Shown: positions 1 to 39,224 of the stretch, piece after piece
Layout of the letters: the number at the start of each line of letters is the position of its first letter
How positions within the stretch are numbered: position 1 is the first letter of the stretch
Assembly: GCF_001642955.1 (NCBI RefSeq)
Contig: NZ_LWSK01000055.1
Location: 1 to 39,224 of the forward strand
Origin: Rubripirellula obstinata
GTDB taxonomy: Bacteria; Planctomycetota; Planctomycetia; Pirellulales; Pirellulaceae
Reading direction: 5' to 3'
Length of the DNA: 39,224 nt
Program-made: the position numbers and the translations under genes
The notes under the pieces: model-generated
Told to the model about the DNA's origin: nothing
Database searches by the model: none
Seen by the model: only the letters and a program-made list of their open reading frames with translations

Positions 1-72
1 TTTAACCGCGTTGGGCATCGCCCCGCGCGTCGTGCGGCACCGAACGCGCGGGGCGATGCCCACGCGGCTAAA
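1..72. repeat. Long imperfect hairpin, intergenic repeat
   Basis: Arms at about 1-30 and 44-72 are inverted copies of one another. They are perfect over the inner stretch gggcatcgccccgcgcg, with one extra T and one substitution outside it, and a 13-nt spacer separates them. The outer sequence (gatgcccacgcgg, then a taaac motif) recurs at 6984-7012 and 10332-10360, so this belongs to a dispersed family. No coding potential is seen in it. The function is unknown; it may be a terminator or a non-autonomous mobile repeat. Confidence 0.75.
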
Positions 73-120
73 CGAACTAACACGTGTTTTCCGAGACCAA
101 AACTCTTCACGGCGTTGGGT

Positions 121-183
121 AGCCATCCGGGTGCTCGCGCACCCGGCAGGGTGCTGCCGGCCCTCCGGGCCTAACGCGCAGTA
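121..183. repeat. 63-bp dispersed repeat, copy A
   Basis: This stretch matches 23575-23637 at 60 of 63 positions. It contains two small palindromes (ccgggtgc...gcacccgg and ccggcag...ctgccgg) and is preceded at about 104-120 by cttcacggcgttggg, which also occurs near 6498. Both copies lie between genes. It is probably a short GC-rich intergenic repeat of the genome and not a gene. Confidence 0.8.
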
Positions 184-234
184 GCAGATCCAGGACTGAA
201 CGCTGGCGGGATCAGCTACGTTAAAATAGCTTTG

Positions 235-567
235 CTAAGCGAGTGCTGGTTGATCGGTGTAGAGTTCCAAGAGCTGACCTTGAATCTTCACGGCTCGGAG
301 TAAAAGCCAAAGTTGATCAGGGCTAAATTCGATGGGGCCATCGCCGCACAATTGGTCCAGTTCATCTGCGACGGCGGCATGTTGATCCGAAGCGGCTTCC
401 AGTCGAAAGCTTGCGTTCTTCCACGCTGACATCAGCTTCGATTCATTGGACAACAAATCGGAGTCGCTGGTTTGTGTCAGGATCATCAATGTCAATCTCG
501 CAACGTCAATCGGAGAAAGCTCCGGCGCAAGTGTTTGCAGTCGTTTGGCGAGTTCGTGACAAGTCAT
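235..567 (-). CDS. Small hypothetical protein (110 aa)
   Basis: I do not recognise this protein. It is 110 residues, soluble, acidic and Leu-rich, probably all-helical, with no signal peptide, membrane segment or Cys/His motif. It starts at an ATG (565-567). It lies 141 bp downstream of the large heme protein on the same strand, so it may be expressed with it or separately. Amino-acid use looks like a real protein: there is no low complexity, and the predicted helices have regular hydrophobic spacing. No function can be assigned. Confidence 0.55.
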   Translation of the reverse strand: MTCHELAKRLQTLAPELSPIDVARLTLMILTQTSDSDLLSNESKLMSAWKNASFRLEAASDQHAAVADELDQLCGDGPIEFSPDQLWLLLRAVKIQGQLLELYTDQPALA

Positions 568-708
568 TAGTTATGCCCTCAGCTAACTGTTTGGTCACAT
601 TCAATCGGGTGATCAGAGAGTGATCTGGAATTGAAGGTGAACGATCTACTGAACAGTAGGTCACCAAAGCCATTTAGGCAAAACAAGAATCCAATTTTCC
701 TAGCCGTC

Positions 709-3700
709 TCATTCGATGCTGCCCGCAGCAGACGGATCGACCTGTAAACTCGCCAAATAGGCAACTAAATCACGCAATTGCCGGGCGGTCATGCTTTTCG
801 ATAGATCCGCTGGCATGGAGGAAATCCCTGTCTTGCGGGCCACAACCTCGTCGGTTGGGATCGTCACCAAGCTGCCGTCGCCGCGAACCAGATTGATTTC
901 ATCGTCATTTTCGGATTGAACCACACCCGAAAAGACTTCACCGGAATCATTGGCAATCACAGCGGTCTCGTAGCCCTTGGCAATGTTGGCGTCAGGGATC
1001 GCAATCGATTCGAGCAAATAGCGACGATCTTTTTGCTTGCCAATAACCGTTAAAACTGGTCCAACCTGACCACCAATTCGATCAACTCGGTGGCATCGAA
1101 CGCAAGAGAGTTCTGTCTTCTCAAAAAACAACTTCTTGCCCTTTTGGACGTCTCCGCCATCGAGCGACAGCAACCACGGCCCCAACGAATCGGCCTCGGC
1201 CACTGTTGTTTGATGTTGCGAAAGTGCTTTCTGCAGTTCGGGGGAAAGACGCCCGTTTGCCGCTTCAACAAGGTTCAAGTGAACGCCCGATGGAAGCGAT
1301 CCTTCAATGTAGGCTTCTACACCTTCAGCGATCCTGGCCTCTGCTTTGGCAGATGGATGGTCGGCAAGAATATCCCACGCCAAGCCTTGGACTTGGGCGT
1401 CACGACTATGAGTCGCCTTGATGAATTTGTCGATGGAATTCTGCTGGTCAAGTTCTGACAAAACGCTCAGCGAAGCGAGCACAAACTCATTGGTGGGCAA
1501 CAGCTTCGTCTTTCGTGCAATCAAGACCGCGGCTTCGGCGTCTAACTTGGCAAGTCCTTTCAGCGCGGTCGCTCTGGCCTCTGAACTGCTGTCTTGCTTG
1601 GCGACTCGCGCGACTAAGAACGGAACAATCTTTCGAACTCCCAAAGTTGACGCAACGTCGATCGCCTTGGCACGGATTTCATCTTGAGATGCCATCAGTG
1701 CATCGATCTGCGGTTCAATGGCCTTGACGGCATCGGTGACCGGACGCGATTTCAGCGGTCGATAAACATTCAACACGCGGTCGCGAGGGTCTGGATCAGC
1801 CCAGCTAGCCAAAGCGTCTAACGCGTCTAAGCGAAAATCAACTGCAGCGGACGGGCGTCCCGCAAAGTTAGCCAGACGTGTCGCTGATTCAGATGTTCCG
1901 ATGCGATACAAGGTGTTGATGACCCGGCGGGCGACCGGCGAATCTTTCATCGGGGTGTCAATCAGATTGGCCAACGACTTTTGAGCCACGCGAACAGGCA
2001 GATCGTGAATCGCACCGGCGGCTTCTTCGACAACCAGGGGACTCTCATCGCCCAGGAAATCCGCCAGCTTTCCGCTTTTGATTCGTCGCAAAGCCACCAC
2101 GGCGGTCCGGCGAACTGCAACAGACGGGTGTTCGGATAGCTTTGCAATCACGTCAGCGGGAATCGTCTTTGCCAAGTACATCGCACCGGCATGTCGAAGC
2201 GCCGGGTCAGAGTTGTCACGTTCGTCCAACAATGCGATCACTTCAGCAAACGCACCGGCATCTTTTAATTTCGCAAGCGACATGATCGAGTGGTATTTGA
2301 CCCGATCCGATTCGCTGCCAATCAAAGTTTGCAGAGCACTGATTGATTCTTGATCATTGTGATCTCCCATCGCCGCAGCGACGGCCGCAACAACGATTGG
2401 ATCATTGCCTGTCAACAGAGGACGAAGCAGGCTGAGGATTTTGGCTCGGCTGAGTTCTTCTTCGCTAGTTCGTAGGACTTGACTGGATCCCCAGACACCG
2501 TGCAAACGAGCCAACGTGGACGCGTCGGGGTTACTTGCAACAACCAGTAGGGTTTCATGTTCACCACGTCTGGCGAGTTCCCACTGAGCTTCCAAGCGAA
2601 CGCGTCGATCATCGTGCGACAGCAGATCGGACAGTGGTTTGGTCTTCGTCTCTGTCCAGTCACCGGCAAGCAACTGGGTAACTTCGCCGACGATCGCCTG
2701 ATCGATTTCATCGGGATCGGTGACGCGATACAGGCGACCTTTGCCCAGTCCATCCCAACCGTTCACCCAATCACTAAAGTAAATCGCTCCGTCAGGTCCA
2801 AACGCAACGTCGGTCGCCAGCACATTCCAGATCACCTGAGACGCCCGATCCGCGTCTTCGATTTGCTGAGCAATTTGTTCGGGCGTCGGCTCAGTTTTCT
2901 GCTCAGTTTTTTGCTCGCTGTTTTGCTCAATATTTTGCTCAATATTTTGATCGGTGTCCTGTTCAGCCAACTGCTCGGTGTTTTGCTCCTTCCCGTCAAC
3001 GAATTGGTAGAACGCGCCCTTGGGTTCCAGCCTGAATGAACGGATGCCGCTGTTACTTGGTCCTCCGCGGAAATCGCAAATCAAAAATGTGTCGCGAAGC
3101 TGTTCGCCGAATCCGGTGCCGGGATAATATGCCAGTCCGCTGGGGCCATCGGTAAAGTTAGTGATTGGCGGCACGATAAACGCCGGCTGTTCCTCATGGA
3201 AAGGTTCCCAAATTTTTTGGCGGTTAAAAGGGCCTCGATCGGGAAGGTATTGATAGTGCATTCGCCAACCCGAATCGCCGCCTTCCAGCAACTGGACCAC
3301 GCGTGCTTTGTCGCCGCTGTCGCTGTTGTTATCAATCGAAAAGAAATCGCCGTAATCGTTGAACGCAATTTCCTGCGGATTGCGCAGGCCAGTGGCGACC
3401 ACTTGTAAATCCGATCCATCGAGTTCACATCGAAACATGGCTCCCGAATCAACGTTCGTGATCACTTTTCCATCGTCGGTCGTAATGTTGTAACCACGAT
3501 CCCCAATCGTGAAATACAATCGCCCGTCCGGGCCAACCAATAATCCATGCAAGTCGTGTCCGCGAAACGCGACCTTGACGCCGTAACCGTCGGACAGCAC
3601 CGATCGATTGTCGGCGACGCCATCACCATCGGTGTCATTCAACTTCCACAACTTAGGGATGTTGGTGTAGTAGACATCTTCGCCGCGTGAAAGGACGCCC

Positions 3701-4269
3701 GCGCCGGTGCCTTCTTCGATCCGATTAAACCCACTTGCAAAGACCGTGCTTTGATCAGCTTGGTGATCCCCGTCGGTGTCTTTTAGCAACCGCAGTCGAT
3801 CGTCATGCTGCGCGTACGTGACAGCCGCTTCCCCGAGCAACCGCTTGTGATAATCGATGCGGTCTTGAACCGTTTCGGCAGCCAAGTCAGCGAGCAACCA
3901 TTTTTCGTCATGCGCCCGATTGTCGGTGACGCCTTTGGACTGCCGGAACGACTCACAAACAAAGATGCGGCCCTGGTTGTCAATGTCAAACGCAACGATG
4001 TTGGCAACGTCGGGCTCGGCCGCGTAAAGTCCAATTTCCCAGCCCTTTTTGATGCTGATCGCTTCCATTGCCTCCGCAGGTTCGTCCGATGCCGAGGCAA
4101 TCGAAGGCTGCAACGGTTCAGGCTGCTCGAATTCAGCCGCACCCGCCGACTGGAACGTCAAAGCAAGCGATCCAGCGATAAACAAAATCAGCCGTGCCGC
4201 TGTGAAAGTCAAAACCTGTCGTGAACAAGAACGTGGTAGGCGGTGGCTGGATGGCTGGTAGGCTGGCAT
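709..4269 (-). CDS. Secreted PVC-type heme-binding dehydrogenase-like protein with HEAT repeats
   Basis: This is a giant exported protein of 1186 aa. Residues 1-45 are a signal peptide (Arg-rich start, then a hydrophobic stretch ending near AGAAE). Residues about 60-410 resemble the membrane-bound dehydrogenase/sorbosone-dehydrogenase beta-propeller (GLRNPQEIAFNDYG, GDRGYN). A Gln/Glu-rich tandem repeat occupies about 427-463. The fold resumes to about 530, and HEAT-like helical repeats run from about 540 to 960. A C-terminal heme domain carries C-V-R-C-H at residue 1056 (codons 1104-1090). This order is characteristic of Planctomycetes and Verrucomicrobia, where such proteins are thought to act as periplasmic redox or sugar-oxidising enzymes; the substrate is unknown. 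The gene is divergent from the small membrane protein at 4400. A family-level call is safe; the reaction is inferred. Confidence 0.92.
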   Translation of the reverse strand: MPAYQPSSHRLPRSCSRQVLTFTAARLILFIAGSLALTFQSAGAAEFEQPEPLQPSIASASDEPAEAMEAISIKKGWEIGLYAAEPDVANIVAFDIDNQGRIFVCESFRQSKGVTDNRAHDEKWLLADLAAETVQDRIDYHKRLLGEAAVTYAQHDDRLRLLKDTDGDHQADQSTVFASGFNRIEEGTGAGVLSRGEDVYYTNIPKLWKLNDTDGDGVADNRSVLSDGYGVKVAFRGHDLHGLLVGPDGRLYFTIGDRGYNITTDDGKVITNVDSGAMFRCELDGSDLQVVATGLRNPQEIAFNDYGDFFSIDNNSDSGDKARVVQLLEGGDSGWRMHYQYLPDRGPFNRQKIWEPFHEEQPAFIVPPITNFTDGPSGLAYYPGTGFGEQLRDTFLICDFRGGPSNSGIRSFRLEPKGAFYQFVDGKEQNTEQLAEQDTDQNIEQNIEQNSEQKTEQKTEPTPEQIAQQIEDADRASQVIWNVLATDVAFGPDGAIYFSDWVNGWDGLGKGRLYRVTDPDEIDQAIVGEVTQLLAGDWTETKTKPLSDLLSHDDRRVRLEAQWELARRGEHETLLVVASNPDASTLARLHGVWGSSQVLRTSEEELSRAKILSLLRPLLTGNDPIVVAAVAAAMGDHNDQESISALQTLIGSESDRVKYHSIMSLAKLKDAGAFAEVIALLDERDNSDPALRHAGAMYLAKTIPADVIAKLSEHPSVAVRRTAVVALRRIKSGKLADFLGDESPLVVEEAAGAIHDLPVRVAQKSLANLIDTPMKDSPVARRVINTLYRIGTSESATRLANFAGRPSAAVDFRLDALDALASWADPDPRDRVLNVYRPLKSRPVTDAVKAIEPQIDALMASQDEIRAKAIDVASTLGVRKIVPFLVARVAKQDSSSEARATALKGLAKLDAEAAVLIARKTKLLPTNEFVLASLSVLSELDQQNSIDKFIKATHSRDAQVQGLAWDILADHPSAKAEARIAEGVEAYIEGSLPSGVHLNLVEAANGRLSPELQKALSQHQTTVAEADSLGPWLLSLDGGDVQKGKKLFFEKTELSCVRCHRVDRIGGQVGPVLTVIGKQKDRRYLLESIAIPDANIAKGYETAVIANDSGEVFSGVVQSENDDEINLVRGDGSLVTIPTDEVVARKTGISSMPADLSKSMTARQLRDLVAYLASLQVDPSAAGSIE
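2884..2995 (-). repeat. In-frame 12-bp tandem repeat in the heme protein
   Basis: About nine degenerate 12-bp units on the minus strand encode a four-residue pattern of the type E-Q-x-x (residues about 427-463). The unit length is a multiple of three, so copy-number change would keep the frame. The stretch falls inside the propeller domain and is probably a flexible, solvent-exposed loop. Confidence 0.8.
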
Positions 4270-4399
4270 GCAGAAGTCCTGATGAAATCCGCTCTGAAAA
4301 CGGGGTGATCATGCGGTGATTGTTTTCCTCTAAGATAGTCGCAACTGGTGAAGAGTGGCAACGAAGCAATCGACCTGAAATTAGAAATGAGACAGAACC

Positions 4400-4777
4400 G
4401 TGCCTCCCGATGATGCCTTTCCCGATGAACCTATCCGAACAGGTTCCCCGTTTGCGCCTGGGACAGTGGTTCAGGCCGTTGAATCACCCGGTGCAAATTC
4501 CGACCTGTTCGATGAAGAACAATCGACCGCGCCGGAAGTTCTTACCGACGGCGTGATGAAATACACTGCCAAAGGATCGGCAACCGCGTCGTTGATGGTG
4601 GTCTTCTTTGCGTCTGCGGCGGCTTGGTGGTTCCCCGCCGGCGGCGTCCTGATCGCGGGTTTGGGATGCGGCTTAGCAGTCGGCGGAATGTTTTCAGACT
4701 ATCGATTACCGTCCGCCGGTTTGCTGTTGGTCCACCTGGGGCTGTTCTTTGCAAGCTACTCGATGGCGATCAATTAG
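4400..4777 (+). CDS. Small membrane protein (125 aa)
   Basis: This hypothetical protein has an acidic, Pro-rich N-terminal region of about 55 residues, probably cytoplasmic. It is followed by about three closely spaced hydrophobic segments (residues about 63-80, 82-97 and 104-122) separated by a short DYRLP loop, and it ends directly after the last one. The start is a GTG at 4400. It is convergent with the AI-2E permease, and their 3' ends overlap by 8 bp. It is divergent from the heme protein, with about 130 bp between them that must contain both promoters. No family is recognised. Confidence 0.6.
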   Translation: MPPDDAFPDEPIRTGSPFAPGTVVQAVESPGANSDLFDEEQSTAPEVLTDGVMKYTAKGSATASLMVVFFASAAAWWFPAGGVLIAGLGCGLAVGGMFSDYRLPSAGLLLVHLGLFFASYSMAIN

Positions 4778-6374
4778 CCTCACCGCCCGCCCCCGCCCCC
4801 GCGTCGCGTTCTGCCAATTCATGACTAAGGATTTCCAGCAGGGTTTGCAGGAACACGACCACCATCGGACCGACCACAATTCCAACTGGTCCAAAGACCG
4901 CCAATCCACCCAGCACGCTCAGCAGCGCGAACAACGGGTGCAGCGTCGTGCGTCCCTGCAAAACCATCGGCTTGATGAAATTATCCACGGTCGAAATGAT
5001 CCCGGCACCGTAGACCGCCAAGGCAATCGCAACGTACCAACGCTGATCAACCGCACCCAAATAAATCGCGCACGGCAACCAAACCGATGCCGCACCCAAG
5101 AACGGAACCAACGCCATCAAACTGGTGATTAAAAACAACAAGATCAGTGAATCGAATCCGCAAAGCCAGAACGCAATCGTCGCCAGAATCCCTTGGGCAA
5201 ACGCACTGACAAAACTAGCCAACACGACCGCACGGCTGGTACGTTCAAACTCAATCAGCAACCTTTCCTCGTAAGCATCATCCAACGGACTCAACCGCAT
5301 CAAGGTGTGAATCATCGACGAACCGTCGATCAAAAAGAAGTAAACCGCAACTACTAGCACAACCAATCCGATCAAAAATTTCCCTAAGTAGTTTCCCGTC
5401 GCGCTTGTCAAACTGACAAACCGTGGCTGCAAAAATTCACGTCCCTTGCGAAGTAGATCGCGAAAATCCTCGGCACTGGGATTGGCCAGCAAACAAACCT
5501 GGCTGCGAAACGTACCGCCAAGTTTTGATCGCATCCAAGTGCGGATCGATGCGGAGGCGTTGACTGATTTCTGGTCGAACAATTCGTCGGTGTTGACTTG
5601 AGTGATCAAATCAACATCTTTCTGATCCAAGTGAGCTTGAACCGTTTCGGCGTACTCACTCAAACTCTGTTGAGCGTTTTCGGCATCGGGATCGGCTGTT
5701 GGCGGTCCGCTAACTTCCTCATGCAAGTAAGCAATCAATTCCTTCGCTTCCTCGATCTTGATCAAAATCGTTTCAGCATCGTCCTCGGTCGTTATCCCGG
5801 TTTCCGGATCTCGGGTTTCGTCAAGCGAATCGGTTAACTCATCGAGTCTGCGAAATTGCTGCGGATGCTCCAACGCGATGCCCAGTTGTGCTCGAGCTCG
5901 ATCGAATGCTCCCGTGAAATCATCAAAGTCAACGTAGGTGACGATCGACGTGAACTGACTTGTCGCAACCGAGATGACGGCAATCACGGGCATCAACACC
6001 ATCAACAATACCAGCGACGTGGTCGCGGTGGCGGCGACCTTGGGACGCTGTCCACTCTTTCGATAAATCCACTGATGAACCGGGCGGAAAATCACCACCA
6101 ACAACGCCGCCAGAAACAATGGCACAAAGAACCCTGCCATCACCTGCAGAAACAAAACACCAACAATCAAAATGCCAAGGATCAACATCACGACGGAAAG
6201 AATCCGAGACAGCGGCGGCAGCGCGGACATGCTCGCTTGAGAGCCGCTGGCAAGTGAATTATCCAGAGGCCCGGCGTCGGCCGCATTCGCAGCGGGCTGG
6301 TCAGCACTTGGTGCGTCAGAACCAGTTGGTGCGGTAGACTTCGTTTTTTTGTTTCGTTTGCTCATGGCGAGCAT
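4770..6374 (-). CDS. AI-2E family transporter (PerM/YdiK-like)
   Basis: This polytopic inner-membrane protein of the AI-2E/PerM (UPF0118) superfamily is about 534 aa. A basic, low-complexity N-terminus is followed by paired membrane helices near residues 60-100 and 120-145. A long acidic, soluble segment spans about 150-310. A C-terminal membrane half follows, with the family-like stretch LITSLMALVPFLGAASVWLP and a late LGGLAVFGPVGIVVGP segment. Members export small molecules or ions; the substrate is not predictable here. It is longer than the usual ~350 aa because of the soluble insertion. A TTG at 6395 could extend it by 7 residues. ATGs lie at 6374 (chosen) and 6365, and no clear Shine-Dalgarno site decides between them. 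Confidence 0.85.
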   Translation of the reverse strand: MLAMSKRNKKTKSTAPTGSDAPSADQPAANAADAGPLDNSLASGSQASMSALPPLSRILSVVMLILGILIVGVLFLQVMAGFFVPLFLAALLVVIFRPVHQWIYRKSGQRPKVAATATTSLVLLMVLMPVIAVISVATSQFTSIVTYVDFDDFTGAFDRARAQLGIALEHPQQFRRLDELTDSLDETRDPETGITTEDDAETILIKIEEAKELIAYLHEEVSGPPTADPDAENAQQSLSEYAETVQAHLDQKDVDLITQVNTDELFDQKSVNASASIRTWMRSKLGGTFRSQVCLLANPSAEDFRDLLRKGREFLQPRFVSLTSATGNYLGKFLIGLVVLVVAVYFFLIDGSSMIHTLMRLSPLDDAYEERLLIEFERTSRAVVLASFVSAFAQGILATIAFWLCGFDSLILLFLITSLMALVPFLGAASVWLPCAIYLGAVDQRWYVAIALAVYGAGIISTVDNFIKPMVLQGRTTLHPLFALLSVLGGLAVFGPVGIVVGPMVVVFLQTLLEILSHELAERDAGAGAGGEAN

Positions 6375-6515
6375 TGTGGTCAATGGTGACACCAATCAAC
6401 AACCATGGATGCAGAGGACGCGGTCAAATCAACCACGTAGGTCGTGAAGGGATTCTATCCAGTAAAAGAACAATGGGTTTCTGCTGTATCAAAACCCTTC
6501 ACGGCGTTGGGCGAT

Positions 6516-6985
6516 GCCTGGACCGCTAAATCTTTGGTATTGCATCAGTTCTCGTTTGCGCAGGTTTCATTCTCACCGCGACGTTGAGTGCTTCCGCCGG
6601 GCTTGCCCCGGACGGAGCGGCAACTGGAAGCTACTACTAACCGCAGATATTATTCGAGAGGGTACTCTCACGTAGGCCTCCGTTGCGGGCTTGTCCCGGC
6701 GGAGCTAACGACTTGGCTACCCCCATCGCGATCAAGAGCGCGATCGAGCGAAATTCGTTGATCCCGCCGGGGCAAGCCCGCAGCGGAGATCGTGGCTGAA
6801 GAAGATTGGAACTGGCGTTGAAACGGAGCATTGGTAGCCGCCAGTTGTGATTCCGCCGGGACAAGCCCGCAACGGAAATCGATCGAGTTGCCTCCTACGA
6901 TTCGAATGGCCGCATTGGACTGAAAGCGGAACAAATGCTTAATTGCAAAATACTATGTCAATACCAAAGATTTAGCGGCCCAGGC
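6516..6985. mobile_element. MITE-like element with 27-bp terminal inverted repeats
   Basis: The ends 6516-6542 and 6959-6985 are inverted copies matching at 26 of 27 positions (gcctgg[a/g]ccgctaaatc..., ending ggtattg). Inside is a perfect 25-bp inverted pair (6679-6703 with 6852-6876, core gcgggcttgtcccgg), plus two diverged copies of the same motif near 6593-6616 and 6763-6787. There is no transposase frame. An 11-nt direct repeat flanks it at 6495-6505 and 7015-7025, about 10 to 30 nt outside the arms, so it is not a simple target-site duplication. It is likely a non-autonomous element or a nested hairpin array. Confidence 0.6.
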
Positions 6986-7012
6986 GATGCCCACGCGGTT
7001 AAACGGTTTAGA
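6984..7012. repeat. 29-bp dispersed repeat, copy 1
   Basis: This sequence (gcgatgcccacgcgg, then ttaaacggtttaga) matches 10332-10360 at 28 of 29 positions, and a diverged form occurs at about 52-72. It abuts the right end of the MITE-like element. Confidence 0.7.
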
Positions 7013-7175
7013 CACCCTTCACGGCATTGCCGTGCCATGCTGTGAAGCAATTTTCTCCCGCGTTTTGGGCGGTTTGCCGTAGCGGAACTCGCCAAGAGTT
7101 TCGGCCTCCATTGCGGGATCACCGAAAGCCCTGGTGTTGGCGACTTTCCCTATCGAATTGCTTCACCGGGTTACC

Positions 7176-7207
7176 TGCCGTAACTCGCTCCACTCGCTAC
7201 GGCCTAC
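7176..7207. repeat. Solo arm of the 32-bp hairpin repeat
   Basis: This stretch is identical over all 32 bases to the right arm of the hairpin at 36678-36709. The expected left arm is not present next to it. Only a degenerate gccgtagcgg / cggcctcc stretch occurs at about 7077-7109. It is probably a decayed member of the family. Confidence 0.7.
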
Positions 7208-7352
7208 AAAAGTCTGCTGACCGCCTTCACCCAATACCGCAAACTTTCAGCTTGCGATTGACGTCTTCCCGGCAAACACGCTAGTTCAAGACCTAATTGT
7301 TATTCAATCGTAAGCTCCGGTCTCTCCCTTGTCAGCAAATCCCTTGCCTTCG

Positions 7353-9401
7353 ATGCCCCACCAACCCAGCGTCGTGCGTGTCGTTCGAACGCTGGGCAAT
7401 GGCCGCGCTGCAACGGCCGAGTTGGTGGATGCGACTTGGGAAGATGGTTCAAGCCTGCGATGTGTTGAAAAGGTTTTTGACCCGGGGCGATTAACACGAC
7501 TGATCTACCGAATCGCATTCGCGGCTCCGTTTGCCTACCAGAGTAACCGGCACGCGATTCTGGCCTGTTTCTATCGGCGACGTGTTGCCTCGCAAATGTT
7601 GGCCATGGCCGATTCGCCAGTTCAGGTCGCAGAGCCGATCTATGTTCGGTACGACCTGCCACGACAATCCTGGGTGTTGGCGGCTCGTTGGGTTGATGGA
7701 CGCGGTCCGATTCCAGATTTGGATCAGAATCCTGGATCGAATGGCAAAAGCGAAAATACGACGAGCGAGATGACCGAGTTGGTTGCGATCATGCGACAGC
7801 TTGAACAGGATCTGATCGACTGTGGGTTGTCAGGATCGGGATGGCAAGTCGCACCCAAAGCGATGGTTTCAACAGCCAACTTGCTGATCTCCGAAAAACA
7901 ACAGCTATCGATCTTTCGTGACGATGCGGACGAAGGCATCCCATCAAAACAGCATGTCGTGATTGACTTGGAGTCGGGAATCCCGGCGGTGTTGGTCTTT
8001 CGATATCTGCACATCGCCTGGCGAGCAGGATCTCTGTTTCCATTCGACGATTTGGACGCAGGCAAGCTTCAAGCCTGTGTTAAAGAACTTAGAGCTGAAC
8101 GAAAACAGCAAGATCAAGTCGATGATTCTGTGGTTGGCGATATCCAACAATTGTTAGAACACAATCGTGCTTGGAAAGAGAGCGAGATTGCTCTTTTTCG
8201 CCGTCCTTGGACCTGGTTGTCACCTCGCCGCAGGAACCTGTATAGCAGCGAGTTGCGTCAGAGATGGAAGCGGGAAGGTTCGACTGACGCAACGAGCCAG
8301 CAGCAGCTTTGCAGCAGCTTTGGGTTTTACATCCTGTTTTGGATTGCGGGCTTGATGCCAACGCGTCAAACAGCGCAGTGGATGCAACGAATGCTTGGTC
8401 GTCGTTCGCAAAGACAACGAGTGCGACGCTTCTTACGTGATCAACCGTTCCGCAAGCGTCAAATGGATCAGTACAGAGAACGAAAAGTCCAGCAATGGCG
8501 GGATGCCAGCCGATTGCCGGCCGCCGAAACGATCAAGCAAAACGAGGCAGGCGTCGAACTTTCCACAACCAGGTTTCTTGGCAATCGCTTGCTAAGCCTG
8601 ACGACGCCAGCGGGAATGCACCGGTTTTTGGTGGATCCAAGTTGGCGAGCGGAGCGTGCCGGGAAGCTTGCGGGTTTATTGACGAACAAACGCTACCAGT
8701 CAATCGTTGGTCGTCGCATGTTTTTGCGGACGGTTAAAAAGTGGCAGGACCGACGATGGATTGATCCCGAAGAGGCCGCGAGCCTTAAAGAGAGTTTTCA
8801 CGGACCAGAAATTTCCGTCTATTCTCGTGGTCTCGCGATGCATCTGGCGGTGAAAACGCTGACGCCGGTTTTTGCGCCGATCAAGGTCGGTGGAGTTGCA
8901 GTCTATTTTTCAGGTGGGAGTCTCTGGCATGCCGTTGCGCCATTCGTGGCGCTTCCCATCATGCGAACGGCGGTGACGCTTGCCAGTGTGTGGTCGAATC
9001 GTGTGGCGAATGTGCGGCATCGCGAAGCGTTTTTGGTTGGCGTGATTCCCACATTGGGATCATCCGCTTTCATCGTGCAAATGTGGGCTGCGAACCAGAG
9101 TATTTCCGCTTTGATGATTCGCGAAATGGCGTCACGTCTTGGCCGGAGTATTCCGATCTATGGCGGTGCCGATTCGCGAACTGAACACTACTGTTTGACA
9201 GCAGCAAATCGAATCATCGGTGCTGCTCGCTATGTGACGGGGACGCAGAGAGTATCGGATTCCGTCGAAGCCTCCGCAGACATCGCACCAACGAATGAAC
9301 AGACGCTTGGTTCGTATCCGATGCAACGAGATGCCCTGCAACGTGACGATTCCGAAGATTCAACGCGAGCCGAAACGGGCCCGGGCAAGAAAGCCGCCTA
9401 A
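7353..9401 (+). CDS. Kinase-like protein with hydrophobic C-terminal half, catalytic Asp apparently missing
   Basis: This 682-aa protein (TTG at 7329 would add 8 residues) is not firmly recognised. The N-terminal 260 residues resemble a protein-kinase fold of the WaaP/ABC1 kind. There is a Gly-rich loop (T-L-G-N-G-R-A, about residues 13-19), a candidate beta-3 Lys (CVEK, K40), an Asn followed by Leu-Leu-Ile (N176), and I-D-L-E-S-G with D205 in the DFG place. The position expected for the HRD/HGD Asp reads K-A-M. The rest is Arg-rich, with hydrophobic stretches near 325-345, 520-545 and 565-590, so membrane association is likely. The next gene, a membrane protein, starts 43 bp downstream. Sugar or lipid phosphorylation, or a pseudokinase role, is an inference. 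Confidence 0.6.
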   Translation: MPHQPSVVRVVRTLGNGRAATAELVDATWEDGSSLRCVEKVFDPGRLTRLIYRIAFAAPFAYQSNRHAILACFYRRRVASQMLAMADSPVQVAEPIYVRYDLPRQSWVLAARWVDGRGPIPDLDQNPGSNGKSENTTSEMTELVAIMRQLEQDLIDCGLSGSGWQVAPKAMVSTANLLISEKQQLSIFRDDADEGIPSKQHVVIDLESGIPAVLVFRYLHIAWRAGSLFPFDDLDAGKLQACVKELRAERKQQDQVDDSVVGDIQQLLEHNRAWKESEIALFRRPWTWLSPRRRNLYSSELRQRWKREGSTDATSQQQLCSSFGFYILFWIAGLMPTRQTAQWMQRMLGRRSQRQRVRRFLRDQPFRKRQMDQYRERKVQQWRDASRLPAAETIKQNEAGVELSTTRFLGNRLLSLTTPAGMHRFLVDPSWRAERAGKLAGLLTNKRYQSIVGRRMFLRTVKKWQDRRWIDPEEAASLKESFHGPEISVYSRGLAMHLAVKTLTPVFAPIKVGGVAVYFSGGSLWHAVAPFVALPIMRTAVTLASVWSNRVANVRHREAFLVGVIPTLGSSAFIVQMWAANQSISALMIREMASRLGRSIPIYGGADSRTEHYCLTAANRIIGAARYVTGTQRVSDSVEASADIAPTNEQTLGSYPMQRDALQRDDSEDSTRAETGPGKKAA

Positions 9402-9444
9402 CGCTTCGTCAAGATTCCATTTCCTTTTTAAAACAAGCAACGCG

Positions 9445-10290
9445 ATGCAATCATTCATAACGCGATTACAAACCTTCATGAAATCATGTTTGGAAACTTG
9501 TAGAAATAGTTTCTGCACAAAAGAGTTTTTGATATCGATTGGTACTGTGTGCATCTTGTCAACATTTTTTTGCACGATCGCATCGACAGCGATTTTGTCG
9601 ATGGAGACACCGGCAAGAGACGCAATGATGGCTGAACAGGGGCCCGTCGAAATGACGACGGTGATTCTGTATGGCGTTTGCTCGCTAGTTCTGCTGGGCA
9701 TTGGTGTTTACCAAACGGTATCGAGTCCGCCGGCCGTTCGTTTGGCTGCCGCGACGAAACCAGTCAGGCGAGGGCCCCGATATCCGTTTTTGTTGAGTCT
9801 TTTTGTTGCTGTCTTCGCGGCACGCGAGCTGGATTTTCATTCGCGGTGGACATCAATGGATATTTTGAAAACAAGGTTCTACGTCGCTCCTGATATTAGC
9901 TTGATGGAGAAAGGTGTTGTCTTGATCGTTCTGACGTCGATCGTGATCGCCACGCTAATGGTTTTCTACCGATACTTGCCGATGGTTTTAGATCGATGTC
10001 GATCCGGTCGCATCGAGGGGATTCTGCCGGTCGGCGGCGTGTTGCTGGTGGTCTTTTCCAAAGGAATCGATTCCGGCATGGGGGCTCTCAATCGGGCTGG
10101 ATTCAACTTTGGTGATTCGGCTCCCATCTTTCTCGGTGGGATGGAAGAGTTTTCCGAGTTGTTAATCCCATTCTTCTTCTTGGCAATGTTGGTTGGTTCG
10201 TTTCGGATAAAGTCTGAAAGAGAAGAAGACGTGGCACTTGAGATGACGTCAGGTGAGGAAACAACTAGCTCGAGTCGTTTGGCAGCATAG
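9445..10290 (+). CDS. Polytopic membrane protein (281 aa)
   Basis: This integral membrane protein has about six hydrophobic segments: near residues 30-52, 70-90, 112-125, 160-180, 200-220 and 240-255. Between them lies a conserved-looking loop, A-A-R-E-L-D-F-H-S-R-W-T-S, then ILKTRFY. I recall similar membrane proteins near LPS-kinase-like genes in proteobacteria, which fits its position just after the kinase-like gene, but I cannot name the family. An open frame extends upstream to 9295 inside the previous gene. The ATG at 9445, in the intergenic gap, gives a normal N-terminus and is preferred. The C-terminus is acidic and Ser/Thr-rich. Function unknown. Confidence 0.65.
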   Translation: MQSFITRLQTFMKSCLETCRNSFCTKEFLISIGTVCILSTFFCTIASTAILSMETPARDAMMAEQGPVEMTTVILYGVCSLVLLGIGVYQTVSSPPAVRLAAATKPVRRGPRYPFLLSLFVAVFAARELDFHSRWTSMDILKTRFYVAPDISLMEKGVVLIVLTSIVIATLMVFYRYLPMVLDRCRSGRIEGILPVGGVLLVVFSKGIDSGMGALNRAGFNFGDSAPIFLGGMEEFSELLIPFFFLAMLVGSFRIKSEREEDVALEMTSGEETTSSSRLAA

Positions 10291-10331
10291 CTGGACAGCG
10301 CCACTTCGTGGCAAAAGGTCGAATGAGAGTT

Positions 10332-10360
10332 GCGATGCCCACGCGTTTAAACGGTTTAGA
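10332..10360. repeat. 29-bp dispersed repeat, copy 2
   Basis: This matches 6984-7012 at 28 of 29 positions. It lies in the 201-bp gap between the membrane protein and the deacetylase; nothing else is recognised in that gap. Confidence 0.7.
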
Positions 10361-10491
10361 AAGGCTTTCCATCGCCAGCCCAGCCCAGCGGGCCCTGCTG
10401 CGACAGATATTTCCAAACATGGCAGTTATTTCAGGAGAATTTCTAAACGGGCTTGCGGTGACGACATGAATGCAGCTAGACCCGACGGATC

Positions 10492-11427
10492 ATGCCGAAT
10501 TCATACGCTACCAGCAATCAATCCACGAACCAGGTCAGCGGTCACGCAGATCGACCGGACGGATTATCTGTTTGCAATGCGTTTACGATTGACGTTGAAG
10601 ACTACTTCCAAGTGTCCGCGTTTGAACGGCAGGTTTCAAGGAAGAGATGGGACCAGTATGAGTGCCGTGTGGAAACCAACACCGACCGCATGCTGTCGCT
10701 GATGGATTCATGCGATATTCGAGGCACGTTCTTTGTTCTCGGCTGGGTGGCGCATCGCTTTCCAAAACTCGTTCGCCGCATTGCCAGAGCTGGACATGAA
10801 ATCGCCTCCCACGGCTACTGGCACCAATTGGTCTACGACCAGACGCCGGAGCAATTTGCAACGGATATCAACGATGCCCAGGAAGCCATCGTAAGCGCGT
10901 GCGGTGTCAAGCCAACCGCTTATCGCGCACCGAGCTTTTCGATTACTAAGAAGTCACTTTGGGCATTAGATATTTTGATCGAACAGGGTTTCACCACCGA
11001 CAGCAGCATCTTTCCCATCGCGGGCCATGATCGATACGGTGTACCGGACGCAAAAAAAGAAATTCATGATCGCGTCGCGGACCGTGGAAAACTGTTGGAG
11101 TTCCCGCCATCCGTGGCCAAGGTCGCTGGTGTCACCGTCCCCATCGGCGGCGGCTACTTCCGCCTCTTCCCCACCGCAATGACCACCGCCGCGATTCGAA
11201 GGATCCAGTCATCTGGCCGCCCCGCGATGTTCTACATCCACCCCTGGGAAATCGATCCCGACCAACCACGAATCAAAGGAGCCGGCACCAAAAGCCGCTT
11301 CCGCCACTACGTCAATCTAAAGCATACCGAGCGTAAGCTCATCGGACTGGTACAGTCTCATCGTTTTGGAACGATGGCGACGTCGATTGCGTCAGCGAAC
11401 CAGGCTCCTCTCCGAAAAGCTGGCTGA
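10492..11427 (+). CDS. XrtA/EPS-type polysaccharide deacetylase (NodB fold, DUF3473 type)
   Basis: This carbohydrate esterase-4-like deacetylase (311 aa) is expected to remove N-acetyl groups from a polysaccharide or its lipid-linked precursor. The NodB motifs are visible: F-T-I-D-V-E-D-Y-F (D34, E36, D37), S-H-G-Y-W-H (H107 and H111, metal ligands) and R-A-P-S-F-S-I (R145). A late F-Y-I-H-P-W-E motif is followed by a C-terminal R-F-R-H-Y tail. The short TIDVEDYF form, the HPWE motif and the tail are typical of the deacetylase associated with exosortase-A exopolysaccharide loci. There is no signal peptide, which also fits that group. It is the first plus-strand gene of the polysaccharide locus and is separated by 166 bp from the ligase. 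Confidence 0.9.
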   Translation: MPNSYATSNQSTNQVSGHADRPDGLSVCNAFTIDVEDYFQVSAFERQVSRKRWDQYECRVETNTDRMLSLMDSCDIRGTFFVLGWVAHRFPKLVRRIARAGHEIASHGYWHQLVYDQTPEQFATDINDAQEAIVSACGVKPTAYRAPSFSITKKSLWALDILIEQGFTTDSSIFPIAGHDRYGVPDAKKEIHDRVADRGKLLEFPPSVAKVAGVTVPIGGGYFRLFPTAMTTAAIRRIQSSGRPAMFYIHPWEIDPDQPRIKGAGTKSRFRHYVNLKHTERKLIGLVQSHRFGTMATSIASANQAPLRKAG

Positions 11428-11593
11428 CTTTTGTTTTGAAGTCTTTCGCTTCTGAGCGAAATCAAATTAAGAATCATTTGTGTTGTCAGCTTTATACTGC
11501 CACCCACGTGGACGAAGTCCGCGCTATTAGAATTCATCTTTTTATGGTCCAGACTCAGTTATCTCAAATCTGTGCGGGTAAACAACGTCTGCA
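11428..11593 (+). promoter_or_regulatory. Gap upstream of the ligase operon; possible promoter
   Basis: The gap holds a small 7-bp hairpin (11444-11450 with 11455-11461, loop tctg) just after the deacetylase stop, without a T-run. It also holds a TATACT at 11493-11498 that could serve as a -10 box. No good -35 box is seen at 17 bp spacing. This gap is the largest before a long run of coupled genes, so an operon promoter is plausible here, but the evidence is weak. Confidence 0.25.
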
Positions 11594-12916
11594 ATGATCG
11601 GCGCGACACTTACATTTCTGGTGTTTGGACTTTGTTGCGTTGGCGCGATCATACGACCTTGGATCGGAGTAATCGCTCTTTATGGCTTTGCGATTATGGA
11701 TCCCGGTTGGAATTGGCGTTGGAGTCTTGATCGAGCATTCCCTTTTCAGCTCTATTTGGCTTTGTGCCTTTTTGCGGGTTGGATTGTTTGCGGATTGCCG
11801 GGCCTGAAAAGAGTTGTACAAAATAAGACAGGTCTGAGCTTTCTTTGGTTTTTCATCTTCATGGGCTGGGTCTCACACGGTCAATCTCTGGATCCTGAAA
11901 CTTCATCTTATTACCTCTACACGGTCTTCAAAATTGCTCTGGTCACGACCCTAGCGGTTGCCTTGATCGATACGCCCAAAAAGCTTTGGATCCTGTTGGT
12001 TGTTGCTGTCGTCACGCAAGGTTACAACGCCATGCAAATTAACCTTCAGTATTTTGAAGACGGTTTTTCAGCGTATTCAAGATCGGGTTGGGCCAGCGGA
12101 ACCAAGGGAGACAACAATGGTTACACGATCTTTACGATCCCTGTTCTGGCAATGTCGATTTCAATCGCACTAACTAACTTAGGGCCAAAGTTACGGCTTT
12201 TTTCGTTGGCCATCGCGGCATTGCAGATTCACCAAATACTACTACTCGAATCCAGAGGTGGGATGCTGGCCGTTTGTCTCTTATTCGCACTTGTGGCTTT
12301 CTTCGCTGAGAAGACTCGAAGCAACATTATTGGCATTGTTGCGATTGGCGTGGTCGCAATCGTTTTGGCTGGGCCCCCGGTCGTAAGAGAATTCTCATCT
12401 ATTTTTGCTGAGGCAGGAGAGCGAGACAATTCGGCCAACTCGCGGTTCAAGCTTTGGAAAGCCGGCGCACAAATCACGATAGAAAATCCTATCGTGGGTG
12501 TCGGTCCCTGGTGTGGCGAATTGCTGGTTCCGGACTATTACGAAGGGCCGATCGTCTCCACTTCGCAGCGGAAGGCACTGCACAATATCTTGTTCGAAAT
12601 TTCAACTGGATTCGGGATCCCTGCCACACTGGCTTACTTCGCTTTTTTCTGGATACCACTGCGATCTTCTCTTGGGCTAGTTCTAAGACGGCGCGAAGAG
12701 GATCCTTGGCTAAATGCGGCGTCTTTGGCGATCTGTGTCGGCATGCCAGCGTTCTTCCTTGCCAGCATGTTTAGCAGCGGTGCCATGCTAGAGACCGGGT
12801 ACTTACTTGCTGTTCTTGGATACGCCGTGAAAAACATATTGCATCAGCCCGCCGATTCGCCCCAGCTTAGCGAGTCGTGCGCCGAAGAACGGCAAGTCTA
12901 TCATGCAGCATCATGA
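11594..12916 (+). CDS. O-antigen ligase / polymerase-like protein (XrtA-associated type)
   Basis: This inner-membrane protein of about 440 aa has some ten or eleven transmembrane helices and belongs to the Wzy/WaaL superfamily. Visible family signatures are W-A-S-G-T-K-G-D-N-N-G (about residues 165-175), an E-S-R-G-G-M-L segment followed by a helix (about 217-225), and N-S-R-F-K-L-W-K-A-G in the large periplasmic loop, then H-N-I-L-F-E-I near residue 318. The pattern resembles the exosortase-A-system-associated O-glycosylation ligase. It probably joins lipid-linked repeat units to each other or to an acceptor in the periplasm. Ligase versus polymerase cannot be separated by sequence inspection. 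Its stop overlaps the next start as ATGA. Confidence 0.85.
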   Translation: MIGATLTFLVFGLCCVGAIIRPWIGVIALYGFAIMDPGWNWRWSLDRAFPFQLYLALCLFAGWIVCGLPGLKRVVQNKTGLSFLWFFIFMGWVSHGQSLDPETSSYYLYTVFKIALVTTLAVALIDTPKKLWILLVVAVVTQGYNAMQINLQYFEDGFSAYSRSGWASGTKGDNNGYTIFTIPVLAMSISIALTNLGPKLRLFSLAIAALQIHQILLLESRGGMLAVCLLFALVAFFAEKTRSNIIGIVAIGVVAIVLAGPPVVREFSSIFAEAGERDNSANSRFKLWKAGAQITIENPIVGVGPWCGELLVPDYYEGPIVSTSQRKALHNILFEISTGFGIPATLAYFAFFWIPLRSSLGLVLRRREEDPWLNAASLAICVGMPAFFLASMFSSGAMLETGYLLAVLGYAVKNILHQPADSPQLSESCAEERQVYHAAS

Positions 12917-14241
12917 CGATTCCTGAAGACTCGATGAATAGGACACCGACCATCGACCAACGAGAAGTCAAGGTGTTGTTCGTAGTGTTTAAGGCAATGC
13001 GCGGAGGTCATGTTCTTTCTGCTCTGTCCATTGCTCGTCAATTACGCAAGCGGGGAGTCACGCCAGTTTTTGCAGGAGCAGATGGAGAACTGGCAACGGA
13101 AATTGGTCAAGAAATGGGATTCGAGGAGGTCCAAATCCCTATCTACCACGGTACGCGCAATACATACTTCACTTGGGCGTCGTTAGCCGCAGTCAAGCGA
13201 CTTAGCAATCTTATTCGACAGCACAACATTGACCTAGTTCATGCATTCGATGCACGCTCCTACATGCATGCTTATCCAGCAAGCTTAATGGCGAACGTGC
13301 CAGTTGTGTGTACTCTTTGCGGCGGAGTCGACCCCTACTACAACCTTCCAGATGCTCCGAACCTTATTGTTTTCTCTGAGGAGCAAAAAATGCGGATGGT
13401 TAATCACTTCCGATGGAATGCTGATGCCGTCACCGTCATGCGTTCGCGTCTCGATACCAAAGAAATCCTCAACACGCAGTTTGCGTCAGAGGACGCCGAG
13501 GCACGTTTGGTAACGCAAAACCAACATGCCTTTACAATCATGATGATTAGCTCGTTTGATAGTTCCAAGATCGATTCCATTCACAGCGTGCTTGATGCAA
13601 TCGAAAAACTACTCAAAGAAGGACTTAACATTCAACTTGTAATGATCGGTGGTAAAGGCGATCTGTATCAACAAGCTAAGCTTCGTGGTGAATCGATTGG
13701 CGAACAATTCCCAGCATCAAAGATGCTGTTTACCGGGCCAGCGGCGAAGGCCTTTCGATACCTTCGATACGCCGATCTTGTGCTAGGGGTTGGCAGAAGT
13801 GCATTTGAGGGAATGGCTTTGGGACGCCCCACGATTGTCGTAGGAAAAAATGGATTCGCAGGCGTTGTCGAAGCGGATCAAGTGAGCGATCTCGCTTGGT
13901 ACAACTTTAGTGGACGTAATGTGGATTCAGTTCAAGGCTCGCATGTCCTGGCGTCTGAAATCAAGAAGTTGATGCTTAATCCCCAGCGGCGAAAAGAAAT
14001 CGGTGAATTTGGAAAACAATACATCGAAGAGAATATCGAAGTGAGCGTGGGCGTCCCAACGACACAGTTGGTATATCACCAGATTTTAGACCATCACAAT
14101 CGTCTTGCACGGTTTGCACGGTCGCGACAATGGATCAGTTTTTTGTGCCGGCTGGTTCCAGTAATACGTGACAACTCAATCCATACGATCAAGCGATTCC
14201 TGCGGATGGTTAGCACTATCAAACAGCCAAGGAAAAATTGA
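12913..14241 (+). CDS. Glycosyltransferase, GT4/GT-B fold
   Basis: This cytoplasmic GT-B glycosyltransferase of about 442 aa has an N-terminal Rossmann domain with G-G-H-V-L-S-A-L (near residue 33) and I-D-L-V-H-A-F-D-A-R (near 107). Its C-terminal donor-binding domain carries G-V-G-R-S-A-F-E-G-M-A-L-G-R-P near 300, the usual place of the E-x7-E-like motif of GT4. The upstream GTG (12877) lies well inside the ligase. The ATG at 12913, which forms an ATGA overlap with the ligase stop, is chosen. Donor sugar unknown. It lies immediately before the MurA homologue and may use or add the sugar made by that pair. Confidence 0.82.
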   Translation: MTIPEDSMNRTPTIDQREVKVLFVVFKAMRGGHVLSALSIARQLRKRGVTPVFAGADGELATEIGQEMGFEEVQIPIYHGTRNTYFTWASLAAVKRLSNLIRQHNIDLVHAFDARSYMHAYPASLMANVPVVCTLCGGVDPYYNLPDAPNLIVFSEEQKMRMVNHFRWNADAVTVMRSRLDTKEILNTQFASEDAEARLVTQNQHAFTIMMISSFDSSKIDSIHSVLDAIEKLLKEGLNIQLVMIGGKGDLYQQAKLRGESIGEQFPASKMLFTGPAAKAFRYLRYADLVLGVGRSAFEGMALGRPTIVVGKNGFAGVVEADQVSDLAWYNFSGRNVDSVQGSHVLASEIKKLMLNPQRRKEIGEFGKQYIEENIEVSVGVPTTQLVYHQILDHHNRLARFARSRQWISFLCRLVPVIRDNSIHTIKRFLRMVSTIKQPRKN

Positions 14242-14246
14242 TACAG

Positions 14247-15524
14247 ATGAGCGATGCCGATGCACCAACGTTAGAAGATTTTAGCTATCGAGTTCGTCCG
14301 TCGTGTTTGTCGGGTGAGGTCCACTTGAGCGGTGCGAAAAACAGCGTCCTGCGTCTGTTGGCTGCTTCGATCTTGACGTCCAGCAAGATCGATCTGCTTA
14401 ACTATCCCAATGAATTGTTAGATGCGAAAATTCACGTCGATATGCTCTCGTGCCTTGGTAAGACATCGAAGGTCTCCCCTGGGACGATCACAATGGAAGA
14501 ACATCAAGATCTGAGCACCAATCTTGATTGGGATGGAAGGTCGATTCGAAACACACTTTTGGTACTTGGTGCGCTGACCACACGATTCGGCGAGGGCAGA
14601 GTTCCGCTGCCAGGCGGATGCAATCTTGGCGACAGGAAGTATGACCTACACGAGATGTTATTGAGAAAGTTTGGAGCCAAGATTTGGACTCAGGATGGCT
14701 TCCTTTGTGCGAGTTCAAGTCAAAGACTGCAGGGTTGCGAAATTCATCTGCCGATTCGATCGACCGGAGCAACTGAGAACGCAATCATCTGTGGTACGCT
14801 CGCAAATGGAGTGACCAATGTATGGAATCCACATATCAGGCCCGAAATTTTGGACTTGGTTCGCTTCTTGCGATCGATGGGTGCTGAAATCACGGTCTAT
14901 GGACAAGAGCGAATTGAAATTGTTGGTCGAGAGCACCTTGGCGGAACCACTTATCGGGCACTCGCCGACAACATGGAGGCCTTGACTTGGTTGATCGCTG
15001 CGGTGATTACCGAGGGCACCATCGAGATCCACAATTTCCCGTACGGAGATCTTGAAATTCCTTTGATCCATCTTCGTGAAAGCGGAGCGAGGTTCTTTCG
15101 GGGTGATAGCAGCCTGATCGTCACTGGCGGTCGCTGCTATCCGTTCGAGATTAGTACGGGGCCTTATCCTGGTATCAATTCAGACATGCAACCACTGTTC
15201 GCCGTGTTCGGTGCAATGGCGCGAGGGCAAAGTGTGATTGTGGATTTACGATTTCCGGGGCGTTACGGATATGTCAAAGAGCTAGCGAAAATGGGCGTTC
15301 AATATCAGATTAAGGAAAACTTGCTGGTTATCGACGGAGGCAATCCGTTGCATGGACAGAACGTTCAAGCACTCGATTTGCGAGCCGGTATTGCTCTCAC
15401 GTTAGCCGGTCTCGCTGCAGCCAAAGGTGAAACGATCATCACCGATGCATGGCAGATTGAACGCGGCTACAACTCTTTGCTCACAAAGATAAAGGACCTC
15501 GGTGGCGACATCGACTATGCGTGA
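14247..15524 (+). CDS. murA: MurA homologue (UDP-GlcNAc enolpyruvyl transferase) within the EPS operon
   Basis: This EPSP-synthase/MurA-family protein (425 aa) should transfer enolpyruvate from PEP to the 3-OH of UDP-GlcNAc or a related UDP-sugar. The residues known to be essential in MurA are present: S-G-A-K-N (K31), I-R-N-T aligned with the MRAS arginine, P-G-G-C with the loop Cys at C125 followed by Arg at +5 (R130), S-D-M-Q-P (D313) and D-L-R-A-G (R379). The ending E-R-G-Y also matches. A TTG at 14238, 4 nt after AAGGA, is a possible alternative start. The position between a glycosyltransferase and a MurB homologue, with no other mur genes, suggests a dedicated polysaccharide role instead of cell-wall supply. 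Whether the genome has another copy cannot be seen. Confidence 0.9.
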   Translation: MSDADAPTLEDFSYRVRPSCLSGEVHLSGAKNSVLRLLAASILTSSKIDLLNYPNELLDAKIHVDMLSCLGKTSKVSPGTITMEEHQDLSTNLDWDGRSIRNTLLVLGALTTRFGEGRVPLPGGCNLGDRKYDLHEMLLRKFGAKIWTQDGFLCASSSQRLQGCEIHLPIRSTGATENAIICGTLANGVTNVWNPHIRPEILDLVRFLRSMGAEITVYGQERIEIVGREHLGGTTYRALADNMEALTWLIAAVITEGTIEIHNFPYGDLEIPLIHLRESGARFFRGDSSLIVTGGRCYPFEISTGPYPGINSDMQPLFAVFGAMARGQSVIVDLRFPGRYGYVKELAKMGVQYQIKENLLVIDGGNPLHGQNVQALDLRAGIALTLAGLAAAKGETIITDAWQIERGYNSLLTKIKDLGGDIDYA

Positions 15525-16485
15525 TTCGCTAAAGCAGTTAGCTCGTCGAAGCATCGGCGAAACGTCTTTCGATGCGCCGCTTCGCAATCACAGTTGGTGG
15601 GGAATCGGAGGGCCGGCTGACTTACTTGTGCAACCAACTTCGCTTGAACAGCTTTGTACGCTGATTAAAAGCTTGCACGAGTTCCAACTCCCTCACCTTT
15701 TTATCGGTGATGGCAGCAATCTTCTTTTTGACGATGTCGGTGTACGTGGAGTTGTCGTCAAGCTGGGGCGGAACTTTTCGAGTTACGAAATTTCAGGTCG
15801 CAAGATCACGGCACAATCCGGTGTGTTTGTTCCGCGGCTGATAAGGAACATCGGAAGGGCTGGGCTGACTGGATTGGAACACGCGATCGGAATTCCCGGC
15901 ACGCTTGGGGGCTTGGTACTTATGAATGGCGGTAGCTTGCGACAAGGAATTGGCACTCACGTTCAGCAAGTACACGCGATAAATAGTATGGGTGAAATGA
16001 TTCGCTTTGATCGCGATTCATGCCAGTTTTCGTATCGCAAATCAGCGTTGCAAAACGCGGGATTGGTCATCGCACGCGTTGATCTGCAGTGTTCGACTGG
16101 TGATCCCGTTCGGATCCAGCAACGCATGCGAGACATTTTGAGGTCACGGCGTAAAAAATTTCCGCGCCGGCATCCGAACTGCGGATCAGTATTCCTAAGC
16201 GACCCAAAAAACTACGACCAATTTGGTCCACCGGGAGCAATCATTGAGAGGTGTGGTCTTAAAACTCTTAGAATCGGCGATGCCATGATTCCGCAGCAGC
16301 ATGCAAACTTTATTGTCAATCTCGGTAGGGCGAGTTCGGCTGACGTGCTTTCGCTTGTTCGCACCGTCAGGCAAGATGTGTTTGATAAAACTGGTTTCCT
16401 GCTAAATTGCGAAGTCAGGTATGTCCAACCTGACGGACAACAAGTACCAGCCCACGAAGCGTGTGATGATCTGCAACTCACTTAG
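15517..16485 (+). CDS. murB: MurB homologue (UDP-N-acetylenolpyruvoylglucosamine reductase, type II-like)
   Basis: This FAD-dependent reductase (322 aa) converts the enolpyruvyl ether made by MurA into a D-lactyl ether, giving UDP-MurNAc or an analogue. FAD-domain motifs are clear: W-W-G-I-G-G-P-A, G-D-G-S-N-L-L-F and G-I-P-G-T-L-G-G. Active-site residues are present: Y-R-K-S (R174), C-G-S-V-F (S224, the proton donor) and C-E-V-R-Y near the end (E299). G-D-A-M-I-P-Q-Q-H-A-N-F-I-V-N matches the HANFIVN box. The absence of an E. coli-type long C-terminal insertion points to the type II class. The ATG at 15517 overlaps the MurA stop by 8 bp and is preferred to the GTG at 15502. The tight coupling implies a two-step module. 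Confidence 0.92.
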   Translation: MRDSLKQLARRSIGETSFDAPLRNHSWWGIGGPADLLVQPTSLEQLCTLIKSLHEFQLPHLFIGDGSNLLFDDVGVRGVVVKLGRNFSSYEISGRKITAQSGVFVPRLIRNIGRAGLTGLEHAIGIPGTLGGLVLMNGGSLRQGIGTHVQQVHAINSMGEMIRFDRDSCQFSYRKSALQNAGLVIARVDLQCSTGDPVRIQQRMRDILRSRRKKFPRRHPNCGSVFLSDPKNYDQFGPPGAIIERCGLKTLRIGDAMIPQQHANFIVNLGRASSADVLSLVRTVRQDVFDKTGFLLNCEVRYVQPDGQQVPAHEACDDLQLT

Positions 16486-17017
16486 GCAATGCCTGATCAT
16501 CGACTTGGTGCAATACGAGCCCGAGGTCACTGTGTTTCAGGTGCTCAGCCGAAGTCTGGTCGAAGGGAGAGTCTTGGCTGTCATCTTGATGAGAGTGTCG
16601 CAATACCTGCACTCGAAAAAGTTTTTCTGGAGGCTGTCTCCATACGCCAAACGCGCAAATGAAATCCTAACCGGCTTTGAGTGCAGTCTAAGTGCGACGG
16701 TTGGTAATGGGATCTTCATCGCACACACGCAGAACATTGTGATCGGCGACGGAGTCGTGATCGGCGATAGGGTCACTCTTTACAACGGCACGACGCTGGG
16801 TGCTGCGCGAAGGCAATCAAAATCGCAAACACCGCGTTACCCGGTGCTTGGAAACGAAGTCACCGTTTTTTCCGGAGCCAAGGTGCTTGACGCTATTAGC
16901 ATCGGTAACGGTGCAACGGTCGGGGCCAACTCGGTTGTCTTGCACGATGTCATGGACAATGAAGTGGTGGTGGGAAGCCCCGCGCGAGCAACGCGAAATA
17001 GCTCGGTAGATCAGTGA
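16466..17017 (+). CDS. CysE-like hexapeptide O-acetyltransferase
   Basis: This 183-aa acyltransferase of the serine-acetyltransferase (LbetaH) type has an N-terminal helical part, then hexapeptide repeats from about residue 80: I-F-I-A-H-T-Q-N-I-V-I-G-D (His in the active-site position), I-G-D-R-V-T-L-Y-N and I-G-N-G-A-T-V-G-A-N-S-V-V. It ends in a V-V-G-S-P-A-R loop. The acceptor is more likely a sugar hydroxyl or amine than serine, because all its neighbours handle polysaccharide. An ATG at 16421 would overlap MurB by 65 bp; the one at 16466 overlaps by 20 bp and is chosen. Its stop overlaps the flippase start as GTGA. Confidence 0.8.
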   Translation: MICNSLRQCLIIDLVQYEPEVTVFQVLSRSLVEGRVLAVILMRVSQYLHSKKFFWRLSPYAKRANEILTGFECSLSATVGNGIFIAHTQNIVIGDGVVIGDRVTLYNGTTLGAARRQSKSQTPRYPVLGNEVTVFSGAKVLDAISIGNGATVGANSVVLHDVMDNEVVVGSPARATRNSSVDQ

Positions 17018-18369
17018 ACAACGAACGGGATACCGAAGTTAAAAACGGTAGCTTCTTCGTTCAATCAGCGTCGACGTTCGCCACTCAAATCGTGCTGATG
17101 GTGATCAGCATTGTTGGAGGCGTGATCGTTGCTCGCGTACTCGGTCCGGAACTGAAGGGCAAAGCCACCCTAATTGAACTGCTGGCTCAAACGGTTTTCA
17201 TGGTTTGCAGCTTGGGCTTAGGAGCCGCATTTTCGTACTCCATTGCAAGGGCCAACGATGGTCGCTCGCAGATCATTTCCGCGGCGATCGTCATTGGCAC
17301 CTTCTTGTGGTGCGTCGGGATGGTGTTCTTTTGGTTTTCCTGGGAACTTCATCGTTCAATTTGGATCGGCATTGAAACCAAGTTTCTTGTCGCAGCTAGC
17401 CTGCTGTCGTTGTGTTATATCCTTACCAACTACGGTTCGCGAATTCTGATTGGCCTCGGCCGAATCGATCAGGTAAATGTCGGCGCGTTAGCAAAATCAC
17501 TCGTAAATATCTCAGTGATCGTGTTTGCTGTCTGGCTGTTCGATTTTGGGCTAGCGGGGCTTGTGATTGCCCTTCTTGTTTCATCTGTCGTACACATCAT
17601 GTCAGTAGGCTGGTTCTTGCGCGACAATTTACGGTTTGAATCATTCTGGTCGGCAGACTTCATTTCTCGCACCGCTGCCTACGGTCTGAAATCATACGCA
17701 TTGCTTCTGATTAATTTCCTGAACTACCGACTGGACTTGATTCTGCTGAAGTACTTTGACGGCGACCAAGCTGTTGGAATCTATTCTCTTGCTGTGGGAA
17801 TGGCAGAACTGATGTGGCTCGCACCCAATGCAGCAGTCGCACCTTTGTTTTCAAGTGTTGCCAAAAGTGATGCTGATAATCGTTCCGAAAGAACCCTTCA
17901 AACAACGCGATTCTCACTGTTCCTGCTACTCATTCTGTCTTCGCTTGCAGTGGTTGTCGGGCCGTATGCGATCAATCTTCTCTATGGAAAAGAATTTGAA
18001 GGTTCCTACTTTGCATTTGTTTCGCTTCTTCCAGGCGTTTGTCTTTTTCCGATCTTTAAACTGCTAACCGTGGACCTTGCTGCGCGTGGCCGGCCCGGCA
18101 TTGGGACGATCGCGTCCGCGCTGGCATTAGTGATCAACATCATTGCAAACTGCTATCTCATCCCCAAGTTTGGCTTTGTTGGGGCAGCACTAGCGACCAG
18201 CTTGTCTTACATCTGTATGTCAGCAGTCGTGTTAGCATATTTCGTCAGGCTGAATGACTACAAACTTGCTGAGATACTTTTTGTCAACAAAAGTGATCTC
18301 TCAAAAATGCTCGAGTTCAGCAGAGATTGCTCGAACCGTTTTTGCGACTTTATGCGTTCAGATCGGTAG
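17014..18369 (+). CDS. Wzx-type polysaccharide flippase (MATE/MOP superfamily)
   Basis: This 451-aa integral membrane protein has about 12 to 14 helices. The N-terminus is typical of oligosaccharide flippases: a short polar start, a QSASTFATQI amphipathic entry, and G-G-V-I-V-A-R-V-L-G-P-E-L-K-G in the first hairpin. A later Y-R-L-D-L-I-L-L-K-Y-F segment (about residue 235) also recurs in this family. It should translocate lipid-linked repeat units across the inner membrane. The start is a GTG overlapping the acetyltransferase stop. The next gene begins 50 bp later, one of the few gaps in block A. Confidence 0.88.
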   Translation: MNNERDTEVKNGSFFVQSASTFATQIVLMVISIVGGVIVARVLGPELKGKATLIELLAQTVFMVCSLGLGAAFSYSIARANDGRSQIISAAIVIGTFLWCVGMVFFWFSWELHRSIWIGIETKFLVAASLLSLCYILTNYGSRILIGLGRIDQVNVGALAKSLVNISVIVFAVWLFDFGLAGLVIALLVSSVVHIMSVGWFLRDNLRFESFWSADFISRTAAYGLKSYALLLINFLNYRLDLILLKYFDGDQAVGIYSLAVGMAELMWLAPNAAVAPLFSSVAKSDADNRSERTLQTTRFSLFLLLILSSLAVVVGPYAINLLYGKEFEGSYFAFVSLLPGVCLFPIFKLLTVDLAARGRPGIGTIASALALVINIIANCYLIPKFGFVGAALATSLSYICMSAVVLAYFVRLNDYKLAEILFVNKSDLSKMLEFSRDCSNRFCDFMRSDR

Positions 18370-18419
18370 ACCAACATCATTGTCCGTATGTACCAATACT
18401 CGTCGCAGAAGATGGATCT

Positions 18420-20036
18420 ATGAACCCGCGATTTGACTGGATCGCCAAGCCACAGACTGTGGTTTTGTTTTGCTTGTTGGTCGTGATTTATGCAAACGCA
18501 TCGCGATTCGGATTTCAAGAGAAGGAACCAACAACGGAAGAGAATTCTAAGTTCGTTCCGTTTACTGGAACTCGCATTGGTTTTACCGAGCAACCGTTCC
18601 ATTGGGATGAAGGAACAGGTGATGGAGTCGATGGTGCGACAAAGGAGTTCTACAATCGCGTCGCCAGCTTGGCATGGGAAAATTTGTTTGGCGACTGGCG
18701 AGATCGAGAAGGTGTTTCGCAGGGCAGTGAGCCTTTTGCAACCATGTTCGTAAAAGACACCGATGAATTGAAAGTTGTTCAGTGGGATGTAACAGAGCTG
18801 GTAAGCCAGTGGTTGTCAGGATCTGCCAACAAGGGATTCTATTTAAGATCCAATGACCGATGCAAAATAGATTTTCGCAGTCGCGAATCAGACAAACCAG
18901 AACAGTATCCTGAACTCGTTTTGTTGTTCGACGACGAATCGGTTGTTGTCAAAGCGGTGGCCGATACCCACCTGGGTTACGCAACAAAACACTCGCTTGG
19001 GAAAGAATTTGTGTTACGGGTGTCTGATAAAACGCCAGTGCTCGTTCGATTCCCAACCGAACAATTCGCTGGACGACGACTCAAACAGGCTCAACTGCGA
19101 ATGCATTCTTTCGCCCAATACGGCTCGGGTGACATCAATGTGTTTGCATGTGATCAGGGAGAAGCTTTGCCGTCGAAGTCCTTCAAAGCTGGGATCGCTT
19201 CCCAGTACTTGCTTGACGCCGGCATCGATCAGAGCGAAAGCGTGTTGTTTGCAACTGGATTCGAAACACCAAACTGGAAGTCCGAATGGAGCAACCATCT
19301 GCGCACGCAATCGATCGACATCGTTAGCAAAGATGACGAGCTGAAGTTCTCCAACGCGTTTGGGAAGTCGTTAAGAGTCGAAATCCGAAAAGGCAAGCTA
19401 AGCGCGATGAGTAGTTTCTTTGCGTTTGAGAATCAGGGTTTCGATGAACCAGAAGAAATCTACTTTCGCTATTATCTCAGACTCGCAAATGACTGGAACC
19501 AAACAATCCAGAATGGAAAGTTGCCGGGAATCGCGGGTACTTACGGCAAAGCCGGTTGGGGTGGGCGGAAGAGCGATGGTAGCAATGGATGGTCGGCAAG
19601 AGGGTTCTTTATGCAAACGATTCCGAAAGGAAATCCGTTAGCCGGACGAACACCTATTGGGACCTACTGTTATCACGCCGATATGGAGAGCCCCTACGGC
19701 GATGGTTGGGTTTGGTCTCGGAATTTCCTCGGCTACCTCGCTCGGAATCATTGGTACTGCATCGAGCATCATTTACGACTGAACACGCCTGGCGAGAATG
19801 ACGGCCTGATTGAAGGTTGGGTCGATGGTCAATTAGCGTTTCAGAAAAATGACATTCGTTTTCGAGACAGCGAGTTGCTGAAAATCGAAAATGTATGGAT
19901 GGATGTTTATCACGGCGGAACAAAGTCGTCTCCATATGATCAGCACCTATTCATCGACAATGTTGTCATTGCCAGAGATTACATCGGTCCGGTCGGCACA
20001 CATGAAGTGCCCGCAGAAGTACGCTCCAATGAATAA
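18420..20036 (+). CDS. Secreted DNRLRE-type plus PL14-like polysaccharide lyase
   Basis: This exported protein (538 aa) has a signal peptide or anchor at residues about 15-33. Residues about 60-250 contain DNRLRE-like beta-sandwich sequence (V-Q-W-D-V-T-E-L-V-S-Q-W-L-S-G, then NKGFYLRS) in two partial copies. Residues about 285-530 resemble the jelly-roll lyases of family PL14 (alginate/glucuronan lyases): G-K-L-P-G with K367, W-S-A-R with S392 and R394, and T-Y-C-Y-H with Y416 and Y418. From memory these match the Lys, Ser-x-Arg and Tyr-x-Tyr set of PL14. Uronate-polymer cleavage during export or release is the likely role. The ATG at 18420 is chosen because the frame upstream overlaps the flippase. 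Confidence 0.75.
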   Translation: MNPRFDWIAKPQTVVLFCLLVVIYANASRFGFQEKEPTTEENSKFVPFTGTRIGFTEQPFHWDEGTGDGVDGATKEFYNRVASLAWENLFGDWRDREGVSQGSEPFATMFVKDTDELKVVQWDVTELVSQWLSGSANKGFYLRSNDRCKIDFRSRESDKPEQYPELVLLFDDESVVVKAVADTHLGYATKHSLGKEFVLRVSDKTPVLVRFPTEQFAGRRLKQAQLRMHSFAQYGSGDINVFACDQGEALPSKSFKAGIASQYLLDAGIDQSESVLFATGFETPNWKSEWSNHLRTQSIDIVSKDDELKFSNAFGKSLRVEIRKGKLSAMSSFFAFENQGFDEPEEIYFRYYLRLANDWNQTIQNGKLPGIAGTYGKAGWGGRKSDGSNGWSARGFFMQTIPKGNPLAGRTPIGTYCYHADMESPYGDGWVWSRNFLGYLARNHWYCIEHHLRLNTPGENDGLIEGWVDGQLAFQKNDIRFRDSELLKIENVWMDVYHGGTKSSPYDQHLFIDNVVIARDYIGPVGTHEVPAEVRSNE

Positions 20037-21309
20037 ATCCGAATCAGATGCAAAAACGTTTGTCTGGGATCGGCGATGTCTTCAAGTGCTCGCGATCGTG
20101 TTCGTGTTGGCGTTTGGGGTTCGCCTTGGACTTGTCTGGCAGTTTGTTGGATTCGATTCCCCGCCGGATGCGACGTCAGCACCGGACCAACTGAACTACG
20201 AAGAAAGTGCATTTCAGCTTTCCATTGGAAACGGATACTCAAACAAAGATGGTGATCCGACGCTTCACCGAATGCCCGGCACGTCCTTCACGCTCTTGCC
20301 AGTCTACCTGTTTTTTGGCCGAAGTTACGCGGCGGCCAGAGTCTGGTTTTGCATTCTATCGGCGCTTGCATGTGTTGGTACGGCATGGGTTGCCACCCAA
20401 TCGTTTGGTAGGCAAGTGGGACTGGTCGCTGGGCTGCTGATTTCCGTTTATCCCAATCACGCCTACGGACCTTTGCACTTTGTCAGCGAAGTGCCGTTTA
20501 GTCTTTTGGTAATTCTGGCTACCGGAACAACGGTGCTTGCGTTTCGCGCAGAGAAAAGTCTTGCAGAAAAAAGTGTTTACGTGTCCATCATCGCAGGCAT
20601 TCTTTGGGGCTGCACCGCACTGGTTCGCCCGAACATTTTGCTCTGTTTTCCTTTGCTAATTGCATGCGCATCATGGTCGAGCGATAGGCTTCGCAGAGGA
20701 CTGTATTTGTCAGTGTGTATGACGGCAGCCACCTGCTTGCTAGTTGGGCTGTGGGCAGGAAGAAACTACATGGTATTTGGCAGACCAACGCTGGCAGCGG
20801 TCGGTGCATACACGCTTTGGGGTGCCAACAATGAACGAGTGCTTAGCGAGAGTCCTGGAAGTTGGATCAAAACATCGGACTTGGTGGATCAGGATCATCC
20901 GATCAATGGAGACGAACTGCAGCGAATGGATCAAGCCAATCAATACGCCAAAGATTTCTTTGCCAAGCATCTGGCTGATCTTCCGTACCTTACAACAATG
21001 AAGTTGTATCGATTGCTAGACCCGTGGGTCGAAACCGATAATATCTTGGTGCAATGGAGTTTTGGAATTGCTTGGCTAGCGACGATACCTTTTATAATAT
21101 TTGGTGTTTTCAGATCGCTGTCCGTTTCAAAAGTTGACGCGGTCTACTTGCTTCTACCGCTGGCAGCACTTGTATTGACCGCAGCCATTTTCTACGGTTC
21201 GCCAAGGTTTCGTGATTCGGTTTCATCGGTCTACATGGTGTTTGCCGCCTTAGGATTTCGAGACATAGCCCGTCAACTCGACTTGCAGAAGTTGATCCAA
21301 TCACGATGA
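20029..21309 (+). CDS. GT39/ArnT-like membrane glycosyltransferase
   Basis: This polytopic protein (426 aa, about ten helices) has the GT-C fold of polyprenyl-phosphate-sugar-dependent glycosyltransferases. After the first helix comes a periplasmic loop with D-Q-L-N-Y-E-E-S-A-F (acidic residues near 57-65). Then H-R-M-P-G-T-S-F and the segment Y-P-N-H-A-Y-G-P-L-H-F-V-S-E-V-P match the pattern of the family's first and third loops. It probably adds a sugar on the periplasmic side from a lipid-phosphate donor. The ATG at 20029 overlaps the lyase stop by 8 bp. The open frame upstream to 19891 lies in the lyase and is ignored. Its stop overlaps the next gene as ATGA. Confidence 0.8.
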   Translation: MNKSESDAKTFVWDRRCLQVLAIVFVLAFGVRLGLVWQFVGFDSPPDATSAPDQLNYEESAFQLSIGNGYSNKDGDPTLHRMPGTSFTLLPVYLFFGRSYAAARVWFCILSALACVGTAWVATQSFGRQVGLVAGLLISVYPNHAYGPLHFVSEVPFSLLVILATGTTVLAFRAEKSLAEKSVYVSIIAGILWGCTALVRPNILLCFPLLIACASWSSDRLRRGLYLSVCMTAATCLLVGLWAGRNYMVFGRPTLAAVGAYTLWGANNERVLSESPGSWIKTSDLVDQDHPINGDELQRMDQANQYAKDFFAKHLADLPYLTTMKLYRLLDPWVETDNILVQWSFGIAWLATIPFIIFGVFRSLSVSKVDAVYLLLPLAALVLTAAIFYGSPRFRDSVSSVYMVFAALGFRDIARQLDLQKLIQSR

Positions 21310-22478
21310 CGATCTGCTTGTTGATGCTTGGCTTGGCTGCTTGGCCTTGGCTTGGCTACCCAGTTTGGCTTTGGTTGCTTGGACAAATCAGTCCCAAAGA
21401 TCTAAAACAACGACAAGAAGCTTTTGACAATGATTCGCTTCCATCGGTCAGCGTTGTCGTTAGCGCCTTTAACGAAGCCGACGTGATCAAAGAGAAGTTG
21501 CAGAACATTTTGGCCCTGGATTATCCCAAATCCAAGATTGACTGCCTGGTGATTTCCGATGCCTCGGATGATGGTACCGACGAAATCGTTGCTGCTTTCG
21601 ACGCGCCCAATATACGACTTGCTCGCACTGCACAACGACGAGGCAAGTCAGCGGGACTGACAACGTTTGTTCCTGAATGCCAACAGGACATTGTTGTCTT
21701 TACGGATGCAAACGCAATCTTCCAAAGCGATGCGATACAACACTTGGTAAAACACTTTTCGGATTCGAAGGTCGGCTACGTTGTCGGCCAACAAAAGTAT
21801 GTCCAGAGTGCTGGGGATCAGGTCAGCGAGTCGGAAGGTTTGTACTGGAAGTATGAAACAATGCTGAAACGCTGGGAGAGTCGTGTTGATTCGGTGGTCG
21901 GAGGTGATGGCGCGATCTACGCGATTCGCCGAGACCTTTTTAAGCCACTTCGCGATGATGACATCAATGACTTTACCAATCCCCTGCAAATCATTCAAAA
22001 CGGTTATCGAGGCGTCTACGAACCCAACGCAATTTGCTTTGAACACGTTGCCGGTTCGTTCGGCGGCGAGTATCAACGGAAAGTACGCATCGTCAATCGT
22101 AGTTTTCGTGCGCTGGTTCGCGAGCGAGGTGCAGCGAATCCTTTTTGCACCGGTTTGTTTGCGTTTCACTTGGTCAGTCATAAAGTACTGCGCTGGTTTA
22201 CCGCATTTTTTCTACTGGCAGCTTGGGTGATCAGCGGATCGTACGCACTGGCTGGCCAGAACACGATTGCCGTTATCCTGTTCGCAGCTCAAACCTTCTT
22301 CTACGCCGTGGCGTCGATGGGACTGGTAGAACGCCTGCGGCAGTATCGATTGATTTCAGTTCCGTTCTATTTCTGCCTGGGGAACCTGGCTTCTGCAAAC
22401 GGGATTTTGCTTTATTGTATCGGCCGTAAGTTTACAACTTGGAATCCAGACCGTGTGCGAACTGAGGTTCAGCAATGA
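21306..22478 (+). CDS. GT2 glycosyltransferase, processive-like, with C-terminal membrane helices
   Basis: This 390-aa protein has an N-terminal membrane helix (residues 2-26), a GT-A domain and three or four C-terminal helices (about residues 285-375). GT2 motifs are visible: S-V-V-V-S-A-F-N-E, then D-A-S-D-D-G-T, R-R-G-K-S-A-G, F-T-D-A-N-A in the DxD position and G-G-D-G-A-I-Y. R-K-V-R-I-V-N-R-S takes the place of the Q-x-x-R-W region. The layout resembles hyaluronan/cellulose-synthase-like or dolichyl-phosphate-sugar enzymes, so it may polymerise or make a polyprenyl-linked sugar. The ATG overlaps the previous stop (ATGA), and the next gene starts the same way. Confidence 0.85.
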   Translation: MTICLLMLGLAAWPWLGYPVWLWLLGQISPKDLKQRQEAFDNDSLPSVSVVVSAFNEADVIKEKLQNILALDYPKSKIDCLVISDASDDGTDEIVAAFDAPNIRLARTAQRRGKSAGLTTFVPECQQDIVVFTDANAIFQSDAIQHLVKHFSDSKVGYVVGQQKYVQSAGDQVSESEGLYWKYETMLKRWESRVDSVVGGDGAIYAIRRDLFKPLRDDDINDFTNPLQIIQNGYRGVYEPNAICFEHVAGSFGGEYQRKVRIVNRSFRALVRERGAANPFCTGLFAFHLVSHKVLRWFTAFFLLAAWVISGSYALAGQNTIAVILFAAQTFFYAVASMGLVERLRQYRLISVPFYFCLGNLASANGILLYCIGRKFTTWNPDRVRTEVQQ

Positions 22479-23434
22479 AGCTGTCGGTCGTGATTCCTTG
22501 TTTGAATGAGGAAGCTTTCATAGGCGAGTGCATCCGGTCAGTACAAAACGCTTTGGGGACGAATTCCGAAGTCGAGATTGTTGTGGTTGATGCTGGATCG
22601 AGCGATCAAACAACGGTGATCGCAGAATCGTTTGGCGTCCACGTTGTGAATCATCCGCGATCAACGATTGCAGCCCAGCGAAACGCCGGTGTCCGCGTTT
22701 CATCGGGGGAAGTCATTGCGTTTTTAGACGCAGACTGCACCGTGGCGGAGGGCTGGGTGCAAAACGGCTTAGAATTGTTTCGCAACCCAGAAGTGCTGGG
22801 CGGTGGATGCCCTCCCTCGGTCCCTTCCCAAGATACGACGTGGGTTCAAAGAGGTTGGAGCTTTCTGAAACGCAAGCGTCGGCCCGGTCGCATGTCCGTT
22901 CGCTGGATTCCGTCGGCCAATGTCTGGGTTCGGCGCTGGGTGTTTGAACAAATCGGTGGCTTTAACGAGCATCTCGAAACATGCGAGGACGTCGATCTTG
23001 GTTTCAAGGTTTCTGATCTCGGACCGATGATCTCCGATCCGTCTCTTTGCGTCTATCATCACCGAGAGCCACGAACTCTACTGGAATTTTTTCGCAAGGA
23101 GCTTTGGCATGGCAAGAATAGCTTTTCGGGGATCAGTTCGGGTCGATGGACGTGGTCAGAACTGCCCAGTCTTATCGCTCCGATCTATTTTCTGCTTGGA
23201 CTTGGATGGATCATCATCAGCGGTGTGTTGCTTGCTTGCGACCAAGCAACACTATCGGATCTGGTACTAGCAATCGTGTTTTTCCTCGCACTTCCATTCG
23301 CGTATACACTGCGTGCGGTCGCAACCAAGGGGAATGTCCATCAGTTCTTTCAGTACATTTTGATCTACATCGTCTATTTCTCAGCCCGTTCGGTGTCCAT
23401 GATTTCGTCAGTCATAGCAAGCATTCGTGAATAG
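22475..23434 (+). CDS. GT2 glycosyltransferase with C-terminal membrane helices
   Basis: This 319-aa GT-A enzyme has S-V-V-I-P-C-L-N-E-E (residues about 4-13), D-A-G-S-S-D-Q-T, A-A-Q-R-N-A-G and F-L-D-A-D-C (the DxD), followed by a late C-E-D-V-D-L-G acceptor-site motif (near residue 170). Two or three hydrophobic segments close the protein (about 235-315). It is likely an inner-membrane-associated transferase acting on a lipid carrier. The start ATG overlaps the preceding stop. It is the last gene of block A: a gap full of hairpins follows, so the transcript may end here. Confidence 0.85.
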   Translation: MKLSVVIPCLNEEAFIGECIRSVQNALGTNSEVEIVVVDAGSSDQTTVIAESFGVHVVNHPRSTIAAQRNAGVRVSSGEVIAFLDADCTVAEGWVQNGLELFRNPEVLGGGCPPSVPSQDTTWVQRGWSFLKRKRRPGRMSVRWIPSANVWVRRWVFEQIGGFNEHLETCEDVDLGFKVSDLGPMISDPSLCVYHHREPRTLLEFFRKELWHGKNSFSGISSGRWTWSELPSLIAPIYFLLGLGWIIISGVLLACDQATLSDLVLAIVFFLALPFAYTLRAVATKGNVHQFFQYILIYIVYFSARSVSMISSVIASIRE

Positions 23435-23458
23435 TCCCGGAGGGACGGAAGCTCTCTG

Positions 23459-23478
23459 CCGGGGATGTAAATCCCCGG
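23459..23478. repeat. Small GC-rich hairpin after block A
   Basis: Arms ccgggga (23459-23465) and tccccgg (23472-23478) flank a 6-nt loop, 25 bp after the last stop of block A. There is no T-run directly after. It may contribute to termination together with the longer hairpin at 23513-23565. Confidence 0.5.
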
Positions 23479-23512
23479 ATGGCAGCGCTATATCTCACTT
23501 TTTCTCTATAAC

Positions 23513-23565
23513 CAATTCTCTGGCTCGGTTTCGCGGCGTAGCCGCGAAACCGAGCCAGAGAATTG
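23513..23565. terminator. Perfect 25-bp hairpin, candidate terminator of block A
   Basis: 23513-23537 and 23541-23565 are perfect reverse complements (25 bp, GC-rich core ggctcggtttcgcggc) with a 3-nt loop gta. It lies 78 bp after the end of the block A operon and 130 bp before block B. No downstream T-run follows, so intrinsic termination is uncertain; RNA 3'-end protection or an insertion hairpin are alternatives. Confidence 0.6.
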
Positions 23566-23574
23566 ATGTGGGGC

Positions 23575-23637
23575 AGCCATCCGGGTGCTCACGCACCCGG
23601 CAGGGAGCTGCCGGCCCTCCGGGCCTATCGCGCAGTA
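23575..23637. repeat. 63-bp dispersed repeat, copy B
   Basis: This matches 121-183 at 60 of 63 positions. It lies in the gap between the two polysaccharide blocks, immediately after the long hairpin. A frame open through it and into the next gene is an artefact of the GC-rich repeat. Confidence 0.8.
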
Positions 23638-23694
23638 ACTGATGCGACGTCCCGAGCGAAAGGCGACTATAAAAATCCGCTCGCAACGAAACCT

Positions 23695-24687
23695 ATGCAA
23701 TACTGTTTGACAATTGATACTGAAGAGGAATGGAATTGGGCTGACGGGTTTCCGGTTCACTCCACGGGTGTCGAAAACATCTCGCGGCTGGGCCGGTTTG
23801 CTGGGCTATGTGAGCGGTACGGTGCGAAGACGACTTACCTTGTCAATTATGCTGTCTTGGATCATGGTTCCTCTTGCGATGTGATTCAACAATTCAGCGA
23901 GAGCGATCTTGTTGAAATTGGCATGCATGTTCATCCTTGGACAACGCCACCCTACCACTCGACTGATAACACAACACGAACATCATTTCTTGAAAACTTG
24001 TCGGTGGATCACGCGGTTGAGAAACTGAATTCTACTTATCAGCTTCATCGAAAACGAGGTTTCCATCCACGCAGCTATCGTGGTGGTCGATACTCGTCAG
24101 GCAAGACGACTCTGCAGTTTTTGAGCCAGAATGGTTTCTGTGTTGATTCATCGGTTTGTCCGTTTTCGACGTGGCCTGATGATGGAGCACCGAACTATTC
24201 TGACCGAAACCCTGACCCGAATGTGCTTGTCCAGCATGATGCAAACTCACCCAACCTGTGGAGCATTCCGTTGACGCGAATCTATTCGCGCCAGCCGTTT
24301 GATACATGGAATAAGATCCATCACCTGATTGAAAACACTTCGCTATCACGGTTACGTTTGGTCGGCGTCATGGAACGGCTCAATCTGGTTCGAAGGATCT
24401 GGCTGAACTTTGAGACTGAAAAAGTTGGTGCGATGTTGTGGACAATTCGCAATGCGCATCGACTGGGGCTACCGTACCTATGCTTTACGGTGCATAGTTC
24501 TTCGCTATCGGTGGGGCCAAGTCCGTATGCCCGAACCGATGATCAGGTGGACCGGATTTTTGATGGCGTGGAGCAAGTTTTGAAATGCCTCGCCAGCGAT
24601 CCGCGTTATCAACCAGCGACCCTTGCAGAGATTGCAGAAAATCTTGACGCTACACAGCCTCGACAAGCCAACCACAAGATCAATTGA
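23695..24687 (+). CDS. Polysaccharide deacetylase-like protein, second type (NodB fold)
   Basis: This 330-aa protein starts T-I-D-T-E-E-E-W (catalytic-type acidic residues within the first dozen positions). It then has G-M-H-V-H-P-W-T-T-P-P (about residues 80-90) in the metal-site region, S-Y-R-G-G-R-Y-S-S-G (about 122-131) and V-H-S-S-S-L near the end. The H-x-H-P-W form differs from the S-H-G-Y-W-H form of the deacetylase at 10492, so the two enzymes should act on different sugars or stages. There is no signal peptide. The open frame begins at 23563, but that part translates the repeat; the ATG at 23695 gives a natural NodB start. It is the first gene of block B, with 11 nt before the next ATG. 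Confidence 0.82.
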   Translation: MQYCLTIDTEEEWNWADGFPVHSTGVENISRLGRFAGLCERYGAKTTYLVNYAVLDHGSSCDVIQQFSESDLVEIGMHVHPWTTPPYHSTDNTTRTSFLENLSVDHAVEKLNSTYQLHRKRGFHPRSYRGGRYSSGKTTLQFLSQNGFCVDSSVCPFSTWPDDGAPNYSDRNPDPNVLVQHDANSPNLWSIPLTRIYSRQPFDTWNKIHHLIENTSLSRLRLVGVMERLNLVRRIWLNFETEKVGAMLWTIRNAHRLGLPYLCFTVHSSSLSVGPSPYARTDDQVDRIFDGVEQVLKCLASDPRYQPATLAEIAENLDATQPRQANHKIN

Positions 24688-24698
24688 CGGTTAGACAA

Positions 24699-26579
24699 AT
24701 GAAAGTTCTTGGAATTAGCCCGCTTGATAAGGATGTGACTGCGTCCTTCGTGGAAGACGGCAAGATCCTATTCGCTTGCGGTGAAGAACGTCTGTCACGC
24801 GTGAAGTTGCAAGACGGGTTTCCGATGCGAGCGATTCGTTTGGGTTTGCAGCGAACAGGATGGTCGTTGGATGAAATTGATACGGTCGCCTATTCATTTT
24901 TCGACGGTGATCGCGAGCACGAACTCATGCGTGCGGCCATGCAAGAAGATGAAACTTTTCATCGCGATAACGCGACGGCCGAATCGCTGGCGAAGCTCAA
25001 GCAAGTTCGCCGAGCGTACAAAGCAATACCCAAAGATCCGATTCCTGGGTTGGACGCTTCTGATGAGTTCGCTCCACGCAAGTCTTTCGCAAAGCGAGCA
25101 CTGTATGAATTGGCGGGATGGTCACCAAGCATGGATCGGCGATTGCACCGCAAGTGCTTTCGGCAATGGGTTGCTCTTGCAACCGCAGACCATCAAATCA
25201 GGACGCAGCAATTGCATGCAGGGCTCGACGAACTTGGCCTGCGTGACAAACTGCAACGGTTCAATCACCACCTTTGTCATGCGGCCAACGCGTACTACTA
25301 CTCGGGATACGAATCGGCGCTTGCAATGTCGTTTGACGGATACGGCAGTGGAAACTGCGGGGCCGTTTACGAGGCGACACCGACAGGATTGGTGAAGTTA
25401 CACGAATTTCGTTTTCCCAATTCGCTAGGACAATTCTACGAGTACGTCACTTCAGCACTTGGATTTCGACCGGGCCGTCACGAAGGGAAGATTGTCGGCT
25501 TGGCGGCCTATGGTGATCCGGAAGTGCTTGGCGACGTCCTGCGGGAGCGCTTCACGGGAATGGAGCAAGGCGACATCCGCATGCGGGCAGCCACCAATTA
25601 CCACTTTGCCAGGCTACTGTCGCAAAACTTTTCCAAACGAGACATGGCCGCGGCTTTTCAAACGGTGTTGGAAGAAGTCGTTCAACAGGTTGCCGACTAT
25701 TGGGTCAACAAAACAGGCCTGCGAAATGTTTGCCTGTCGGGAGGCGTCAATGCAAACGTCAAACTGAATCAACGGATTCACGAATGCGATGGAGTCGATT
25801 CAGTGTTCGTCTATCCCAACATGGGTGATGGTGGCTGCGGAACCGGTGCTGCACTGTTGGCGTTGCCATCCGAGTGTCGTCCAAAGACGGCGCTGCGTCA
25901 TGCGTATCTTGGGCCGAACTATTCATCGGATGAAATTCGGGCCGCGTTGGACGAAGAAAAACTAGCCTACGAAGAACATGCTGACGTCGAACCCGCGATT
26001 GCGGATTTGTTGGTCAACAAGCGCATCGTGGCACGTTTCAACGGATCGATGGAATACGGTCCTCGGGCACTCGGCAATCGATCGATCTTGTATCCTGCCC
26101 AGGATCCTGAGGTCAATTTGTGGCTCAATCATCAATTGGGGCGAACCGAGTTCATGCCGTTCGCACCCGCGGCGCTTGCCGAAGAAGCATCGCGGCTGTT
26201 TAAGAATATGCAGGGCTGCGAGAAAACGGCGCAGTTCATGACCGTCACCTTTGACTGCACCGATGATATGAAACGCATGTGCCCAGCGGCGGTTCACATT
26301 GACGGAACCGCGCGTCCTCAATTGGTCAGTGCGGAAACGAATGAGAGCTTCTATCGCATCCTGAAGTCGTACTTTGAAAAGTCAGGGATCCCGTCGGTCA
26401 TCAACACCAGCTTTAATATGCACGAGGAACCAATCGTCTGTTCGCCGCAAGATGCAGTCCGAGCGTTTCTGGATGGGCGTATCGATTATTTGGCGATTGG
26501 TCCATTCATTGTGCCGCATCCCAAATTGATCGAGATCGAAAGCGAACGACGGTCAGACACTGCGGCGGCATCGGTCTAA
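24699..26579 (+). CDS. Carbamoyltransferase (NodU/TobZ family)
   Basis: This 626-aa O-carbamoyltransferase is expected to move a carbamoyl group from carbamoyl phosphate to a sugar hydroxyl by way of carbamoyl-adenylate. The N-terminal Kae1-like domain holds H-H-L-C-H-A-A-N-A (metal site), F-D-G-Y-G-S-G-N, H-E-G-K-I-V-G-L-A-A-Y-G, L-S-G-G-V-N-A-N and G-D-G-G-C-G-T-G. The C-terminal YrdC-like domain holds M-E-Y-G-P-R-A-L-G-N-R-S and I-N-T-S-F-N-M-H-E-E-P. Full length for the family. A TTG at 24684 overlaps the previous stop; the ATG at 24699, which opens K-V-L-G-I-S, is the more usual family start. It implies that the polysaccharide is carbamoylated. Confidence 0.93.
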   Translation: MKVLGISPLDKDVTASFVEDGKILFACGEERLSRVKLQDGFPMRAIRLGLQRTGWSLDEIDTVAYSFFDGDREHELMRAAMQEDETFHRDNATAESLAKLKQVRRAYKAIPKDPIPGLDASDEFAPRKSFAKRALYELAGWSPSMDRRLHRKCFRQWVALATADHQIRTQQLHAGLDELGLRDKLQRFNHHLCHAANAYYYSGYESALAMSFDGYGSGNCGAVYEATPTGLVKLHEFRFPNSLGQFYEYVTSALGFRPGRHEGKIVGLAAYGDPEVLGDVLRERFTGMEQGDIRMRAATNYHFARLLSQNFSKRDMAAAFQTVLEEVVQQVADYWVNKTGLRNVCLSGGVNANVKLNQRIHECDGVDSVFVYPNMGDGGCGTGAALLALPSECRPKTALRHAYLGPNYSSDEIRAALDEEKLAYEEHADVEPAIADLLVNKRIVARFNGSMEYGPRALGNRSILYPAQDPEVNLWLNHQLGRTEFMPFAPAALAEEASRLFKNMQGCEKTAQFMTVTFDCTDDMKRMCPAAVHIDGTARPQLVSAETNESFYRILKSYFEKSGIPSVINTSFNMHEEPIVCSPQDAVRAFLDGRIDYLAIGPFIVPHPKLIEIESERRSDTAAASV

Positions 26580-26606
26580 CGCCTTGGTCGCAATCGAAAA
26601 TCGGTG

Positions 26607-29252
26607 ATGAAATTCTCTCTTCATGAATGCGATGGCGTTGCCCGTCACAGGGAACCCGTGACGTTTGGCATGGGCGTTCCGCTGGGTATTTCGCTGGGCA
26701 TTTCGGTATCGCCCGAAGCAGTCGTGATTGACAACCACGGATGCCGTTACGCTGCTTGTTGTCGTGTGCTATCACGGCGCACTGACGGTAGCCCGATGTG
26801 GATTCTCGTGCAGACTTGCCTAGGCGCCAAGGCGAATGCGGAAACTGAGTACACGCTAAGCTTTGAATCAGGCAATAGCACCGGAGCCCAGGCTTTAGCC
26901 GCCCGCCCAACGACCCAACACCAACCTCGCGATCATGCAATCTCACTCGCACATCTGCATCAGAAACTCGCGGGTTGGAACGTTCGACTTGTCGTTTGTT
27001 CAGCGGGCGGGAACCGATGGCAGCTACCTTTGTCGGTTAACGAGTTGGAACTAATCACTGACGAGCAACCTAAATCCAGCAGCGCTGTTCTTTCCAAACG
27101 TTACGCAACCAAGCTTGACGGAACGTCGATCCGCGTCGAGTTCTCGCTGACGTACTTTGTCGATTCGTCGTCGTTGCGAATCGACGCAACACTGCACAAT
27201 CCAAACCGTGCTGAACATTCTGATGGTTTCTGGGATCTTGGCGATCCCATGTCGTATTGTCTTGAATCCGCGATGCTATCGATCGAAAATGATGACTCAG
27301 TGTTCAGCGACATTCGTTGGCAGACCGATCGAGATCAACCCGTCAAAGAACGATCTTCGCAAAAGCGTTTGCAACTGTTCCAGCATCATAGCGGTGGGCA
27401 TCATAGCGGTGGGCATCATAGCGGTGGGTTGAACGCGGAGCGCCGCAACCATCGTCGGTCGGACGGCAATCCTCCTGAATTGGGGCCAAGCCGTCACGAA
27501 GATCGTCGTTTTCAGCCGATCGTGACACTGCAAGGTGAATCATCTTCGGTGACGGCAACCATGATTGATTTTTGGCAGAAGTTCCCGAGTTCGATCGAGG
27601 CAGACGAACGTGGTTTCCACTTCGGATTGCTCGCCCAAAGCAATGCCGGGCCACAGGAACTTCAAGGTGGCGAAAAAACGACACGCACAATCTGGATGTC
27701 GCTCGGCGACGATTCGCAGCAGCGCACAAATGCCGATGATCCGATTCATCGGCTCGATTGGGTGCATCGCCCAGTGACCATCCTGCAAGACCCGCAGGAA
27801 CTCGCCGACAGCGAATCGCTTGATTGGTTTACAGCCAATCGCGAGCTACCGAATCCAAAACTGCAGACGCTGTTCGAAGAACTTTTGCAGGGTGAAAACA
27901 GTTTCTTCAACAAACGCGAAGCGATCGACGAATACGGTTGGCGAAACTTTGGTGACGTTTGGGCGGATCACGAAGAAGCGTATTCCCAAGACCCAAAGCC
28001 CGTCATTTCGCACTACAACAATCAATACGATTTGCTGCAGGGATTCCTGCGTCGCTATTTGCATTCTGGTGATCGTCGATGGTGGGATCTGGCACGTCCG
28101 TTGGCGGATCATGTGATGGACATTGACATCTATCACACCGATCAAGATCGTGCGGCGTACAACGGTGGAATGTTTTGGCACACCAGCCACTACCGCGACG
28201 CGGGCACCTGTACGCACCGAACGTTTTCCCATTCCATGACCGGCGATGAACATCGGGTCAACGGCGGTGGTCCGTCAAACGAACACAACTACACATCGGG
28301 GTTGTTGCTCTATCACCATTTGACGGGCTGTCCCCGTGCTGCTGCTACGGTTTGTTCGTTGGCCGATTGGGTGATCGCGATGGACGACGGTGATCGATCT
28401 CCGCTTGCACCTTTGAGCGATCGCGCGACGGGTTACGCCAGTTCAACTTCGCAAAGCACTTTCCATGGACCAGGACGTGGACTAGCAAATTCGATCAACG
28501 CATTAATGGACGCTTGGACGTTGACACGTTCGGAGCATTATTTAGAGAAGTGCGAGGCATTGATTTATAGGTCGATTCACCCATCACAAAATTTTGACGA
28601 AATGGAGTTGCTCAATGCAGAACTTCGTTGGTCCTATCCAGTCGCCTTGCAAGCGCTGCTGCGGTTCGTCCAGTTAGTGTCTAGCGACCGCGATGAAACC
28701 ACTCGATACATTCTGGCGGCACTCCACCGTTACGGAGCCTGGATGCAATCCAAGGAAAAGCATTTTTTAGATCGTCCCGACGAATTGGAATTCCCAACCG
28801 AGACGTGGGCGGCACAGGATCTTCGCAAAGGTACAACGATGATGATGATCGCGAGGTATCAACCTGAATCGGAATCAAGCGATGCTCTATATCAAGATGG
28901 CAAAGCGTTCTTTGACCGGGCGCTCGACCAACTGTTTGACTCCCCAACTCGATCGTACACTCGCCCGGCAGCGATTCTATTGCAGCAGGTTCCAGTTTTG
29001 ATGGCCGCCATGGAACCGTCGGTGTCTCAACACGCTGCCTCGGTGGTAAACGGTGATTTGGATGGGCCTTGGCCTGCGGCGGATTCGTGGGAGTTTCAAA
29101 AAGCGGAGATACGTCGATCGGTTCGTTCGCCCCTCCAATTTCTGCGGCTGGCGTTTCGGATCGCTGGAGTGCATCGCTGGCCACTTGCTCTCGCTGAATC
29201 ACCGATCGGACAATGGTGGCGAACGAGATTTCGCAGGACGAATTCTCGATGA
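26607..29252 (+). CDS. Large RIFT-barrel / toroid protein, possible polysaccharide lyase or hydrolase
   Basis: This 881-aa protein has an N-terminal beta-rich part (V-P-L-G-I-S-L-G-I near residue 25). It resembles the RIFT-barrel domain of YetA/PcRGLX-type exo-lyases. A large helical part of (alpha/alpha)-toroid character follows from about residue 410 to 850. This part includes W-A-D-H-E-E-A, the Y-N-N-Q-Y-D segment, A-Y-N-G-G-M-F-W-H-T-S-H-Y, G-G-G-P-S-N-E-H-N-Y-T-S-G-L and repeated Trp/His-rich helices. It could cleave uronate-rhamnose-type linkages. No signal peptide is obvious, which would suggest a cytoplasmic place. A GTG three bases upstream is the alternative start. A 15-bp tandem repeat lies inside it. 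Family assignment is moderate; activity is inferred. Confidence 0.65.
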   Translation: MKFSLHECDGVARHREPVTFGMGVPLGISLGISVSPEAVVIDNHGCRYAACCRVLSRRTDGSPMWILVQTCLGAKANAETEYTLSFESGNSTGAQALAARPTTQHQPRDHAISLAHLHQKLAGWNVRLVVCSAGGNRWQLPLSVNELELITDEQPKSSSAVLSKRYATKLDGTSIRVEFSLTYFVDSSSLRIDATLHNPNRAEHSDGFWDLGDPMSYCLESAMLSIENDDSVFSDIRWQTDRDQPVKERSSQKRLQLFQHHSGGHHSGGHHSGGLNAERRNHRRSDGNPPELGPSRHEDRRFQPIVTLQGESSSVTATMIDFWQKFPSSIEADERGFHFGLLAQSNAGPQELQGGEKTTRTIWMSLGDDSQQRTNADDPIHRLDWVHRPVTILQDPQELADSESLDWFTANRELPNPKLQTLFEELLQGENSFFNKREAIDEYGWRNFGDVWADHEEAYSQDPKPVISHYNNQYDLLQGFLRRYLHSGDRRWWDLARPLADHVMDIDIYHTDQDRAAYNGGMFWHTSHYRDAGTCTHRTFSHSMTGDEHRVNGGGPSNEHNYTSGLLLYHHLTGCPRAAATVCSLADWVIAMDDGDRSPLAPLSDRATGYASSTSQSTFHGPGRGLANSINALMDAWTLTRSEHYLEKCEALIYRSIHPSQNFDEMELLNAELRWSYPVALQALLRFVQLVSSDRDETTRYILAALHRYGAWMQSKEKHFLDRPDELEFPTETWAAQDLRKGTTMMMIARYQPESESSDALYQDGKAFFDRALDQLFDSPTRSYTRPAAILLQQVPVLMAAMEPSVSQHAASVVNGDLDGPWPAADSWEFQKAEIRRSVRSPLQFLRLAFRIAGVHRWPLALAESPIGQWWRTRFRRTNSR
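27384..27428 (+). repeat. In-frame 15-bp tandem repeat, three perfect units
   Basis: Three identical units of catcatagcggtggg at 27384-27398, 27399-27413 and 27414-27428 encode H-H-S-G-G three times (residues about 260-274) in a loop between the N-terminal beta-rich part and the remainder of the protein. The perfect identity suggests recent expansion. Confidence 0.95.
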
Positions 29253-30424
29253 AAAAAGATGATCGTCCCGTCGTTTGCCAAGTCCTGCATTCGCTGTCTG
29301 TTGGCGGTGCGGAAGTTCTGGCTCGTGAGTTTGCCGTTAACGCAGCATCCCAATTCAAGACCGTATTCTTGTGTTTGGACAGCATCGGTGAGATCGGCGA
29401 AGGTCTGATCAGGGAAGGATTCACCGTCGAATGCTTTGGTCGAAAACCCGGTCTGGATCGATCGCTAATTTCCAAGACGGGTAAGTTCTTTGCTGAACAG
29501 AATGTGCAGCTCATTCACGCCCACCAATATACGCCATTTGTCTACGCATCACTGGGACGAATGCGGCGACGTGGGCTGCGGCTCTGGAATTCTTATCCGC
29601 CAATTTTGATGACCGAACATGGGCGACACTACCCCGATATCCGCAAGCCAAAACGAGTGTTGGCAAACAAGTTTCTGTTCCGAAAGCAGGACCGATGTGT
29701 CGCGGTCGGCGAACAAGTGAAGAAGGCACTGATCGAAAATGAGGGACTATCGCCTGCGCGGATCGACGTGATCTACAACGGCGTTGACGTTGACCAGTTC
29801 CAGAAATCTGCGACAGATCGATGCGCCGCTCGAGCAGAGCTGGGGCTTTCCGATCAAGACGTTGCGGTGTTCCAGATTGCTCGTCTTAATGCGTTGAAGG
29901 ATCACGCGACTGCGATCGATGCTTGGCACTTCCTAAACAACGATCCTCATATTCATCTGTTTATCATTGGTGATGGCGAACTTGCCGACGATGTGCGGCA
30001 ACAGATTTCCGCTTTGTCGCTACAAGATCAGGTTCACATGCTGGGTGTTCGCCATGACGTCCCGCGGATCATCCATGCTGCCGATATTCTGTTGCTGACG
30101 AGTGTCTCTGAGGGAATTCCGCTGACTTTGATTGAGGCGATGGCGGCATCACTGCCTTGCGTTGCGACCATCGCTGGGGGCATTCCCGAAGTGATCATCA
30201 ATCAAGAAACTGGATTACTGGCACCGATCGGCGACGCGTCAAAGGTCGCAGATTGTATGCGAACGTTGTCGCAGGATGCTGCGATGCGAACAAGTTTTGG
30301 TCGGGCCGGACGCGAACGAGCGGAATCAGTATTCAGTGCAGCCAAGATGCACAATTCCTATCATCAAGCCTACCGTAAAATGATTGCTGGCTCGACAACG
30401 TCACAGAGTAAAGTCACAGAGTGA
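29249..30424 (+). CDS. GT4 glycosyltransferase
   Basis: This 391-aa GT-B enzyme has L-H-S-L-S-V-G-G-A-E (donor-side N-terminal loop, near residue 15), L-I-H-A-H-Q-Y-T-P-F, M-T-E-H-G-R-H-Y and V-I-Y-N-G-V-D in the linker. The C-terminal GT4 signature is S-V-S-E-G-I-P-L-T-L-I-E-A-M-A-A, ending in G-G-I-P-E-V-I. The ATG at 29249 overlaps the previous stop as ATGA and is preceded by AGGA about 11 nt upstream. The frame is also open from 29213. Donor and acceptor unknown. It is the first of two adjacent GT4 genes. Confidence 0.88.
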   Translation: MKKDDRPVVCQVLHSLSVGGAEVLAREFAVNAASQFKTVFLCLDSIGEIGEGLIREGFTVECFGRKPGLDRSLISKTGKFFAEQNVQLIHAHQYTPFVYASLGRMRRRGLRLWNSYPPILMTEHGRHYPDIRKPKRVLANKFLFRKQDRCVAVGEQVKKALIENEGLSPARIDVIYNGVDVDQFQKSATDRCAARAELGLSDQDVAVFQIARLNALKDHATAIDAWHFLNNDPHIHLFIIGDGELADDVRQQISALSLQDQVHMLGVRHDVPRIIHAADILLLTSVSEGIPLTLIEAMAASLPCVATIAGGIPEVIINQETGLLAPIGDASKVADCMRTLSQDAAMRTSFGRAGRERAESVFSAAKMHNSYHQAYRKMIAGSTTSQSKVTE

Positions 30425-31632
30425 TGGTTCCAAAATTGAGTGAATCAATCTCGCTAAGCGATCCACCAAACGCGAAACCAAAACCGCTGATCTTGCACAC
30501 GCGGATTGTGAACGGAGTTGGCGGTGGGCCTGAGAAAACGATCTTAAACTCGCCACGGTTTTTGCGACCGCTTGGGTTTGATTCGGCTTGCCTGTATCTG
30601 TACCCCGATGGTGATCGTGGAATCGAATCTCTCCAACAGAGCGCAACTGAAAACGAAGCCGAGTTGATCGCTTGGCCGGATGGCAGTGCGATTGATTTCG
30701 AGATGGTAGAAAAGCTGCACCAGTTCTGCCGCCAACGTAACGTCGCGATCTGGCATGCACACGACTACAAAACCAACGTGCTTGGATTGTTGGTGCGCAG
30801 AAAATGGCCGATGAAACTCGTCACCACGACGCATGGTTGGTGCATCACGAACCGCAAGAGTTGGTGCTACGCGACCGCGGGCCGGATTTGTCTTCCGTTC
30901 TACGATTCCGTGATTGCCGTTTCAGAAGATCTGTATCGCAGCGGACGAAGGTGGGGCCTTTATCGAGATCATGTCCAACTGATTTCCAACGCCATCGATA
31001 CAAAGGATTACCGCCGAGACACCTCGTCAAAGGAAGCACGGCAGCGTTTTACTAACCAGAATCCGGTAAGCGCACCAAGCGATGGTAGTTTTCTGATCGT
31101 CGCTCTCGGACGTCTGACTATTGAAAAAGGTTTTTCCTATCTGATCGATGCAGTAGATCTACTTTGCAAAGAGAAGATTCCTGTCACCTTATGGATCGGT
31201 GGTGAAGGCCCTTTGCGGCAGGATTTGGAGGGACAGATCGAGCGTTTGGGACTTGCCGATCATGTGACCCTGCTAGGCCATGTCGCCGATCCACGCACAC
31301 TGTTGCAGACTGCCGATGCGTTCGTCTTGAGCAGCGTCACGGAGGGATTGCCCAATGTTCTGTTGGAAGCGATGTCGTTGGAAGTGCCAATCGTGTCCAC
31401 CAATGTCGGAGGAATTGCTCGATTGATTGACGACCGTATCCATGGTCTGCTGGTCGCGTCACGGCAGCCCGACGAATTGGCCGAGGCCGTCGAAGAACTT
31501 ATCGCCAGCAAACACTTGCAGGAACGCATGACGTCCGCAGCGAGAACCCGAATCGAGAACGAATTTGACTTTGGGATTCGCATGCAGAAGATTGCCGCTA
31601 TCTACCAACGGCTTTTGAATTCGCATGACTGA
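30424..31632 (+). CDS. GT4 glycosyltransferase
   Basis: This 402-aa GT-B enzyme has G-V-G-G-G-P-E-K-T near residue 30, W-H-A-H-D-Y-K-T-N (about 110), S-N-A-I-D-T-K-D-Y (about 193), G-R-L-T-I-E-K-G-F (about 230) and the GT4 signature S-S-V-T-E-G-L-P-N-V-L-L-E-A-M near residue 310. It has no membrane segment. The ATG at 30424 shares its A with the TGA of the preceding gene; a GTG at 30421 is equally placed. It is coupled to the downstream acyltransferase by an 8-bp overlap. Confidence 0.88.
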   Translation: MVPKLSESISLSDPPNAKPKPLILHTRIVNGVGGGPEKTILNSPRFLRPLGFDSACLYLYPDGDRGIESLQQSATENEAELIAWPDGSAIDFEMVEKLHQFCRQRNVAIWHAHDYKTNVLGLLVRRKWPMKLVTTTHGWCITNRKSWCYATAGRICLPFYDSVIAVSEDLYRSGRRWGLYRDHVQLISNAIDTKDYRRDTSSKEARQRFTNQNPVSAPSDGSFLIVALGRLTIEKGFSYLIDAVDLLCKEKIPVTLWIGGEGPLRQDLEGQIERLGLADHVTLLGHVADPRTLLQTADAFVLSSVTEGLPNVLLEAMSLEVPIVSTNVGGIARLIDDRIHGLLVASRQPDELAEAVEELIASKHLQERMTSAARTRIENEFDFGIRMQKIAAIYQRLLNSHD

Positions 31633-32329
31633 CCAAACACAGCCTGCAGAGCATTCCGATCAGTCCGTGAAACGGGCGACTCGCAAACCATTTCACTCTG
31701 GGGCGAAACGATGGGTGCAATTTGGATTCCTGATCCTGTGCATGCCAAGGATCGCTTGCTACCGAATCGCTTACGTGTTGTTGGGGAGTCGAGCGATGAC
31801 TTCGGCTTCCGAGTCGATCGCGATGATCCCCGGACTTCGTGGTGTTTACATGCGGCAGGCGTTCTATCGGAAAACGCTCGATGCCTGCGGTCGCGATGTC
31901 TACCTGGGCTGGAACACTGTTTTTTCGATGCGAGAGGCTCGCGTGGGAGAGAATGCTTACATCGGGCGTTTCTGCTTGATCGGATTTGCCGACATCGGTT
32001 GTCAGGTGATGATTGCCGATGGAGTTCAAATTTTGAGTGGTGGACATGAGCATGATTCAGCGGATTCGACGGTGTCCATGCACGATCAAGATCAGCGGTA
32101 CGAGAAGATGCACATCGGCAACGGTGCCTGGATTGGTGCCGGTGCAATCATCATGGCCGACGTCGGAAACAATGCGATCGTCGGCGCGGGCGCGGTTGTC
32201 ACTCGGCCGGTGCCCAATGGCGCTGTTGCCGCCGGAGTTCCTGCCAGAGTTCTGCATTACCGAAAGGGATGGTCCGCGCCGGGCCAACAGGATTTCGCAA
32301 GCAGCACGACTTCGAGTGAAACGGAATAG
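31625..32329 (+). CDS. LbetaH acyltransferase (WbbJ-like)
   Basis: This 234-aa protein has an N-terminal region of about 75 residues with one hydrophobic stretch (FGFLILCMPRIACYRIAYV-type), then hexapeptide repeats: A-R-V-G-E-N-A-Y-I-G-R-F-C-L-I-G, I-G-C-Q-V-M-I-A-D-G and I-G-N-G-A-W-I-G-A-G-A-I-I. A G-G-H-E-H-D loop carries the likely catalytic His (near residue 140). The end V-A-A-G-V-P-A-R is the usual coil motif. It probably O-acetylates a sugar. It follows two glycosyltransferases and precedes the amidotransferase by 7 bp. Confidence 0.85.
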   Translation: MTDQTQPAEHSDQSVKRATRKPFHSGAKRWVQFGFLILCMPRIACYRIAYVLLGSRAMTSASESIAMIPGLRGVYMRQAFYRKTLDACGRDVYLGWNTVFSMREARVGENAYIGRFCLIGFADIGCQVMIADGVQILSGGHEHDSADSTVSMHDQDQRYEKMHIGNGAWIGAGAIIMADVGNNAIVGAGAVVTRPVPNGAVAAGVPARVLHYRKGWSAPGQQDFASSTTSSETE

Positions 32330-32336
32330 CTGAGAA

Positions 32337-34277
32337 ATGTGCGGAATCACTGGCTACTTGTGGACTTCGGGTAAGCGTCCACCGACACAGCAAACCGTTG
32401 ACCGTATGACCGATCGATTGGTCCACCGTGGTCCCGATGGTCGCGGCGTGCATCGCATCGAACACGATGATGGGTCTGGAATCGCTCTCGGCCACCGACG
32501 ATTGTCGATCATCGATCTGGATTCGGGTCATCAACCGATGACCAACGAAGACCGAACCGTCTGGATCACCTTCAATGGCGAGATTTACAACTACCGCGAA
32601 CTTCGCGACGGATTGGAATCACGCGGTCACCAGTTTCGTACCAACAGTGATACCGAAACGATCGTGCATCTGTACGAAGAGTACGGTGATGATTGCGTCG
32701 CGCACCTGCGTGGCATGTTTGCGTTTGCGATTTGGGACGACCGTAAGCGACGATTGCTTTTGGCTCGTGATCGTATGGGGCAAAAGCCGTTGGTTTACTT
32801 TCAAACTGATGATCGTCTGATTTTTGCCAGCGAGTTGAAATCGATTCTTGCCGCAGGTGATGTGCCAAGCGAGATTCGTCCACAAGCGATCGATGAATAC
32901 TTTCTATACGGATACATCCCGCATCCCGGTACGATTTATCAGAACATTTGCAAGCTTCCACCTGCACACATTGCGACGTGGCAAAATGGTCGGTTCAGCG
33001 TTCGCCAATACTGGAAACCCGATCAAGTTCCTGATGCAAATGCGTCACCGGAAAGCTTGCGAGAAGACCTTCGCGATGCGCTCGATGAATCGGTTCGTCT
33101 GAGACTGCGCAGTGACGTGCCGCTGGGAAGTTTTCTATCGGGTGGAATCGATTCAACGATCATCACGGGGTGCATGCAGAGCCAGTCGCAATCAACCGTG
33201 CAAAGCTATTCCATCGGTTTTGCGGATCCACGTTACGACGAATCCGAATTTGCAGCCGAGGCGGCCGTGCATTTGGGGACTCAGCATCACAGGATGATGG
33301 TTCAGCCAGATTCGTTGGATGTGCTGGACAAGTTGGTGCAGCATTTTGACGAACCCTTTGGTGATAGCAGCGCCGTTCCGACCTACTACCTTTCGGAACT
33401 GACACGCCAGCACTTGACGGTGGCGATGACCGGGGATGGCGGCGACGAATTGTTCTGTGGCTATGACCGTTATCCAACCATTGATGCCACCAAGCGATTT
33501 GATGCGTTGCCCGCTGCGATCCGTCGCCTGGTAACAGGTCCGTGGGTTGGCCTGATCCCAGGACGCAGCGAAAAATCGATCGGTCGCCGCTTGCGACACC
33601 GTCTTCGTTTGCTTGGTCGTCCTCTGGAAGAACGCTACTTAAATTGGGCGACCGGATCACCACCGTCGATGCGTCGGCAAATCTATCGTGATGATTTTTC
33701 TGCATCGATCGATGGCGAAGCGTCGGAAGCCTTTGTAGCGAATTTGATGTCGATGACGTCTGGAATGACACCGGGAATGACACCGGGAATGACGCCGGGA
33801 ATCCGGGCCATGCGGACGGATGCTGGTTCGTATTTGCCCTGCGACTTGCTTGCCAAAGTTGACATCACCAGCATGGCGCATTCGCTGGAATGTCGAAGCC
33901 CGTTTTTGGATCATCATGTTGTCGAGGCAGCGTATCGAATTCCTTTTGACCAATTGTCGCAAAGCAACCGAGTGAAGCCTTTTCTGACCGACACCTTTCC
34001 GCAGCACCTGACCGACCGTTTAAAAAACCGTTCCAAAATGGGTTTTTCGGTGCCGCTAGACCGCTGGTTTCGTGGGGATCTTCGCGACTACTCCCGCGAT
34101 TGTTTGTTGGCGAGCGACGCTACATGCCACCAATTTCTATCCGTTGATGCGATCGAAAACTTGTTGAACGAGCATGATGACGGTGCATGGAATCATGGCG
34201 GGCGGATTTGGAGTCTAATGTTCTTTGAAAGTTGGGGGCAATTTGCAAAACAGGATCAGGCGGTGGAGGCAGCATGA
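32337..34277 (+). CDS. asnB: Asparagine synthase-type amidotransferase (XrtA/EPS-associated)
   Basis: This 646-aa glutamine-dependent amidotransferase has an N-terminal Ntn-hydrolase domain starting at the catalytic Cys2 (M-C-G-I-T-G-Y), H-R-R-L-S-I-I-D, F-N-G-E-I-Y-N-Y and R-G-M-F-A-F-A-I-W-D. Its C-terminal ATP-pyrophosphatase domain has the PP-loop F-L-S-G-G-I-D-S-T and T-G-D-G-G-D-E-L-F-C-G-Y-D-R-Y. Such proteins occur as companions of exosortase-A polysaccharide loci, where they are thought to amidate a sugar carboxyl instead of making free asparagine. A 12-bp tandem repeat encodes M-T-P-G copies at residues 473-488. Its stop overlaps the FemAB start as ATGA. Confidence 0.92.
   Translation: MCGITGYLWTSGKRPPTQQTVDRMTDRLVHRGPDGRGVHRIEHDDGSGIALGHRRLSIIDLDSGHQPMTNEDRTVWITFNGEIYNYRELRDGLESRGHQFRTNSDTETIVHLYEEYGDDCVAHLRGMFAFAIWDDRKRRLLLARDRMGQKPLVYFQTDDRLIFASELKSILAAGDVPSEIRPQAIDEYFLYGYIPHPGTIYQNICKLPPAHIATWQNGRFSVRQYWKPDQVPDANASPESLREDLRDALDESVRLRLRSDVPLGSFLSGGIDSTIITGCMQSQSQSTVQSYSIGFADPRYDESEFAAEAAVHLGTQHHRMMVQPDSLDVLDKLVQHFDEPFGDSSAVPTYYLSELTRQHLTVAMTGDGGDELFCGYDRYPTIDATKRFDALPAAIRRLVTGPWVGLIPGRSEKSIGRRLRHRLRLLGRPLEERYLNWATGSPPSMRRQIYRDDFSASIDGEASEAFVANLMSMTSGMTPGMTPGMTPGIRAMRTDAGSYLPCDLLAKVDITSMAHSLECRSPFLDHHVVEAAYRIPFDQLSQSNRVKPFLTDTFPQHLTDRLKNRSKMGFSVPLDRWFRGDLRDYSRDCLLASDATCHQFLSVDAIENLLNEHDDGAWNHGGRIWSLMFFESWGQFAKQDQAVEAA
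33753..33800 (+). repeat. In-frame 12-bp tandem repeat, four units, in the amidotransferase
   Basis: The units are 33753-33764 (diverged), 33765-33776, 33777-33788 (identical to the previous one) and 33789-33800 (one change). The consensus is atgacaccggga, encoding M-T-P-G. It lies between helices of the synthetase domain and was probably gained recently, as asparagine synthases normally lack it. Confidence 0.95.
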
Positions 34278-35314
34278 TTGTTCAGTGCATCGATTGGCCT
34301 TCGGAGTGGTCACCCCTAAGTATTGGTGACGACATTGTTGACGCTGCGCCCCGGCTTGCGGCGCATCAAGATCATTGGATGAATAGTCTGTGTGATGGAT
34401 TTGGGCATCGCGGTTTTCTGTTGCGTGCGATTGATGACGATGATGTCGTTGGCTTACTGCCTTTGGTGTTGGTCAGCGGTCCGATCTTTGGAAAGTTCTT
34501 AGTCAGCCTTCCTTACCTGAACACGGGTGGAGTTTGGGCCAGATCAACTGATGCGGCGCTAGCCTTGATTGATCGGGCTTGTGATCTTGCTGACGAATTG
34601 GATGTCAAGCATTTGGAACTACGACACGAACAAAACATCGAACATCCGAAATTCAATTTTCAGCGAACCGACAAAGTTCACATGCGGTTGGATCTACCTG
34701 CGACTGACGAAGATTTGGAGCGCATGTTGAAATCGAAAGTCCGCAGTCAAATCAGAAAATCAAACGAACACCATTTGAGTGTTGAATTTGGCAAGATGGA
34801 ATTGGTTGATGATTTTCACAATGTCTTTGCACGCAACATGCGGGATTTGGGAACGCCCGTTTTTTCAAAGAAACTGTTTCAAAGCATCATCAATCATTTC
34901 GCAGACGATGCTGAATTCTGCGTCGTTCGACAATCAGGTCGTACCATTGCCAGCGGGTTACTGATTCACACCGATGGATGCACCGAAGTTCCCAGTGCCA
35001 GTAGTCTTCGGTCATTCAATCGAACCAATGCGAACATGTTGATGTATCGCAGTCTACTTCGGCGGGCGATTGAGCGGGGCAGCCAGACCTTTGACTTTGG
35101 ACGCAGCAGCGTGGGCAGCGGCACCTACAAGTTCAAGAGTCAGTGGGGCGCTGGTCCGCATGCTGCGTGTTGGCAGTACTACGTTCGCAAAGGCGATCCT
35201 AACGACATGCGTCCCGACGCCGGCGGTAAGCAGCGACTCGTGAAGATCTGGCAACGACTACCCGTGTGGCTGACCAAAACCATTGGCCCCACCATCGTCC
35301 GCGGCATCCCATGA
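34274..35314 (+). CDS. FemAB/GNAT-fold protein (XrtA/EPS-associated)
   Basis: This 346-aa soluble protein has the double-GNAT fold of FemAB peptidyltransferases. Telling stretches are Y-L-N-T-G-G-V-W in domain 1, K-S-K-V-R-S-Q-I-R-K-S (about residues 155-165) and the C-terminal F-D-F-G-R-S-S-V-G-S-G-T-Y-K-F-K-S-Q-W-G, which is characteristic of the FemAB-like protein of exosortase-A loci. FemAB enzymes pass amino acids from aminoacyl-tRNA to an amine or carboxyl-linked acceptor. The substrate in EPS loci is not established as far as I know. The ATG at 34274 overlaps the amidotransferase stop (ATGA). It is the last gene of the locus. Confidence 0.9.
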   Translation: MIVQCIDWPSEWSPLSIGDDIVDAAPRLAAHQDHWMNSLCDGFGHRGFLLRAIDDDDVVGLLPLVLVSGPIFGKFLVSLPYLNTGGVWARSTDAALALIDRACDLADELDVKHLELRHEQNIEHPKFNFQRTDKVHMRLDLPATDEDLERMLKSKVRSQIRKSNEHHLSVEFGKMELVDDFHNVFARNMRDLGTPVFSKKLFQSIINHFADDAEFCVVRQSGRTIASGLLIHTDGCTEVPSASSLRSFNRTNANMLMYRSLLRRAIERGSQTFDFGRSSVGSGTYKFKSQWGAGPHAACWQYYVRKGDPNDMRPDAGGKQRLVKIWQRLPVWLTKTIGPTIVRGIP

Positions 35315-35336
35315 ACGAGATATTCTTGATCACCTT

Positions 35337-35358
35337 TCTCGGGGCGCAAGCCCCGAGA
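35337..35358. terminator. Hairpin with GCAA tetraloop after the polysaccharide locus
   Basis: Arms tctcggggc (35337-35345) and gccccgaga (35350-35358) pair perfectly over 9 bp with a gcaa loop. It begins 22 bp after the FemAB stop and lies before the convergent tRNA. No T-run follows on either strand, so it is a candidate terminator or 3'-end stabiliser. Confidence 0.5.
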
Positions 35359-35391
35359 TCCCGAAACCGACGTTTCGACCGCTCGTGAAAA

Positions 35392-35465
35392 TACCCCCGA
35401 GAGGATTCGAACCTCCGACCTGCTCGTTAGGAATGAGCTGCTCTGTCCAGCTGAGCTACAGGGGC
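35392..35465 (-). tRNA. tRNA-Arg (anticodon CCT)
   Basis: A complete 74-nt cloverleaf can be drawn on the minus strand: acceptor GCCCCTG with CGGGGGT (two G-U pairs), D-arm GCTC/GAGC, anticodon loop TTCCTAA, variable AGGTC and T-arm GGAGG-TTCGAAT-CCTCT, with discriminator A. The anticodon CCT is complementary to 35429-35431, reading AGG codons. The last anticodon-stem pair (31-39) is A-C, a mismatch. CCA is not encoded. It sits between the end of the polysaccharide locus and thiE, the type of site where islands often border, but no attachment repeat was found. Confidence 0.93.
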
Positions 35466-35568
35466 GACGTTGTAAGTTTGATGGGTGGAGGGGGCTGTGT
35501 GAAAGGGGGGCAGATCAACATTTTGTGTGGGCTCATTTTACGCTGCTGATAGCCTTACACTTGAGCCC

Positions 35569-36636
35569 ATGAACAAAAACTCTGAACAAGCTGTTTTGCG
35601 TATTTTGGATGCCTCCGCCAACCGAGTCGGGGAGGGGCTGCGAACGGTGGAAGAATGGGCACGGTTCGCTCTTGATGGGGAAGCGTTGTCGGCTGAATTG
35701 AAGGCGATTCGTCATCAGGTTTCGACGGCGTTGGCGGTGTTGCCGCGAACCAGTTTGCTGGCCGCCCGTGACACGCTGGGGGATGTCGGCACCAAGATCT
35801 CGCAGGACACCGAGCGAGTTCGTGATAGTGCGAGCGGGGTTGTCGCGGCGGGAATTTCCCGGACAGGGCAATCGCTGCGGGTGATCGAGGAGTATCTGAA
35901 GACGATCAACGCTGATGCAGCAGCAACGATCGAACAAGCTCGCTATCGGTTCTATACCGCGTCTGCGAATCTGGAACTGCTGATCGCGGCGCAGGATCGC
36001 CAAAGTCGGATGCAGGACGCCCGGCTGTACGCATTGATTGATGCGGGAACTAACGAGGCCGAGTTTCAGGCAACCGTCACGACGTTGTGTGAATCGGGTG
36101 TCGATGTGTTGCAGCTTCGTGATTCTAGCAGCGATGATCGAACGCTGATTGCTCGGGCGAGAATCGGCACCGAGATTGCCCGGAAATGCTCGGTACTGTT
36201 CATCATGAATGATCGTGCCGACTTAGCCCTGGCTGCTGATTGCGACGGAGTTCACGTGGGACAGGAGGAATTGCCGGGACCGGTCGCTCGAAAGATTGTT
36301 GGGCATGATCGTATCGTCGGCATTTCCACCCACTCGATCGATCAAGCGATTCAAGCTGTCGCGGACGGAGCGGACTACATCGGCTGCGGTCCGGTGTTCC
36401 CTAGTCGCACAAAGTCGTTCGATGAATTTGCAGGTCTGGAATATGTCCGAGAAGTTTCAGCGCAAATCCAGATTCCATCATTCGCGATTGGCGGAATCAA
36501 CGAGAGTAATTTAGATCAAGTCATCAAGTCAGGTTGTTGCCGGATCGCACTAACCGCGGCGCTGCGAGATTGCGAAGACGTCACGGCAACGGCGACGCGG
36601 TTCAAGAAAAAGCTGATGTCGGCGAATCTAAAGTAG
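35569..36636 (+). CDS. thiE: Thiamine-phosphate synthase with N-terminal extension domain
   Basis: This 355-aa enzyme joins HMP-pyrophosphate and thiazole phosphate to make thiamine phosphate. Residues about 165-355 are the ThiE TIM barrel: V-D-V-L-Q-L-R-D, F-I-M-N-D-R-A-D-L-A-L, D-G-V-H-V-G-Q-E-E-L-P, G-I-S-T-H-S, Y-I-G-C-G-P-V-F-P-S-R-T-K and A-I-G-G-I-N. Residues 1-160 are an extra helical domain (I-L-D-A-S-A-N-R-V-G-E-G-L-R, then I-E-E-Y-L-K) found fused to ThiE in several phyla; its exact role is not something I can state. The upstream codons from 35527 are ignored in favour of the ATG at 35569. The stop codon TAG lies inside the left arm of the hairpin that follows. Confidence 0.92.
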   Translation: MNKNSEQAVLRILDASANRVGEGLRTVEEWARFALDGEALSAELKAIRHQVSTALAVLPRTSLLAARDTLGDVGTKISQDTERVRDSASGVVAAGISRTGQSLRVIEEYLKTINADAAATIEQARYRFYTASANLELLIAAQDRQSRMQDARLYALIDAGTNEAEFQATVTTLCESGVDVLQLRDSSSDDRTLIARARIGTEIARKCSVLFIMNDRADLALAADCDGVHVGQEELPGPVARKIVGHDRIVGISTHSIDQAIQAVADGADYIGCGPVFPSRTKSFDEFAGLEYVREVSAQIQIPSFAIGGINESNLDQVIKSGCCRIALTAALRDCEDVTATATRFKKKLMSANLK

Positions 36637-36709
36637 GCCGTAGCGAGTGGAGCGAGTTACGGCAGGGCTGCAGAAGATGCCGTAACTCGCTCCACTCGCT
36701 ACGGCCTAC
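36633..36709. repeat. Perfect 32-bp hairpin, terminator-like dispersed repeat
   Basis: 36633-36664 and 36678-36709 are perfect reverse complements (gtaggccgtagcgagtggag..., ending ttacggca) with a 13-nt spacer, and aaaaa follows. It overlaps the thiE stop and lies between convergent genes (thiE and the TlpA-like gene), a place suited to a bidirectional terminator. Relatives lie at 7176-7207 (solo arm) and 39132-39207. Confidence 0.9.
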
Positions 36710-36744
36710 AAAAACGTCCGCCAATTAGCGTGCCTGCACCCGCA

Positions 36745-37377
36745 TCAGTTTGTATTGGCGAGCGACTTTACCATCGCGACAATTTCGGCAATTCCATTTT
36801 CCGAATAGCCTTCCCAAACGCCAGCGATCTTTCCGTCGGAGCCAATTAGAACTGATGTGGGATAGTACAGCGACGGTTGCTCTAACCGCTGCCCCATGCT
36901 TTGGCGTGTGATTCCACGCGGGTCGGCGAACGCGACGCTGTTGATGCCTTCGCTGCCAAAGAAGCTTGATGTTTTTTCCCATAACCCCTCAAACGTTTCA
37001 CGCGACGAACCCTCGCAGGAAACAGGAACGAACTGAAACTTGTTTTGGTCGCCAAGTGATTCAGTCGCCTGCGCGAGTTCTGGGTATTCCATTCGACAAG
37101 GACCACACCACGTTCCCCAAAAATGCAACAAGGTGATACGACCGTCAAGCTTTATCTCAGCCGCCGATAGTTCATCGCTGCCGGGCAACTTGATCAGATC
37201 GATCTGCGGAGCCGGTTTGCCAACTGCTGGATTGACCAACACTGAATCGACTGAAGCGAATCGCATCGCGAAAAAAAAGCAAAGACAGAAAACGACAACC
37301 GCCAAAAACGTGGTCGAAAACAAGCGATTAGACACCTGTTCTGTCGTTCGAGTCATTTTGAAACTTACGTGTGGCAT
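36745..37377 (-). CDS. TlpA/ResA-like thioredoxin-fold protein
   Basis: This membrane-anchored periplasmic redoxin (210 aa) has an N-terminal hydrophobic segment (residues about 16-38), an AhpC/TSA-type entry V-G-K-P-A-P-Q-I-D-L, and the active site F-W-G-T-W-C-G-P-C-R-M-E-Y-P near residue 95. It also has the cis-Pro region Y-P-T-S-V-L-I and the G-V-W-E-G-Y end. It is likely to reduce disulfides or serve cytochrome maturation. The frame is open far upstream to 37887, but that part is antisense to the plus-strand propeller gene; the start is set at the ATG ending at 37377 (another lies at 37356). It is divergent from the next gene. Confidence 0.85.
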   Translation of the reverse strand: MPHVSFKMTRTTEQVSNRLFSTTFLAVVVFCLCFFFAMRFASVDSVLVNPAVGKPAPQIDLIKLPGSDELSAAEIKLDGRITLLHFWGTWCGPCRMEYPELAQATESLGDQNKFQFVPVSCEGSSRETFEGLWEKTSSFFGSEGINSVAFADPRGITRQSMGQRLEQPSLYYPTSVLIGSDGKIAGVWEGYSENGIAEIVAMVKSLANTN

Positions 37378-37531
37378 GTCTGAAGTAGGCTTGAATCTAC
37401 TAAAACTGCGTCTGCTTGAGGACAAAATAATGATCGGCCTTTGCAAGTTGGCATAACTACTATCAGACTTGAATCGAATGACAAAAACAATCTCACAGGG
37501 GAGACCTGACATCATCATCGTCAGAAAACTG

Positions 37532-38512
37532 ATGCAACACCAAGCAACCCTGTTAAGGATGATTGCGATTGGATGGGTCGGGTCCGCCACTACATTGGTT
37601 ATTTTTGCGGACGAAATTTCTTCTAGCAGGGTTCTTACAGGCGGAAATAATGCTGAATCGGCGCAGCACCGCCCGATCGACAGCGCTTTGGATTTCCAGT
37701 GCATTCTGGATGATAGTCGCATTCGCGAAAGCAGCGGACTAGCGTTCTCTCGACGCAGCCCGGGCCACGTTTGGACCCACAACGATTCCGGTGATAAGGC
37801 TCGGCTTTTCGCCTTGGACATCCACGGGAAGCCGACAGGGAAAGTCGAACTGAAATCAAAATTGAAAGCGGAGGATTGGGAGGACATCGCCGCGATGGAC
37901 GAAGACGGTCAGTCTCGGCTGATCGTGGCCGATTGCGGCGACAATCGCGGCAAACGCAAATCAATCACTTTGCTGATCTTTGACGAACCAGATCCCACCG
38001 AATCAACCAAGCTAAAAAACTTTCATCAAATCCGCATTCGTTATCCCGATGGTGCTTACGACTGCGAAGCGATTGCGATCGACGCGGACCGACGCGAAGT
38101 ATTGTTGTTCACCAAAAGTGCGTTCCCCATCTGCCACGTCTTTGCCGCCAAGTTACCAGCGAAGGGTGCCAAGTTAAAAAAACAACAACAGAAAATTGTC
38201 GCTGAGGCAATCATCACATTGGCGTTGCCGATGGTGACCGGCGCAGACATTGATCGGCAGAGCGGTGACTTGTGGCTATCGAGTTATCTGGGTGCCTTAA
38301 AATATCCACATCAGCAGGGCCTTTCGCTGCGGCAACAACTTGCTCAGACTCCATCGGTCGTCAAGCTACCCGCCTGGAAACAGATCGAAGCCATTGCGGT
38401 CGATCATGAAGGTGGAGTTTGGGTCACAAGCGAAGGCAAACAGGCTCCGATGGGAAGATTAAAATGTTTGAAGTCGAACAAAAGTACCACGTCGATTCCA
38501 CCGAAGAACTGA
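37532..38512 (+). CDS. Secreted beta-propeller-like protein
   Basis: This 326-aa exported protein has a signal peptide at about residues 1-26 (ending near F-A-D-E). The rest resembles a family of periplasmic propeller-like proteins that open with E-S-S-G-L-A-F-S-R-R-S-P-G, then W-T-H-N-D-S-G-D-K-A-R-L-F-A-L and D-W-E-D-I-A-A. Later repeats read I-V-A-D-C-G-D-N and Y-D-C-E-A-I-A-I-D. The function of this group is not known to me; metal or phosphate-ester chemistry is possible given the many Asp and Glu. Upstream starts exist at 37478 (ATG) and 37469 (TTG). The ATG at 37532 gives the best signal peptide. Its 3' end overlaps the CYTH gene by 49 bp. Confidence 0.72.
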   Translation: MQHQATLLRMIAIGWVGSATTLVIFADEISSSRVLTGGNNAESAQHRPIDSALDFQCILDDSRIRESSGLAFSRRSPGHVWTHNDSGDKARLFALDIHGKPTGKVELKSKLKAEDWEDIAAMDEDGQSRLIVADCGDNRGKRKSITLLIFDEPDPTESTKLKNFHQIRIRYPDGAYDCEAIAIDADRREVLLFTKSAFPICHVFAAKLPAKGAKLKKQQQKIVAEAIITLALPMVTGADIDRQSGDLWLSSYLGALKYPHQQGLSLRQQLAQTPSVVKLPAWKQIEAIAVDHEGGVWVTSEGKQAPMGRLKCLKSNKSTTSIPPKN

Positions 38513-39021
38513 TCAGCAAGCTGGCGTCGATCGGTGCCACGGCGTTGGAACAGCAATCGCATGCCGACACTTATTACAACCATCCGTCACGCGACTTTGC
38601 TGAAACTCGCGAGGCCTTGCGGATTCGACGCGTCGATGGAAAGCCGTTGATCACGTACAAGGGCCAGAAGCTGCCTGGCGTGATCAAGGCGAGGCAAGAA
38701 ATGGAATGGCGGCTCGACCCCGGCGATCGCGATGGCAATCAAACCGAAGCCTTGTTGGTCGCGCTGGGGTTTCGACGCGTCGAAACGGTGAATAAGGTTC
38801 GGCAAACATTTGACCTACCCAAACCCTGGTCAAAATTGGTGGTCGTAATCGATCAGGTTGAGACACTCGGTTCGTTCGCGGAAATCGAAATGGTGGTTGA
38901 GGATTCTGATTCCGTGGAAGATGCTCGGAACCAAATCAGTGAGCTCGCTGGCAAGCTGAACCTGAATGATGCGGAAAGCCGTAGCTATTTGAGAATGGTG
39001 CTGGAGGGGGCTGGGGGCTGA
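38464..39021 (+). CDS. CYTH-domain protein (class IV adenylate cyclase, CyaB-like)
   Basis: This 185-aa CYTH-family protein begins M-F-E-V-E-Q-K-Y, which holds the E-x-E-x-K signature that binds metal and triphosphate. It continues with T-Y-Y-N-H-P (the CyaB-like tyrosine pair), A-L-R-I-R-R-V, L-I-T-Y-K-G, a second basic strand V-N-K-V-R-Q-T-F, and E-I-E-M-V-V-E near residue 140. The family includes class IV adenylate cyclases and thiamine- or inorganic triphosphatases; the full set of strands is present and the CyaB type fits best. GGGAAG 6 nt before the ATG at 38464 supports this start even though it lies within the previous gene. Confidence 0.87.
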   Translation: MFEVEQKYHVDSTEELISKLASIGATALEQQSHADTYYNHPSRDFAETREALRIRRVDGKPLITYKGQKLPGVIKARQEMEWRLDPGDRDGNQTEALLVALGFRRVETVNKVRQTFDLPKPWSKLVVVIDQVETLGSFAEIEMVVEDSDSVEDARNQISELAGKLNLNDAESRSYLRMVLEGAGG

Positions 39022-39131
39022 TGAAAATCATTGCAACGCAGCAAATTGCGCAAGCTGCACCATGGCAGACAACACAAACTGGGACGCTGGGAAGCATTGT
39101 GGCAACGGCGCATTTTCCCGATTGCCAGCAT

Positions 39132-39207
39132 GTAGGCCGTAGCGAGCCATAGCGAGTTACGGCAATGTGCGCAACGCCGTAACTCGCTTTGGCTCGCTAC
39201 GGCCTAC
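39132..39207. repeat. 31-bp hairpin, second full member of the 32-bp family
   Basis: 39132-39162 and 39177-39207 are inverted copies with one mismatch. Compared with 36633-36709, the inner part of both arms has changed together (gagccatagcgag in place of gagtggagcgag, with the matching change opposite). It lies 110 bp downstream of the CYTH gene. The rest of 39022-39224 shows nothing else. Confidence 0.85.
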
Positions 39208-39224
39208 TTTCTGGTTCCCAGACG

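Follow-up and report, generated by a model that had tools for sequence, protein, structure and literature searches.

A MurA-MurB gene pair in an exopolysaccharide locus of Rubripirellula obstinata that probably serves a surface polysaccharide

A gene pair in the planctomycete Rubripirellula obstinata is likely to be a dedicated, horizontally spread duplicate of MurA and MurB that serves a surface polysaccharide, and it probably makes a muramic-acid-like sugar for the polymer of the locus in which it resides. MurA and MurB are the enzymes that normally start cell-wall synthesis. The pair was examined in a 39,224-nucleotide stretch of DNA (hereafter the window) that constitutes one complete contig. 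Our reading is built from enzyme family, catalytic residues, clade membership and gene linkage, together with the finding of no other intact MurA or MurB in the genome. The initial annotation of this DNA had suggested that a dedicated pair makes UDP-MurNAc, or another lactyl ether, for a secreted polymer, and the comparisons described below (trees, linkage and paralogy) support that suggestion.

Results

The pair lies within an XrtA-type locus

Pfam and NCBIfam searches confirm that the pair sits inside an XrtA/PEP-CTERM-type exopolysaccharide (EPS) locus. The genes assigned are as follows.

10492..11427, plus strand: XrtA-system polysaccharide deacetylase (TIGR03006, 363 bits, cut-off 276)
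11594..12916, plus strand: Wzy/O-antigen ligase-like polymerase (PF04932, 69.4 bits)
12877..14241, plus strand: GT4 glycosyltransferase directly upstream of murA (PF13439, 41.8 bits)
14247..15524, plus strand: EPS-type MurA, predicted UDP-sugar enolpyruvyl transferase (NF006873, EPS clade, catalytic residues)
15517..16485, plus strand: EPS-type MurB, predicted FAD enolpyruvyl reductase (NF010480, TIGR00179, EPS MurB clade; Arg, Ser and Glu kept)
16421..17017, plus strand: hexapeptide acetyltransferase, EpsC/CysE-like (PF00132; NF041874 131 bits, under the cut-off of 150)
17014..18369, plus strand: MOP-superfamily (Wzx-type) flippase (PF01943, 53.8 bits; PF03023, 38.7 bits)
18327..20036, plus strand: polysaccharide lyase 14 domain with DNRLRE/disaggregatase-type repeat (PF21294, PF06848, NF033679)
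21306..22478, plus strand: GT2 glycosyltransferase (PF00535, 82.3 bits)
22475..23434, plus strand: GT2 glycosyltransferase (PF00535, 103.5 bits)
24684..26579, plus strand: NodU-type carbamoyltransferase inside the EPS locus
29213..31632, plus strand: two GT4 glycosyltransferases (29213..30424 and 30421..31632; PF00534)
32337..34277, plus strand: asparagine-synthase-like amidotransferase of XrtA loci (TIGR03108, 607.9 bits, under the cut-off of 816.9)
34232..35314, plus strand: FemAB-family XrtA-associated protein (TIGR03019, 328.8 bits, cut-off 260)

The flanks are those that had been described from the letters alone, with a GT4 on one side and an acetyltransferase followed by a flippase on the other, and the locus holds two hexapeptide acetyltransferases. 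The large window ORFs scanned with Pfam and/or NCBIfam models include no murC, murD, murE, murF, murG, mraY or ddl, which bears out the earlier remark that none of these genes is near. Homologues of the GT4 upstream of murA likewise adjoin murA in two other loci (63% in L094 and 41% in L042), and this GT4 is our candidate for transferring the lactyl sugar.

The MurA reading frame begins at an ATG at 14247 (or an alternative TTG at 14238) and ends at 15524, and that of MurB begins at an ATG at 15517 (or an alternative GTG at 15502) and ends at 16485. With the MurB ATG, the two genes overlap by 8 bp, as first noted. MurA exceeds the cut-off of NF006873, a broader NCBIfam subfamily model (367.3 bits; cut-off 297), and does not reach that of TIGR01072, the stricter murA equivalog (351.5 bits; cut-off 392.7). 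MurB passes both NF010480 (285.1 bits; cut-off 259) and TIGR00179 (196.2 bits; cut-off 144.5). At these scores, the homology of both proteins to the MurA and MurB families is far beyond chance. Counting from each ATG, MurA retains K31, N32, R101, C125, R130, D313, D377, R379 and R406, and MurB retains R174, S224 and E299; all catalytic residues named initially (K31, C125, R130, D313 and R379 of MurA, and the three of MurB) are among them.

Three further features of the locus are recorded here as side observations. The amidotransferase and FemAB genes (32337-35314, plus strand) might, speculatively, modify the carboxylate of a lactyl sugar; such genes also give their names to families of XrtA loci in general. 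An Acido-Lenti-1 RNA match lies at 23433-23478 on the minus strand (39.6 bits versus a gathering score of 37), and a tRNA gene at 35392-35465, also on the minus strand, borders the EPS locus on its downstream side.

EPS-type MurA proteins form a separate clade

A scan of a genome-contig collection with the window MurA yielded 59 loci, 55 of which (L042-L096) encode proteins with 56-78% identity to the window MurA; the other four (L097-L100) fall at 32-35%. The 55 loci come from Planctomycetota, Pseudomonadota, Bacteroidota, Balneolota, Thermodesulfobacteriota, Armatimonadota and Actinomycetota. Such a scan reaches close relatives only, and therefore the EPS-type MurA clade may be wider. Among the best 30 of 140 matches in plasmid records, only seven fall at 55-62% identity, and a search of E. 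coli genomes with a Photobacterium copy found no member of the clade.

In a quick maximum-likelihood tree comprising 30 of the 57 EPS-type rows and 47 of the 48 ordinary rows, a single branch (SH-aLRT 100, length 2.1) splits the two types. The tree leaves out L016, whose length is odd, and the program flagged many rows for unusual composition and one row (L126) for being long. The window MurA groups with that of Rhodopirellula sallentina (support 100) and not with ordinary MurA (branch support 100). Thus, the expectation that the pair would form an EPS-associated clade of its own is borne out for MurA. Judged from these sequences, the module is cross-phylum and horizontally spread. Only the planctomycete framing of the initial annotation was mistaken: the module crosses phyla and is seldom seen in planctomycetes (1 of 392 genomes of the phylum and 3 of 241 of the family).

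Linkage of murA, murB and polysaccharide genes

A MurB-like gene is present in 49 of the 55 EPS-type murA loci (E up to 1e-5), on the same strand in 48 of these 49, with a gap of less than 300 bp in 14 loci and of 328-3,475 bp in the other 35. No MurB-like gene was seen in the remaining six loci (L042, L049, L061, L072, L082 and L091). For comparison, none of 27 ordinary planctomycete murA loci, whose flanks are shorter than those of the EPS loci, has a MurB-like gene within 1.5 kb.

Clustering the ORFs from the 55 loci and the window gave groups for a flippase (33 of 56 loci), a hexapeptide acetyltransferase (cluster c3, 29 loci), a protein of about 385 amino acids that matches no Pfam family (28 loci) and a GT2 (19 loci); the ORF picking dropped MurA itself in L044, L082 and L085. 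An uncontrolled census covered the four ORFs closest to MurA (MurA and MurB excluded) in each of 30 loci out of the 55. Its 120 ORFs include 22 matches to Polysacc_synt, 16 to Hexapep, 5 to Poly_export, 5 to Wzz and 4 to Wzy_C.

Gene order varies among carriers. Most Bacteroidota loci have the order murA, acetyltransferase, flippase, murB, the window has GT4, murA, murB, acetyltransferase, flippase, and another member of the window's family (genome G402) has murB, murA, acetyltransferase, a 497-amino-acid protein and a GT2. Two copies of the G402 module, on contigs C29 and C70 (loci L116 and L117), are 99.95% identical over 10.4 kb and represent either a genuine duplication or an overlap left in the assembly. 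An Agrobacterium plasmid carries the pair among EPS genes. In a Qingshengfaniella plasmid its neighbours are one GT2 and genes for choline, proline and transport functions, which do not make up an EPS locus. In genome G196, both MurBs are away from MurA. The window pair itself has its murB linked to murA among polysaccharide genes.

These neighbourhoods bear on two other roles. Extra MurA copies are common in bacteria, so the window protein could be a spare, serving as a fosfomycin-insensitive or stress backup; we regard this as extremely improbable, given that the fosfomycin-target position C125 is still a cysteine and that the gene does not move by itself but in company with MurB and a flippase. 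There is only a very slight chance that the product is a small molecule or a derivative of a nucleotide, in the manner of NikO of nikkomycin synthesis (4fqd). NikO is a MurA-type enzyme with another acceptor and matches at E 9e-33, but the matches to structures of ordinary MurA are far stronger (E about 1e-73) and the neighbouring genes are polysaccharide genes. According to the accessible part of the source (PMC6801904), NikO is a MurA relative recruited outside the wall, as we propose for the pair; unlike the window MurA, to which it is distant in sequence, it acts on UMP.

Most of the other carriers searched also possess ordinary MurA

An NF006873 search that covered 31 carrier genomes out of the 55 recovered the EPS-type MurA in all 31 (about 360-410 bits) and an ordinary MurA as well in 29, as one match of 477-618 bits in 28 genomes and in two pieces in G222. 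The two carriers in which this search found no ordinary MurA are G199, a metagenome-assembled genome, and G226 (R. sallentina). A MurB model was searched against 21 genomes, including that of the window; outside the EPS locus it finds a MurB-like match scoring 90 bits or more in 18 of them and none in G200, G212 and G224. In a quick MurB tree of 47 rows (three of which are identical copies from G402), the 29 EPS rows form one group with a support of 85, below the program's star, and the window MurB falls in a 17-row subgroup with a support of 100. The catalytic Arg, Ser and Glu are kept in all 29 EPS rows. Among the 18 remaining rows, the Ser is conserved in 16 and so is the Glu; a protein on contig C13 of the window's genome and its R. 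sallentina counterpart are the exceptions.

No second intact pair was found in the window's genome

The R. obstinata assembly (6.58 Mb, 307 contigs) is 99.99% complete and 2.07% contaminated. Contamination is an unlikely source of the window contig, because most genes around the pair best match Rhodopirellula sallentina. A protein search of the genome with the window MurA matches only itself, and a PF00275 superfamily search (E up to 10) adds one protein, which is AroA (TIGR01356, 384.4 bits; cut-off 287). The window MurB finds itself and one relative of 32% on C13 (66646-67536). This MurB-like protein lacks the catalytic Ser and Glu, and its gene adjoins, by eye, a likely FtsQ gene; kept across the genus, it is possibly a structural or regulatory remnant. 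Four proteins carry the Mur-ligase domain PF08245, and their classification (one MurE-like at 136 bits against a cut-off of 373, FolC, and two PgsB beside PgsC) reveals no MurC, MurD or MurF. The two PgsB-PgsC poly-gamma-glutamate synthase pairs lie on C112 (L137:7646-9484) and C210 (L138:7436-9180).

The initial annotation had reasoned that the idea of a dedicated pair fails if this is the only murA/murB in the genome. It is literally the only MurA found and, because the second MurB lacks its catalytic Ser and Glu, in effect the only MurB found. We do not accept the reasoning, because relatives have neither the pair nor ordinary MurA. The same observation would favour a reading in which the pair is the organism's own cell-wall MurA and MurB displaced into an EPS locus, which we judge highly improbable. 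Set against it are the separate sequence clade, the ordinary MurA in 29 of 31 other carriers, the same-genus relatives, in which the order and family searches show neither type of MurA, and the failure to find MurC, MurD or MurF in the genome. On these grounds a dedicated pair remains the preferred reading.

A rare gain in the host lineage

In the window's order, a MurA over the cut-off is present in 30 of 196 genomes, that of the window included, and in none of the 34 other sampled genomes of its family. A search of 241 family genomes with the window MurA gives six matches at E up to 1e-5, of which only three are close carriers: the window's genome, G402 and G363 (R. sallentina, identical to locus L094 over 14,688 bp). 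The other three have 24-30% identity at about 35 bits. Among 392 genomes of the phylum, the window's alone matches at E up to 1e-95, and this scarcity indicates that the pair is a rare gain here. Same-genus relatives have neither EPS-type nor ordinary MurA in the family and order searches.

The state of MurB in these lineages was compared in MurB-like ORFs picked from match lists rather than at random. The catalytic Ser/Cys or Glu is kept in none of 20 sequences consisting of 18 same-genus ORFs, the C13 protein and its R. sallentina counterpart. All 14 ORFs from MurA-bearing groups keep both residues; a MurA over the cut-off is present in 13 of the genomes concerned, and the fourteenth, G065 (77% complete), shows none itself, with other members of its family having one. 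Both residues are also kept in 6 of 23 ORFs from genomes without a MurA over the cut-off, which shows that outside the genus MurB has not decayed throughout. Across the order, a MurB match was observed in 94 of 97 genomes (over the cut-off in 76, weak only in G057 and G084), and a single EPSP-synthase-family match in 36 of 57 (in G052 this match is the MurA, and in G026 a 30-bit fragment). The accessible part of the report by Jeske et al. (PMC4432640) describes MurNAc, diaminopimelate and peptidoglycan genes in planctomycetes including Rhodopirellula baltica, which stands against a lineage-wide loss.

Discussion

Proposed function and acceptor sugar

Conserved catalysis together with a linked MurB leads us to propose a two-step reaction, in which MurA would transfer an enolpyruvyl group to a UDP-sugar and MurB would reduce the product to the lactyl ether. 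One of the glycosyltransferases in the locus, most probably the GT4 next to the pair, would then use the resulting UDP-activated acidic sugar, after which the adjacent MOP flippase would flip the repeat unit and the Wzy-like protein would polymerise it. The activities, the product, the acting glycosyltransferase and the presence of the sugar in the polymer are inferred.

The window MurA shares with cell-wall MurA (EC 2.5.1.7) its fold family and the catalytic Lys, Asn, Arg, Cys and Asp, and it passes NF006873; it differs in its identity of about 35%, its clade, its score below TIGR01072, its EPS context and a set of distinctive alignment columns. Likewise, the window MurB resembles cell-wall MurB (UDP-MurNAc dehydrogenase) in passing both family models and in its Arg, Ser and Glu, but groups with the MurBs of EPS loci rather than with the dcw-side MurB of its own genome. 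UDP-MurNAc itself is the likeliest product, with a chance that seems to us about even; otherwise a close lactyl relative would be made.

A more tentative version of the same role, which is a sub-case of the preferred explanation and overlaps it in probability, has MurA act on an acceptor other than UDP-GlcNAc, yielding a different UDP-lactyl sugar, such as one derived from UDP-GalNAc or from an acidic UDP-sugar. It draws on 42 columns that are at least 90% conserved in the 57 EPS-type MurAs and shared by at most 10% of 47 ordinary ones. R335 is present in 57 of 57 EPS-type proteins, where ordinary MurA has V (29), I (12), M (5) or L (1); T173 replaces a V found in 46 ordinary proteins; R198 and P195-H196 replace E and A-A, respectively, in 47 of 47; and K131-Y132 are also clade-specific. 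In an alignment to E. cloacae MurA (1ejc), R335 corresponds to I327, T173 to V163, R198 to E188, P195-H196 to A185-A186 and K131-Y132 to P121-V122. We take positions 121, 122, 163 and 327 of the E. cloacae enzyme to touch UDP-GlcNAc, and clade-specific changes at such sugar-site positions may indicate another acceptor. However, no cluster of nucleotide-sugar genes is present across the loci, the commonest (an epimerase, c5) occurring in 24 of 56, and the lack of a universal sugar-nucleotide gene therefore favours an acceptor common to every cell, such as UDP-GlcNAc. Genes for sulfation, GDP-fucose or UDP-glucuronate were considered as clues to the acceptor and set aside, being present in only part of the loci.

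A still more specific scenario, which we consider rather unlikely, is that a mobile, cross-phylum module whose MurA, with its invariant Arg at the sugar-site position, was re-tuned to an undescribed UDP-lactyl sugar other than MurNAc was gained after canonical UDP-MurNAc synthesis had been lost. If that were true, any lactyl sugar of a cell of the window's lineage would belong to the secreted polymer.

Relation to known polysaccharides and significance

In chemical analysis, muramic acid serves as a marker of peptidoglycan. The occurrence of MurNAc in surface glycans is established chemistry in the portions of the reports available: it is described in the capsule of Vibrio vulnificus ATCC 27562 (PMC7247339), and in the O-polysaccharides of Yersinia ruckeri and Proteus penneri and the lipooligosaccharide of Psychrobacter arcticus (PMC4515632). 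Other reported lactyl sugars include 4-O-(1-carboxyethyl)-mannose (PMC8466920, accessible part). The MurNAc polysaccharides of these four species would represent the expected product class of the preferred reading, and the accessible parts of PMC7247339 and PMC4515632 do not name a MurA/MurB paralogue as the source. Our search of the literature, mainly open-access, found no paper describing a MurA/MurB pair in a polysaccharide locus.

If a dedicated pair is indeed at work, it would provide a genetic basis for the few known MurNAc-containing capsules and O-chains, as well as marker genes for lactyl-ether sugars, for whose biosynthesis we found no description in the literature searched. It would also counsel caution before concluding from muramic acid that a cell wall is present, which is a live issue in planctomycetes.
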